Notes under the pieces: model-generated
What the model was told of the DNA's origin: nothing
Seen by the model: only the letters and a program-made list of their open reading frames with translations
Databases searched by the model: none
Assembly: GCA_027625915.1 (NCBI GenBank)
Contig: JANTQA010000048.1
Location: 1,364,001-1,428,000 of the forward strand
Length of the DNA stretch: 64,000 nt
Origin: Anaeramoeba flamelloides
Taxonomy: Eukaryota; Metamonada; Anaeramoebidae
Reading direction: 5' to 3'
Made by a program: the position numbers and the translations under genes
Shown here: one piece after another, positions 1 through 64,000 of the stretch
Position numbering within the stretch: the first letter of the stretch is position 1
Layout: each line of letters opens with the position of its first letter

Positions 1-129
1 TACAAAATGAGAAAAAATGATTTTGATCTAAAAATTGAAAATTTTAGTTTGATAAGAGTAATGAATTAAACTCATAGAATGTCTTCCATTTCTTCAATAG
101 AACTGGGGCCCCTTGACTGAAAAAGAGTT

Positions 130-134
<5 letters not shown>

Positions 135-174
<40 letters not shown>
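135..174. repeat. (TA)n microsatellite
   Basis: An uninterrupted alternation of T and A of about 20 units, seen directly. Similar tracts occur at about 1615-1641, 4678-4706, 39049-39065 and 41588-41615. Confidence 0.95.
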
Positions 175-177
<3 letters not shown>

Positions 178-489
178 TTTTTAAATATTGACTGGAGATA
201 ATAAAATAATCTTGGTAAAGCAGAAAAAAATATTTTTTTATTTTTTGAATTTAGGGTTGGTCATCTTTTTGAATAAAATCTTTATTAAATTTTAATTTTA
301 AAGTAAATTAATACAAAAATTTTTAAAAAATAATTTATCTATAGTCTCTTATTAAATAATATTGTTTATTATATGTCTAGTTTATAAAAAGTCAAAAATT
401 AAAAAATTGTAAAAAAAAAAAAAAAAACGATTTTAATCTAACTCAGAATGTGGGCCAAATAATTTAGTATAAAAAAATAAACTTTATTT

Positions 490-780
490 AAGTCAAGTTG
501 GTTCAAAATATTTTCCAAAATATCAATTATTCTATATAATTGACCTTTGAAGAACAAATAAAAAATATACAGAATAACACACATCAAAGAATTGTCAGTA
601 TGGAATAAAACTAAAAAATCAATAGATTTACCTTAAAAATTGAAAAATTCAAATTCTTTGTTACATATTGAAAAAATACAACAATGTTCATTTTGTTCTT
701 CAATTGAACTCCCAATAAAATCACAATATATATTCATATTATTTATCTAGAATCATTTTTACGTTTAGGTAACATTAGAA
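490..780 (+). repeat. diverged dispersed repeat, copy 1
   Basis: This segment reads in the same order as 9360-9640: a block around CCAAATATCAATT, then a block with GAATAACA and AAAGAATT, then CAATAAATC/AATCAAT, then AATTGA followed by AATAAAAT.GCAATA and ending near AATCATTTT. The two copies are heavily diverged but collinear over about 280 bp, which suggests an old transposon remnant. Noted by eye, not by an alignment program. Confidence 0.5.
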
Positions 781-1614
781 TAACATTTTTTGTTTTTGTA
801 ACTATAGATCTTGCAATAAAAAAAAAATTGCAGATGAATTAGTGTTCAAAAAAAAAAAAAAAAAAAAAAAAATGAGAAAAAATTGTTTCAATTTTGAGAT
901 TTCCAAGATAAATTTGCTTCTAATTTCCTTTTTAAACCCCTTTAAACACATATAATTCACTCAATACAAGTGAACACCTTTGACAGTAAAATTGTTTATG
1001 TTATGAAAAAAAAGACTAATTTTAGTATGAAAAAATATCCTTTATTTTTTAAATTATATTTGTATTTTTTTTTTTTTCTTGATTATTTATAAATAAAAAT
1101 ATTCATTACTATTAAATGACAATCAATACATAAAACATTTTTTTATGAGATATTAAACTTTTTTTTATAATCAATAAATTACTTATGAAGGCATTTTTGG
1201 TAATACTGTGTGCAAAGAAACCCACAAAAATCTTCCAGTAAAGAATGAAGTATTTAATTATTAAAACTAGTGTGTTTTTTGAGGATTAAATCACAAACTT
1301 TTTAAATAAGAAAAAAAAAAATTTTTTTGACAAAATTTGAACGAAAAAATAATGAAATCTCAAAAAAAGTGAAAATTTTTTTAAAATATTTGGATATTTT
1401 TTTAATTAAAATTAACTTTACAGTTTTTAATTATAAAATTTTCTTTCTAAGATAATAGTTTATAAATTTTTATTCTAATAATCCTTTGATAACAATTCAA
1501 ATTAAAAGTTTTGTTTCGAAGACAATTAGTATATTTGGGGCTCTACATGATATATATATATATATATTTGTTACGATAAAATTATCATTTTTTGAGATTA
1601 ATATTAATCTTCAA

Positions 1615-1645
<31 letters not shown>

Positions 1646-2040
1646 TAGAAAACAAAAAAAAAATAATAAGAATAACACCAAACTGAATAAAAATTATTTA
1701 TGAATTGGGAAATTGATTTTAATTAAATATATTAATTTATTATTTTTTAAGATATATTCACCTCTTGATTGTAATTAAACAATCTAAAATATAACCCCAT
1801 CTAACAATAAGTATATTTAAAATTATTAATAAATTGGCACATTATAAAAATCTTGTCTTCACATTTGTTATATTCATTTGAATAATTTTGCCAAGTATTT
1901 TATTGAAGAAAAAAAAGGAAAAAAATTGGATCTATGGATTTAAAAAAATTTATAAAAGAGAAAATGTGATAAGATTTTTATAATGTGTTAGTTGTGTGTT
2001 TACAAAACAGTGATTAATCTGAGTGTATTAATTAAATTCA

Positions 2041-2997
2041 TTAATTGCTTTTTAATTCATATTCAATTATTTCAATAATTTCGGTTTGTTTTTTTTCATC
2101 TATATAGGGCTGCATTATCCACGAACTTAATGTTATTGTTAAAGAATCGGTACTAGATTGTTTTAATAATTGTTGAACAATAGTTTTTTTAAAAATGAAT
2201 TCTTTTTCATACATTTCAAAGATTTTTTTCAGACAAAACAAAAAATGAGAAATTGTGAAAGTTTTTGTTCCTACAATTATTCTTGAAACAAGTTGGGTTT
2301 GTTTTGAATAATTTTCAGGTTTTGAAGAACTTTTTCTTGGAGTAATTGCTGTTTCTGTTGTTTTTGTTTCCATTGCTTGATCGAATTTGGTGGGTTGTTG
2401 TTTTTGTTGCTGCTGCTGCTGCTGCTGTTGTTGTTGTTGTTGTTGTTGTTTTTTGTGTTGCCTTCTCTCTTTTTCTTGATCTTCTTTTTCTTTTCTTTTC
2501 CTTTCTTCTTCTATTTGTCGATTGAGTAATTCTTTCTGTTGGTTTAATAGTCTCAGGTGATTTGTGTTCACGAATTCAAGGTGTAGTTTTTCAACTTTTG
2601 TACAAACGTTTTTCATTTTACGAATATTGATTTCAAATAAATTCAATTGCTGAGAAAGAGCAAGAAAGTTTTTTTCGATAGTATTGAAATTTTCAATTTC
2701 TAATTGATCACCTAATTGTTTAAACTGAAGAATCGAAGGTTTTGCATTATTACGGGTTTTGTCAATAACTGTAAAAGAGTTTTCACTTTTGAAATACTCA
2801 CAAAATAGTTTGGAATTAACGAGCTTATTCCCAAGGTTCGATCCGTAAGTTGTTATTTCATTCCATGATTTTAAAATTGCTTTGAATGAATCAATTTGTA
2901 TCTGTAAAATACCACGTACTTGTTGTATTTTTTTTTTAGAAAAATTTGTGTGCTTGTTTAAGATCTCTGGCTCTTGTTGTTTCTGGAAAGCAAGCAT
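2041..2997 (-). CDS. coiled-coil protein resembling AIRIM (C1orf109), ribosome maturation
   Basis: A 318-residue single-exon ORF starting at the ATG at 2997 (the frame also opens with a TTG one codon earlier) and ending in TAA. Visible layout: an N-terminal helical stretch with an Ile-Leu-Lys-Ser-Trp motif near residue 44; a second helical block around 105-150; a Glu/Lys/Arg-rich coiled coil about 155-182; a polyQ run about 184-202; a low-complexity Ser/Thr/Lys segment; then a helical C-terminal domain with the pattern HFLFCLKKIFEMYEKEF followed by a SWIMQPYIDE.KQTEIIEII-like end. The spacing and pattern of the first helices and of the last 70 residues resemble animal AIRIM, which binds the SPATA5/AFG2 AAA ATPase complex to recycle 60S factors. 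That match is from memory and is the weak point; the ORF itself looks real because it is long, complex and unlike its shadows. Alternative: an unrelated coiled-coil protein. Confidence 0.6.
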   Translation of the reverse strand: MLAFQKQQEPEILNKHTNFSKKKIQQVRGILQIQIDSFKAILKSWNEITTYGSNLGNKLVNSKLFCEYFKSENSFTVIDKTRNNAKPSILQFKQLGDQLEIENFNTIEKNFLALSQQLNLFEINIRKMKNVCTKVEKLHLEFVNTNHLRLLNQQKELLNRQIEEERKRKEKEDQEKERRQHKKQQQQQQQQQQQQQQQKQQPTKFDQAMETKTTETAITPRKSSSKPENYSKQTQLVSRIIVGTKTFTISHFLFCLKKIFEMYEKEFIFKKTIVQQLLKQSSTDSLTITLSSWIMQPYIDEKKQTEIIEIIEYELKSN

Positions 2998-3422
2998 CAA
3001 CTAATAAATGAAATTTAAAAAAAATGAATACTTTTTGTTTTAAGGCAACAATTATCACTTTTGAATGTTCTAATATTTTTATATGTTCATAGAGTCAGTT
3101 AGAATTTTCATTTACCATAGTAAGTCCCTCAAAAAAGCATTGAGTAAAAAAATTGACTAATAACAAGTTAATTTAAAGAAAGTTTTTTCATTATTTCTTC
3201 CTTTTACATTTTTTAAATTTTTTTGCATCAGTTTTAAGGATTATTCGAATTCTATTCCCAGTGGCTATTGCTTTTATACACACAACACGAATTATGAACT
3301 CAAAAGAATGTTGAGTTAATAGATCTTGTTAAAATGTAAAATTTAGGTTGTTTTTGAGGAAGGCAAAAAAAATTTACTTTCCAAATCCAAATTTTTCACT
3401 CAAAATTTTCGACTTCCAAAAT

Positions 3423-3527
3423 GATATTGGGAAAATATCACTCCACTTTATATTTAAGTATGTTAGAGTTGGTGGAGAGTGTAGCCACCCATTTGAAAAG
3501 AAAGTGGAATGACATTTTCCCAATATC
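3423..3527. repeat. inverted repeat / hairpin
   Basis: Arms 3423-3449 and 3501-3527 are reverse complements over 27 bp with about three mismatches (core GATATTGGGAAAAT), separated by a 51-bp loop. It could be a small fold-back element. The 86-codon minus frame across it (3374-3634) is probably incidental. Confidence 0.75.
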
Positions 3528-4049
3528 AAAAAAAATTGCTTTTTATTTTTGCCTTGCTTTGTTGGGATTTTTCGAAAAGTATTTGGATCAATAAATGATT
3601 TTAGTAAAAATCTTAAATTGCTAAAAATTGGCAATATTTTGACTTTCCCACAATTAAATATATTTTAAAGGTCTTAAACTATTTACTGCTCTGTATTTCA
3701 ATGCTCACAGAGCATAAAATTCAGATAGTCCTTAAATAAAGATCTTATTTTGTTTAAATTTTAAGAAACTGTGTAAAATTAGTTGGTAATCAAAAAATTC
3801 TTAATGAAGAACTCGTTTAAAAGTAGAGTAATAATTTTTAATATGAAATTACTGATTTTTTATTACTGAACTTTCACTGAAAAAAAATTGTACAAGAAGA
3901 TTTTTTACTAATAATACATTGAATTTTAAAAGGAATTATACAGTCTCATTTTTCTTTGAGATTATTTGTATTGTCAGAGATCTCTTTTTTTTTTCACATA
4001 ATCTTGTGCAAAAAAAAAATACCAAAAAGAAAAAAAAAAAGAAGAAACT

Positions 4050-4260
4050 ATAAAACTAAAATTTGCATAATTAGAAAAAATGATTTATGATCCATAAATT
4101 TGAAAATATTTTGTTTCTAAGAAAACTGGGATAAACCCTCAAAACAATTTACATTACCTTTATAAAGTGAGTCAAATTTTTTTTAAAAAATAGTTTATAT
4201 ATCTATTTAAGTTTAAAATATTTTTTGAATTTTTTTCAATTGGTTATATATATAAGCTAT
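4050..4260 (+). repeat. dispersed repeat, related to 61020-61260
   Basis: Both copies run through TAAAACTAAAATTTGCA, then AATTAGAAAAAATGATT, then TTGAAAATATT, a TAAGAA..GG.ATAAA.CCT block and a final GTTTA.ATAT segment. Weaker relatives appear in inverted order near 12290-12490 and in part near 40640-40760. No coding content is visible. Confidence 0.5.
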
Positions 4261-4679
4261 TTTAAAAATTGTATTTTAATTTTCAAGGTATATTTGTGTA
4301 CATTCTCCTTAAAAATAAGGAGAAATATTTCTTATACAGAAAAGTAACTATTTTTTAAACTTCCTTTAGAGGCAATAAACTTTCTTTCTTCTTCAAAAAT
4401 ATTTTTTTTTTTGAAATAATTAGCAATTAAATTGATTTTGAATGATACAAAAATTGAAAAAAAAGTGTTTAATTTTGAAAAAAAAATTAATTTGAGGGAA
4501 TATTTTTGAAGGATTTTTTGTTTTATTGAAGTAAATTTTTTTTAGAATTTAATTTAAAAATATGGAAACAATTATTTAATTATTAGTAATTAATTTTTGT
4601 AGATTTTTATTTTAAGGTTACTAGTCACTTTTTCTAATGTCTATTCAGAATACTCAGAAACTTTTCAAATAAAAATTGG

Positions 4680-4711
<32 letters not shown>

Positions 4712-5402
4712 TATTAAAAATGATTCAAATTTTAAATTTAAACGAGGATTGTAATTTCCAGTCATTTACTTTAATAATTTAAGAAATTTGAGATTTTTTT
4801 GGTTTCTACAATTTTTAAATTATTAAAAGTGGTAAATTTAGAATAGCAAAACTATGAAACGTATAGAATAGGAAATGGGTACGTAATAGTTATTATAATT
4901 ATCAATAAAATCGGAAAATATTTTTTCTCTTTTAACTAATATTATCATCTGGCAAAAACAATTTAAATTCAGTTTTGTTGGACTTCTTGATCTTGATTTT
5001 GACTATCAGTCCTTTTTGATTTTTATATTCAGATATAAATTAGATAAAAAATTCTAAAAGTCATAATTAGTTAATATTCAGCTTAAATAATTTAATTGTC
5101 CTATATCGAAAAAGTATAAAAAAAGAACTTTCAGGTATTTACTTTTGCTATTAAAAAAATATAAAATAATGTAAACTATCTTTTATAATAATTGGCCCAT
5201 TAAAAATCAAATTTTAAATAAAAATATTTTTAATAATTGAAATTATCTATTATAATATAAAAATTTAGATTTTAATTTTCAATACTATACTGAAGAGATA
5301 TTTATTTTTTGTCTAAAAATAAAAGAAAGAAAAATAAATAAAACTGTTAAAAAAAATTGGGATATTTATTTTGAAAGAAGCATTACATGAAAAATAGAAA
5401 AT

Positions 5403-5552
5403 TTAAAAAGGTAAAAAAGCCCATTTATCGATTCTCCTTCCATTTGAATAACTAAATCTAATCTCTTTTTCATATTTGAAACCAATTTTTTCATTAATTC
5501 CTCTGTTACTTCTTTCTAATTTTTCATTTTCATTTTCCATTTTAACAAAACA
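5403..5552 (-). CDS. possible terminal exon, unknown protein
   Basis: On the minus strand a pyrimidine-rich tract ends in CAACAG at 5553, followed by an open frame of 49 residues ending in TAA at 5403: CFVKMENENEKLER, then a charged segment, closing with GRRIDKWAFLPF. An internal ATG at 5540 could instead start a 45-residue peptide. Composition is mixed and less biased than surrounding shadows, and the acceptor is good, but I found no matching upstream exon and no family. Confidence 0.25.
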   Translation of the reverse strand, partial: CFVKMENENEKLERSNRGINEKIGFKYEKEIRFSYSNGRRIDKWAFLPF

Positions 5553-6697
5553 CTGTTGAAAAAATAAAAAAGATAAAAAATGATTTATTTGCAAACTTTA
5601 CATTATGAGAGGAAAAACTTCAAAACAATATAAAAGTAATTCATTATTCAAATGTAAGGTGGGCCATTTATTATCAAATTTAGTTTATGTTGTTATTTAA
5701 GGTAAAAAATATTAGTACTTTCATAAATTAAACAACTCCGACAATACGATTAGTTAAATAGTACCATTTGTTAATCTCTTGAATAAAAAATAGTCTTTGT
5801 ATTTCCTCAAAAACATAAATTTTTTTGAAAAAAAAAACTGCCTATTAATACAAATTTTAAGGTTCAATAAACCAATATTCAGAATTAAAAGTTTTATAAT
5901 ATCTTTCTTAAATATGTCTCTAAATGTAGCTTTGTTGATAAAAAATTCAATTTATTAAAAAAAAAAACCAATAAATTTTTTTTGATTTATTATTTCAGGA
6001 ATATTGAAAATATATTGATGTTACAATTAGCTTTATAAAAAGGAAATAAAATTAATCAGTCTTTGGGTTTTTTTTTATTAATAGAAGTTTCATAAATCTT
6101 GATAATTGAAAGGTGAAGAGAAACTCTTATCTTTTATGTATGTATAAAATTTTTATTTATTAAATATCCGGAATAGTATTATTTTTGGGTTTATATTTTT
6201 AGATTTATTGAGGAATTAAAAAACATTTCTTCTAACTATAAATTTGAATTATGACACTTTCATTAAAAAACCAATAATTAATTGTGCAATATATAATTAT
6301 AATTGATTTTTTAAAATCATTTCAACTCTAGAGTGCCAACATCATTTACCAACAATCGCAACTTACTTTAATTCTAAACAAATAATGATCACACAATCCC
6401 AAAACTCTTAATAATATAAATACTTTTTTTTAGCTTTTCAAAATAACTTAATGGTTCAGATCCCAAACGATTATTATGCAAAATAATTTTGAGAAATAGA
6501 TTCTTAAATGACATATAGAACAAAAAAATCAACAACTTTAATTGTTTTAATATCCTTTTTACATCAACCACACTTAATTGTTCAAAAAAATCTCTTTGAT
6601 AATTTATTAAAAACATTTATCATTTTTTTCTTTTCTTTTTTCAATCTTTTTGGTTTAGTAAAATTTTTGATCTTTCTTCAGCTTTGTTGAATTAAAA

Positions 6698-8917
6698 ATG
6701 TCTCTTCAAATTAATTTAGACAATTTGTCGTCTGTACCAAACCTTAAACTCTTTCGCGATTTTCAAACAAAAGAATTATTAAATATCTTATCCTCAATAA
6801 ATGCACCCAAAGGACTTGTGCTCGATCCAGCACTAGCTAACCCACTCACCTTAATTGTTGATGTTAGAACACTCAAGGTAGGATTGATATTTGTTTTAAA
6901 TAGTAAACAAAAAAAAAAACAAAAACAAAACAAGCACAAAAACAAAAATTAAAACCAGTCTCCAAACAAAAACAAAAACATAAATTCTTTCAAAGAATCT
7001 ACTTTTTGGGAGCAAAAATGAAAAAAAAAAAAATTTATCACCTTTTTTTTATTTTTTTTCACCACAATTCACATTCAAAAAATTTAATCTTCTCAAAATT
7101 CAAAATAAACAATAAAAATGAAAAAAATATGAAAAAAAAAAAAAAAAAAAAAAACAAAAAACAAATAAAAAATAAAAATAAAACAATTCCAATTACCAAC
7201 CCCAAAATAGAAATATGCTGTTGATCAACTCTTTTTGTTATCTTCAAAGCCCTTTGACACCTCCCTGACACATATTGTCTATTTAGTAAGACCAACGATG
7301 TCGAACATGAAAAAGATAGCAAAGCATATCCACCATTCTGAAAAGATTAACTCGAGTGTGACCGAGACAAGAAGAAGCAACCGAGAAGAGCAAGGAAACG
7401 AGACTAATCAAAAACGACAAAGGACGAATTATGTTTTCTTGGTACCACGTATTACCACGCTGTGCAGGAAACTGTTGGAATACTCTGGTGTGTTAGGCTC
7501 GGTTATTTTGGATGAATACCATTTGGATCTGATTCCTTATGATGAGGACGTCTTATCGTTGGCATACTCAAAAAGCTTTCGAGAATTCCTGAAGGGAGAC
7601 ACGTCTTCTTTGTTTTACATTTCGAGGGCGCTCCATAAATTGCAATCGTTTGTTGGCCAGGCGCCAAGACTACGATACTATGGCACTCGCTCGAAGTCCA
7701 TCGTCGAAATTTTGAGGAGACTGAGGAGGCAAGATCGACGGGAAGAAAGCAGCCAGCAGCAAAGCGAGAACAGCTCAAGCAGCTCCGTAATTAAGCCACA
7801 AATTGCAGAGATTCTCCTGATCGATCGGCATTTTGATTTAATAAGCCCCCTTGTGCACCAGCTCTCCTATGAGGGGATGCTGGACGAGTTATATGGGATC
7901 ACCGACACCGTTTTGGAATTGGATCCAAAAATCTTAAACAAGCCCAGAACGGGCAAAAAGGAAAGGATCCCACTAAATTCCAACGACTTGCTCTTTGCGG
8001 AAATTCGCGATCTTAACCAATCACAGATCGGGCCATATTTGTCGAGAAAGGCAAGGGAAATCATGGGTGGCTATGACGAAAGAAAGAATTTAAAAACCAT
8101 CAGGGAGTTCAGAAACTTTACGGGCAAGCTCGGGAAATTACAAAAGGAGCATTCGTCTCTAAGTACCCATCTCTCGATTGCAGAGGCCATTAACAAATAT
8201 GCCATGGAAGACCAACTGTTTCACCGGCTAATGAATTCGCAATTGACAGTGCTGACAGAATGCGAGCCCTGCTATGATTTTCTCGAAGAATTAATTTATC
8301 AAGAGGCGCCCATCGAAACAGTTTTACGTTTGTTATGCTTGCATTCCCTTGCACTAAACGGAATCAAATCAAAGAAACTGGATTTCTTTCGAAAGGAAAT
8401 TATCCAAACCTACGGATTCCAGCATATTATCACTTTGAACAACTTAGAAAAACTTGGCATGATCAAAAAATCAGAAGGACGATCCAAAAGATCCTATACA
8501 AACTGGAAAAAGCAACTGAACTTGATCGATCACGAATTTACCAAAAATAATGGTATCCATTCCGTGCACTCTGGCTATGCACCCATATCAATAAAGCTCA
8601 TTCAAGCTTTATACGAAAACTCGAAAAAGGATTATAATGAATTTATTCAAACTTACTTCCAAGATTCTTATGGAATTTACACACAAAGCTCCAAAAATTT
8701 AAATGAAGATTTGCAAGAATCTGAACAGCAAAATAGAAACGAAAAGGATATCGTTCTCGTTTTCTTTATTGGCGGAGTCACCTATTCAGAAATTTCCGCT
8801 TTAAGAATTTTAAATCAATCAGAAAATTTAAATGTTAGATTCATTGTTGGAACAACAGATATCACTAACGGAGATAAAATAATAAAAGCTTGTTCAAAAA
8901 AAACCTCAGAAAAATAA
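6698..8917 (+). CDS. VPS33: VPS33 (A-type), SM-family subunit of HOPS/CORVET
   Basis: VPS33 is the Sec1/Munc18-family subunit of the HOPS and CORVET tethers; it binds and templates SNAREs for fusion at late endosomes and lysosomes/vacuoles. Exon 1 is 6698-6877 (60 codons), exon 2 is 7211-8917 (568 codons plus TAA), giving 628 residues against about 600 in animal VPS33A. The junction is phase 0 and joins VRTLK to KYAVDQLFLL, which lines up with the LLKEHEVEKMF region of VPS33A as I recall it. Recognisable family segments: LVFL/YLVRPTM near 84, SVILDEYHLDLIPYDEDVLS about 153-172, ILLIDRHFDLISPL about 258-271 with QLSYEGMLDELYG, LLFAEIRDLN, VLRLLCLHSLALNG, IIQTYGFQHIITLNNLEK, HSGYAPISIKL, and the hallmark FFIGGVTYSEISALR near 577-591. 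Two lineage-specific charged inserts sit at about 102-132 and 235-252. The 5' half is clearly richer in G/C than its surroundings and the 3' end less so. A T/C tract ending TTCTTCAG just before the ATG could mark a 5'UTR intron. A- rather than B-type is a judgement from overall similarity. Confidence 0.93.
6878..7210 (+). other. VPS33 intron 1 (333 nt)
   Basis: Donor GTAGGA and acceptor AAAATAG, phase 0. The intron is almost purine-only on the plus strand (A-runs with G and C islands), so both strands are open in places (6763-6945 minus, 7006-7224 plus); those frames are by-products of composition. Confidence 0.85.
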
Positions 8918-9359
8918 TTCTTTTTTATGTTTTCTTTTTTACTATTTCCCTTTTCTTTCTTCTTTCTTCTTTTTTCTTTCTTCTTTCTTTTTTCTTTTAT
9001 TTTCCTTTTCATCAAACTTTTCTTGGTTGTTTTTTCTTTTCATTTTTCCTTTTTTTCTAAATTTAATTTTTTTTTTTCATATTTATATCCTTCTTTCTTT
9101 TAATTATAACAATATTTTATAATTTAATAAATTTATATTTATTTTAATATAATTTTTATTACAGTTTGAAACCAATCTATTTGATTTAAAATTTTATTAA
9201 TTTCCATTTATAATTTTATTAATTACCTTATTGATTTTAAAATATTTTTTTTTGTTCATTTTTTTTTGTTTTAAATATTATTATTTTCAAAAAGTTAAAC
9301 TTTGATTTCAAATACTTGCAAATTTAAACTTTGTTTATATCAAAAGTGGCCGAAAAAAA

Positions 9360-9640
9360 TTTTTCCAAATATCAATTCTTTTTGTTTATTGTCCATTGAA
9401 TAACAAATCAAAAATAAGTTGAATAATACAAATTAAAGAATTATTGGTATCTTGGTGAACCACAAATCTAATAAATCAATTTATTTCTTAAAAAATGAAT
9501 AATTAAAATACTTGTAGTTAATTATCGAGAAAAACAACAAGAATTATCTTGATCTTCAATTGATAATCGAATAAAATTGCAATAGAAAGTAATATGATTT
9601 TTTTACAATCATTTTCATTTTTTAGATCTTATTAAAATAA
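9360..9640 (+). repeat. diverged dispersed repeat, copy 2
   Basis: Collinear with 490-780 in the same orientation; see that entry. Similarity fades on both sides into simple A/T sequence. Confidence 0.5.
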
Positions 9641-12600
9641 TCGGCTTTTACCAAGTGGTGGCTTTAGATCTTAAAATTAAAATAATTTAGTAAACAATTA
9701 GGTATCAAAAAAAAAAATTGAAAAAAAAAAAAATTCTAAATGTGAAAATAACATTGACCATTTTGGTGAGATATCGCAAATTTTCGACAATGTTTATTCT
9801 CGTTAAAACAATCATTTAAAAAGTGTTTGAACATGAATGTTGTATTTAAATCAAAAAAAAAAAAAATTGACAAAATAAAAATTAAATAAGAAACAAAAAT
9901 AAAAAATTATAAATAGGATGTCATTTTTTAATATTTAGGTAGCTTAAGGAGTATTAATCATAAAATTTGATAGTAAATGAAAAAAAAATAAAATTACATG
10001 TATTACCACAAAATGTGCACAAAAAAATTTGTTGAATTATCATTTCATATTGAAACAAAAAATACATTTTTTTTATGATTGCTCTTTTGGGTGGATGTTG
10101 TTAATTGTATTTGTTCAATTTTCTGTTGGAATTGAAAATATCTTCATAAAGTTTTAGATTAATACCTTTGTTTCATTAGTTTTTTTTTATTCCCTGGTTG
10201 AAAAATTTAATAATAATATCAATTCAAATTGAGATCTCAAATAGATTTTTTCAAATTGAGAATATTTAAATTTAAAGAAAAATATAATACAAAAAAGCTT
10301 TAATAATAGATAATTTTGTCTTTGTGGATAAAATAAAATTGGATTAAATTATGTTTTTTCAATGATTTCGATTTTAAGAGAATTTGATCAATGTATAATT
10401 GGCCACCCTAACTCAAAAATAATCATTTGAATTTTGAAATTTTTATTACAAATTTTTTCTTGTAATATCCATTCAAAACTTGTTAAACTCATAAATTCGC
10501 TCATTACTACAAGATATGATAATCTGGAATTTAGTTTTTTGAATTCTTCATTTCCACTTTGAAAAAAATATATTAAATTTCATTATCAAAATTATTTTTT
10601 TAATTATCTTTTTAAAGATGAATCCAGTTCAATAATTTTGAAAATCCAACAGTTAGTAGACTTTCAATAAGTAGACTTTTAATTAAATTTATTGCATAAA
10701 AATATATATTCTCTTAAATAATTAAAATCAAAAAAAAAAAGACTATTTTGAGATAATTTCGATTTTTTTATTACTAATAGTTTGTTAAATGTTTATATCT
10801 GAAAAGTTGCACTGTCTTTATTACTTACAAAACTAAAATTATTAAAATTAAGCATATCAATAAAATTGAGTAAAAAAAAAATAAAATTTAGTTTGAAAAA
10901 AACAACTTTAATATTAAATAAAAAAATACAATATTAATTATAATATATGAATTAATATATTTGATATTTTATTATAGATAATTATATTTTCTATCTCATT
11001 ATATGTTAATTGAAACTATCCAATTGTTATTAAATAATATTTAATATTTCTAATCTAAGAGTGTGGTAAATTTTTAATGTTCTTAGAGTGGAATTAAATA
11101 ATTATTTTTTTTTATCATCATCCAACGCAATTGAAAGAAAAAAAAAATGTATTTTTTTACAAATTTTTTGATTTTTTATTTGATTAAACAGGGATTCTTT
11201 TCCATATTTTTAATGGGAATTTAAAATGTTTTTAAAGTTATATTAATCATAATTTATTATCTTTTATCTTAAAATTAATTTGCTAAATTTCTAACTTTAT
11301 TTTTTTCTGTATATAGAGATTTCATTGAACCCCGAACGTTATATTATATTTGTATCTATCAATAGAGTGTCCAAAATTATTAAAATTTTAGAATTGGTTG
11401 GAATCACAAAAAGTAAAAATTTGGAATCATAATATAAAAAATATTTGAATAACAGTTTGTTTTTATCAACATTTTCTACTTTTTAGAGTTCCTTTTATAA
11501 TAATTATTCAAAAATATTAAAAATTATTTTCTTCTGGATACATGGAATCGAAAAATCAATTTATTTAATCTCTAACAAATCCCATAAAAAAATTAAAATA
11601 AAAATAAATTAGAAGTCTTATATTAGTAATTTCAAGAGAAATTTAAATACAAAATTTTCTTTATAGACTTTTGTAGTTCAATTTTTCATTAAAATTATTT
11701 TAAATTTTGATAAAAATATCATTATTTAGTTTGTAATTTGATTATACAAATTTTCTTTTAATTTTTTAGATTAATATTTTAATTATTTTTATTTTTTTTT
11801 TCTATTTTGATAAAAAATATCTTTAATTAGTTAATTTTCTCAATATAAAAATAAATAAAAGCCTATATTATTTCTTTCTATTTATGACTTTAAAACTTTG
11901 ATTTTTATTTCAATGAAGAATTTTAAGTCGCGAAAAGTTAGAAAATACTATTTATTTGTTTTTCTATAATAACCTATAAGAAGTTTACTTCCATTAAAAT
12001 AAAACCAATTAAAAAAGAATAAAAACTTCAAAATATTAATTTTATTTAAAGAATAATTTATTTCTAAAAAAATTTTTAAAAAACCTATTTATTATTGATT
12101 AAATTTTGAGAATATTACATTATAATAAAAACCCCATTTAAAAAAAAAATAATTTGAGAGAAATTAAAAAAATAAAAAAAGAATCATTTTTTTTTTTTTC
12201 GATAAAGAATCAAAATGTGAACTATATTGCTCAACTTTGAAAATTTCTAATATTATTATTATGGAAAACTTCTGTTCATGTAGCAAAAATCAACTTGGTA
12301 ATTATTTTGTAAAAATTGATCATAAATTTGTTACCATTTTTGAAATAGGTTGATAATATAAACTATTTTTTATAAATTTTAGTTCACTCAATACTATTAA
12401 TGGAAGTTGTTTTGAGGGTTTTTCCTTATTCTTATCAACAAAATATTTTTAAATTTCTGGATCTAAATCCTTTTTTCTAATTTGGAAATTTATGTTTTTC
12501 TTTTGTATTTCTTTTTGGTTTTGCTTTTTCAAATCTTTTTTTTTTTCTTTGTTATTGATTTTTTTTGAAAATTTTATTTTTTTCTTTTTTTTTCGATTTT

Positions 12601-13239
12601 TTTTTGATAATTTTTTTTAGGAAAATTAATACTTTTCAAATTTGTCAAATTCTCATTTTTTTCAAATAAGTTAATTATATTGTGATATATAGTATTTATG
12701 TATTTAAGAGTCATATTTCAGGTAAGGTTAAGATATGTTATGATATTTTAGATTAAGTTAGGGTAAGTTTGTGAAGTTTGGATGGTATGTTCAGAAATTT
12801 TGTTTAGGATTTTAAAAATAATAATAATTAAGAGAGAAATTAAAAATTTGTAATTTGTTTCAATGTAAGAAAAATTCCATATAACTTTTTGGTTAAAATT
12901 TGAATTCGAAAATTTTTTAAAAAATAGTTAGTATTGACGAGTTTATACATTTTCGATTTTCTACAATTTAAGAAATAAAATATTACTAATCATAAAACAA
13001 TCTTTTGGATTTTTCCTCCCACTATCATAAAAAATACCATTAAAAAATGTTCATACCGATGATAATAATCAAGAAGCTCTTCAAAAACATGAATAAATTC
13101 AATGGGCTAATTTTGAAATTAAATAATATCCCCGTTTTTTTGCCAAAGATCGAGTGGAAAATTAAAAGATCATTTCAAATAGATAAATAATCACTAAAAA
13201 AATTGAGACTATGTAATGTCTTTAAAAATGAATTTAGTT

Positions 13240-13540
13240 TTTAGTAAAAAAATCTTATTGTTAAATGTTTTTTCAGTGGAATTTTATCAATAAAAAATCT
13301 GTTATGCTCATTTCAAAAATTGTGACTCACTTTTTTTAGTTTTTGGTTTTATTTTTTATTAATTTTTAAAAATATCGGGGGTTTATATTTTATGTTTAGA
13401 ATAAATTATAAAAATGAATGACAGATCAGATTTAATTATTTGTTGTTTATGAATAGTAAAGGAGATATTTTTTTGTAATCTATTATTTTAGGTGAGTCAC
13501 ATTTTTCAAATGGGAATTTCTATTTATGAAAAAACTGAAA
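13240..13540 (+). repeat. dispersed repeat, related to 41380-41680
   Basis: Both copies contain, in order, a TTTTTAGTTTTTG.TTTTATTTTTT block preceded by GTGAC, an AATTTAAAAATGAAT/AAAAATGAATGA block, and GTGAGTCACA followed by TTTTTTCAAATG or TTTTGAAATG. The shared order over about 300 bp suggests common descent; the 41-kb copy has gained a TA microsatellite. Confidence 0.55.
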
Positions 13541-14036
13541 TTGGTTCAAATAAAAAATATATTGATCAAAATGTAGATATTATTTGTAAACAGCACAATT
13601 TCAATAATCAACCTTTATTTTGTAATCTTGTTTTCAGGAGAAAAATAATGTATTGAGTTTTAAGGATTTTTTTTTTGAAGAATTATCGTTTTCATAATAG
13701 CTTCAAAGCCAAAATAAAAAAAATAAAAAAAAAAAAATAAATAAAAAACAATTATTTAACTTCTAAGATTCAGAACATATTGTAATTATTATTTTCTTTT
13801 TTCATTGGGAATGTTATATATTTATATTTTTTATTAGTCTCAAATATCACTTAAAAATGACAATTGACGAATGGTAAGATAAATTAAAAATTTTTTTCAT
13901 GATATTTTTTTTATAAAAAAATAAAAAAAGAAATAAAAGAAAATTCTAAAATAAAAGAAACTCGAATAAAAATTGAAACTAACTAAAAAAAATATTCAAA
14001 ACATTTTCTTCCGAACACCCTATTTTTTATAATAGC

Positions 14037-16996
14037 TTATTTTTTCTTATTTTTTCTTCTTTTTTTTGGGGACTGTTGTGTAATCTTTTTTGATTGGCTT
14101 TGTTTTTTTTTAGGTTTAACATCATCAATTTCCATCAATTCCTTTTCTTGGATTTTCGATTTTTCTTCGACACTAGGTTCTTTTCTTTTCTTATTAGGGC
14201 TTGCTTCTTTTTTTTTCTGGTTATTTCCTTTCTTTTTTTGGTTGTTTCCTTTCTTGTTTTGATTATTTACTTTCTTTTTTTGATTATTCCCTTTCTTGTT
14301 TTGATTGTTTCCTTTCTTTTTTTGATTATTTTCCTTTTCTAACTTTTTTTCGATTTTTGTTTCTAATTCTTCTTCTAATTTTTCATTTAGTTCATTTTCA
14401 ATTTCGCTATCATCCTCTGAATTTGTTGTTGACCCTTCATGAAACATCACTAAATTAAGTGGTGATTTTCCTGTTGATTCGGAATAAAATGTTATTTTTT
14501 CATCTATTTATTAAATTGGAAATAATAATTTTGAAATTAAAATATATTTTGATGTTGTTGAAAAAGAAATTAATCATTATTTTTATAAAAGGATATATTC
14601 AAAAAATATTAAAAATTGGGTAAAAAGAAAAATATTGAGAATTTATAGTTTATTAATTTTTGAATTCTAGTTTTTATACACTACAATCACAGAAAGATTA
14701 ATTTATAATAAACAAAATTCCAAAATTTTGGACATAATTTAAATAGTTGAAAGAATAACAACACTACACTTTAAATTCAATTTGGAAATAATTTTGATTA
14801 TACAAAATATTTCATTTTTTGTCTTTTTTGTTTTCATTTCCTTTTTTGCAGTTACTTAATATGTTTCGTTAGATCCGGGAATCTTTTCCTCTATAACTGA
14901 AGAAGGTTAGGGTTGAGTTTGTTAAATAGAAAAATCACATACAATTGGTCGAGGGTATCTTATCATTTGATCGATCAACAATTGTTGGTGAAATTTCAAC
15001 AAATTTACCAATACATTTTTTGTTCAGCTCGTTTCATTATTTTGGACAGATGGATTTTTATTTTTTGGTTTTATATTTTTCTTTTATTTTGGATAAAAAT
15101 GATTACTTATAAAAATATAAATACTCGGTAACTTAAATGTGGCTTTATATTAGATTTGGAAAATATATAATAAATTGTGATTTTTTTTTGCCTATTTTTG
15201 ATTTTGGGTGTGTGTCAAAATTTTTGGAATGGGGTTTATAATTTTAGATCTTTCAAAACAAAAGTTTCAATGACTCGCTTTTTTAAAAAAATATAATTGT
15301 GGGTAATTCAAAAGCAGTTATAATAGCCTGCTTTTTTAAAAACAATTTTATTTTTAATTAATTTTTGAAATTGCATATTACCAGTTATTTTAAAAAAGTG
15401 AGTTCTTTTTTTTTTTTTTTTATTAAAAGAATTAAAACTTTTCCAAAAAAATAAAGTTTTAAAAAAGTGAAGACTAAAAGCTTGAGAAAGTGTTACCCAA
15501 AGAGCTTAAAAAGAGTGAATCAAACAATTTCAGTAACGCTTTATAAAAATTGTATCATCACTTTTTGGAAACAGCTGTACTTGATAGTTTCTCTTATTTC
15601 TTAATTTTTTAATTTATTTTAATTTATTCAAGTGGAAAAATTGTCTTTTTCAAACACAGGTTTATTTCGAAAATTTTTCTCTAAATTCATCATCAAATTA
15701 GAAAATTTTGATAGACTTATTTGTAATTTCATTTTAATAAGTTATTGAATTGAATAAAAAAAATAGCTTCATTTATTTTTTCTTCTTTTTTCTTTAACTA
15801 CAAGACAGGGATATTTGAGTATTAGATTGGGATTTTATGATCTCTATTTATTCGTTTGGCTACTTTTATTCTTAGCATTTGTATATATTAGAGCGGACTA
15901 AGAATCCTAAATAAAAGAAAAAGAATACTGAAAAATATTGAAATGAAGTGAAAATCTTATACCCTTTTATTATTCAAATATTAGCAAAGGATCAAATAAA
16001 AAAAAAAATATTTTCAAAAGTTAAATTCAATAAATGTGCTTTGAAAATTAATGAACGACTCTACTTTGTGAGAAAGGATTATTGTAAAAACAAAAAATTT
16101 TGATTGTTTATCATTCTAAATTGTAATAACTGTTTTTATTTGTAGTATTTTGATGAAGCAATTAAATAATATAATTAATCTTGTAATTACTGGTAAATCT
16201 ATTTATTTAGGGAAAAGTTTTTTTTTCAAAGTAATGTAGTTACTGATGTGATAATACACAGAGTAGTTGTTTTTTGTTTTTTTTTTTTTATAAAGTATTT
16301 GCTTTTTTTCTAATTTCTGAAAAAGGGTGATCAAAAATGCGATCCTTCATTGTCATAATTTCCCAATTAACCAATTTCAAGAAGAGAACTATGCTTTAAA
16401 AACCTTCGAGTATAAAAAATTATTTTCTTTGGACTTGTAAAACAAAATACAAATAATAAAAAATTACGTAATTATTCTCGACTTGTTTTTATCAGATGTG
16501 ATTTTTCTGATTTCAAAAGGTAAACATGTTGTTTGAATCTAACTTGTAAAGTTTTGAAATAAGAAAAATCACACAACAAATAAAAAGTTAAAAAAAAAAG
16601 AAAACAATTTTTTTTTCCTCATCTCCAAAGTTTTGTCATTTAAATTGTGTTTAAAATGAATTCCAGATCTTTTTAGAAAAGATCAAAAAGGTATTTTTGT
16701 TAAAAAAAAAAAATAACACAAAGAAAAAATGTTTGTTACAAAAAAATTCAAAAAGGTTAATTTATGTGGTGGATCTTACTTTTAAAAAATGGTAAGTCAA
16801 GCTTAAAGTTTTCTTGTACCCCTTGTCTTAGAGTACAGAGTAAAAATTTTATGTCATCTTTCATTAAAAACAATGAAGCGCGTTCACCAATTTTTGCTTT
16901 TGGATCAAGAGAAACTGAAACTAAAGTCATTGAGTAGTCCAATTGGCAAGTGTATTTTTTTTTTGGAATTACAGTTAGTCCTTTATGTCCAATCAT
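14037..16996 (-). CDS. nucleoplasmin-like (NPL-fold) acidic/basic-tail protein, two exons
   Basis: Exon 1 is 16996-16780 (72 codons plus one base), donor GTAAGA; exon 2 is 14503-14037, acceptor AAATAG, phase 1, TAA stop; 227 residues. The splice joins KLDLPFFK to NEKITFYSES in frame. The first 95 residues follow the nucleoplasmin-like pattern shared by nuclear FKBPs (FKBP39/46 type) and plant HD2 proteins: GLTVIPKKKY, then a V-S-V-S-L-D strand, FLLCTLRQG, an LDLPFF strand and a last strand PLNLVMFHEG. Next comes an acidic tract (SEDDSEIENELNEKLEEEL), then about six copies of a 7-residue unit of the form GNNQ(K/N)KK, then a Lys-rich nuclear-localisation-like tail. NPL proteins form pentamers that bind histones in the nucleus; the acidic tract supports that role. 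No FKBP prolyl-isomerase domain follows, so it is an NPL-plus-tail protein. The intron junction is inferred; each exon alone would be missed or called low-complexity. Confidence 0.7.
14504..16779 (-). other. 2.28-kb intron of the NPL gene
   Basis: GTAAGA..AATAG on the minus strand. It contains an inverted repeat (about 15270-15297 with 15388-15411) and, at about 14860-15110, a small island of higher complexity that could hold a short spliced ORF or RNA (see findings). Otherwise A/T-rich. Confidence 0.6.
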
Positions 16997-19900
16997 TTGT
17001 AAAAGAAGAATCTACTTTGAGTTAATTTTAAGAAAAATAAATTTAGTCTTTGTCAACCATTTAAAAATTGGATCATCAAAAGTACTCCTTTTTTGGTTAA
17101 TTATACTTGAAGAAATAAAATTCTGAATATTGTTGACGAAAAGAGTTCTCTAAAATTGTATAATTTTAATTTACTTTATGTTTTTTATTTTGAGGCATGT
17201 GAACGTAAAAGTCCGATAAATCAATGAATGGAATTAATTTATTGAATTCAAGCAAAAAGAGTATAAATAACAGTTTTGGAAGATGGGTTTTTGTGTTGAG
17301 ACAATAATTTAATTCTGAAAAGTCGCTTTTTGTCTTGTTGGTTTTAAAAAAGGAAATAGCGGAAAGAAAATAAAAATTTTTCCCTTTTAAAGCTCTAATA
17401 TCAGTATATATAAAAGCTTTTTTTTTATTGGATTTCTCCTATTATCTGGGTGTTTAAATCCAATAATAAGTTTAGATTTAAAAGACCAAAACAAACAAAT
17501 ATAAATAAGATTGCTTTGTCTTCACATTGGCTATATTCAAAAGAAAAGTCTGAAATCACAAAGATTTTATTCTTCTCTGAAAATTATCAACTCGATAAAT
17601 TCCAGAAATTATTTTGTGTTCAAGCTGTTGATATTTAAACCCTTTTCTCATATATACTGTAATCTAAACAATAGATTCGGTTATATCAAAAAAAGTTATA
17701 ATTATGATATACATTTTTGTTACTTAATTTTAGCTTTTTGTTATTTCAGTTTTATGTTTTTAGTTCTGATTTCATTTTTTCAATTATATAATGGTGTTTA
17801 TTTCGATCAAATTTTTTTGATTAATATTGGTCTTCCATTAAGGTTCACAATCCCTGAAATTTGAAAAAAAAATATATTTATATTGTATTTGGTGTAGTGA
17901 CTTTTTATATTTTTGTTCTTGTCTGATCGATCTTGTTCTCGATATTAATTTTAATTGTTGTTTAAAATGGTAATTTTTGAAAATTTATTTTTTTTTTTTC
18001 AGTAATCAGAATTTATAAGTGTAAGGCTAATAGTTCGGAAGGGAAAATATAAAAAAAATGTGAAATGTGGGTTGTTGTTTCAAATTTTTAATCAGGTTTG
18101 GTTGTATTATGTGTTTTTAAAACAAAATTTTTTTTTTTAGTTAATTGAGTAAAAAGTCCATCAAAATTTTCTTCTACAACCCACAAATCATAATTTTATT
18201 TCTAAAATTTCTCCTAGTTTATTAATCTTATACTATAAAATTTAGATTTCAGAATAAAATAAATAAAATAATTTATAATTTTTTTTTTGAACCACTATTA
18301 AAAAAAATAAAAAGTAAAAGATCGATCTACGAAGAACCAAAATTAACAAGTCATCACATCTAATACAATTTATTTTTTTTTTCAAATTTCAGGGAGTATA
18401 AACCTGAAAAGCTGAGTTTATTTATTAAATAAACAAAAATAAAATTAATTTGGTATTTTTAACTTTTTGAGAGACCATAAACAGTTTAGAGCATTTTGAC
18501 AAATTTAAGAATTATTTTTAATATTGGATATTTCTCTCTCTTTTTTTTTCATTTTTCTCTTACTGTTAAGGATACCAATATTTTTTGAAAAGATATTATC
18601 AAAGAAAAAAAAAAAAAACAAGTGCCTATTTGATAACTATAAACACCAAAATATTAAGAAATTATATAGCTAAAAAAACAACTTTATCTTCCCATATGAC
18701 TTGAAAATGAATTGAATTTTATTTTTGAGGTTTTTAAGTCCTTACTTATGATCAATACTTAGATTTTCTGATTGAAACAATTAATCTAATCTCTTTTTTC
18801 TTTTTTTATTCTTTTACTGTTTTTTTGTTTTGATTTAATAAAATTGAGAATTTATGAGAACTTTTTTTTGCCAATATAATTTTTTATTTTTCTTTTGTGT
18901 TAATTTTTTTTTGTTAATTGAATTTTTTGTGAGCCAAAATACCATGGATTTTTTGTCAATGATAAATGAATATTTTGTTTTGCCTGTAGATTTTTTTCAA
19001 CAAAAATAAACGAAAACTAATAAAATGTATATTTTTATAAGTTGGAAATAACTCTTTGAGTCTGGAAAAAAAATCGACTGTAAATGAATCGACCTCGATT
19101 AAAAATTTGCCCTTTATTTTCCCTCTATTTGGAATTAATTTGGTATATTTATAAAGAGAAGAATCGTTGTGTGAGTTTCTTCTATTTAAAGTTCTGATCA
19201 TTAAAGTATGGAAAGTTTTTTTTTACCTCAAAATGTTCTTCTGCACTTTACAATTTTTAGTGTTTCTTCATTAGGTAATATATCCCCTTATCTTGGAAAT
19301 ATTTCAAAACTAAAACAATATTTAAAGAGGTGTGTTGTTATAGATGTTGTGGGGTCTGAGTTTTGGAGATCATTTGTATTGTCTCTCTTTGAAAATTTCG
19401 TTTCTTTTGATTTTTTTATTTGTCAAAAATTACTTTGATTTTTAAAAAGTTTTTAATTTGACAAAAAAATTTAAAAATTGAATTTTAGTCATATAAAATA
19501 CTGAAAATAAATTCGACAAAGATGAAATTGAATTAATATATAAAAAAGAATTATTTCAGATATCTAATAATATGTATTATTTTATATTTTTTTAGATTGT
19601 AGAATGGGATTATTTTTATAATAAAACCCCTTTATTTAATAATTTGAAGAGCTGATAGATCCTGCATTTTTCTTCTTATAATTAGAGTAGTATTTAGAAA
19701 ACAAAATCAATTATAGAATTATATCAAAATTGGTTCATTATTAAAGAATTGACAAAAAAAATCGAGGTCGATTCAATGAATATACTTTTAAATTATCCTT
19801 TTTTGAAGATTTTTTCAAGTATGCAAATAAAGATTTTACTTTATAAACACAAATATTATGAAAAAAAGTGAAATAAAAAATTTAGAGATTACTTAATAGT

Positions 19901-21724
19901 AATTCTTTCTTTCTTCCAAGTTTAAAATCAAATATATATTTGAAGGTTTGTTATTTGCCCAAGTGTAAAAATTTACATCTGCAAAATAAAATTTAGAAAC
20001 TCGAATGAAATTAATATGATGTGGAACTATTAAAAGTAAACACCAATCAATCAGATCTGATATAAAAGAATTTAAATTGTTTTTAAAGTCATATTCCTGA
20101 GATAAAGGTCGTATTTTTTTTTTTTTAATTTGATTATTGTTTTTATTTGAAAAAATTATTGTTACTTATTATAAAGATGCTTTTTTAATAAGTTATTTAT
20201 TTATTTTTTTTTTTTTTTTTTATTTTATTTTGATTATTTTGTGTATTAGATACAATATTAAAGTGTGTATTAAAAATCATAGGACTCGTAAATTTCTACA
20301 CAATTCAAATGAGAGATTTTAATGAACCAGAAACCAATCGCGAAACCAATATATTCTTGTAAGAATGTCCAATCAACCAATATTTCTACAGGAATTGAAT
20401 ATATATAGCAAAAAACTAAAAAAAAAAATTTTGACAAAATCAAGAATGAATTTTAAAAAAATACAAGTTTATTATTTTAAAAATAGGATTATATTTTTTC
20501 TTTCAGAAGCTAAAGTAAATTTCGAGATATGTTTAGAACAAAAAGAAAAAAAAAAGGTGTGAGACTATAAAATTTCCATAAAAAAGTTGTTTTGATAGAA
20601 TAAAAATTCATTTATCTAGAAACCAAAAAAATATTATTCAGTAATGATGTCTTTTGTGGATTTAATGAATTGAATTTGTCATTTTTTTTATATTGAAAAA
20701 GTTTTCTGCAAATACAAGGAGAATCTCTTTAGTTTTATTTTAACACTTCTTTTTATTTACATATATGACAATAGTACAAATATAAATTGAGATATTTCAT
20801 TTATTTTTTTGAAATTGATCATTTTGAAATGAAAAAAAAGGACAAAAAAGCTTTTAGAAAGAGATATTTTGCCTTCTGAGAAAGAGTGTTCTTAGAATAA
20901 TGGGGTGTGTACATTATAGACATTTGTAAGAGGATGTGTTCCATTTGCAATTGACTACCTTCGCATGCCAAAGGATTTACTTTTTCCCTTAAAATGATCC
21001 TTTCAAGGAAATATATTTGAAATGAATTCTTCAGATACACCATAACCACGATTCTTTTATCTTGGTTAAGATACTTCCGATCTTTTATCAAAAGAATAAA
21101 ATAAATTATTTTTTTAACAAAAAGTTTGTTTTTTATTTTATCATTTATTCTAATTTTAATACCACACTTATCGAGCTCTTAGAAATACAGATAAGAAAAC
21201 ATTTATACAAATATTTTTTTCATGATTCAGTTCATATGTTACCAAAGATCGAAAAATCACAACAAAATTTCATAATTTCCACATTTATCAATATTACTCT
21301 TATCTACTATTTTGTTGAACTTGGTATTTGCAATAGACAAAAAAAAACCACCTTTCTTTTATTCTTTGGTTTGATTAAGGTAAGAGACTTCAATAATATA
21401 AAGGATTGGTGACAATGGTGTGTCTGAAGAAAACATTTCAAACACTCCCCTTAAGAATTATTTTTGTTCCTAATCACAATTCAAACAAAATATTGAGTTT
21501 TTCATCTTCAAGAACAAAATTTCAAAGCAAAACAATACCTAAATTGAATCTTCGACTATTCAAACTGTATTTAAAAAAAAAAATCTAAAAACAAAAACAT
21601 TTTTTCTAATTTAGTTTTTTTTTTAACATTTTTTTACAAAATATTTTAAAACACAAACAAATCCAAACAACTCGTCTTTCTGAGTTTCTCTCTTTCAATA
21701 CAAAAAACCAACTTAGCACAAAAA
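16997..21724. other. gene-free region between NPL and MCM8
   Basis: Head-to-head spacer of 4.7 kb. Short frames at 17450-17638, 17511-17864, 18956-19201, 19208-19438, 20137-20322 and 20365-20562 lack recognisable motifs and are rich in Phe, Ile and Lys as expected by chance. A repeated segment in inverted orientation lies at 20990-21470. A 15-bp palindromic pair built on GAATCGACCTCGATT recurs at about 19087 and 19760. The last 60 bases before MCM8 are C-richer and likely the promoter/5'UTR. Confidence 0.6.
20990..21470. repeat. pair of inverted related segments
   Basis: Minus-strand DNA at about 21090-20990 and plus-strand DNA at about 21370-21470 both read ATGGTGTRTCTGAAGAA followed by CATTTCAAA, preceded by related A/T sequence. 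In translation the two give similar short peptides (MVYLKNSFQ and MVCLKKTFQ), so an old coding element or a transposon end is possible. Confidence 0.45.
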
Positions 21725-24700
21725 ATGGACAATATGGAAGATGTCTTTGAGGCAGACTTTGCCTTTTTAAATGAAGATCCGCTGAGCGACGAAGAAACAA
21801 ACGAAATAAACATGCAGTTTTTAGGATGGGAATTATATTTCCCAGGAGAGCAAACGACGACACTTCAGTTAAGTGATCCACGTTTAGAAATCGTGGACAA
21901 GTCGCGCCAATTTTTCACAAAGAACGGGCTTCTCCTTAAGGAGATAACAGGAACGAAGGTGTTAACACTTGATAGCGAGTTTTTGATAACTTCCTTTGGT
22001 ATGACTGATCTACGTGAGCGTATCTCCAACCAACCACTTCAAACGTTGCCAGCAATTAGCTTGGGCCTGTACCAAATTGTGAACCAGGACAAGGAGGAAA
22101 ACGAACGAAGCGAAAAATTGAATGTGAGAATCATTGGGTGGAAGCCCTTAACGATGATCAGGATCATTCGTGCAAACTTTGTCAAGAAGCTGATTTCCCT
22201 ACGGGGGACTGTCATACGGGTGAGCGCAATTAAGCCCTTGGTTAAAGAGGTTGAATTTTCGTGTAGCCGGTGTGGCTCAAAGGTTAAAAAAATCTTTGAA
22301 GATGGCATGTTTGAATACCCGTCATGGTGCACCACCAGGGGATGCAAAAACCATATCTTCAAGCCAATTTTTGGCTCGACCAAAATGGTTGACTCGCAAA
22401 GGGTGCGAATTCAGGAGGCATTCGATTCGGGAAGCATTGACGCAGGCAGGATCCCGCGTACCATTGACTGTGAAATGACCGAAGACCTGGTTAACCAGTG
22501 TAGCCCGGGGGACGTCTTGACGTTCACTGGGATTGTCAAAACAACAACACTGGAGCTCCAGGGTTCAGGAGGAGGGTATTCGTCTGGGAACCGTGGCAAA
22601 AAGCAAAACATGTTTTATTTATATTTGGAGGCGCACTCTTTAATGAATAACAAGCAAAAGGAATCGTCAAGACTAGATCCCTCTGGGTTTTCCATTAAGG
22701 ACATGTATGCAATTCGAGACATTGCATCTGATCGCCGAATTTTCCGTTTAATTGTTAACTCCATATGCCCAAGAATCTTTGGACACGAAATCGTTAAGGC
22801 TGGACTGTGCTTGGCACTATTCGGCGGCACACAGCAAAACGAAGACGAAAAGCGCGGGAAGCTCTCAATCCGGTCTGACCCTCATGTGTTAGTTGTTGGC
22901 GATCCTGGTCTTGGTAAATGCTTGGGAAAAAATGTACCAATAAAAATTTATGAACCAATTACATTTGTGAAGCACAACTCATATGATCTCTACACCGCAA
23001 ACAGAAATAGAAGGATGAGCACCAAGAAGAATAACAATTTCAAAAAATTTGATAAAAAGTTGTATGTCCAAAAATTAAAAATGAGCCAAGACATCCAAAT
23101 TGGTGATTTATTAATTGGCGACGATTTCAAACCGAGATTAGTTTTGTCAACTTCAAAGGGTTATGGCCAATTATATAAAATAATACAAGATAATGGAAAA
23201 TCTTATATTGTCAACAAACATCATATTTTGACGATTTATGATCAAGAGAAAAATGAAATTGTTGATATTGAAATTTTAAAATTGGTTGACTTGATAACAA
23301 AATTCCAAAATAGATTTTATGGTGTTCGACTAATCCGAAAAACAAAGAAATTCTTCACCCAAATAAATAATTATAATAATAATAATAACAATAATAACAA
23401 TAACAATAATAACAATAATAATAAGGATAAGAAGAATATAAATAAAAAAGAGAAAAAGAAGGATCAAAAATATTATTATTCATATTCAAAATTAAAAATA
23501 AAAAAAATTAAGGAATACAACGAATGGTTTGGGTTTCAAATTTCTGGAAATGGAAGATTTTTATTAAGCGATAACACTGTCACACATAATTCACAAATGT
23601 TAAAGTCCTTAAGTAATATCGCCCCACGAGCCTTTTATGTTTGTGGTAATACTACAACTTCTGCGGGGTTAACGGTAAGTGTAGCAAAGGAAAGTACAGG
23701 AAGCTTTGTATTAGACGCGGGCGCTGTAGTATTAGCCGATCGGGGGATATGCTGTATTGATGAATTTGACAAAATGAAAACGGAGCACTCTTCATTATTA
23801 GAAGTTATGGAACAGCAAGCAGTTTCTATTGCTAAGGCTGGTGTTGTTTGCTCTCTTCCTGCTCGGTGTGCAATTGTCTGTGCAGCAAATCCCACTGGCG
23901 GCCACTATAACAAATCCAAAACAATTGCAGAAAACTTGAAAATAGGATCTGCATTGCTGTCTCGATTTGATCTTGTCTTTATTTTATTGGATAACCCTAA
24001 TGAGGAAAAGGATAAACTTTTATCAAAAAAAATAATGGATTTACATTCTGGCTCATTTGATACCAATAAATTCAAAACATCAGAATTTTCACAAAGACAA
24101 AGGAAAAGAAGAAGGAAAACAAATATGAACAATGATAAGAGGAATAACAATAACAACAGCCAGTCTATATATAATTTCTTTCAATCAACACAGAGTGTAA
24201 ATACCCTTCCAAGCACTTCGCTGATTGCAATAAATACCCAAAAGGACAAGCCATCCCTTGAAAAGCGGCTAACGGTTTCTTATAAGGAAGAATTTGACCC
24301 CGTGCCTTCGGCGTTATTGAGAAAATATGTGGGGTACGCGAAAAAATACGTCAACCCTGTTTTATCACAAGAATCAAAAAAAGTGATTTTCGATTTCTAT
24401 ATAAATTTAAGGCAAAAACACAAAACTATTGATGGTACACCAGCAACAACGAGACAGCTTGAGTCCCTGATCAGGCTGTCACAAGCAAGAGCCAAAATTG
24501 AACTTCGTGAAATCGTCACAAAGGAAGACGCAGAAGATGTAGTTGAAATTATGAGAGAATCTTTATTTGACACCTTTTCTGATGAATTCGGACAAATAGA
24601 CCTTTCACGTGGCAGTGGAATGAGTAAAAGAAAAGAGGCATTGAGATTTATCAAAGAATTGACACTAATTTCCAAAAAAAATTGTAAAAGGATTTTTACT

Positions 24701-24835
24701 AAAAATGAATTAAGAATAATTGTAAATGATTTACAACTTTCGATAAATAGTTTCCATGATTTCTTAGAAACTCTAAATACACAAAACTTTTTGTTAAAAA
24801 TAGGTACAAATTCGTATAAAATTCAAACAGATTAA
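21725..24835 (+). CDS. MCM8: MCM8 helicase, interrupted by a mini-intein in the Walker A loop
   Basis: MCM8 pairs with MCM9 as a hexameric helicase in homologous recombination and interstrand crosslink repair. The ORF is 1036 residues in a single exon; removing the 224-residue intein (399-622) leaves 812, close to animal MCM8 (about 840). Visible: an N-terminal MCM domain with a zinc finger C180-x2-C183-x18-C202-x4-C207; the AAA+ core with Walker A GDPGLGK (392-398) resuming at S623-Q-M-L; YVCGNTTTSAGLTVSV; Walker B IDEFDKM (D679-E680); sensor-1 Asn in AANPTGGHYN (N722); arginine finger SRFD (R747); and a C-terminal winged-helix-like region after about residue 960. The PTGGHYNKSKT stretch and the LLDNPNEEKDKLLS segment are MCM8- rather than MCM2-7-like. 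A low-complexity Lys/Asn/Gln insert lies near 780-830. The extein codons are clearly G/C-richer than the intein. Translation starts at ATG in AAAAATGG context. Confidence 0.95.
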   Translation: MDNMEDVFEADFAFLNEDPLSDEETNEINMQFLGWELYFPGEQTTTLQLSDPRLEIVDKSRQFFTKNGLLLKEITGTKVLTLDSEFLITSFGMTDLRERISNQPLQTLPAISLGLYQIVNQDKEENERSEKLNVRIIGWKPLTMIRIIRANFVKKLISLRGTVIRVSAIKPLVKEVEFSCSRCGSKVKKIFEDGMFEYPSWCTTRGCKNHIFKPIFGSTKMVDSQRVRIQEAFDSGSIDAGRIPRTIDCEMTEDLVNQCSPGDVLTFTGIVKTTTLELQGSGGGYSSGNRGKKQNMFYLYLEAHSLMNNKQKESSRLDPSGFSIKDMYAIRDIASDRRIFRLIVNSICPRIFGHEIVKAGLCLALFGGTQQNEDEKRGKLSIRSDPHVLVVGDPGLGKCLGKNVPIKIYEPITFVKHNSYDLYTANRNRRMSTKKNNNFKKFDKKLYVQKLKMSQDIQIGDLLIGDDFKPRLVLSTSKGYGQLYKIIQDNGKSYIVNKHHILTIYDQEKNEIVDIEILKLVDLITKFQNRFYGVRLIRKTKKFFTQINNYNNNNNNNNNNNNNNNNKDKKNINKKEKKKDQKYYYSYSKLKIKKIKEYNEWFGFQISGNGRFLLSDNTVTHNSQMLKSLSNIAPRAFYVCGNTTTSAGLTVSVAKESTGSFVLDAGAVVLADRGICCIDEFDKMKTEHSSLLEVMEQQAVSIAKAGVVCSLPARCAIVCAANPTGGHYNKSKTIAENLKIGSALLSRFDLVFILLDNPNEEKDKLLSKKIMDLHSGSFDTNKFKTSEFSQRQRKRRRKTNMNNDKRNNNNNSQSIYNFFQSTQSVNTLPSTSLIAINTQKDKPSLEKRLTVSYKEEFDPVPSALLRKYVGYAKKYVNPVLSQESKKVIFDFYINLRQKHKTIDGTPATTRQLESLIRLSQARAKIELREIVTKEDAEDVVEIMRESLFDTFSDEFGQIDLSRGSGMSKRKEALRFIKELTLISKKNCKRIFTKNELRIIVNDLQLSINSFHDFLETLNTQNFLLKIGTNSYKIQTD
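22919..23590 (+). mobile_element. mini-intein (MCM8 Walker A site)
   Basis: 224 codons in frame inside MCM8. Block A: Cys at intein residue 1 (C399 of the precursor, CLGKNVPIKIYE). The splicing fold continues with QDIQIGDLLIGDDFKPRLVL (residues 58-77) and block B SYIVNKHHILTI, whose second His (residue 102) aligns with the catalytic block-B His. Block F is EWFGFQISGNGRFLL (202-216) and block G ends in VTHN, with His223-Asn224 followed by extein Ser623. Between about 143 and 186 there is only a run of 16 Asn and Lys-rich sequence, far too short for a LAGLIDADG endonuclease. Block B and F wording resembles PRP8-type and large-DNA-virus inteins. The insert has no GT..AG ends at its borders and is open throughout, so it is not an intron. 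More A/T-rich than the flanking extein codons. Confidence 0.93.
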
Positions 24836-26247
24836 AGTTTTTGATAATTTTAATCGCTTTTTATTTTTATTTTTATTTTTTCAAAAATCGAAAACAATTT
24901 GAATTTTCTTTTTTATTTATTTTTTTTTTGAAATTTTCTTCTTTTTTGATTTTTATTCTGGAAAAGAGTATTTTGATTAAATAAAGTCATTTTCAAAAAG
25001 TGGAAAATATATTTCGCTGATAAATTCAAAAAAATATTAATAATTTTTTGTTCACTTTCAATATTGTTTTTAGTACAATTTACCTACTTCTTTTAAAAAA
25101 GTAATTGAGAAAGACTATTTTGAAGACTAACATATTTTATAAAGTTTCAGACATTTAAATTAATAAAAATCCTTAATTCAATTCAGTTTAAAAAATTTCA
25201 AAAAATCGAAATTTCAGGAAAAAAACTTGTATATATTTTTTTTGAATTTATCAGTATTAATAATTCCTCATTGATCTTTTACTTTTCAAGATTTAACAAG
25301 ATTTAATGGGTATTTTGTAAAAAATTATATTTTCACTTTTTGGGATTGATTCGCAATATTATCATAAGAAGTTTATTTGCAGTTTATTTCTCCAATTTAA
25401 TTTATTTTTGAAGTGATCTCAAGTTGAGATTTATTTATTTTTTTTAATCTAATTTAATATCCTTTGATTGAAGTGAAAACGAATTAAAAAAAAATATTTT
25501 AATTGTTTTGTAAAAATTATTTTTGGTTCATCATTAGATGAAAATTGCAAGCTATTTCAAGAAAGTTGTGGGGGGGGGCAAATTTATTTTAGTATATATT
25601 TATGTAACCCATTCTTCAAAAAAGGATTTAAATCTATAAAATCATTAACCACCATTTATAGATTCTTGGTAATAATTCAATTTGTTTCTTAGTATTGTAT
25701 TGCATAAATAAAATATAATAAAATTTCTGATATCGATTTTATCTGATATTTTTTTATGGTGAATATTGGTGTTTATTATTTTCTTTTTGATCAAAAAAAT
25801 TATTTTCAAAACTTTTATAATCTCAACAAAATTTGCAAATATAATTAAAAACATATAACTGCTTTTTCGTATTTTTTTTTAAAAATCATTTGTTCCCTTT
25901 CCATATTTCCGGTTTTTTATTGAAATTCGTCGTGCAATACTTTAACCAAAAAAAGTTGTATTTTTTTTTTTTTCATTTTTTGGAAATATTTCAACTAACA
26001 TGTTTTGAATTAAATACCTAGACGGTTGATTCAATCGGTATAAATATTAAACTTAATTTGGTATAGTTTATTAATCATTACCACCACTAAAAAAGATTAT
26101 TTTTTCTGAAATGTAACAAAAAATGCCCACTTTTTTGGAAATACCTTATATTCAATATTAAAATAAATGAATATCTCAGCATATTATTAAATGAAAAAAA
26201 ATGTATTAATCTACTCATTATTCCTCAAAAAATAATTTGAATCTTAA

Positions 26248-26745
26248 CGCCCTAGTACTAATATAAAAGTAAAAAATGTCCATTTTTTTGTCTTTTTTTT
26301 TTTCAATCTCATTTTTCAAAATCTCCTGAACGCAAGGCTGCCTCAATTGTAAAATTGATTACTGTTATTTTCCAATTAATAAATAAAAATTTTTATTTTA
26401 ATTTCCAAAATCAATATTATTTATTACTGTTATAATCATATTAGCAGAGTAAAAATTTTACTTTAGAGTTCAATAAGGAAGTTTAATTTATTATCTAAAA
26501 AAAAATGATTTCTAAACGATATTATAAAGATCTTTGGATTTTCTTCAACCTATAAACTAGAAAAATATTTTAGGTAGTGAACCAAAATATTTTCTTTTTT
26601 TAATTGGAAAATAATTGTACTATTCAAACTGAGTAATATATTATTGGTTCAAAACTATTACTTAAAGGTATACAAATAAAGTTAATTTAAAAACAATGAC
26701 AAAAAAAAAATGGACATTTTTTGCTTTTATACTGGTACTAGGGCT
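26248..26745. mobile_element. piggyBac-like MITE with TTAA target site
   Basis: Ends are inverted repeats of about 45 bp: the left reads GCCCTAGTACTAATATAAAA and continues AGTAAAAAATGTCCATTTTTTTGTC, and the right is its reverse complement with a few changes (CTAGGGC at the end). Each end abuts TTAA (26244-26247 and 26746-26749), the piggyBac target duplication, and a CCCT-like start fits that superfamily. The 400-bp interior is non-coding A/T DNA, so it is non-autonomous. Confidence 0.75.
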
Positions 26746-27178
26746 TTAATAAAAAATTTCAAATTTTGGATCTAAACCAAACAATATTTTCACTCAGTTT
26801 ATAAAAAAAAGATTATTTAATCAAGTAACACTATCAAATTTTTAGATCTGTAAACCAGCTTAAATTATTAATTTCCCTTTTTAGAATTGGAGAACTTTGA
26901 TGACAGTGTTTTTATTCTTGTGATGGATTTTTTTTTTGGAAAGTTGAACCAAAATATTAATCTTTTTATTTTATAATTAATAGTTTAAGGATTACGTTTG
27001 GTATTGAAATTTGATGCCCCGTGTGATAAAAGATGATTCTGTCAGTTAGTAACTCTGGAAATTATTTATTCAATGAGATGTAAGTAGAAAAAAAAGACAT
27101 TTTTTAACTCGAGTTGTCTCTCACCGTATCTCAAAATAACAAAGAAGGTTGCGAAAAAACAGCTTTTGGAGAAAATAA

Positions 27179-27286
27179 CTTTTTAGGTTTAAGTGGCAAA
27201 CCTGGAGACGATGATTAGATGCTTCTTTGATTTATTTGTGATCTGTGAGAGAAGATGAGAAGGTTTGCCACATAAACCTAAAAGTT
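27179..27286. repeat. inverted repeat / small hairpin element
   Basis: Arms about 27177-27203 and 27261-27287 (ACTTTTTAGGTTTAAGTGGC and its near-complement) enclose a 57-bp loop of more balanced composition. No obvious target duplication. Confidence 0.75.
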
Positions 27287-27665
27287 CAAAAAGGAGAAAA
27301 TTGGAAAATTTTGATGAATTATTGTTGAAAGGTTCTTTTTTATTTCCAAACAAAGAACAAATTGGTTAATCGGTACGATAATGTGTTTGGTATTGTATCA
27401 AATCCACTAAAATCCTCATTTCCAAAAATGGAAAAGATCATTTTTTCTCAACTTACACAATATTTTTTTTTTAAATAAAAAAAACTGACTAATTTTTGCA
27501 AATTTAATTTTCAAAAGAACCTTGAATGCAAAGAACCACCAAATCTTTCTCACAACACACCACGCCAATTTTCCTCGATACACCAATTGGGATTTGAGAG
27601 AAACGATCCAAACGAAGAAAACTTTGACAAAGAAATATAAAAAAAAACAATATTTTGCGTTTAAC

Positions 27666-27854
27666 ATGGATCATGTTGTTCCAAAAACAATTCGAGGAGA
27701 CAATCTCCTCTTATTCATGGTGGGAGATTTATTCAAGGAAAAACAACAAGAACCAAACAAAAAACAAGAGAAACACTCAACCCCTTTTTTATGGATTAAT
27801 CTAGTTTACGAATTACTAGAACAAAACAAGGAACCCAACATTCAAAAATCTTAG
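27666..27854 (+). CDS. doubtful small ORF, unknown
   Basis: A 62-residue ATG-started ORF (MDHVVPKTIRGDNLL at the start, FLWINLVYELLEQNKEP near the end) with mixed codons and higher G/C than its surroundings, about 0.8 kb upstream of the Ca2+-ATPase. Unlike every confident gene here it ends in TAG. The minus strand is also open across part of the island, giving another plausible peptide containing IGVVCCEKDLVVLCIQG, so which strand, if any, is coding is unclear. No family recognised. Confidence 0.25.
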   Translation: MDHVVPKTIRGDNLLLFMVGDLFKEKQQEPNKKQEKHSTPFLWINLVYELLEQNKEPNIQKS

Positions 27855-28679
27855 AGAATTGTGATCTTCGAAAGTTAGAGTTGTTTTTTTTGTCTGTTTG
27901 GACTGATCTTCGTTTTTTATAATGATAAAAAATCGTGATTATTTTTCTTTTTCATTTTTACCATCCTTAACAAGGGTGTTCGAGTTTACGTATCTCAAAA
28001 TTTCTTTTTCATTTTTCATAAAAAAAATGACATAAAATGATTTTTTGATCCAAATTGGAAAATATTTCCAAGATCATTACTCTGTGTTTTAAATGAGATT
28101 GGGTCAAAAGGTGTTGAGACAAATTGATCAATTGCCAACGTAGTTCTTAAGAGAGAGTTATAAAAACAATTATTGTCTAGAATCCAGATTATATCTTCAA
28201 TCATTTATTTTTTCTAATCTTAATTGGGTTTTATTTAAATTTTCAGTAAGGTTCCCAATGACTAATCCTGTTGAATTTTTTATCCAAAATTGCCATTTCA
28301 TTTTTAAAGCACTTTTTTTAATTTTTCTTCTTTTTATTTCATTTTCTTTTGAGAGTCAAAAGTCATTCAATGAAACACACACTTAGAAATCAAAATAACA
28401 GAAGGATAGTATGACAGTTCAAATCTTGATTTATTACTATTGACAATAAATGGTTACCAATATGATACTTTGAAAATCGATCTTTCGAGTTTTTGAAAAA
28501 ATCAAATTTTTCATTTTTCAAATGATGATATCATTTGAACTTTGTAAATACCAAAGTGTTTGATGGTTTTCAACTTTTGGTTGAAATTTAAGAACATTAA
28601 CAAATAATTATATTTCGAAAAATTTTGATTGTTTCATTTTTTTTAATTTTGAATTTCTTCCCATTTGATCTTCACAAAC

Positions 28680-31600
28680 ATGCAACGGTATTTTGATATT
28701 AAACAAGAAGAATTGTCTAATTTACATGAAATAATGGATCCGAACAACCTGCAAAAACTGGAGAAAATAGGGGGTGTCAAAGGTTTATCAGAAAGCCTCA
28801 AAGTGGATCCGTCTGAAGGTTTACCATTAAAAGAAACACAAAATCGATGTTTTGAAAGAAAAGCCCATTTTGGAGAAAATGTGTTTCACGGCACCCCAGT
28901 TTCGTCTTTTTTTTCTTTATTTAAGGAAACCTTTGATGATCCGACTTTAAAAATCCTGATTGCTTCAGCAATCATATCTTTACTCTTGGGTATGTTTATT
29001 GGAGATCCAGAAACAGGCTGGATTGAAGGCACGGCAATCTTAATAGCAGTTCTTATTGTTTCCTTTGTGACTGCAATTAACGATTATCAAAAAGAAAAGC
29101 AATTTCAACAACTTAATGAATTAAAAAATCTAACACTAGTTACGGTAAGTGAATTATTTTTGCTTTTGCTTTTGTCTGCTTCAGTTTTGGATATTTTTGT
29201 TTCTCAAAATTAATTGATTGGTGGTTTTTGGAAAAAATATCGTGTTTTGCGTTACATGGATAACATTTCTTGTTTTTTTATGCCTTGGATCTAAACAAAT
29301 AGACAAAAATGAGTCAAGCAAAACCATCTGTGGTTTTTTGAAAAAAAGAAATCATTAAGGGAACAGTAACTTGTATTTATTTTTTTTCCCAAAGGTAATA
29401 GAGTACTTATTTCAGACAATTATTATTAAACCTGTAAAAAAATCATATTTATCAACTTTAGAGAAATGAGTCATCATTTTTAAAAGAGTTCATTTTTTCT
29501 CAATTTAATTCGCAAAAAAAAAATCTTGATCCTTTTGGTTTGGGATTTTTTGATTCAAATTAAACAAGAAAAATTTACAAAACAATTTTATTTTGAATAA
29601 AGATTTTTATTTTGAAGAAATCTCACTTTTAGTAATTTTATGAAAGTTTGTATAAACAAATAACCTTAAAACTTTAATCTTATTTTAAAATAGAAGAAAA
29701 ATAAATCAAATATTGAATCATTGAAGATATAAAAAAAATGATCATTTATTGTATTCACCAATCTTTATTAAATTTCAAGAAATTTAAAAGATTATGTAAT
29801 ATTCTTTTTCAAATATTAAGAGTGTAAAAAACCTACTGTTATTATTAAAATCAGTAATTTGCTATTATTTCTTTTTTTTTTTTATTAGAATTATTAATGT
29901 GAATTAGTTTTATTGATTTGAAAATCTTTAAAAAATTGAGAAATAATAATTAAGTCTATTGATGCATTTAATCTTTGTGTTATTACTAACCCACATAAAC
30001 AATTAAGATTCGGTTATTAATTATTGATTATAAATCATCGAATTAAAAAGTATTTCTTTAGATTTTTGGTTGGATTTTACAGATTTTAAAAAAGTATTTA
30101 AGCGAATATTTTTAATTTAATTGTTTGATTTTTTTTCTCTGATTTTTTAGAACCAAAAAATGAAAAAAAAATTGATTTGAACTTTTCTTTGAATGAACAA
30201 ATTAGATTTTTCTAAAGTTTAAAATAATTCTTGTAATTTTTTGGAAAATAAGCAGATTTTTTATCCCACGTTATTTTAAAAACTTAGTGGTTTGATTTTT
30301 AAAGTATATTTTTGTACAATTCCTTCACAGACAATACGATTTCTTCATCATCAAAGAAAATAATTTTTTTGACAGAAATAATTAGAAAATATTGACTTTT
30401 TGAACTTTTCCAAAATGATAAAAATGGATCAAACTTTTTAAAAAACAAATAATTCATTTCGGAATATAGAATTAAAAGTAAGTTTGGTCTTCGGATAAAC
30501 AATTTTTTACTTTGTTTTCCAATTTCAATCTGAGTAAATTTTTTTTGAATTTTATTTTAAATTTACTTGAAGATTGTTTTTTTGAGGTTTACTAGCCCCT
30601 TAAAAAAATAATTTAAATTAAATCCAAACGAAATGAATTTCGTGTTTTTGCTGTTTTAAAAAAAAACAGTGATAAAAGAGTTTTAATAGTATTTACCGAG
30701 GTAAAAAACCCAAGTCCTTCACACAGAATTTTTAAAAACAAGAATAGGAAAATAATTTTTCACTCCAAACAAAAGATCAAAAAAAAAAGAATTTTTTTTA
30801 AGGCAAAATTCTTGAATATAAGGCACATAATTTTTCTAAGATTACCAGTTTGAGTTGAAAAAAAAAAGATTGTAACGTTATTATTCGGTCAATCTTTTTT
30901 TGTAAGTTATTGACTTTTTTTTTTTTTTTTTGTACCTTATTTTGATTAGTTGGTGCATTATGTGTGATAAAATGGTGTGTGATAAAAAGAACTAGGATGG
31001 TATCTAATTCTGATTAAAAATAAACCACAATACTTGATAGTTTTCTAAAAAATAACAATCAAAATAGAGGACATATTTATAGAAAAAAGTGTCAAAGGCC
31101 AATTTTAAATTTAAATCGCTGTGAATGATTAGTATATATAATTTTGAAAATAACTAGGTTACTTTTAAAGTTTTATTATTTGTTGCTTTTGTAGATCTCG
31201 GAGAATTTTTTTTGATTTTTTAATATTTTTCAAATGAGTCATTTTAACCAAAAGAATTTGGCAAAAACATTGCTTTGTCAAATATAGAGAATTGCAAATA
31301 ACCACAGATTAGATTAAATCGGATTAAAGTGATTGCGAATTGATAGAGAACAATTTGTCTTTAATTTAAGAAATTTAAACTTTTTGAAATATAAAAGAAG
31401 TAACAGAAAAGATTGATTGTTTTTTTCCAAAATTTTGATTTTTTTGAAATTTAGAATCCTTTTTAACTTTTTTTTAATTGATATTTTTCCAATTTTATCC
31501 TTAGAATTTTTTTTTTTTGTTAATTATATTTGTTGTTATTGAAATCTTGTTAATTTTTTTTTTTTCCAATTGTTATTTTATAACTTAGAATCCTCTGAAT

Positions 31601-34600
31601 TTTTCTTTTTTTGTTTGTTATTTGGATTTTTATTTTTGAGGTTCCGAAGAAATTTTTTGTTAATTGCGTTTTTTGTCAAATGAGATCCAAAAAAAAATTT
31701 TTTCTTTGATTTATTTACGAGAATTTCTCTCATTTAGATCCTTTATTTTTTTTTTTTTTTTGTTCTTTGTTATTTGAATTTTTGTCAACCAAAAAATTTC
31801 AATTTTACAATTTCCTTTTTTTGTGATACAGATTCCTCATCTCCGGGTATGAAGATAATTCACCGATCTAGAGACAGACCATTAAGAGTTGTACTAAAAA
31901 ACCTTTTTAAATATTGAAATCCAATTCAAAATACAAAACAAAAAAAAACATTTCAGTAAAAAAAATAGTTTTATCTCAGAAAACTGATTCTTATTACATA
32001 AAAAAAAAAAACTAACCATACAGATATTTTACAAATGTGTGTACTAAAAGTTTTATGATTTGTACTCCAAACTGTTTGATTCACCGTTTTAGGCAGCTTG
32101 AGGAACAATTTTTAAAAATTTTAAATGGCACTTTTTTAAAGTAGCTGTATACAAATAAACAAAATAATAACTTTAAACCATTTTTAAAAGTATTTTTTTT
32201 TTATAATTTCAAGCAAGATAACAATTTTTTTACTAAATATAAAAATATGAAAATGAAAGTTTCTTTTATTATTCCATTTTAAGATGTTTATCCTCATTAA
32301 AATTTAAAAAAAAAAAAGAAAAGTTAATCACCACCGTCTCCTTAAAAAAAAAAAAAATTAATTAATTCCCAAATAATTTATTTATTTCAAAACAAAAATA
32401 GGTACTTCGGCAATTACAGAAAAAAAATGGTGAAATTGGTTCTGCATTATCACAAATACCAATTGAAGAAATAGTTGTTGGTGATATAATATATATCGCA
32501 TCTGGTTCAAAAATTCCAGCAGATGGTATTATAATTTCATCAAGTCAATTACAAATCGACGAATCAACATTTCTGGGGGAATCGCAATTAATTAGAAAGG
32601 ATAAAAATAAAAACCCCTTTCTCTATACAGGGACACAAGTACAGCAAGGTGAAGGAACCTACATTGCAACAGCTGTAGGCCAAAATTCGCAATATGGGAA
32701 AATTTATCATCAATTAAAAGAAAGTTCTCATTTAAAAGAAAAAACTCCATTGCAAGATAAACTTGAGATAATGGCAGAATTAATTGGTAAAATGGGGTTA
32801 TATAGTGCTATCCTAACAGTGATCTTTCTCTTAATTCAGCTTTTCATAAAAAATTGTAAGTAAATTTTATTTTGAAATTTTTCAAAAAAAAATTGAGTAT
32901 TTTAAAAACAAGAGTTTAGAATTTAATTGAAAAAATAATACTAATAATAATTTTATACCTTATTTTTTGTTACTCAATTACCAATCGAAAAGATCCTTAA
33001 AATGTTTTTAAGATTTTTTTACATTGATCGAATACCAATAAATAATTTTTTTTTTTTCTCTGGAATGAATGAGTTAACCTTATCTAAACAATTTGTTAAT
33101 TATGAGTCTATTTTTTGAAATTATAATTTCTTGTATTTCCAATTTAAAACTGCCAGAAAATACTCTATGTTGTAAAACTTTGTTATAATATCTGGAAATA
33201 TTATACAGACTTTTCTAAAATTAACCCAAGCGTGTATTAAGTTAATAATGTAAATAAGAGTGTTAATTTAAAAAAAAAAATAAACTCAATTTGAAAAAAA
33301 AAAAACATATAAAAAAAAAAAGGGGGGGTTATCAATTAATACTAAAAGTTTTCCAAAACGTTATTATATATAAAAAAATAAATATAAATATAAAAAACGA
33401 TTAAAAATAGGGGGTAACGGCTGGGACAGTTCGTATATCGTAAATATTGTTGATTCAGTTATTATTGGAATCACAATTGTGGTTGTTGCTGTACCAGAAG
33501 GCTTGCCGCTAGCTGTAACCATTTCTTTAGCTTATTCAATGAAAAAAATGATGAGGGATAATAATTTTGTTCGTAGATTGGAGTCTTGTGAGACTATGGG
33601 GAATGCAACTTGTATTTGCTCTGATAAAACAGGAACATTAACACAGAATCAGATGAATATTGTTAAAGGGATGATTTTTGGAGAAAATTATTCCAAAATG
33701 CCGGATTCAACTGAAATCATGGGTAAATGGAGAGACAAACTAATTGAAGGAATTGCACTTAATACCCGGGCGTTCGTCCAGCAATATCGTTCAAATTTAA
33801 CTCAAATCGTTGGTTCGCAGACAGAGGCAGGTTTAATTAGATTGTTGATTGATTGGGGGGTTGACTTTGAGCATATAAGAAAAAAATACCAAAATACTAT
33901 CACCGATGTTTATACTTTTGATTCAATAAGAAAAAGAATGACAACAATTCATAAAGTTGACGACAGTTATTGTATTTATACAAAAGGCGCTGCAGAATTT
34001 ATTTTGGATTCTTGCACAGAATACATCGACCAATCAGGCCAAATTAGTCGATTCGATGAAAATACGAAAAACAATTATCGTAAAATTATCCAATCAATAG
34101 CATCAGAGGGATTAAGAGTAATTGCACTTTCTTTTAAACTAAGTTATCAAGATCAAAATTTTAAAATTAATAGTAAAGAAGAAAATGAGTCTAATCATAT
34201 ATTATTTGCAATTTTTGGTATGATAGATCGAGTTAGACCAGGAGTTACAGAAGGTATTTTGATCTTTTTTATTTTTATTTTTATTTTTTATTTTATTTTA
34301 TTTTGGCTATTACGCCAAATTGAAAATACTTTTCAGAAACAGTTTTATAAATCATATATGCATATATGATACTGAAATTCAAAAATGAGGGAACAAGAAT
34401 TTTCAATATTTAATATCAAAATGTTAATTACTCCAGATTTATTTCTTCTCTTTGATATAACTAGGTATATATACATATTTGCGAATAATCAAAATAAATA
34501 TTATTTTCTCCTTCTTAAACATATAATTAAACTCAAAAAAAATTAAAATTAATGTGTCCAAATTTTGAAATGAAACGATTTTTTGTTACGAATAATTTAT

Positions 34601-37600
34601 TGAAAAAATCTAAATAATATCTTCCAATATTAACACCGAGATCCATAGTGTTTAACTATTATATGTTGAACTATTTATATTCTCGCTGATCATTAACTTC
34701 AATATAAATTTATTGAATTTTGAAGTAAAGTTTCATTTTAAATTTAAACTTTTTTTATTTTTTATACTTTTTATTTTTTCAAAAGTCACTTTTTTAAGTT
34801 GTTTGGGTTCCTTCGGTTCAATAAGTTCCTCCTCTTTTTGTTTTTTGAGGCGTTTGGGGGAGAAAAATGAATAAAGAATAAATAAAAATTGTTTTGATTA
34901 GATCTGACGCAAACAAACCAAACTTGTTCATGATCAGATCTAAAACTTATCAAAATGGGTTTATACAACTGATTCGAACTGAAGTGAATAGAGCCTAATT
35001 TTGGGTTCAATATGAAGATAGGATACTTGGACCACGTTAATACTGTCAAATCTTGTTTTCGCACAATCCCAGTCCAAGTAACGACTCGACAGATACTACA
35101 GAAAGTTCAATTCAGTTCACTTTGACTTGGTTTAAGATTGCATTTGTTGGATTCAGTTCTCTACTTTTGCATAAGTCCAGTTTGATTTGTTATAGATCTG
35201 ATCATGGGCAAGTTTGGTTCGGTTAGTTATGACCAAGTCTACCAATTCTCATAATGATTCTTTATTCCTTTTTCTCCCCCAAACGCCTAAAAAACAAAAA
35301 GAGGGTGAACTTATTGAACAGAAAGAACCCAAAAACTTAAAAAGGTAAATTTGGAAAAGGTAAAAAGAATAAAAAAATCAAAAACTCTTAATATTTAGGG
35401 TTTCAGAGAGTGTCGTAGAGTGCCGTAGAGTGCCGTTAGGTTTTCTGTTTTATTTGTGATGTGTTCTAGGTTTTTTTTTACTTTTTGAAATAAACAGAAA
35501 ATTTTAATAAATTTTCTTTTTATTTCAAAAAGTTAAAAAAACCTAACGAAAATCTACTGATTTTCCAAATATAATAGAAAACTCAAAAAAACCTAACGGC
35601 AGTTTTCCAAAATTCAAAAGAATAGTAAAATTTTTTATTTTACTCTATCCTTATAAATTATGGAAAAGCTAACGAAGTTTTTTTTTAATTTGAGAAAATA
35701 AAAGAAAATTTCCAAAATTTTCTTTTTATTTCTAAAATTAAAAAAAATATAATGGCAAACTAATTATAATTTATGAGATCACCTCTCTGGTAAAAAATAA
35801 AAAAAAACTAAACTTTTTTTACCCACAATTTGTTTTTAGAAAAAGCAAAGAATATATAATCAATATCAATTATAAAAAATAATCTAAAAATATATAAATT
35901 TTTACAAAATAATTCTATTTTTTAATTTAAATGGAGATAGAATAAAGTGCTTATTTTTTTAATTGTTAAGTGTATCCCCATTTTTGAATTTTAATTAGTA
36001 AAGGTTATTTCCAAAAAAATAGGATAAATTTGTTTTTACATTTCAAAAGATTCATCTTTGCTTTTAAAGCCACCCTATACCTAAATTTGTAATATCAAAT
36101 TAAGAGAAAATATTCGTACTAATTAAACCAGTATTATTATATGTATGTCAAAATTTATCCATCAAAATAATCCCAAAAAATGAAAAAAATGTACTTTTTT
36201 ATACTAAATGAGTCCAATAAATTCAATAAAAAACTGGCAATGGGATAACGATCCAAATGATTCTTAAACCAAAAAAGTGCAGTTATATGTTTTTAATTCT
36301 ATTGAAAGTTTTATGAGATTAAACATCTTATGTTAAAAAACGATTTTTTCGATCAAAAAGAAAATAATAATAACCTATTTTTACCGACTGATAATAATAC
36401 CATATAAAATTGAGATCAGAAACTTTAATATCTGTTCATAAAGTAATTCCCTTGTAAATAAACAAATTGGATCAACATTAAGACTCAATACATCATGAAT
36501 AACAATTTTGGATATTTCAATTGAATTTATTAATGATATTTTAAATTTTATTTGCATTACTTTTTTAGAAATTCTTAATATCTAAAATGAGTGAAAGTGT
36601 TAAAATATATAATTTCCAATTTGTAATTATTAAAAAATAATTTAATAGTGTTTTTTTTATTTTTATTTTCATTTATTTTACTCTATACGTGTTAAATAAA
36701 TCGAGTTTTCCATCTAAATGTGACAATTTTTTGGATATTGTTACTTGTTGTGAAAGACTCATTTTTTTGTGAATAAATACTTTTTTGGAATTAGTAATTT
36801 TTTCGCGAAAAAACACACAGTTTAAATGGAAAAGTACGTTTTTTCGTGAACAAAACACGTCCAATAATGGTTTGTTGAAAAATACTAAATCAAAAAAGAG
36901 CATTTTGTTTCAGATATTAATTAAAAATATCAAAAATTTCTTTGGAAAATAAAACCCTGATAAAAGATTTCAAACTTTTAATTGTATCTTTATTTATCCA
37001 GCTGGACAAAAATACAATAAAGTAAAAGTAAAAATAATTTTTAATAAAATAATTAAAATCCTAAATTCAGAGACAAAATAAACAATTAACAGCCAATTGG
37101 GAAAAAGAGTGTTGAAATCTAGTTAGAAGAGTTTATTTTCAAAGGTATTTTACCTTCAACAAGTTAAATTCTCAAGAAAAAAGTCAAATTTCCATTCTTA
37201 TCAAAGTGATCGATTAAAAAACAAAAAATTTCAACTTTAGTGTTGAAATTTCTCTCAAATTTAAAATTTTGAAAAGAAGAAGAACAAAAAGAAGATACTA
37301 TGCTTTTCAAGCAATCGTTATTATTTTGTTATTGCATTGTTCTGATATTTAAAAAGGCTTTCAAAAATCGAAACTTCTCCTTTAGTATTGTAGATACTTT
37401 AGAAAAGTGTTAAACAGAGGGTAACCAAATATAGAAATTCAGAAGGGCCAATAGTAATATACAAAATGTTTTATTTTCAATAGCAACATATTATTCTAGG
37501 CTATATTAAGAAACGATAATTTATCAAAAGTTGTTACTTGGTAGATCAAAAGGATAGGTAAATTTGGCACAATAAAAAAAAAAAAAATTCAAATATTTAC

Positions 37601-39951
37601 TTTGATCTAATCATTAATATTTTTTTATTCATTTTCGTAAACAATTTTTTTAAAGATTGGTTTGTTGTTCAAAAAAAATTTATCAATTTGTAAATCGATA
37701 TTTTTAATTAAAAAACTTGATTAAGATATTGATTTGGTAATTTTACAAAATTGGGTTTTCTCAAATTTAAAAAAAAAATATTATTGGACAAAATGATTGT
37801 TTTTAATTTTTGCAAAATTGGTTATTTCAAATACTTTTTCGGTAGAATTGAGTTTTTTTGTGAAAAGATATCTTTTCGCGAAAATGTAAGTTATATGCAA
37901 AATAAATGGCATTTCAACACAAGAATTACATTATCGTGTTTTCTAGACTTTTAAATAAAAAGACTAATATTTTTTGTTATTTTTTGAACATACAATTTAC
38001 CAAAAAATCTAAAATTTTTATTATTTTAAAAAAAAACCAAAAAAAAACAGCTGTTAATGACGCACTACGAGCTGGTGTCGAAATAAAGATGGTTACTGGT
38101 GATGGTCTAGAAACTGCAAAGCATGTTGCACTTGAATGTGGTATTTTGCGAAATGGTGGTTTAATAATGTCTGGCTTTGAATTTCGAAAATTACAGCACG
38201 AAGAAAAAAAAAAAATTATACCAAATTTACAAGTCTTAGCAAGGTCATCACCACAAGACAAATATGAATTGGTGAGTATTTTACAAGAAATGGGTGAAAT
38301 TGTTGGTGTTACTGGGGATGGTACAAATGTATAAATTATTTTTAAGAAAATCTTTTATTTTTGATCCACTATTAATTTTTTTTTTATAATTATGTTCTTG
38401 AATATATATGTTTATGTGTATGTATGTCCATGTGTATAAATATAAATAATAGGATGCATTAGCATTAAGAAAGGCAGATGTTGGTTTGTCAATGGGTATT
38501 TCTGGGTAAATTTTATTGATTTTAACTTAATTTATTTATATTGTCCATCTCTAACATTTTTTTTATTCAAAAGTTTAAAAAGCAAATCCCAAATAATGAT
38601 TTTATTTCTAAAATTTTTATGTAAAATCTATTATCATCATAAATATTCCTATATACTTATCAATAATTACAATTTTTTTACTATTCTCTCTATATCTCAT
38701 TATTAATTATTTACACAAATATGATAATTAATAGAACAAATATTGCTCAAGAAGCTAGCGATATAATTATTTTGGATGACAATTTTAAATCAATAGTTGT
38801 TTCAAGTAAATTAATAATTTTTTTTTTCAATTTTTTTTTTTTTCAAATAAAGAATCCAACTAAATTATCCTTGTGTCTTATAACCACTAACTTGGAATAA
38901 TAAATATATTATTCTCTCGAGATTTGGTATAAACAATTAGAAAATTGATGTTAGGATGGTTCAAATTCAGTGTATTGTAAATTGGTGTTTAGTGCTATTA
39001 CATTCTCGGTAGCCCCCATTTTAAATTATTAATTTTTTTAATGTTAATATATATATATATATATTACCAACAAAGTCAATTCCTCAAAAGATTTAAAAGA
39101 TGAAATCTTTATAAATAATACTTGTTAAGCAACTGAAGCTGTTTGAAAATTTTCAAAAATCAATTTTATTAAGATATAATCTACTTGGATAATTTATTAC
39201 GATTGATTGGTTTTTTTTAACAAAGTTTTGTTTTAAATTATAATAATTTTTTTTTTTTTTTTTTTTTTGGAATATTTCAATAGTAATTTGGGGAAGATCT
39301 GTATATGACAACATTAGAAAATTTTTGCAGTTTCAACTGACAGTTAATGTTGTTGCTCTTGTTACAAGCTTTTTAGCAGCCGTTTCAGGAAAGGGCATTC
39401 CATTAAAAGCTGTGCAATTGCTTTGGATTAATTTGATAATGGACACCCTTGCTGCACTTGCACTTGGAACTGAACCACCATCAAAGTCGTTATTAAACAG
39501 AAATCCATATAAAAGAAGCTCTTCATTGCTGAGTAATAAAATGAAAAGAAACATCGCTTGTCAATCAATTTTCCAATTATTCGTTTTACTGTATATAATT
39601 GTTGCAGGTCCAAAAATTTTTAACCTTGATGTTTCATTGGAGGATGAACGCTACCACCTTGAATGCATTGTATTTAATGTTTTTGTTATGCTGCAAGTTT
39701 TCAATGAAATTAATTGTAGAAAAATTGAGGATCAACATGATATATTTGAAGGGATTACCAAAAATAAAATATTTTTATATATTATAATTGGAATATTTAT
39801 TACGCAAATCCTAATCATTGAGTTTGGTGGTTCTTTCTTTTCAACAACGCATCTAAATGCTAAAGAATGGTTTTATTCGATATTTTTTGGTTTAATGTCA
39901 ATTCCAATCGGATTTTTAAGTAAAAAAATAAAAATAAATACCAATGAATAA
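28680..39951 (+). CDS. plasma-membrane-type Ca2+-transporting P-type ATPase, seven exons
   Basis: A P2B Ca2+-ATPase exporting Ca2+ to the cell exterior or into vacuoles. Exons: 28680-29144, 32402-32855, 33411-34253, 38051-38328, 38453-38505, 38735-38805, 39284-39951; phases 0,1,1,0,2,1 all agree and give 943 residues, shorter than animal PMCAs because there is almost no C-terminal tail after the last helix (no calmodulin-binding tail visible). A TTG at 28665 precedes in frame, but the ATG at 28680 is the natural start. Motifs: NDYQKEKQF before the A-domain; PADG; DEST-FLGES (213-216, usually TGES); PEGLPLAV in M4 (335-342); phosphorylation site CSDKTGTLT with Asp378; FDSIRKRMT; KGAAEF in the nucleotide domain; DRVRPGV (579, usually DPVRP); VTGDG (usually TGDN); TGDGTND across the exon 4/5 junction (675-681); M6 WINLIMDTLAALAL with the Asn and Asp Ca2+ ligands; and FNEINCRKI near the end. 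Introns: 3257, 555, 3797, 124, 229 and 478 nt. Confidence 0.93.
29145..32401 (+). other. Ca2+-ATPase intron 1 (3.26 kb)
   Basis: GTAAGT..AAATAG, phase 0. About a third is a dispersed repeat (29390-30600) that reappears at 57.7-58.9 kb; 31440-31810 is a T-rich stretch with a degenerate repeating unit (about TTAGATCCT...TTTGTTATTTGAATTTTT). No coding frame. Confidence 0.8.
29390..30600 (+). repeat. 1.2-kb diverged dispersed repeat, copy 1
   Basis: Collinear and same-orientation match to 57710-58920. Shared anchors in order: AGTAATAGAGT; ATTAAACCTGT; AAAAAATCA; TTATCATTTTTAAAA; AAGAAAAATAAATCAAATAT; TGATCATTTAT; ATATTCTTTTTCAAATATTA (the best conserved); ATTAATGTGAATTAGTTTTA; AAGTCTATT; TTATTAATTATTGAT; AATTCCTTCA; and a final TTTACT/TAGCCCCTTAA block. 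Presumably an old mobile element or duplicated segment. Confidence 0.75.
34750..35378. mobile_element. fold-back element (about 630 bp)
   Basis: Long imperfect palindrome. The outer arms (about 34750-34890 and 35255-35378) pair through GGCGTTTGGGGGAGAAAAA, TTCAATAAGTTC and CTCTTTTTGTTTTTT; an inner pair matches AAACTTG..CATGATCAGATCTA at about 34919-34948 with its complement near 35190-35217. Only about 200 bp in the middle is unpaired. It is visibly G/C-richer than the surrounding intron. A 92-codon minus frame inside is a by-product. No transposase. Confidence 0.85.
35400..35760. repeat. cluster of hairpins after the fold-back element
   Basis: A near-perfect palindrome at about 35468-35548 (arms AGGTTTTTTT.ACTTTTTGAAATAAA and complement, short loop), flanked by GCCGTTAGGTTTT (about 35433) and its complement AAAACCTAACGGC (about 35590), plus a weaker third stem at about 35690-35745. 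Upstream, AGAGTGCCGT is repeated in tandem. Confidence 0.75.
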
Positions 39952-40802
39952 ATTTCAGTGGATATGTTGAATATTAATACTATATATCTATCATTTAAAA
40001 TATTACCTGAATATTTGATAAAACAATTTATTTTTTAAAAAACTAAATATTTAAATTTTACTCTTTAACATTTGTTATTACCTTCAAAGAATATAATATT
40101 TTTTTACTTTATTTATTTCTTTTAGCCCAAAGATGATTATATATAATATATAATATAAATAAATATAAAAACTAAAATTCTAAATTTTCCAAACACTTAT
40201 AACAGTGAAAAGAATCACAATAATACAATTATATTCAAATTGTATATATTTTGATTTTTCCAAACTAAAAATCATTTTTTCATATTTTCGTTTTTTGTTT
40301 TCATTTTCATTTTTTGAATTACTTTGCCTTGTTTTTTTCGATCAAAATTTTTTTCAAACAATTGATGTTGGGTTAAAGTTGAGTTCTTTTAAATAGAAGA
40401 ACTCAAATAAAATTAGTTGATGATATTTAACTTTTGATCAATCAATAATCAAAATATAATTTCATTAAATTTAGCAATGTATTTTTTTGTTTTGGTCGTT
40501 TCAAAAATTTTTAACACAGATAATTTATTAGTATTGATAATTATTTATTTTTTATTTTGTAAGTATTGTTAATTTAGAATAAAGTGTTAATATTTTAATT
40601 ATTAAATGGCTTAAATCGAAACTATTTTTCAAAAATTTACTCGCTTTATAATGTTAATGGAAATTGTTTCAAACATTTCCTACTTGATAAAAAATTATTA
40701 CCAAAATATTTTTGACACATTACCGATTTTTGAATTAAAAATTTAGTATTTTTTTTTTTTGTTGATATTATAAATTCTAAATGGTTTTAACAATTCCAAT
40801 TA

Positions 40803-41000
40803 CAGTAAGTTCCACTTTTAAGACACAAACTTTGAACGAAATTTAAGGCGCAAAAAAAATCTCAAATTAAGGCACAAAATTTAAATTCTAGTAAAATAAT
40901 TTGTGTAAAAAAAAATTCCAAAAAATGTTCCTTAATTTGAGAACTTTTTATGTGCCTTAAATTTGGTTGAAAGTTTGTGCCGTAAAAGTGGAACTGACTG
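40803..41000. mobile_element. Tc1/mariner-like MITE, family A copy 1
   Basis: 198 bp beginning CAGTAAGTTCCACTTTTAAG and ending with the complement (AAGTGGAACTGACTG), flanked by TA on both sides (40801-40802, 41001-41002). The arms pair for about 90 bp, leaving a short loop around CTAGTAAAATAATTTG, so the whole element folds on itself. CAGT ends and TA target fit Tc1/mariner. Confidence 0.88.
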
Positions 41001-41379
41001 TAGTAAAATATTATAATTAAGTTTTTCATAACAAATTAAAATTTTTTTCCAAAATTTTGACTCCCAAAATTAGATAAAAATGATTTTGATTTAACAATTG
41101 AAAATTTATTATTGATAAAAATAAGGAATAATATTAAAAAACCACTTCCAATCGAATAATAAAAATTTTAGTTTTTTCTTTTTCAATTTTTTTTATTTTA
41201 CTTATTTTGTAAATTTTTGTTTTTCTTTTTCTTTTTCTTTTTCTTTTTTTTTTTTTTTTTTTGATATGGTTTATTTCAAAAGACGAATTCGAAAAAAAAA
41301 GATAATCTTTTTAAAGATAAATAATAATTTAGAAAATAGAAACTATTAAATGTTTTTTAAAATTTATTAAATTATCACT

Positions 41380-41582
41380 AAAAAATCATTATGTTAACTT
41401 TTTTTATGTGAAAGTTCAGTAATAAAAAATGTTAATGTTATTTTCAAAAATAGTGACAAACTTTTTTTTAGTTTTTGATTTTATTTTTTTATTATTTTAA
41501 ATACTAAGTTTATTATCGATTTGTAATAATTTAAAAATGAATTATTAATTATGGTGAATTATTTTGTGTTCTTGAATATAAA

Positions 41583-41616
<34 letters not shown>

Positions 41617-41680
41617 TATTATTATTTCAAGTGAGTCACAATTTTTTTGAAATGTGGTTTATATTGAATAAAATTATTTT
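41380..41680 (+). repeat. dispersed repeat, related to 13240-13540
   Basis: See 13240-13540. This copy is interrupted by a (TA)n tract at about 41588-41615 and ends with GTGAGTCACAATTTTTTTGA. Confidence 0.55.
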
Positions 41681-42594
41681 TCAAAAATTAAATTTTATGT
41701 GTCAAAATGTTAAATTGGATTGAAAGGATATATAAAAACCATTAAAATATTCTAAGGGATGTAATTGAGAAGGTTCTATAAAAATAAATAAATAAATTAT
41801 TTCTTTATTAAACTTATTTTAATTAAATTTTGATTTTGTATCATTCAAAATATAAGAAAATTTTGATAATTTTCAAAAAATAATAAAAAAAAGTTTATTA
41901 ATTTTAATTTGTTGTTTCTAAAATCAAAAAAATATTCCAATTAAGAAAAATATAGTGGTAATTCCTTTTATAAACTGAAAAATTATTTGATAATTCTTAA
42001 ACTAGAATAGTTTCAGAAAAATTATTAAGTATTTTAAATTATTTTTTATAACTAATAAATCTACTTGTTTACGATTGATTATTTTACAAGAAAAATGCAA
42101 AAAATATTTTTTTGATGTGATTTTGATTTTTGAAAGGTTTGAAATACTTTTGAATTAATATTAAAAATAGGTTAAATGTTAGTTACATTAGGAAAATTAA
42201 ATTTAATATTGTTTTAAAAGATGAAAAACTTTAATAATTATTATTTAAAAGAATCGATCTTAAATTCTCCTTTAATTCATAAATATATAAATTGTGTATA
42301 AAATTTCTTTTAATGAAAAAAAAAAGTATAAAAGTTGAAAATTGTATTTTAATAATTTTTTGTAAAATAGTGATAGTGTGTCAATTCAAAACAAGTTGTG
42401 AATATTTAATCCCTTTGATTCATAAATATTTTAATTTTTTTAAATCAATTTTTTTTTTTTTAGATTTTTAAGTCTATCTCAGAACCAAATTTTTTTTTTT
42501 CTATAATTAAAATCAATCGGAAAAAAAATATAAACAATTTTCTTTTTTGGATAATTAAATTTGAAAAAAAAATTAATAATCTTTTGGGATATTT

Positions 42595-43091
42595 TAGTAT
42601 TGAAAAAAATACCAGACATGAAAAAAAAACACCTGATAAGTTTTTTAATTGTTAAATTTAGAGAAATTGTTGTGTAATTTCTTTTAATTAAAACCACTTC
42701 CTTTTCATAAATAACCAACATTTTTAGGAACTAAAGTAATAAATCTGTCTCAAGTCCATTAAAGTGGACGTGTAAAAGAATACTCATTTAATTATTGGAT
42801 AACAGAAGTGGATCAACTTATTATGAAAAAAAAAAAACAATGGTTTTTTATAGATGTTTGTTTAGAATTTAGAAAATCATATTTTTTATTCTTGTTTTTT
42901 TAATTGATTAAAAAGATTATTGTTTTGAAAAAGTATAATTTAATTATTCATCATTCTAGAAACTATATGGGTTATAATTTTAAAAGTTTGATTTTTACAT
43001 CAAAAAAATTATTTAGCAATTATTTCCCTAAAATTAATAAAAAAAAAAACCATATCATGAATTATTTTCATGTCTGGTATTTTTTTCTGAC
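42595..43091. mobile_element. 495-bp TIR element, family B copy 1
   Basis: Left end reads TTGAAAAAAATACCAGACAT, and the right end (CATGTCTGGTATTTTTTTC) is its complement. The arms continue imperfectly for about 115 bp, including a GTGTAATTTCTTTTAATT block on the left. Same architecture and length as 63098-63590. No transposase; probably non-autonomous. Confidence 0.8.
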
Positions 43092-43810
43092 TTATATTCA
43101 AAAAATATCTTCAACAATTCTTGTGTTTTTGTTTTTTAATAGTTTGTTTGAAAATCAACAGGCTAAGTGTTTAACATCAAAATATTCTTATTAAAATTCT
43201 TATTATTTCTTGTTCACTTTTTAAAAATACACTTGATCTTTTTTTTAAAAAAATTAATTTTATTAAACCATAGTTAAATATTTTTAAAATTTATTGAATT
43301 TTTTCTTCAATCCAATTATGATTGTTGAAATCCTGTTCTTTTTCAACTGTTTTATTAGTTATAAAATCGATGAATTCATCTTGTTCATTTTTTTTCGATT
43401 ATGAATTTAAAAACAGTTTTAAAATGGAATAAAATATTTGGGGTTTCTCTCTATTTTTTTTTTTTTTTTTATTCGTAATTTTTACTAATTATAGAAACAA
43501 TTAGAAAGATTAAAGGAAAGTCTCTAAAGTTCATATGTTTCAGAATATTATTACTTGATAAATTTCAGATTTTTTTTTTTACGTACCCCAGAAAAATTCA
43601 CATTTATTATAAAAATAAGATCAGTAAAATAAATAGCAATTGAAAAAAAACAATATTATTTGATACAAATTTTTTTGGTTAAATTAAATTAATTAAAACA
43701 ATTAATAAAAAAATCAATAAATATTATATATATATAACATTATCATATTAAGGAAAATTATGATTAATTGAAGAATTACTATATATGACATTAAAGTTTA
43801 ATATATTTAA

Positions 43811-43811
<1 letters not shown>

Positions 43812-43869
<58 letters not shown>

Positions 43870-43911
43870 ACGAAAGAACGAAAGAACGAAAGAACGAAAG
43901 AACGAAAGAAT
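43812..43911 (+). repeat. compound microsatellite (GA)n(GAAA)n(GAACGAAA)n
   Basis: Three successive unit types with growing period: GA repeats, then GAAA, then GAACGAAA, ending two bases before the SZT2 stop codon. It therefore lies in the SZT2 3'UTR (as a CT/TTTC tract on the transcript). Confidence 0.95.
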
Positions 43912-43913
43912 GG

Positions 43914-46900
43914 TTATAAATTAATTTTATCTAAAATATTATTCCAAAACCAAACAGTAAGCTTATTACCAAATTCATTGAAATATTTCTTTTGATCATT
44001 TGAAATAATAATTTCTTTTTGATTAGGATTGTTCCATTCTTTAATACAAATATCGAAATTAAATTGAAAGGTATTTTTGTTGAAATAATAATGTAGAAAT
44101 AAATTTTCTGGTCTGAAAACGATTAAATGCCTGATTGAATTATTTTCAAAAATATTAATTGTTTTAATATGAGAATAGGATGTTTGGATGTGGTTAAATA
44201 ACAAAGATTGTGCTTGCTTTGTGCCTTCTATTATCCGAGCTAAATGTGGGTCTACTGATTTTAAAGAAATAAATTGTGACATTTTGATTAAAGTAAGAAA
44301 TTCGAGGGGGGTATCTAATTCTGATATATTATTATTTAATTTATTCCATAACTGTTCAAGCTGATAGTTTTGAATTGATTTATTTATTAAGTTTACAAAA
44401 AAATCTTTAAAAATTAAAAAATTTCCATTCTTTTTTTGTTTTTTTTCAAAATATGATAGATTTATGAAATTTAAGAACAATTCTTTATCTTGATGTTGAA
44501 ATAATAAGACAAAAATTGAATATTCATCAAGATCTTTTTTATTATCCCCATTCTTTTTATTTTGATCAGATTTTTTATTTTTATCAGATTTTTTATTTTT
44601 CATTATATAACCATTATTATATAGGCCAATCGTTGATTTTTTATAATAAATATAATTAAATTTCTCAATGTCTATCTCCAAATCAATTGATTCCAAAAAT
44701 TGGTTTAAATTAATATCTATTAATAAATTAATTTTAAAAGTAGTAAGGAAAATTGAATATTTGGAACGAATGGTATAATTAGATAATTGTGAAATATAAT
44801 TATGAATCGATGAATTGCATTCTTTTATGGGATAGCTTAACTCTTCTTTTAATAACAATGATTTAAAATTTTGGATGAATAGGTTATGAATGCTATTAAT
44901 AAAATTAATATTTAATCGAATTTCAGAAAGCTGATTTGAAATTTTATCAAAATAATTGTTATTATTACTGCTCTGGTTATCATTATGGATATGGTTATGG
45001 CAATTGCTATGATTTAGATTATTTTTATTACTATTACTACCGCTGTTTAATAAATGATAATGATTTTCATTCTTTGGTATACAATACATATTTAATTCTA
45101 AAAATTGTTTCGAAATTACCAATTGTAATATTATTGGTGAAATTTTTGATTTTTTTAAAATTTTCCAAAAATGTGTTGAAAGTTTTTGTTTTTGGTTGAA
45201 TAGAATTGGTTTCATTCCAAAGTTTATTAACTGTTTGGTATATTGCTTTAAAATGTTAAATAATAATAATGCATTAAATGATTTAATTCGATCTATATTT
45301 TTCAAGTTCAAGTTTTTATTGTGAGTAGAATTAGTAAAAATTGGGAATTTTTCAACAGATATTTGTTTTGAAATACGAAGCAAATCTCTAATTTGTTTTT
45401 TGTTTGTTGAAATTGTTTTTAATTTCCAAAAATTTTCAGTTTCTTTAAAAATTCTCGTTCTTTTTTTTTTATTAGAACAAAATTCTATAATATTAAAAAA
45501 AGAAATTAATTGGTATTGTAGATATTTATTAATTAATAAAGATTCTTTTTTTTTATGATGATCATTATCATTATTTTTAACCTTATTCTTAATGTCATGA
45601 TTATCACTGATTTCAGTGTTTTTAGAAATATTATCAATATTATAAGTATCATTTAATTTTGTAGTATTTAAATTTATAATGGGTTCTTTATAATATTTAT
45701 AATCCATATAATTAATATAATGATAAAATAAATGGTCAAAATATTTGATCCATCTTTTTAAAAATTGTGGTTTTATTGTATTTTCAAATAATTGTTTAAA
45801 TAAAAAGTTATTATTATAATGATCAAATTTATTATTTTTTAAATTTAATTTATTTTTTGAAGTATTATTGTTCTTTTCTTTATTATTTTGATTTGTATTA
45901 CTGTTGTCATTATCATTATTTATATTATCCGTTTTATTAATACTGTTATTTATATTTATATCTATATTATTATTCTTATTATTATCTAAATTAAAATTCT
46001 CTGAATTATTATTGTTGGTGAGTGTGTTCTTATTGAAATTTTCTTTTTCGTCATTATTGTTATTGTTATTTTCTATGTTGGGGTTTATATTATTATTATT
46101 ATTATTGTCAGTATTACAATATTTAAAAGTGTTATTCGTTAATAAAGGAAGTCTTTTATTTTCTTTTGTTTTAATTATTGGTACATGGTAAAAACCTAAT
46201 TTTTGCAAATTTATTGATTCCATTAATAAAAATTGTTTTTCAATTTTTTCAATTAAATTATTAATAAACAAAAATAAATGTGTGTTTTGTTGTTGTGTGT
46301 ATTTATATGTATAAATTGTTAAATTACCATTCGAACAAAATATTAAACAAATATTTTTTAAATTTATTTTTTTCTTTTTTTTTTTTTTCTTATTATTTAT
46401 TTTTTTAAAATTAATTATTTGGTAGGATTTTTTTAATTTGAATTTATTGCTTTTTTTATTTCTTTTATTTGTGCTTTTTCTTTTTATATAAGTTTTTCTT
46501 TTTTTCTTCAGAACCTTGTTTGATTTGATTAATTTGTTTTGTTTGCTTTGAATTATATTTTTTGTTTTATTTTTTTTAAATCTAATTTTATTTCTTTCCA
46601 TTTTTTTTTTTAAATAATTATTTCCATGTTTTTCATCATTTGTTACAAGTTTTTTTTTATTACTATTATATTCATTAATTATAAAATCGGATGTATCTGA
46701 ATTAGTCTCATTATTATAAAAGATTTTAGATTTGGTATGTGTTTGTATTTTTAGTCCAAATTCCGAATTTGTTTCTGTATCGGTTTCGATTTCGGTTTCA
46801 ATTTCGGTATCTGTTTCGGTATCTATATTTGCATTGGTGTTTGTTTCTGTTTCCATTTCTGTTTCCGTTTCCGTTTCCGTTTCTATTTCTATTTCTGTTT

Positions 46901-48879
46901 CTGTTTCTGTTTCTGTTTCTGTTTCTGTTTCTGTTTCTGTTTCTGTTTCTGTTTCTGTTTCTCCTTCTTGTTGTTTTTGTTCCCACTTTTTTCTTCCTGT
47001 TTTTAATTGTAATTTTCCAAAATTTTTACTTCTTTTTAGATTATAAATATTGTTTTTATTATTATCATTATCATTGCTTGTATATGTAAAGGTGTCTGTA
47101 TCTGTATCTGTATCTAAGGAATAATCATTAAAATTTATTTTTTTTTTTTTCAATCCCCGATTTTTTTTATTATTATTAGAATTTGAAAAGTTTAATCCTG
47201 AAGAAATCATGATCACCGAACTTTTTTTGAGAGTAACTTCATTATTAAAATTTTCAAATTCGATAATTTTGTCACTTTTAATTTTTTTTTTAAATAATAA
47301 TGGATTATTTGATTTATTATTAATTTTTAATATATCTAGCAAATTATTAAAAAAGGAAATCTTTGACCATTTTGGTAAAAATAAATTTGAAGAAAATTTA
47401 TTTAAAGTGTTGGTTTCAATTGAATTCGAAAATTCTAAAATTTTATTAACTAAATAGATTTGTTGAATTTTCAAATCACTTGCGAAATAAGATTGTAATA
47501 AATATTCACAAATTGTTTGATAAAATTTTTGTTTTAAACAATCCTGTAATTCGGATATATTTATTGAGCCGTGTATTACAATTTCAAATAATAAATATTT
47601 GCATTTTTTTATTTTTTCGTTTATTATCTTTTTGTTATTATTGTCACTATTATTATTTAAATTATTGTTTTCCTTGTTCTTTTTTGATTTTAATTCGAAA
47701 AAGCTAGTATATTTTTTTGGAATTTTTAAATTTAATTTTGGAAATTTTAAGTCATCCTTATGCAAATTGGCAATGATTGGTATATTAGTTTTTTTAAATT
47801 TATTTGTAATGATTTGATAATTTTTATTCATTGGACTTAAAAATATACTAATTAATCCAGAGCTGTGAAATGCTGTGCTTTGAGATTCATAATCATCATC
47901 GTCACTCCTTACAAAAATTAATTCACTCGGTGATAATGTGTTATAATTTTCATCTTGGCTATCATATTTGAAAAAATTTTTTGTGAAATTTAAAGTCGAA
48001 CAAATTTTATTAAACTTTGAGCTAAATTTTTGTATAAAATGGTATTTATTATTTATAAATTTAGGGATTTTTATAGAAAAGGTTTGTTTTTCTGTACTTA
48101 AATCAAATTCGAAATTCAATCGATCGGAATATAATAATTCAAAATCTCTTTTATTTAATTCAAAAATATTATTTTTTCCTAAAAATGTTGAAAATTTTAG
48201 CAAGTTTTCACTATTAATTTTTGCCTTAATCTTATTAATTAAAGTTTCAGTAATTTCTTTGGTTGGGTTTTCGATACCGTAAAATTGAAGTAAGAATGAA
48301 AATTTTCCTCCTATTAATTTTTCCTTTTCGTTAATGTTGTTGTAATTGTTATTATTGTAATTATTTGTAATATAACTGTTGTTTTGATTATAATTATTAT
48401 TTTGGTTATAATTGTTAAAATAATTCAATGGTTTGTTCTCAAGGCTCTCATTAATTGACTGTGGTAACATTATGGATCTTCTATAATTACTTGAATCTGA
48501 AAAGGTTGATTTGGTTTGAGAAAAAAAATCTGAATCTATTGAAGAGGTATTATTAAAATTTCTTCTTTCCGGTTGCAAAGATGATAAATTAAAATTATTA
48601 TTAAATGTTTTACTATTTTTATTGTCTTGGAGAAAAGAATTATTAATGTTTTGAGAAGAAATCCATTTTAGATCAAAATTTGAATCGATGTTTTTTAATT
48701 GGTTTGATAGTATATTGATATTTTCATTGGAATTTTCTTCAAGTTGAAACATTCGCCTTTCTTTATTATTATTTTTGTTAAAATTAAAATCAATATTATT
48801 AGTATTGTTACTGATGTTGTTTATATTAGTAGTCGTATATGTATTATTATTATTATTATTCTTGTTCTTATTCTTGTTC

Positions 48880-48919
<40 letters not shown>

Positions 48920-49628
48920 CAGTTGTGATGTTGGTAAAATTATTATTAATCTTAAAGGGGATTTCATTTTCTTGGAAATTATATTTTTCTTGTTCATGGA
49001 TTATTTCAATAGTAAAATAAAAAATATTTTTATTCGTTTCTTGAATAACAAATAAATCATTTCTATTTTTAACTTGGTGACTTTTTATTATAACCAATTT
49101 TAATTTCTCAAACAAATGAATTGAATTAACACGATGTGGTAGTGGTGGTGTTATTTCGATAGAAAATTGATTTTGGCATTTAAATTGACCATTTTCAAAA
49201 TATTTTGATTTTTTTTCATGGTTGTAATCTATTAATTTTGGTGCAATTAATAAATTGGAACTAATTTTCGTTTCAATTAATTGATTTAATAAATATTTTT
49301 GATTCATATTTAAAGTGGTTTTTTTTATTAGTTTTTTTATTTGTTCTAAAAATTTTTTTCTTTGGTTATTTAATATTTTTCTTGAATGGAAAAGTATTTG
49401 AAAATTTTTATTTTTTAATATTTTTATTGATAACCAATATTTATAATCAGTACTTTCATTGTTGTTCTTGAATTGATTGCTGTTCTTGTTATTTTTAGAA
49501 TTAATATTTATTAAGTTAATGAGATAATAATTATCAAAATTGTATAAAATTTTAAATTTATTTTTTATTAAATATGTTTTGAATAATTTTTCAAAATTAT
49601 TTTGATTGCTATTTTTAGAATTATTAAT

Positions 49629-49676
<48 letters not shown>

Positions 49677-50932
49677 ATTGGTGCTATTACTATTACTACT
49701 ACTTGAAATATCAAAATTATCTGAATTAATGTTACTAGTAATTATAGTAGTCTTAGAATCGGTATTATTATTATTATTAGAATTACTATTATTATTAAGA
49801 TTGTTAAAATTAATAAATTTATTTTTTATTACAAAAAAATCTATGAATTTATTTCTGAAAGAAATTAATTTGGTTAAATGATAAATAATTGAAAAGGTGT
49901 CTTTGCTAATCGGCCTAGAGAGTTGTAATCTATAAATGGTTTCTTCATGTATCAGCCCCTTTATATCATAATAAAGTTTCTTTAATTTTGCAAAGCAGTT
50001 ATATTTGTCTTGTTTATATTGGGTGTTCTTATTTTTGGCGTTTTTATCATCTGCTAATATTTTATTAATGTATAAGGAGTCTGTTGGCAAGGATAAGACA
50101 ATTATATGGATTGATAATTTTTTATATTGATAATCGTGGATTTTTTGATTATTGTATCTGTGGTTTTTTGGGAAATCAGTTGGTAAGCTATCTGTGATTG
50201 GCAATGGGTCAGTTTTTCTATTGATCTGTGGATAATTTAAATTACTACCATGATTGGAGACAAATTCGAGATCAAATTCTAGTAATTGGCGAATTGATAT
50301 AAAAAATGGTGAATCAAATTCCGATTTTAAAAAATAAAAATTCCTTTCACCATTCAATAAATTTTGAAAATCGGTATTAATGATTTTTAAATATCTTTTA
50401 GAAAAATTTTTATTCAATTCTGTTAAATTTAATGAAGAGTAGGACCCTTTTAAATTTTGGGTGGCTTTAACTAAATGTGTTAATTCAATTTCAGTCGGGA
50501 ATTTAGCACAAATCTCGATAATTTTGATAATATCGTTAAATAAAAAATGGTTATTGGTTTGGATTAAGTTATAAAAGCATTTGACATAATTTGAACTAAA
50601 TTCTTTATCAATCATGTTTTCAAACTCCTTGAAATAATAAGTGGTTTGGGTATCATTATTTCCCTTTTCTGTCTCTTCATCATAAAAAACGTCCTCGCTA
50701 TATGATAATGGTGAACATGAAGAAAGTAAAAGGTTTATATATTGTTCATTATCATCAGTTTGTATTAATTTGGTAGTAATGTTACACCTTTTCCAAGTTT
50801 GAAAGCTAATTAGAAATCCATTTAAATTTAAATTCTTAAAATTTTCCCAACTTGGTATTGCAGATAGTATGATTATATCATTAAACACCTTTGCAAATAA
50901 ATAGCCCTTTTTGTCGTCATTGTTGTTGTTGG

Positions 50933-51009
<77 letters not shown>

Positions 51010-54000
51010 TTGTCAATATTGTAATTGTGGCTATTGTTTTTATTTTTGATGGTAGTTGTATTTGTTTTTGAAATGTGAGTAGTAGAATCTTCAATGGTAT
51101 TAAAACGTTTAATTTTTAATATATCTAATTGTCCAAAAAGATATTTATACTCTGGATAATAATCCCAACTCAGGTCTTGTTTTAAATCTTTCATAGGGAT
51201 GGTAAAATCTGATACGGTTTCTACAGATTTTATAAAGCTTTTGTAAAATTGTTTTGTGATCAAGTCATCATAAATATTTTCAAAGGGCGCAAAATATATA
51301 AAATGCTGATCAGAATTCATTAGCAGATTTAAGTCAAATGGTATCCTTTTAGAAATGGAATTTGTATTGTTTTCAATATATGAGCTTTTATTATTATCAA
51401 AAAAATTAATCCCATTATTGTTCTGGTTTTTGTTTATATTTTTTTTATTTTTTTGATTATTATTGCATAATGAATATAATAAATCAAATGTATTAATTTC
51501 AGAAATTATTTGTAAATCAGTTTGGAAAAAATATTCTGTTAATTCATAAAATAATTTCTCAAGACTAATTTCAAGTATATCTGGTCCTAATGCATACCCA
51601 ATGCAAAACTGTGGTTCTAGCCAAATAGTGATGGTCAAAATATCAGGTGAATTTACTATTAAAAAATAATGCATCATTGTAAGAGAGTGTACACCTTTCT
51701 CAACATTTAATCCAATTTCTTTATAAAAGCATTTTTTGTTTTTTTTATTGTCCAATATAATAAAATTTTCATATAATCTTTTAAAGAATAATCGCTCAAT
51801 AACTGTATTTAAAGTTTGTGGATATTCCAAAGAATAAACCCATGTTTTTTTCAAATTATATGATTTGATGACATTCTGTGGGGGGATTGTAAATGGCGAT
51901 AAAAGATCTTTTGTTTGAAGTAAATTTCTATTCGAAGAGTCTCGAGAAATTGAAAATAATATATCCGAATCCTTATGAATTTTTTTATGTAATTTATTTT
52001 CTTCAGATTTGAAGAATATTATTTCATTTCTTTCTGGATTAAAAAATGGTCCCATTTTTCTTGAACATATATGAAAACATTGACTATAATAATCCTCTTC
52101 TTCCTCTTCCTCTTCATCCTCTTCTAGATTTTCTTGTTGCGTTTGTTGTTGATATTGTTCTTGGGGTTGTTGTTGTTGGTATTGTTGCTGCTGCTGTTGT
52201 TGCTGCTGCTGTTGTTGTTGTTGTTGGTATTGCTGTTGTTGTTGATCTTGATCTTGATATTGTTGTTGTTGTTGAAATTGTTGTTCTTGTTGATGTTTTT
52301 CTTGCTGTTGTCGGAGCTGTTGTTGATATTGCTCTTGCTGTTGTTGAAATTGTTGAAATTGTTCTTGTTGATATTGTTGTTCCATTTGTTCTTGGTATTG
52401 CAATTGTTGTTGATATTGTTGTTGATCTTGTTGTTGTTGTTGTTGTTGATATTGCTCCTGTTGTTGTTGATCTTGATCTTGATATTGTTGGAGCTGTTGT
52501 TGAATTTTTTCTTGCTGCTGGTTTTGTTCTTGTTGATACTTTTCTTGTTCTTTTTGGTATTGTTTTTCTTGTGGTTGAAGTGGTTCTTCTTCTTTTTGGG
52601 ATTGTTCCTGTTGATACTTTTCTTGTTCTTGTTGAAGTTGTTTTTCTTGCTGCTGTTGCTCTTGTGGCTGCTGTAGTTGACGTTGCTTTTGTTCCTGAAG
52701 ATATTGTTGCTCTTGATCTTGTTGGAATTGTTGTTCCATTTGTTGTTGAAGCTGCAATTGTTCTTGGGTTTGTTGTTGTTCTTGTTGCTGGTATTGTTGA
52801 AGTTTCTTTTGTTCCTGAAGATATTGTTGCTCTTGTTCTTGTTGGAGTTGTTGTTCCATTTGTTGTTGCCACAGCAATTGTTGTTGATATTGTTGTTGTT
52901 CTTGTTGTTGTTGAAGATATTTTTGATGTTCTTCTTGGAGTTGGAGTTGTTGTATATCTTGTTCTTGTTCTTGTTGATCTTGATCACTACATTGTTGTTG
53001 AAGTTGTTCTTGCTGCTGTTGCTCTTGTTGCTGTTGTAGTTGAAGTTTCTTTTGTTCCTGAAGATATTGTTGCTCTTGATATTGTTGGAATTGTTGTTCT
53101 TGATTATCGTGTTCTTGGTCTTGTTGATCTTGATCACTATATTGCTGTTGTTGTTGAAGATATTTTTGATGTTCTTCTAAGAGTTGGAGTTGCTGTATAT
53201 CTTGTTCTTGTTCTTGTTCTTGTTGATCTTGATCACTACATTGTTGTTGAAGTTGTTCTTGCTGCTGTTGTTGTTGCTGCTGTAGTAGAAGTTTTTGTTG
53301 TTGCTGCTGCTGTTGTTGTTGTTGTTGATATTGCTCTTGCTGTTCTTGTAGCAATTGTTCTTGATATTGTTGGAATTGTTGTTCCTGTTGCCGTTGTTGA
53401 TATTGTTCTTGAAGTTGGAGCTGTTGTTGGTATTGTTGTTGTTGAAGTAGCATTTCTTGTTGTTGTTCTTCTAGGAGTTGGAGTTGCTGTTGTTGTTGTT
53501 GTTTTTCTTGGACTTGTTTTTGATCTTGTTGATCTTGATCTTGATATTGTTGTTGAAGTTGTTCTTGCTGCTGTTGCTGATGTTGTTCCATTTGCTGTTG
53601 CCACAGCAATTGTTGTTGGTATTGTTGTTGTTCTTGTTGTTGTTGAAGTTGTTGTTGTTGTTGTTGTTGTTGATATTGTTCTTGTTGTTGGTATTGTTGT
53701 TGATCTTGTTGGAATTGTTCCTGTTGATACTTTTCTTGTTCTTGTTGAAGTTGTTTTTCTTGTTGCTGTTGGTGCATTTGAATTTGTTGATACTTTTTCT
53801 GTTCTTGTTGAAGTTGTTGTTGTTTTTGATATTGTTGTTGTTCTTGTTGTTTTTGTTGTTTTTCTTGCCTTGGTTGTTCCTGTTGTTGTTGAATTTGTTC
53901 TTCTTCTTGCTGTTGGAATTGTTCCTGTTGATACTTTTCTTGTTCTTGTTGAAGTTGTTGTTGTTTTTGATATTGTTGTTGTTCTTGTTGCTGCTGTTGC

Positions 54001-56832
54001 TGCTGTTCTTCTTGTTGTTCTTGTTGCTGTTGCTGTTGCTGTTTTTGAATTTGAAATTCTTTTTCTCCCTCTTCTTCTTCATTTAAATTTTTTAAATTTT
54101 CGTTTAAAGATCCTCGTTCAAGTAATGGTTGTTCTAAGATTTTAATTTTCCTGATTTCGAGAAACATTTTTTTTTCAATTAAGAAACTATAGTCGTGTGA
54201 GCTTAAACCAAAAAAGGAAATTGTAAAATCAAAGTATGTGGAAGACTTTTGTTCCAAGTGGAAATATATTCCTTTTAAATTAGATTCGGTGTTTCTAAAT
54301 GGGAAACTATTCCATTTAATTTTGGAAAAAAATTGTGGTAGTTTGGATCTTAAAAAATTAGTATTAAGATTTATTGGTTTTAAGCCAGTGTTGCGTTCTT
54401 GTTTGGTGAAATGTTTATCTAACTCTTCTTGCGAATAGATTTTAAAAAAATGCTTTTCATTCCTTTGAAAGGTGCTCCAATTGTTTAAAAAATTCATTAG
54501 CAGTCCCTTCGTTTTGATGTAATGCGATCTGACATTTTCAAAATCCATCTCTTTATTGTGCATTGGTGATACTAATAATATTTTAAAGGTGTCAGAATTT
54601 GAACAACAATGGTTTATAATTTTTGAGGACTTTGATAAAAATTCAAAAATTGGGTGTGTTTGTCTTTTATTTTTTTGTTTTTGTTTTGTTTTTTGCTTTT
54701 GTTTTTGTTTTTCATTTTCATTTACATTACGGAATTTAAAAAACTTTAAAATATCAGTATCTACCATTAAGATACTTTTTACAAAATCTTGTAAAATATC
54801 ATTAGATTTAATAATTGAAAAATATGAAGGATAATTAATGTTTTTTGAAATCTTTTTTGCTAATATTTGAACATTAACAAGAGAATTTAATGGTTTGTCG
54901 GTGGAGTTAGTTCCATTCGATCCCATTTGTGCTGTTTGGCGTTGTGTTAAGCAATAATATATTATTGTAGATAAATCTAAATTGTATTTTAAAACAATGG
55001 ATGTTTCTTGTTCAAATGAATTGTTTTTTTTTTGAGTATATCGGATAAAAAAATAAAATAATTGAAATCCTTCCTTAATTCTTCCATGAATAAGACTAAT
55101 CAAATCAATTCCAATAGGATAATCCTTAACAATATTAATGTTTTTTAATTTTAATAATTCATGGATATTAATTTTTTTGTTAGTTTTAATTTTTTCAAGT
55201 AACGAATTATTCAAAAAATTTAGTTGATCATTTTTTTTTATTTTGAATTTATTTAATTGTATTTCTTTCATTATATTAAAGCTTTTATTTTGTTTTTTTT
55301 CTTTTTCTTTTTCTTTTTCTTTTTTGTTTTCTTTTTTGTGTTCCTTTTCTTTTTCCTTTTCCTTTTCCTTTTCCTTTTTCTTTTCTTTTTCCCTTTCTTT
55401 TTCAGATTCATTATCCTTTTCCTTTTCCTTTTCCTTTTCCTTTTTCTGTTCTGTTTCTTTTCTTTTTTTATTCTTTCCATTTTTCTTCTTTATGTTATTA
55501 TGGGTGTGTTTCGAAGTTTTCTTGATTCTATTCTTGTTTTCTTCGTCAAAATTAATGTTTGTGTCCTTATTACTGTTTTTGTTAGAGCTATCATTTTTAA
55601 TCTTGTTTTTATCCTTATTCTTCTTCTTATTTTTGTTTGTTTTCTTGTTCTTATTCTTTTTTTTCTCTTGATTATTAATTTCATTTTTGTTTCGATCTTT
55701 TTGATTCTTATAATCACTATTTAATGTGGTTCCATAAATACATCGGTAATTTTCAAATAATACCAAATATTTACTAAAATTAAATGTTTTATAAAAAACG
55801 GCTTTTTGAAATTCGTTTTCTCCCCATTTACCCTCTAAAAAGGTGCCTTGTGTTACTTGGCAAAAATATTTACAGATTTCTAAATCCTTTGGGTTCAGTT
55901 CGGGATTTGATTGGATAATAGTAAAATTAATATTCTGTCTATTTATTTGCATTAAAATGTTGTCGTACATATAATAACGTTCGTCTGCATTAATTGGTCG
56001 GCCCAGAATTAAAATAACTGATGGTAAACATTTTTGTGGTAACAAGTTTAGCGCAAAAACACAGTTTTCTAAATGCTGGTTCGTCGGGGACGAAAAAAAA
56101 TACGGTTGGTTATTTAAAACATCTTTTTCTTTGTTAATGTATTCATTCCTTTTTTTTTTAATCCTTTTTAAAAGAAATTCCAAGACAGAATTTGGGTCAT
56201 TGTTATTCAATTTGATACCTTGGATTATACATTCACAATCTGCTTCTTTTTCAGATCCTTGAATTAAAACAGTTAAATAAACAAGTTGTTTGATCGGTTG
56301 TTTTGTTTTGCAATACTCGATATTTTGATTTAAAATTGAAAAGGATTCGATGAAAGTGTTAAGAACCTGATTAAACAATTCTGTCGATTCTATTACTTGC
56401 TTTGAGAAATCTAAACTGATCACTACTCGATAGATTTTGGAAACAATATTGAAATTTGTACATGGTACTAACATTGGTTGGATTTCGTTGCTTAGGTTGG
56501 GCTTACTATAAATTATTTGTTTATTTTTCTTTTTTTTTTTTAGATTTTTTTTTTGTTGGTTTTTTTTTCGTTTTGTTTGTTTTTTTGGGGATATTGAATT
56601 TATTGTTTGAATTTGGGAGTTTGTGGATATTTGTGGGGAGTCAATTGAAACTTTTTGGAAAATTATTCACAAAAAAAAAAAAGTCTTTTTTTACTCTTGG
56701 ATCAATTGGGCCATCAAAGTATTGAATTGGTCGAAAAAGGTGATTAATAAAATATGAAATTTGTTCATTTTTAGGGAATAGCCTGATGTCTGTTGAAAAA
56801 AATAACAGATCAGTTGCAGGCTGGATCTCCAT
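43914..56832 (-). CDS. SZT2: SZT2 homologue (KICSTOR complex scaffold), giant Q/N-rich protein
   Basis: SZT2 links GATOR1 to the lysosome in the KICSTOR complex and so restrains mTORC1 on amino-acid loss. Exon 2 (56501-43914) is one open frame; a short exon 1 (56832-56695, 46 codons) is inferred, joined in phase 0 through GTAAAA..GTAAG, total about 4241 residues (human about 3430). Support: exon 1 LLFFSTDIRLFPKNEQISYF matches the [20 protein letters not shown] start of human SZT2 as I recall it, and exon 2 opens MLVPCTNFN...YRVVISLDFS, matching LLVPSTRV...YRFVIELDLS, followed by an A-domain-like region with FALNLLPQKCLPSVILILG. Low-complexity inserts: KEKE-type (about residues 390-450), Q-rich (about 865-1505), poly-Asn near 1890, several poly-Asn/Ser, and Glu-Thr repeats (about 3230-3285). 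Conserved-looking blocks in between run to the C-terminus (TPLEFLTLIKMSQF, VDPHLARIIEG). The acceptor TAAG is atypical for this window, so the exon 1 junction is less sure than the gene. Confidence 0.85.
46793..46968 (-). repeat. Glu-Thr dipeptide repeat within SZT2
   Basis: The sense strand is a run of GAAACA-type hexamers (plus-strand TTTCTG), coding ETETET for over 50 residues with Ile, Asp and Asn interruptions toward the edges. The plus-strand frames over it (46732-47046, 46739-47089) are artefacts of the repeat. Confidence 0.95.
50919..51008 (-). repeat. poly-Asn tract within SZT2
   Basis: Pure AAC triplets on the sense strand (GTT on plus) coding an uninterrupted Asn run of about 25. 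The purity of the codon, unlike mixed AAT/AAC tracts elsewhere in the gene, suggests recent slippage expansion. Other Asn tracts at about 49630-49680 and 48850-48920. Confidence 0.95.
52130..54055 (-). repeat. 640-residue Gln-rich domain in SZT2
   Basis: CAA/CAG-dominated sense sequence with recurring modules such as QEQEKYQQEQ, QQLLWQQQMEQ, QEQKKLQ, SDQDQQEQEQ and LQLLEEQQ, several repeated nearly identically (for example around 52720-52870 and 53560-53610). Built by slippage plus duplication of 60-300-bp blocks. It ends in an acidic ENLEEDEEEEEEED stretch. Antisense reading is open for 699 codons as a shadow. Confidence 0.95.
55296..55480 (-). repeat. Lys-Glu repeat within SZT2
   Basis: Sense GAAAAG-type hexamers (plus CTTTTC) coding KEKEKE with short breaks (NESEKERE, EHKKENKKE). 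Likely a charged single helix or disordered linker. Confidence 0.95.
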
Positions 56833-57709
56833 TTATCTTTTTGCAACACAAAAAATTTTATTCTTTTTTGGTTTTTATTTTGAAGACCAAGAAGAGTGAA
56901 AACAAGTTTTTCTGCTTCAAAAAATCAACCAACAAGCTATAAAAAAATTAGTATTAATCAAAAGAAGGAAATAAAACCCAAATATTCGAAAAAAATGAAT
57001 TATTTTTTGTGAAATGTTCAGGACAGATCACGAAATGAGAAAGGTCTGCCTTTTTTTTAAGCAAGTTTTTTGACGACGCACGAATAAAGCATCTTCTTTA
57101 TGATTCTTTGAGAAACATTCAAAGAGTTTTCAAAATTTTTCATTTATTATTTTACTTTGAATTTATTTTTAACTAGAGATCAGAATTTGATATTCTTTTG
57201 AACCAATTTCTTTTTTTTTTTGAATTTGTCAAAGAAACAAGAAAAGTTGTTTAGTTCCTGTACATACTTTTTGTTTGTTTTTTCAACACAAATGATACTA
57301 TATCCCGTGAAAAAAAAAAATGAGACAATAATAAAAAGTCATTCATTTTTTTTTTGTGTTTTTCAAAATTTGATTGCTGGGTTTACTAAAATGATCAAAA
57401 TCCGAATTTTTAAAAGTTTGTAATAATTTAAAGTTGAATTTTAATCTTTAATAAGTTTGGGATATAATTTGAATTCTTTTTAATTTCAATTTTTCAAGTT
57501 AGTTTGGGTTGATTGTCTTTAAAATCAAGGTCTTTTTTTTTAGATTGTAAAGAGTTGCGTAAATACGATAAAATGTCATTTTCAATGACAATTCTGGTGT
57601 CATAAATAACAACTTTCAGATAGAACTCTTGATAGTTAATCAGTGTGATTTTGTTAGTTCTTGTGAAAAGCTCTCCATTCTTAGTAATGACCAGTAATTA
57701 TTATTTATT

Positions 57710-58920
57710 TTTTTTACCCAAAAGTAATAGAGTGATTATTTACACAAGTATACAATTAAACCTGTGAAAAAATCACATTTAACAACGTTTGAGACTTGAG
57801 TTATCATTTTTAAAAAAGTTTATTTCCCCCCAAAATAATTTTTCCAAAAGATCTCAGATCCTTTTTTTGTTTGCAGCTTTGGATCTAAAAAAGAAAAAGT
57901 AAAATTTTTTACCAACTATTTTAATTTTGATTTTACGAAATCTCACTTTTTGTGAAGTTATATTAAATAAATAACCTTGAACTTTTAATCTTATTTTAAA
58001 AATACAAGAAAAATAAATCAAATATTTAACCCTTAAGATCTAGAAAAAGTATGATCATTTATTTTATTGACAAATATTTATTAAATTTCTTGGAAGTTAA
58101 TAAATCATGTAATATTCTTTTTCAAATATTAAGAGTATATAAACAAGTTGTAATTAAAGTATTAAAATCAGTTATTTAATAATATCTATTGTTTTTTATT
58201 TTATTATTAAATTTATTAATGTGAATTAGTTTTATTTGTTTAACAATCTATAAAAAATTGAGTAACCATTAAAGTCTATTAAGATATTTAATCTTTATCG
58301 ATTGTATAACTCCCAGTAAAAATTAAGATTTTGTTATTAATTATTGATGAAAAATAATCGAATTAAATAGTATTTCTTTATATTGAAAGGAATTTTCCAG
58401 GTTTTATAAAAGTATTTTGGTAAGAATTTTTAATTTAATTGTTTGGGTTTGTCTCTCTTGCCTCGCTTAGTTCAAAAAAAAAAAAAAAAAAAAAATGATT
58501 TTAACTGTGCTTTGACTTAAGAAAATTAGATTTTTTTAGGTTTTTAATATATATTGTAATTTTTTATAAAAGTTATTTTAATACTTTGTGATTAAAGTTT
58601 GTTTTATTTTCAAAGTGTTTTTTGTAAAATTCCTTCAAAAACAATCTGTTTTCTTTCTTCTTCGTAGAAGATATATTTTTTTGAAATAATTCGAAAATAG
58701 GCTTGATTTTTAATGTTTACCAAAAATGAGAAAATTTTGATTATTCTTTTATAAACAATAATTTATTTCACAAAATGGGGTTAAAACTTAGTTTGAATTT
58801 TGGGATAAACAGATTTTTACTTCTAAATTTGAAATTTCAAGATGGTGTAAGATTATTTTTTTGAATTTGCTATTAAATTTACTCAAAGATATTTTTAGGT
58901 GATTTGTCCCTTAAGAATTA
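57710..58920 (+). repeat. 1.2-kb diverged dispersed repeat, copy 2
   Basis: Collinear partner of 29390-30600, which lies inside an intron of the Ca2+-ATPase. On the minus strand both copies translate near their 3' ends into similar broken peptides (pattern ...KKF.PFLSFW... and ...VKELYKN / LKEFYKK), hinting at a decayed ORF. Confidence 0.75.
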
Positions 58921-59361
58921 ACTATTGTGAAAAAGTTAGATTTATATATTTTTCCATTTTTAATAAACAACCTTTCTGGTGAATAATTTTGCCTAAAGGG
59001 GTATTAAATAGCAAGGTTAAATAACAAAATCCAGTTCCAGAAATAGAAGATTTAAATCATTACACTTGTATAGGTTTAACTTTTAAAAGACATTTAAAAT
59101 GATAAAGTTATCAAATAGTTTTAATTCTAGTTTTTTCAGTTGCCTTTTTATTTAAAAAAAGATTTACGTAAAAAAATAGATTTTTTTATATGTATTTCAT
59201 AAAAAAAATATTTTTGGGTAGTTCTATTTCAAAATTAACAATATAAATATTAGAAGTAAAATACTACTGATCAAATCCATAATATTTATATTAATTTATA
59301 TTTATAAAAATGAAAAAATCAAAAAAATAAAAAAAAATAAAAAAAAATAAAAAAAAAATAA

Positions 59362-59556
59362 AGTCAGTTCCACTTTTAAAGTGTAACTTTTAAATATATT
59401 AAAGGTTCAAAAAAATCCAAATTATTCTACTTTTTTTGGATTTTTTTTTTTTTATAAATTATTTAACTAGAATCTGAATAGTGTGCCTTTATTTGAGATT
59501 TTTTTTAATAAATCTTAATTTTCTTTGAAAAGTTGTGCCTTAAAAGTTGAACTGGT
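59362..59556. mobile_element. Tc1/mariner-like MITE, family A, degraded copy
   Basis: Starts AGTCAGTTCCACTTTTAAA and ends GTGCCTTAAAAGTTGAACTG; the middle is scrambled but keeps TCTAGT.AAA-like and TTTGAGATTTTTTT blocks. Target sites are not clean. Confidence 0.65.
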
Positions 59557-60004
59557 CATAAGATTTAATTCCTGTTTTTCTTTATCTAGTAATAATCTTG
59601 AATGGGCTGGATGAAATGATAAACAAGATAATGGGACTCATATTCTATACGAATAAACAGTATCAACCCGATTTTTTTTTTTGAAGGTGGTTAGATAATA
59701 CAAATCTTTTTTGAATTCCAAAATAAAAAATAGAAAAAAAATCTATTCTAAAACGTATTTAACACGTAACATGTGTTATAGGAAAAATCAAAAAAAAAAA
59801 TATGGTCAAGCTATATTTTGATAAAAGAACAATATATTTTGATGTTATTTGTTATTTGGGCAAATTTTTTATCAAGTTTTAAGATGAATATTACTCAAAA
59901 AATATTGTTGGGTACAGAAATATATTTCTTATTTTTGTAAATACAAGTTATATTGCAAACTGGTTGAAAAACGGTACTTTTAGAATGATGATATTAAAGT
60001 CATA

Positions 60005-60201
60005 CAGTCAGTTTCACTTTTAAGGCACAAACTTTCAACGAAATTTAAGGAACAAAAAAAATCTCAAATTAAAGCACAAAATACATATTCTAGTAAAATA
60101 AATTGTAAAAAAAAAAAAATTCAAACCCTGTGCCTTAATTTGAGAATTTTTTGTGCCTTAAATTTCGTTGAAAGTTTGTGCCTTAAAAGTGAAACTTACT
60201 G
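60005..60201. mobile_element. Tc1/mariner-like MITE, family A copy 2
   Basis: 197 bp with CAGTCAGTTTCACTTTTAAG at one end and its complement, ending TTACTG, at the other. TA flanks at 60003-60004 and 60202-60203. Arms pair almost throughout (GGCACAAACTTTCAACGAAA and complement). Confidence 0.9.
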
Positions 60202-61019
60202 TAATATATTCTTTTATAATCTGATTGTGTTGTAATTATGTAAAATGGTATTATTTCTTCATAGTTCACATGACTGGAAAAAATGTATTTTAATATTATT
60301 ATAAAGTATATTCTTTTTTTTTTTTTTTTTTAGGGTACACAATTAAAATTTATCAGTTTTGAATTTTTTTTTTTTTACAATTTTCTAAATCTAAAAATAG
60401 AAATCAAAATAATAGTATTACGGTATTTAATAATTCATATTACTATAATCTTCTTCATGAATATAAAAGGAAATATATTTTTTTGATTTTTTTAATTTAA
60501 AAAATAACTGATTAATCACCAGTTAAAAAAAAAAAAAAAGACTGGTTATTTATGTTTCCTTATTATAAATCTATACTCACTTTCAAAGATTATAACTTTT
60601 CTTAAAAAATTGAAAAAAAAAATATATATTCTTTTGGTTCAAGTCGAATTGATTATTAAATCATATTGATAATTCATTTTTAAACTATTTAAAAAATATA
60701 AATCCCTGGAATATTTTAAAAATTATCAAACAATAAAAACAAAAACTTAAAAAAAAAGATAATCACAATAATTAAAATGAGTATCATTGCTTTTTTTATT
60801 AAAAAAATTTTACTAAAAAGGGTTTACTGGTATATTTTTGGAAAATAATTATCTGAATTTCAAAGACATTAAATAGTCTCAAATTTCTTAATGTTTATTG
60901 TTATTTAATTGGGGCCTTTTTTTCAACTCTATATTTCTAAAAATTAACAAAAAAAAGAAAAAAAAATTCAAAAAAAAAAAAATAGAGATGAAAAAATTTT
61001 TCATTTATAAATTGAAAGA

Positions 61020-61260
61020 GTAAAACTAAAATTTGCAAAATTAGAAAAAATGATTCTGGTCAAAAAAATTGAAAATATTTTTTTTGATAAGAATATGGTA
61101 TAAAACCTTATAAAAAAGAGAAAATAAACATTATAAAATGGGATTAAACTTTTTGAAAAAATTGTTTAGTTATATCATCAATAATGATCCAAAATTTTGA
61201 AAGATTTAGTTGAAATAGTTTCTGAGCTAATTATTTATTCTTTTTAAAAAATGATTTTTT
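61020..61260 (+). repeat. dispersed repeat, related to 4050-4260
   Basis: See 4050-4260. The window start (1-60) also resembles the first part of this unit. Confidence 0.5.
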
Positions 61261-61858
61261 TAGTAACCAATCTGCGTTTTGAGACAAATTTTTAAAATAT
61301 TTTAAACAACTTTATAGTCTGAAGGTCGGTGTTTTGGGTATTTAAATTGTATCACTATATATATTTCTAAAATTCTAAGGATTTTGTATACATGTAGTAT
61401 CATTTTAGTAGAGAAGATCAACAAATAATACTTTTTTGCAAATCGATTTTTAAGATACAGTTGAATTGTGGTGAATCAAGATTGAATATATTCACAAATA
61501 AGATACTTTAATCTTAGATTTCTAATTTTTAGATGCTAATCCCTTAAGAAAGAATTTTTTTTATTTCTATCTTTAAATATCTTATCTCTCCGCCCAATGA
61601 AAAAAAAAAACGGTGATCTGAATAATATCAAATTATTGTGATTATCTTGTTAATATTTAATTGAATTTTTCTGTAAGAAACTTTGAAAAACAATTTATTT
61701 TTTAATTGGGAAATATCAGTGGAGTGTGTGGTTTGTGTTATAGTTTGGTGTTAGGTGATGGTTATTTACTTGAAGCATAAAAAAATGTCATTGATTAACT
61801 TTTTTTAATTGTTATTTAAAAAAGAAGGCACATTTGTGCCTTTTGGAAATTTTTAATA

Positions 61859-62054
61859 CAGTCAGTTTCACTTTTAAGGCACAAACTTTCAACTAAATTT
61901 AGGTACAAAAAAAATCACAAATTAAAGCACAAAATTCAAATTCTAGTAAAATAATTGTGTAAAAATTAAAATTCCAAATTTTGTTCCTTAATTTGATATT
62001 TTTTTGTGCCTTAAATTTCGTTGAAAGTTTGTACCTTAAAAGTAAAACTGACTG
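61859..62054. mobile_element. Tc1/mariner-like MITE, family A copy 3
   Basis: 196 bp, ends CAGTCAGTTTCACTTTTAAG and AAAAGTAAAACTGACTG, TA flanks at 61857-61858 and 62055-62056. The 75-codon minus frame over its right end is a by-product. Confidence 0.9.
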
Positions 62055-63097
62055 TAGTGTAAACATTACTATAAATATTTGTTGTTTGCCACTATATATT
62101 GAAACTTTGAAAACAAAAAACATCATCAGCTAGTCTATTGGTGAAAAAGAACCAAAGTAATACTGAGTTGAATCTCTAATATTTCGATTTTTTTGTTTTG
62201 TTTTTTGATTAAATTTTTGAGTTTTATTAAATGAAGTTTTTGGATCTAGAAATGTTTTTATACAAAATGATCGAAAGTAATCAAAGAGTAAATAAAAAAA
62301 AAATAGACCCAAACGAGTTTATTATTTGGAACAAATATTTTTTAGAAGACCAAACATGAAGTATCACTTTTACAAAGAAATTTGTTGAAATCAAGAATGA
62401 AAAAAAAAAAACGACCAAAAACCCATTTTAGAAGATTTTTTTCTATTTCTTCTTAATTTAGATGAATACCAAATAATTTATTTCCCAGGATCCCTGGCCC
62501 CATTACTATTTATTATTTCTTTTAGAAAATATTTTTTTAAAATTTACTTTCAAAATTCTTTATTCAAATAATTTTATCAAACAAAACCAAAATAAAGAAT
62601 ATTTTTTCAAAAAAATAAAATAAAAGGGTTAAATTCCTCGAATCAAAAAACAGTTATAGAAGATTCAACCGAAAATAAAAGAAATTTTTAGAACAGAATG
62701 AAAACAGATTAGGAATTATTTTTAGTTTCATTTTAATGGGAAATTGATAAGTATCAAATCAAACAAATTTGACCAATAAATCTTTATTTCGGAAGGTTAA
62801 TTGATAAAAACATTGTATTTTCTGAAATAAAGTCAGAATTATATGATTAAATGAAAATTTCATTTTTAAATTGATTTTAGTAATTCTTTAGAAATTAAAA
62901 GTAATTTTTTTCTCAAAAATATTACAAAGAAAAGTCTTTCCATGAAGAATTAAAAATAAAATCAAATTAAGAACAAGTAATTGTATAAAATGTTACTGAT
63001 AGGTTCAAGAAATAAATGGAGTTTTATTCATTTTCTCTTGATCAATCTTTTCGTTTTTTTAATATAATTTTTTTAGTTGGTGGGATATTATTGTTAA

Positions 63098-63590
63098 AGT
63101 GGTGAAAAAAATACCGGGTATGAAAAAAATCCCAGGCAAGATTTTTCATTGTGAATATTAGGGAAATATTGTTTAATTTCTTTTATTTAAAATTCAATTC
63201 TTTTTTTATAAGAATCAAAATTTTAAAATTATAACTCATCTCCTCATTAGAATGATGATTAAGGAAATTAAACATGTTCAAAACACTATTCTATCAATGA
63301 AAATTAAGAATCAAAATTATTATTTTCCAAACTCTAGCAAACCTGAATAAAACTCGTTATTCTAAAAAAAAATTGATCTAATTAGGATATCAAAGAAATA
63401 CTTGAGTATTCAAGAGAAACCATGTGTTGGTAGGCTTTAGGTGGGCTTATTACTAATCTCATAGAAAAAATGGTTATTTATAATAATGATTTGATTGAAA
63501 ATAAAAGAAATTACACATCGATTTTACTAATATTTAGAATTAAAAATCTTGTCCGGGATTATTTTCAGTTTCAGTATTTTTTTCCCCACT
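63098..63590. mobile_element. 495-bp TIR element, family B copy 2
   Basis: 493 bp with inverted ends of about 115 bp: left AGTGGTGAAAAAAATACCGG..., right the complement ending GTATTTTTTTCCCCACT. Both arms carry GGCAAGATTTTT/GGACAAGATTTTT and a GTGTAATTTCTTTTATTT-type block. The right arm on plus encodes a peptide with KRNYTSILLIF and IKNLVR that recurs in copy 1 (KRNYTTISL, IKKLIR); this reflects the shared TIR. Confidence 0.85.
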
Positions 63591-63727
63591 ATAATTGGAA
63601 ATACAAGGATCAAAATTTTCTTTTAGCTTTCCTAAACAAAAACCTCACGTTCTCCAAAAATTAAAACAAATCATCAAAGTACCCAGTTCTAAAAGGTAAA
63701 TTAATAATTTAAGTTTCTTTTAAGTAG

Positions 63728-64000
63728 AGCAGTGAAAAAAATACCGGACAAGATTTTTAATTGTGAATATTAGTAAAATTATTGTGTAATTTCGATTTAT
63801 TTACAATCAAATTCCTTTTTTTAAGAATCGAACTTTTTCAATTATAACTCCCCCACTTATTAGAATGATGATTGATGAAATCACACTTGTTCAAAACACC
63901 ATTCAATCAATCAAAAAACAAGAATAAAAATTATCATTTTCCAAACTCTAGTAAACCTCTATAAAACTCGTATTGTTTTTTGAAAAAAGTTGATCAACAT
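63728..64000. mobile_element. 495-bp TIR element, family B copy 3, cut by window end
   Basis: Left end AGCAGTGAAAAAAATACCGG followed by the same interior as copy 2 for about 270 bp (for example TTAGAATGATGATT, TTCAAAACAC, ATTTTCCAAACTCTAG, ATAAAACTCGT). It continues beyond the window. Compared with copy 2, ten bases after the GTATTT block are missing. Confidence 0.85.

Follow-up and report, generated by a model that had tools for sequence, protein, structure and literature searches.

A probable class 1 mini-intein in the Walker A motif of MCM8 from Anaeramoeba flamelloides

The anaerobic amoeba Anaeramoeba flamelloides has two nuclear MCM8 genes, and the one studied here contains, within the sequence for its Walker A motif, what is very probably a class 1 mini-intein that removes itself from the protein and has passed down vertically from a time before the gene duplication. 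The gene lies in a 64,000-nucleotide stretch (the window, C43:1364001-1428000) of an assembly of 254 Mb in 76 contigs. The initial annotation of this DNA knew of no described MCM8 intein, which is out of date, as NCBI lists the paralogue of the window gene under the name "intein-containing DNA helicase mcm8 precursor [Anaeramoeba flamelloides]". This record, along with the title of a 2023 PNAS paper, "Massive intein content in Anaeramoeba", indicates that the MCM8 intein was already known at the database level. Our literature search found no paper joining an intein with MCM8, nor one joining "Anaeramoeba flamelloides" with inteins; PMC12722695 was a match for Anaeramoeba with intein. A 2018 survey of eukaryotes listed 257 inteins from 231 species, with nuclear and chloroplast inteins pooled; its main text lacks the string MCM. 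Added here are a comparison of intein lineage with insertion site and the coincidence of other inteins of this genome with the archaeal MCM-b site, both of which may already be in the 2023 PNAS paper.

Results

The MCM8 gene and its insert

The host frame (21725-24835, plus strand) encodes 1036 amino acids with no internal stops. Pfam domains in the protein were the MCM OB domain (PF17207), the AAA+ core in two pieces (PF00493), the lid (PF17855), and PF25051. The match to the last of these, WHD_MCM8 (3.3e-21), and a top PDB match to chains of the DNA helicase MCM8 (1.1e-191) back the earlier identification of the host as nuclear MCM8. The insert occupies 22919-23590 (672 nt, 224 codons, residues 399-622) between Lys398 and Ser623, coordinates that had been given correctly to the base, and its joined flanks read GDPGLGKSQML. 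Its position inside Walker A, between the Lys and Ser of GDPGLGK/SQML, also holds, and the intein residues named in the initial annotation are present: Cys1, His102 of block B, block F, the terminal His223-Asn224, and Ser at +1. Cys at position 1 and Ser at +1 are the nucleophiles of a class 1 intein. Stops number 7 to 34 in the remaining five frames of the insert, and none of 2000 mononucleotide shuffles was free of stops (mean of 22.2 stops in 500). The features are as follows.

21725-24835, plus strand: MCM8 precursor open reading frame, stop codon included (1036 aa; Pfam and PDB matches).
21725-22918, plus strand: N-extein, residues 1-398, ending in GDPGLGK (GC 0.451 vs 0.251 for the intein).
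22898-22918, plus strand: Walker A through its Lys, GDPGLGK, residues 392-398 (sequence, homologue alignment).
22919-23590, plus strand: intein, 224 aa (PF05203, PDB PRP8 and gp41-1 inteins, predicted fold).
22919-22921, plus strand: Cys1, the step-1 nucleophile (invariant across an alignment of seven inteins).
22946-23059, plus strand: insertion on the N-terminal side, about 38 residues (10-47, edges approximate; alignment, model).
23213-23224, plus strand: block B, Asn99-x-x-His102 (N99 and H102 are invariant columns in the seven-intein alignment).
23351-23458, plus strand: low-complexity Asn-/Lys-rich linker, residues 145-180 (36 residues), pLDDT below 50 (alignment, AlphaFold model).
23516-23590, plus strand: blocks F and G, YNEWFGFQISGNGRFLLSDNTVTHN, with the His-Asn end (THN, then Ser) (alignment).
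23591-24832, plus strand: C-extein, residues 623-1036, starting with the +1 Ser of SQML and holding the remaining AAA+ core, the lid, and the MCM8 winged helix (Pfam).
24608-24829, plus strand: MCM8-specific winged-helix domain, residues 962-1035 (PF25051, 3.3e-21).

The insertion of about 38 residues was found, among 16 aligned inteins, only in the two from Anaeramoeba MCM8, and residues 32-45 within it are disordered in the AlphaFold model. Block B has Asn99 where the textbook T-x-x-H has Thr, with His102 present; a scripted search of 72 inteins gave 68 matches to the motif, and 65 of them had Asn at that position, those of the window and its paralogue included. In the alignment, the 36-residue linker occupies the site of the extra stretch that bears the endonuclease in long relatives, and no endonuclease family was matched in the MCM8 intein by the Pfam and NCBIfam scans.

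Elsewhere in the window, frames at 7235-8917 and 33479-39951 (both plus strand) encode a member of the Sec1 family and fragments of a P-type cation ATPase, which are ordinary nuclear genes. A Gln-/Asn-rich frame of 4186 aa at 43914-56474 (minus strand) had no Pfam match (E 0.001), and opposite its repeats, at 52046-54145 (plus strand), a long Val-rich antisense frame is probably a repeat artefact.

Similarity to known inteins

Scanned alone, the insert matched Pfam Hom_end_hint (PF05203) at the cut-off (32.1 bits, 1.4e-07); in the whole-protein scan the same match scored 27.0 bits, below the cut-off of 32.1. The best PDB sequence matches of the insert were PRP8 and gp41-1 inteins (E 0.0017 to 0.024), and an AlphaFold model predicts a Hint fold, with PRP8 inteins as the nearest solved folds. 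Similarity to the Hint fold, the lack of which the initial annotation had named as grounds for dropping the intein, was therefore found. No NCBIfam intein model matched the MCM8 insert; one or both of the NCBIfam intein-end models scored above cut-off in each of 4 other MCM inteins scanned. PRP8 inteins of Cryptococcus, which supply the nearest solved fold and the best PDB sequence match, are likewise nuclear mini-inteins of eukaryotes but differ in host (PRP8) and in having an unrelated insertion site. The profiles, the model, and intact Cys1, block-B His, His-Asn, and +1 Ser support a putatively splicing-competent intein, and the Hint profile and predicted fold, the catalytic residues, and the lack of an endonuclease family match agree with its designation as a mini-intein.

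The insert could instead be a spliceosomal intron that is open in frame by chance, a reading to which we assign a very low probability. Anaeramoeba genes do have GT-AG introns, as reported in PMC11550330, and the insert is far AT-richer (GC 0.25) than its flanks (0.45 for the N-extein and 0.35 for the C-extein). We enumerated introns of the GT-AG, GC-AG, and AT-AC types, placing the donor within 22800-23300 and the acceptor within 23300-23760. However, although 618 in-frame excisions left an open reading frame, none restored GDPGLGKSQML, and the 4 that left any Walker A motif all used GC or AT donors. The insert also has intein motifs and a predicted intein fold, and the intein protein is conserved between the two gene copies (dN/dS 0.29). 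An RNA intron was rejected within these donor and acceptor limits, and removal of the 672 nt in this way, the other refutation foreseen in the initial annotation, appears to be contradicted by the sequence.

A second intein-split MCM8

A homologue search with the joined exteins passed 5400 proteins, of which 120 were listed. The site was empty, reading GDPG[LM]GK/SQ[ML]L, in 119 of the 120 listed homologues (of 5400 passing). The sole occupied site among these 120 (of 5400) was that of P0001, the NCBI mcm8 precursor mentioned above (1061 aa), which reads GDPGLGK/CLGK; no other Anaeramoeba MCM8 was among the 120 listed homologues (of 5400). P0001 is letter for letter a frame on contig C21 of the same assembly and is the paralogue of the window gene. 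Intein-split MCM8 thus occurs twice in the A. flamelloides genome. The two copies share gene family, insertion site, and intein; their exteins are 89.4 and 89.9% identical and their inteins 77.7% identical, the intein of P0001 being 8 residues longer.

Between the copies, the exteins had a dS of 0.555 and a dN/dS of 0.102 (0.04 for residues 623-780). The corresponding values were 0.376 and 0.294 for the whole intein, and 0.536 and 0.154 for its N-terminal Hint part. These values would fit a single intein that predates the MCM8 duplication and has been under moderate purifying selection. Counter to this smooth picture, however, dS was 0.048 in the last 40 intein codons. Extein codons 223-259 were similarly low, with 1 synonymous difference in 37 codons, and such patches of low dS may reflect short tracts of conversion.

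The intein is under weaker constraint than the exteins, which might also mean that it has lost the ability to splice and survives as a relic, with this MCM8 copy either dead or working unspliced. The endonuclease has been replaced by low-complexity sequence, and the existence of a second MCM8 copy means that one could be lost. However, catalytic residues of the intein are kept in both copies, and the strong constraint on the exteins (dN/dS 0.10, and 0.04 for residues 623-780) makes little sense if Walker A stays split. We consider a relic quite improbable.

Relatives of the intein

Outside Anaeramoeba, the inteins closest in sequence to that of MCM8 were P-loop inteins in viral and metagenomic ATPases. 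The intein region found 14 further proteins (P0002-P0015), and in all 14 the intein lies directly after GK and before S or T; the final GKC upstream of the intein end was used as its start, and all 14 had one and aligned at Cys1. These hosts include helicases of SF1 and SF2, two ATPases (one GspE-like, one RLI-like), and a single MCM, and P0009 and P0010 share one intein. PF05204, a homing-endonuclease domain, was listed for 10 of the 14. P0012, an RLI-like ATPase from a metagenome, has a P-loop intein whose end (GFQISGNGRFLLSDFTVTHN/S) strongly resembles that of the MCM8 intein.

A scan of viral contigs gave 209 relatives, of which 80 (L121-L200) were kept. Block F was matched in 63 of these 80, and 56 of the 63 had a GK/C start, a tally that is not an unbiased count because the script asked for GK; the 7 with block F but without that start were left unplaced. 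The 56 matches represent 45 distinct inteins. S or T was at +1 in all 56, and a Walker A pattern ([GA]xxxxGK or [GSA]xGK) preceded 46, the rest being looser. The P-loop inteins resemble that of MCM8 in lying after GK and before S or T, in mostly having N-x-x-H in block B, and in their GF...GRFLL...HN end. In contrast to it, they are mostly 266-369 aa, with a few minis of 136-138 aa, and reside in other hosts.

Archaeal MCM-a (CDC21-1) inteins are reported at GDPGTGK/C...HN/SQ (PMC3972481, PMC10643990, PMC6801210). We read 120 stretches from a pattern scan of archaeal genomes, some of them plainly chance matches, and obtained at least 70 clean inteins by our own criteria, which confirmed this site in the genomes examined. 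The insertion-site comparison proposed in the initial annotation thereby gave a match: in archaeal MCM-a of Pyrococcus, Haloarchaea, and others, the intein occupies the identical position after the Walker A Lys, with Ser at +1. An MCM-a intein that arrived with, or was transferred from, an archaeal MCM would explain this exact agreement. However, one branch with 100/100 support in a 93-row tree separated 35 archaeal MCM-a inteins from the MCM8 inteins, which grouped with the viral and metagenomic P-loop inteins that, like them, insert after GK. The archaeal host is also MCM rather than MCM8. This tree used 35 of the 70 archaeal inteins available and dropped P0010 and viral inteins that were under 200 aa or shared their first 120 residues with another. 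Descent from archaeal MCM-a, which we regard as highly improbable, was rejected on this tree, one with long branches, a deviant letter make-up of the MCM8 rows, and an unsettled bootstrap. Since the site is the same but the sides of the tree are separate, one residue pair appears to have been used by two intein lineages.

The nearest neighbour of the MCM8 inteins was L159, a viral-contig ORF that is a primase-helicase by eye, with support of 89/96 in the 93-row tree and 98/91 in a 58-row tree that dropped P0010, P0007, and all archaeal rows; this neighbour is on long branches, and therefore we claim no donor. Within the genome, the nearest match outside the two MCM8 copies was a 274-aa P-loop intein (SSGK/C...HN/T) in a Brr2/ASCC3/Hel308-type helicase (C57:4152632), with 33% identity over residues 52-123 (E 1e-7). 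Close kinship with this intein was rejected, as its end branch was 4.42 and it did not group with the MCM8 inteins in the tree; a jump of the intein within the genome is conceivable on these data.

Inteins in other genes of the genome

In-frame inteins were also present in MCM4 (two copies), MCM6 (three), MCM5 (two), and MCM3 (two), nine loci in all on contigs C1, C30, C26, C34, C76, C24, C32, and C13 (L210-L218). One copy of each of the four genes was identified against PDB. One intein of each passed the Pfam Intein_splicing model, as did all nine in the genome search; these inteins match Intein_splicing and not Hom_end_hint, and the MCM8 intein is therefore of another kind. Uncut MCM loci on C26, C76, and C48 match the MCM domain (224 positions) without a break from position 2 to 224. 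Genome-wide, PF14890 had at least 19 matches in 15 frames by our own count, 11 of them over cut-off, and PF05203 had at least 6 matches in 4 frames. Long frames on C24 and C32 (L219-L222), PRP8-like by eye, had two PF05203 matches each. Further frames of 1532-2233 aa on C29, C12, C70, C76, and C37 had Intein_splicing matches, several below cut-off. The abstract of the 2023 PNAS paper reportedly gives tens to about a hundred inteins per Anaeramoeba strain.

In MCM3, MCM5, and MCM6 the intein follows the Walker A Lys at a distance of 27 residues, and in MCM4 at 22. The archaeal MCM-b (CDC21-2) site is also 27 residues after this Lys (PMC6801210), and positions of 335 and 362 are given for the MCM-a and MCM-b sites (PMC3972481). 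The MCM3, MCM5, and MCM6 inteins are therefore at the archaeal MCM-b distance in the same host family, compared by position alone; the MCM-b site differs from that of the window intein.

Discussion

We propose that the 1036-aa MCM8 precursor is translated whole and that its Hint domain would then remove itself. An N-S acyl shift at Cys1 would be followed by transesterification to Ser+1, cyclisation of Asn224, and a final acyl shift to a peptide bond, joining the exteins into an MCM8 of 812 aa with Walker A intact. With the Lys and Ser of the P-loop held apart by the intein, productive ATP binding by the precursor is not expected, and the helicase should work only after the intein has left. The intein would have come from a widespread lineage that invades P-loops, would since have lost its homing endonuclease, and may have been inherited vertically since before the MCM8 duplication. 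It would persist because any loss that is not precise would disable MCM8.

The initial annotation suggested a post-translational switch on recombination, which is speculation. Under such a switch, splicing controlled by the cell, for example by redox state, would hold MCM8, and hence recombination, inactive. Until it is spliced out, an intein at this site should disable Walker A, conditional splicing has been reported for mycobacterial DnaB inteins (PMC6195587, PMC7360933), and MCM3, MCM4, MCM5, and MCM6 of the same genome also carry inteins. However, a neutral parasite for which imprecise deletion is not tolerated would be just as likely to persist in a functional hot spot, and we find conditional control improbable. 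It is also unlikely, though conceivable, that much of the MCM family, MCM8 together with the replicative MCM3, MCM4, MCM5, and MCM6, is gated by protein splicing, with different intein lineages having converged on the MCM-a and MCM-b positions. If this were true, origin licensing and recombination could both be governed by how fast splicing proceeds.

Nuclear inteins are rare in eukaryotes, and with the self-splicing mini-intein that we favor, a DNA-repair helicase would depend on a parasite leaving its catalytic loop. The same position is used by a different intein lineage in archaeal MCM. These data support the idea that inteins target the P-loop repeatedly because of its conservation across unrelated ATPases. 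The MCM inteins of A. flamelloides may also offer a testable system for joint control of several helicase subunits by splicing.
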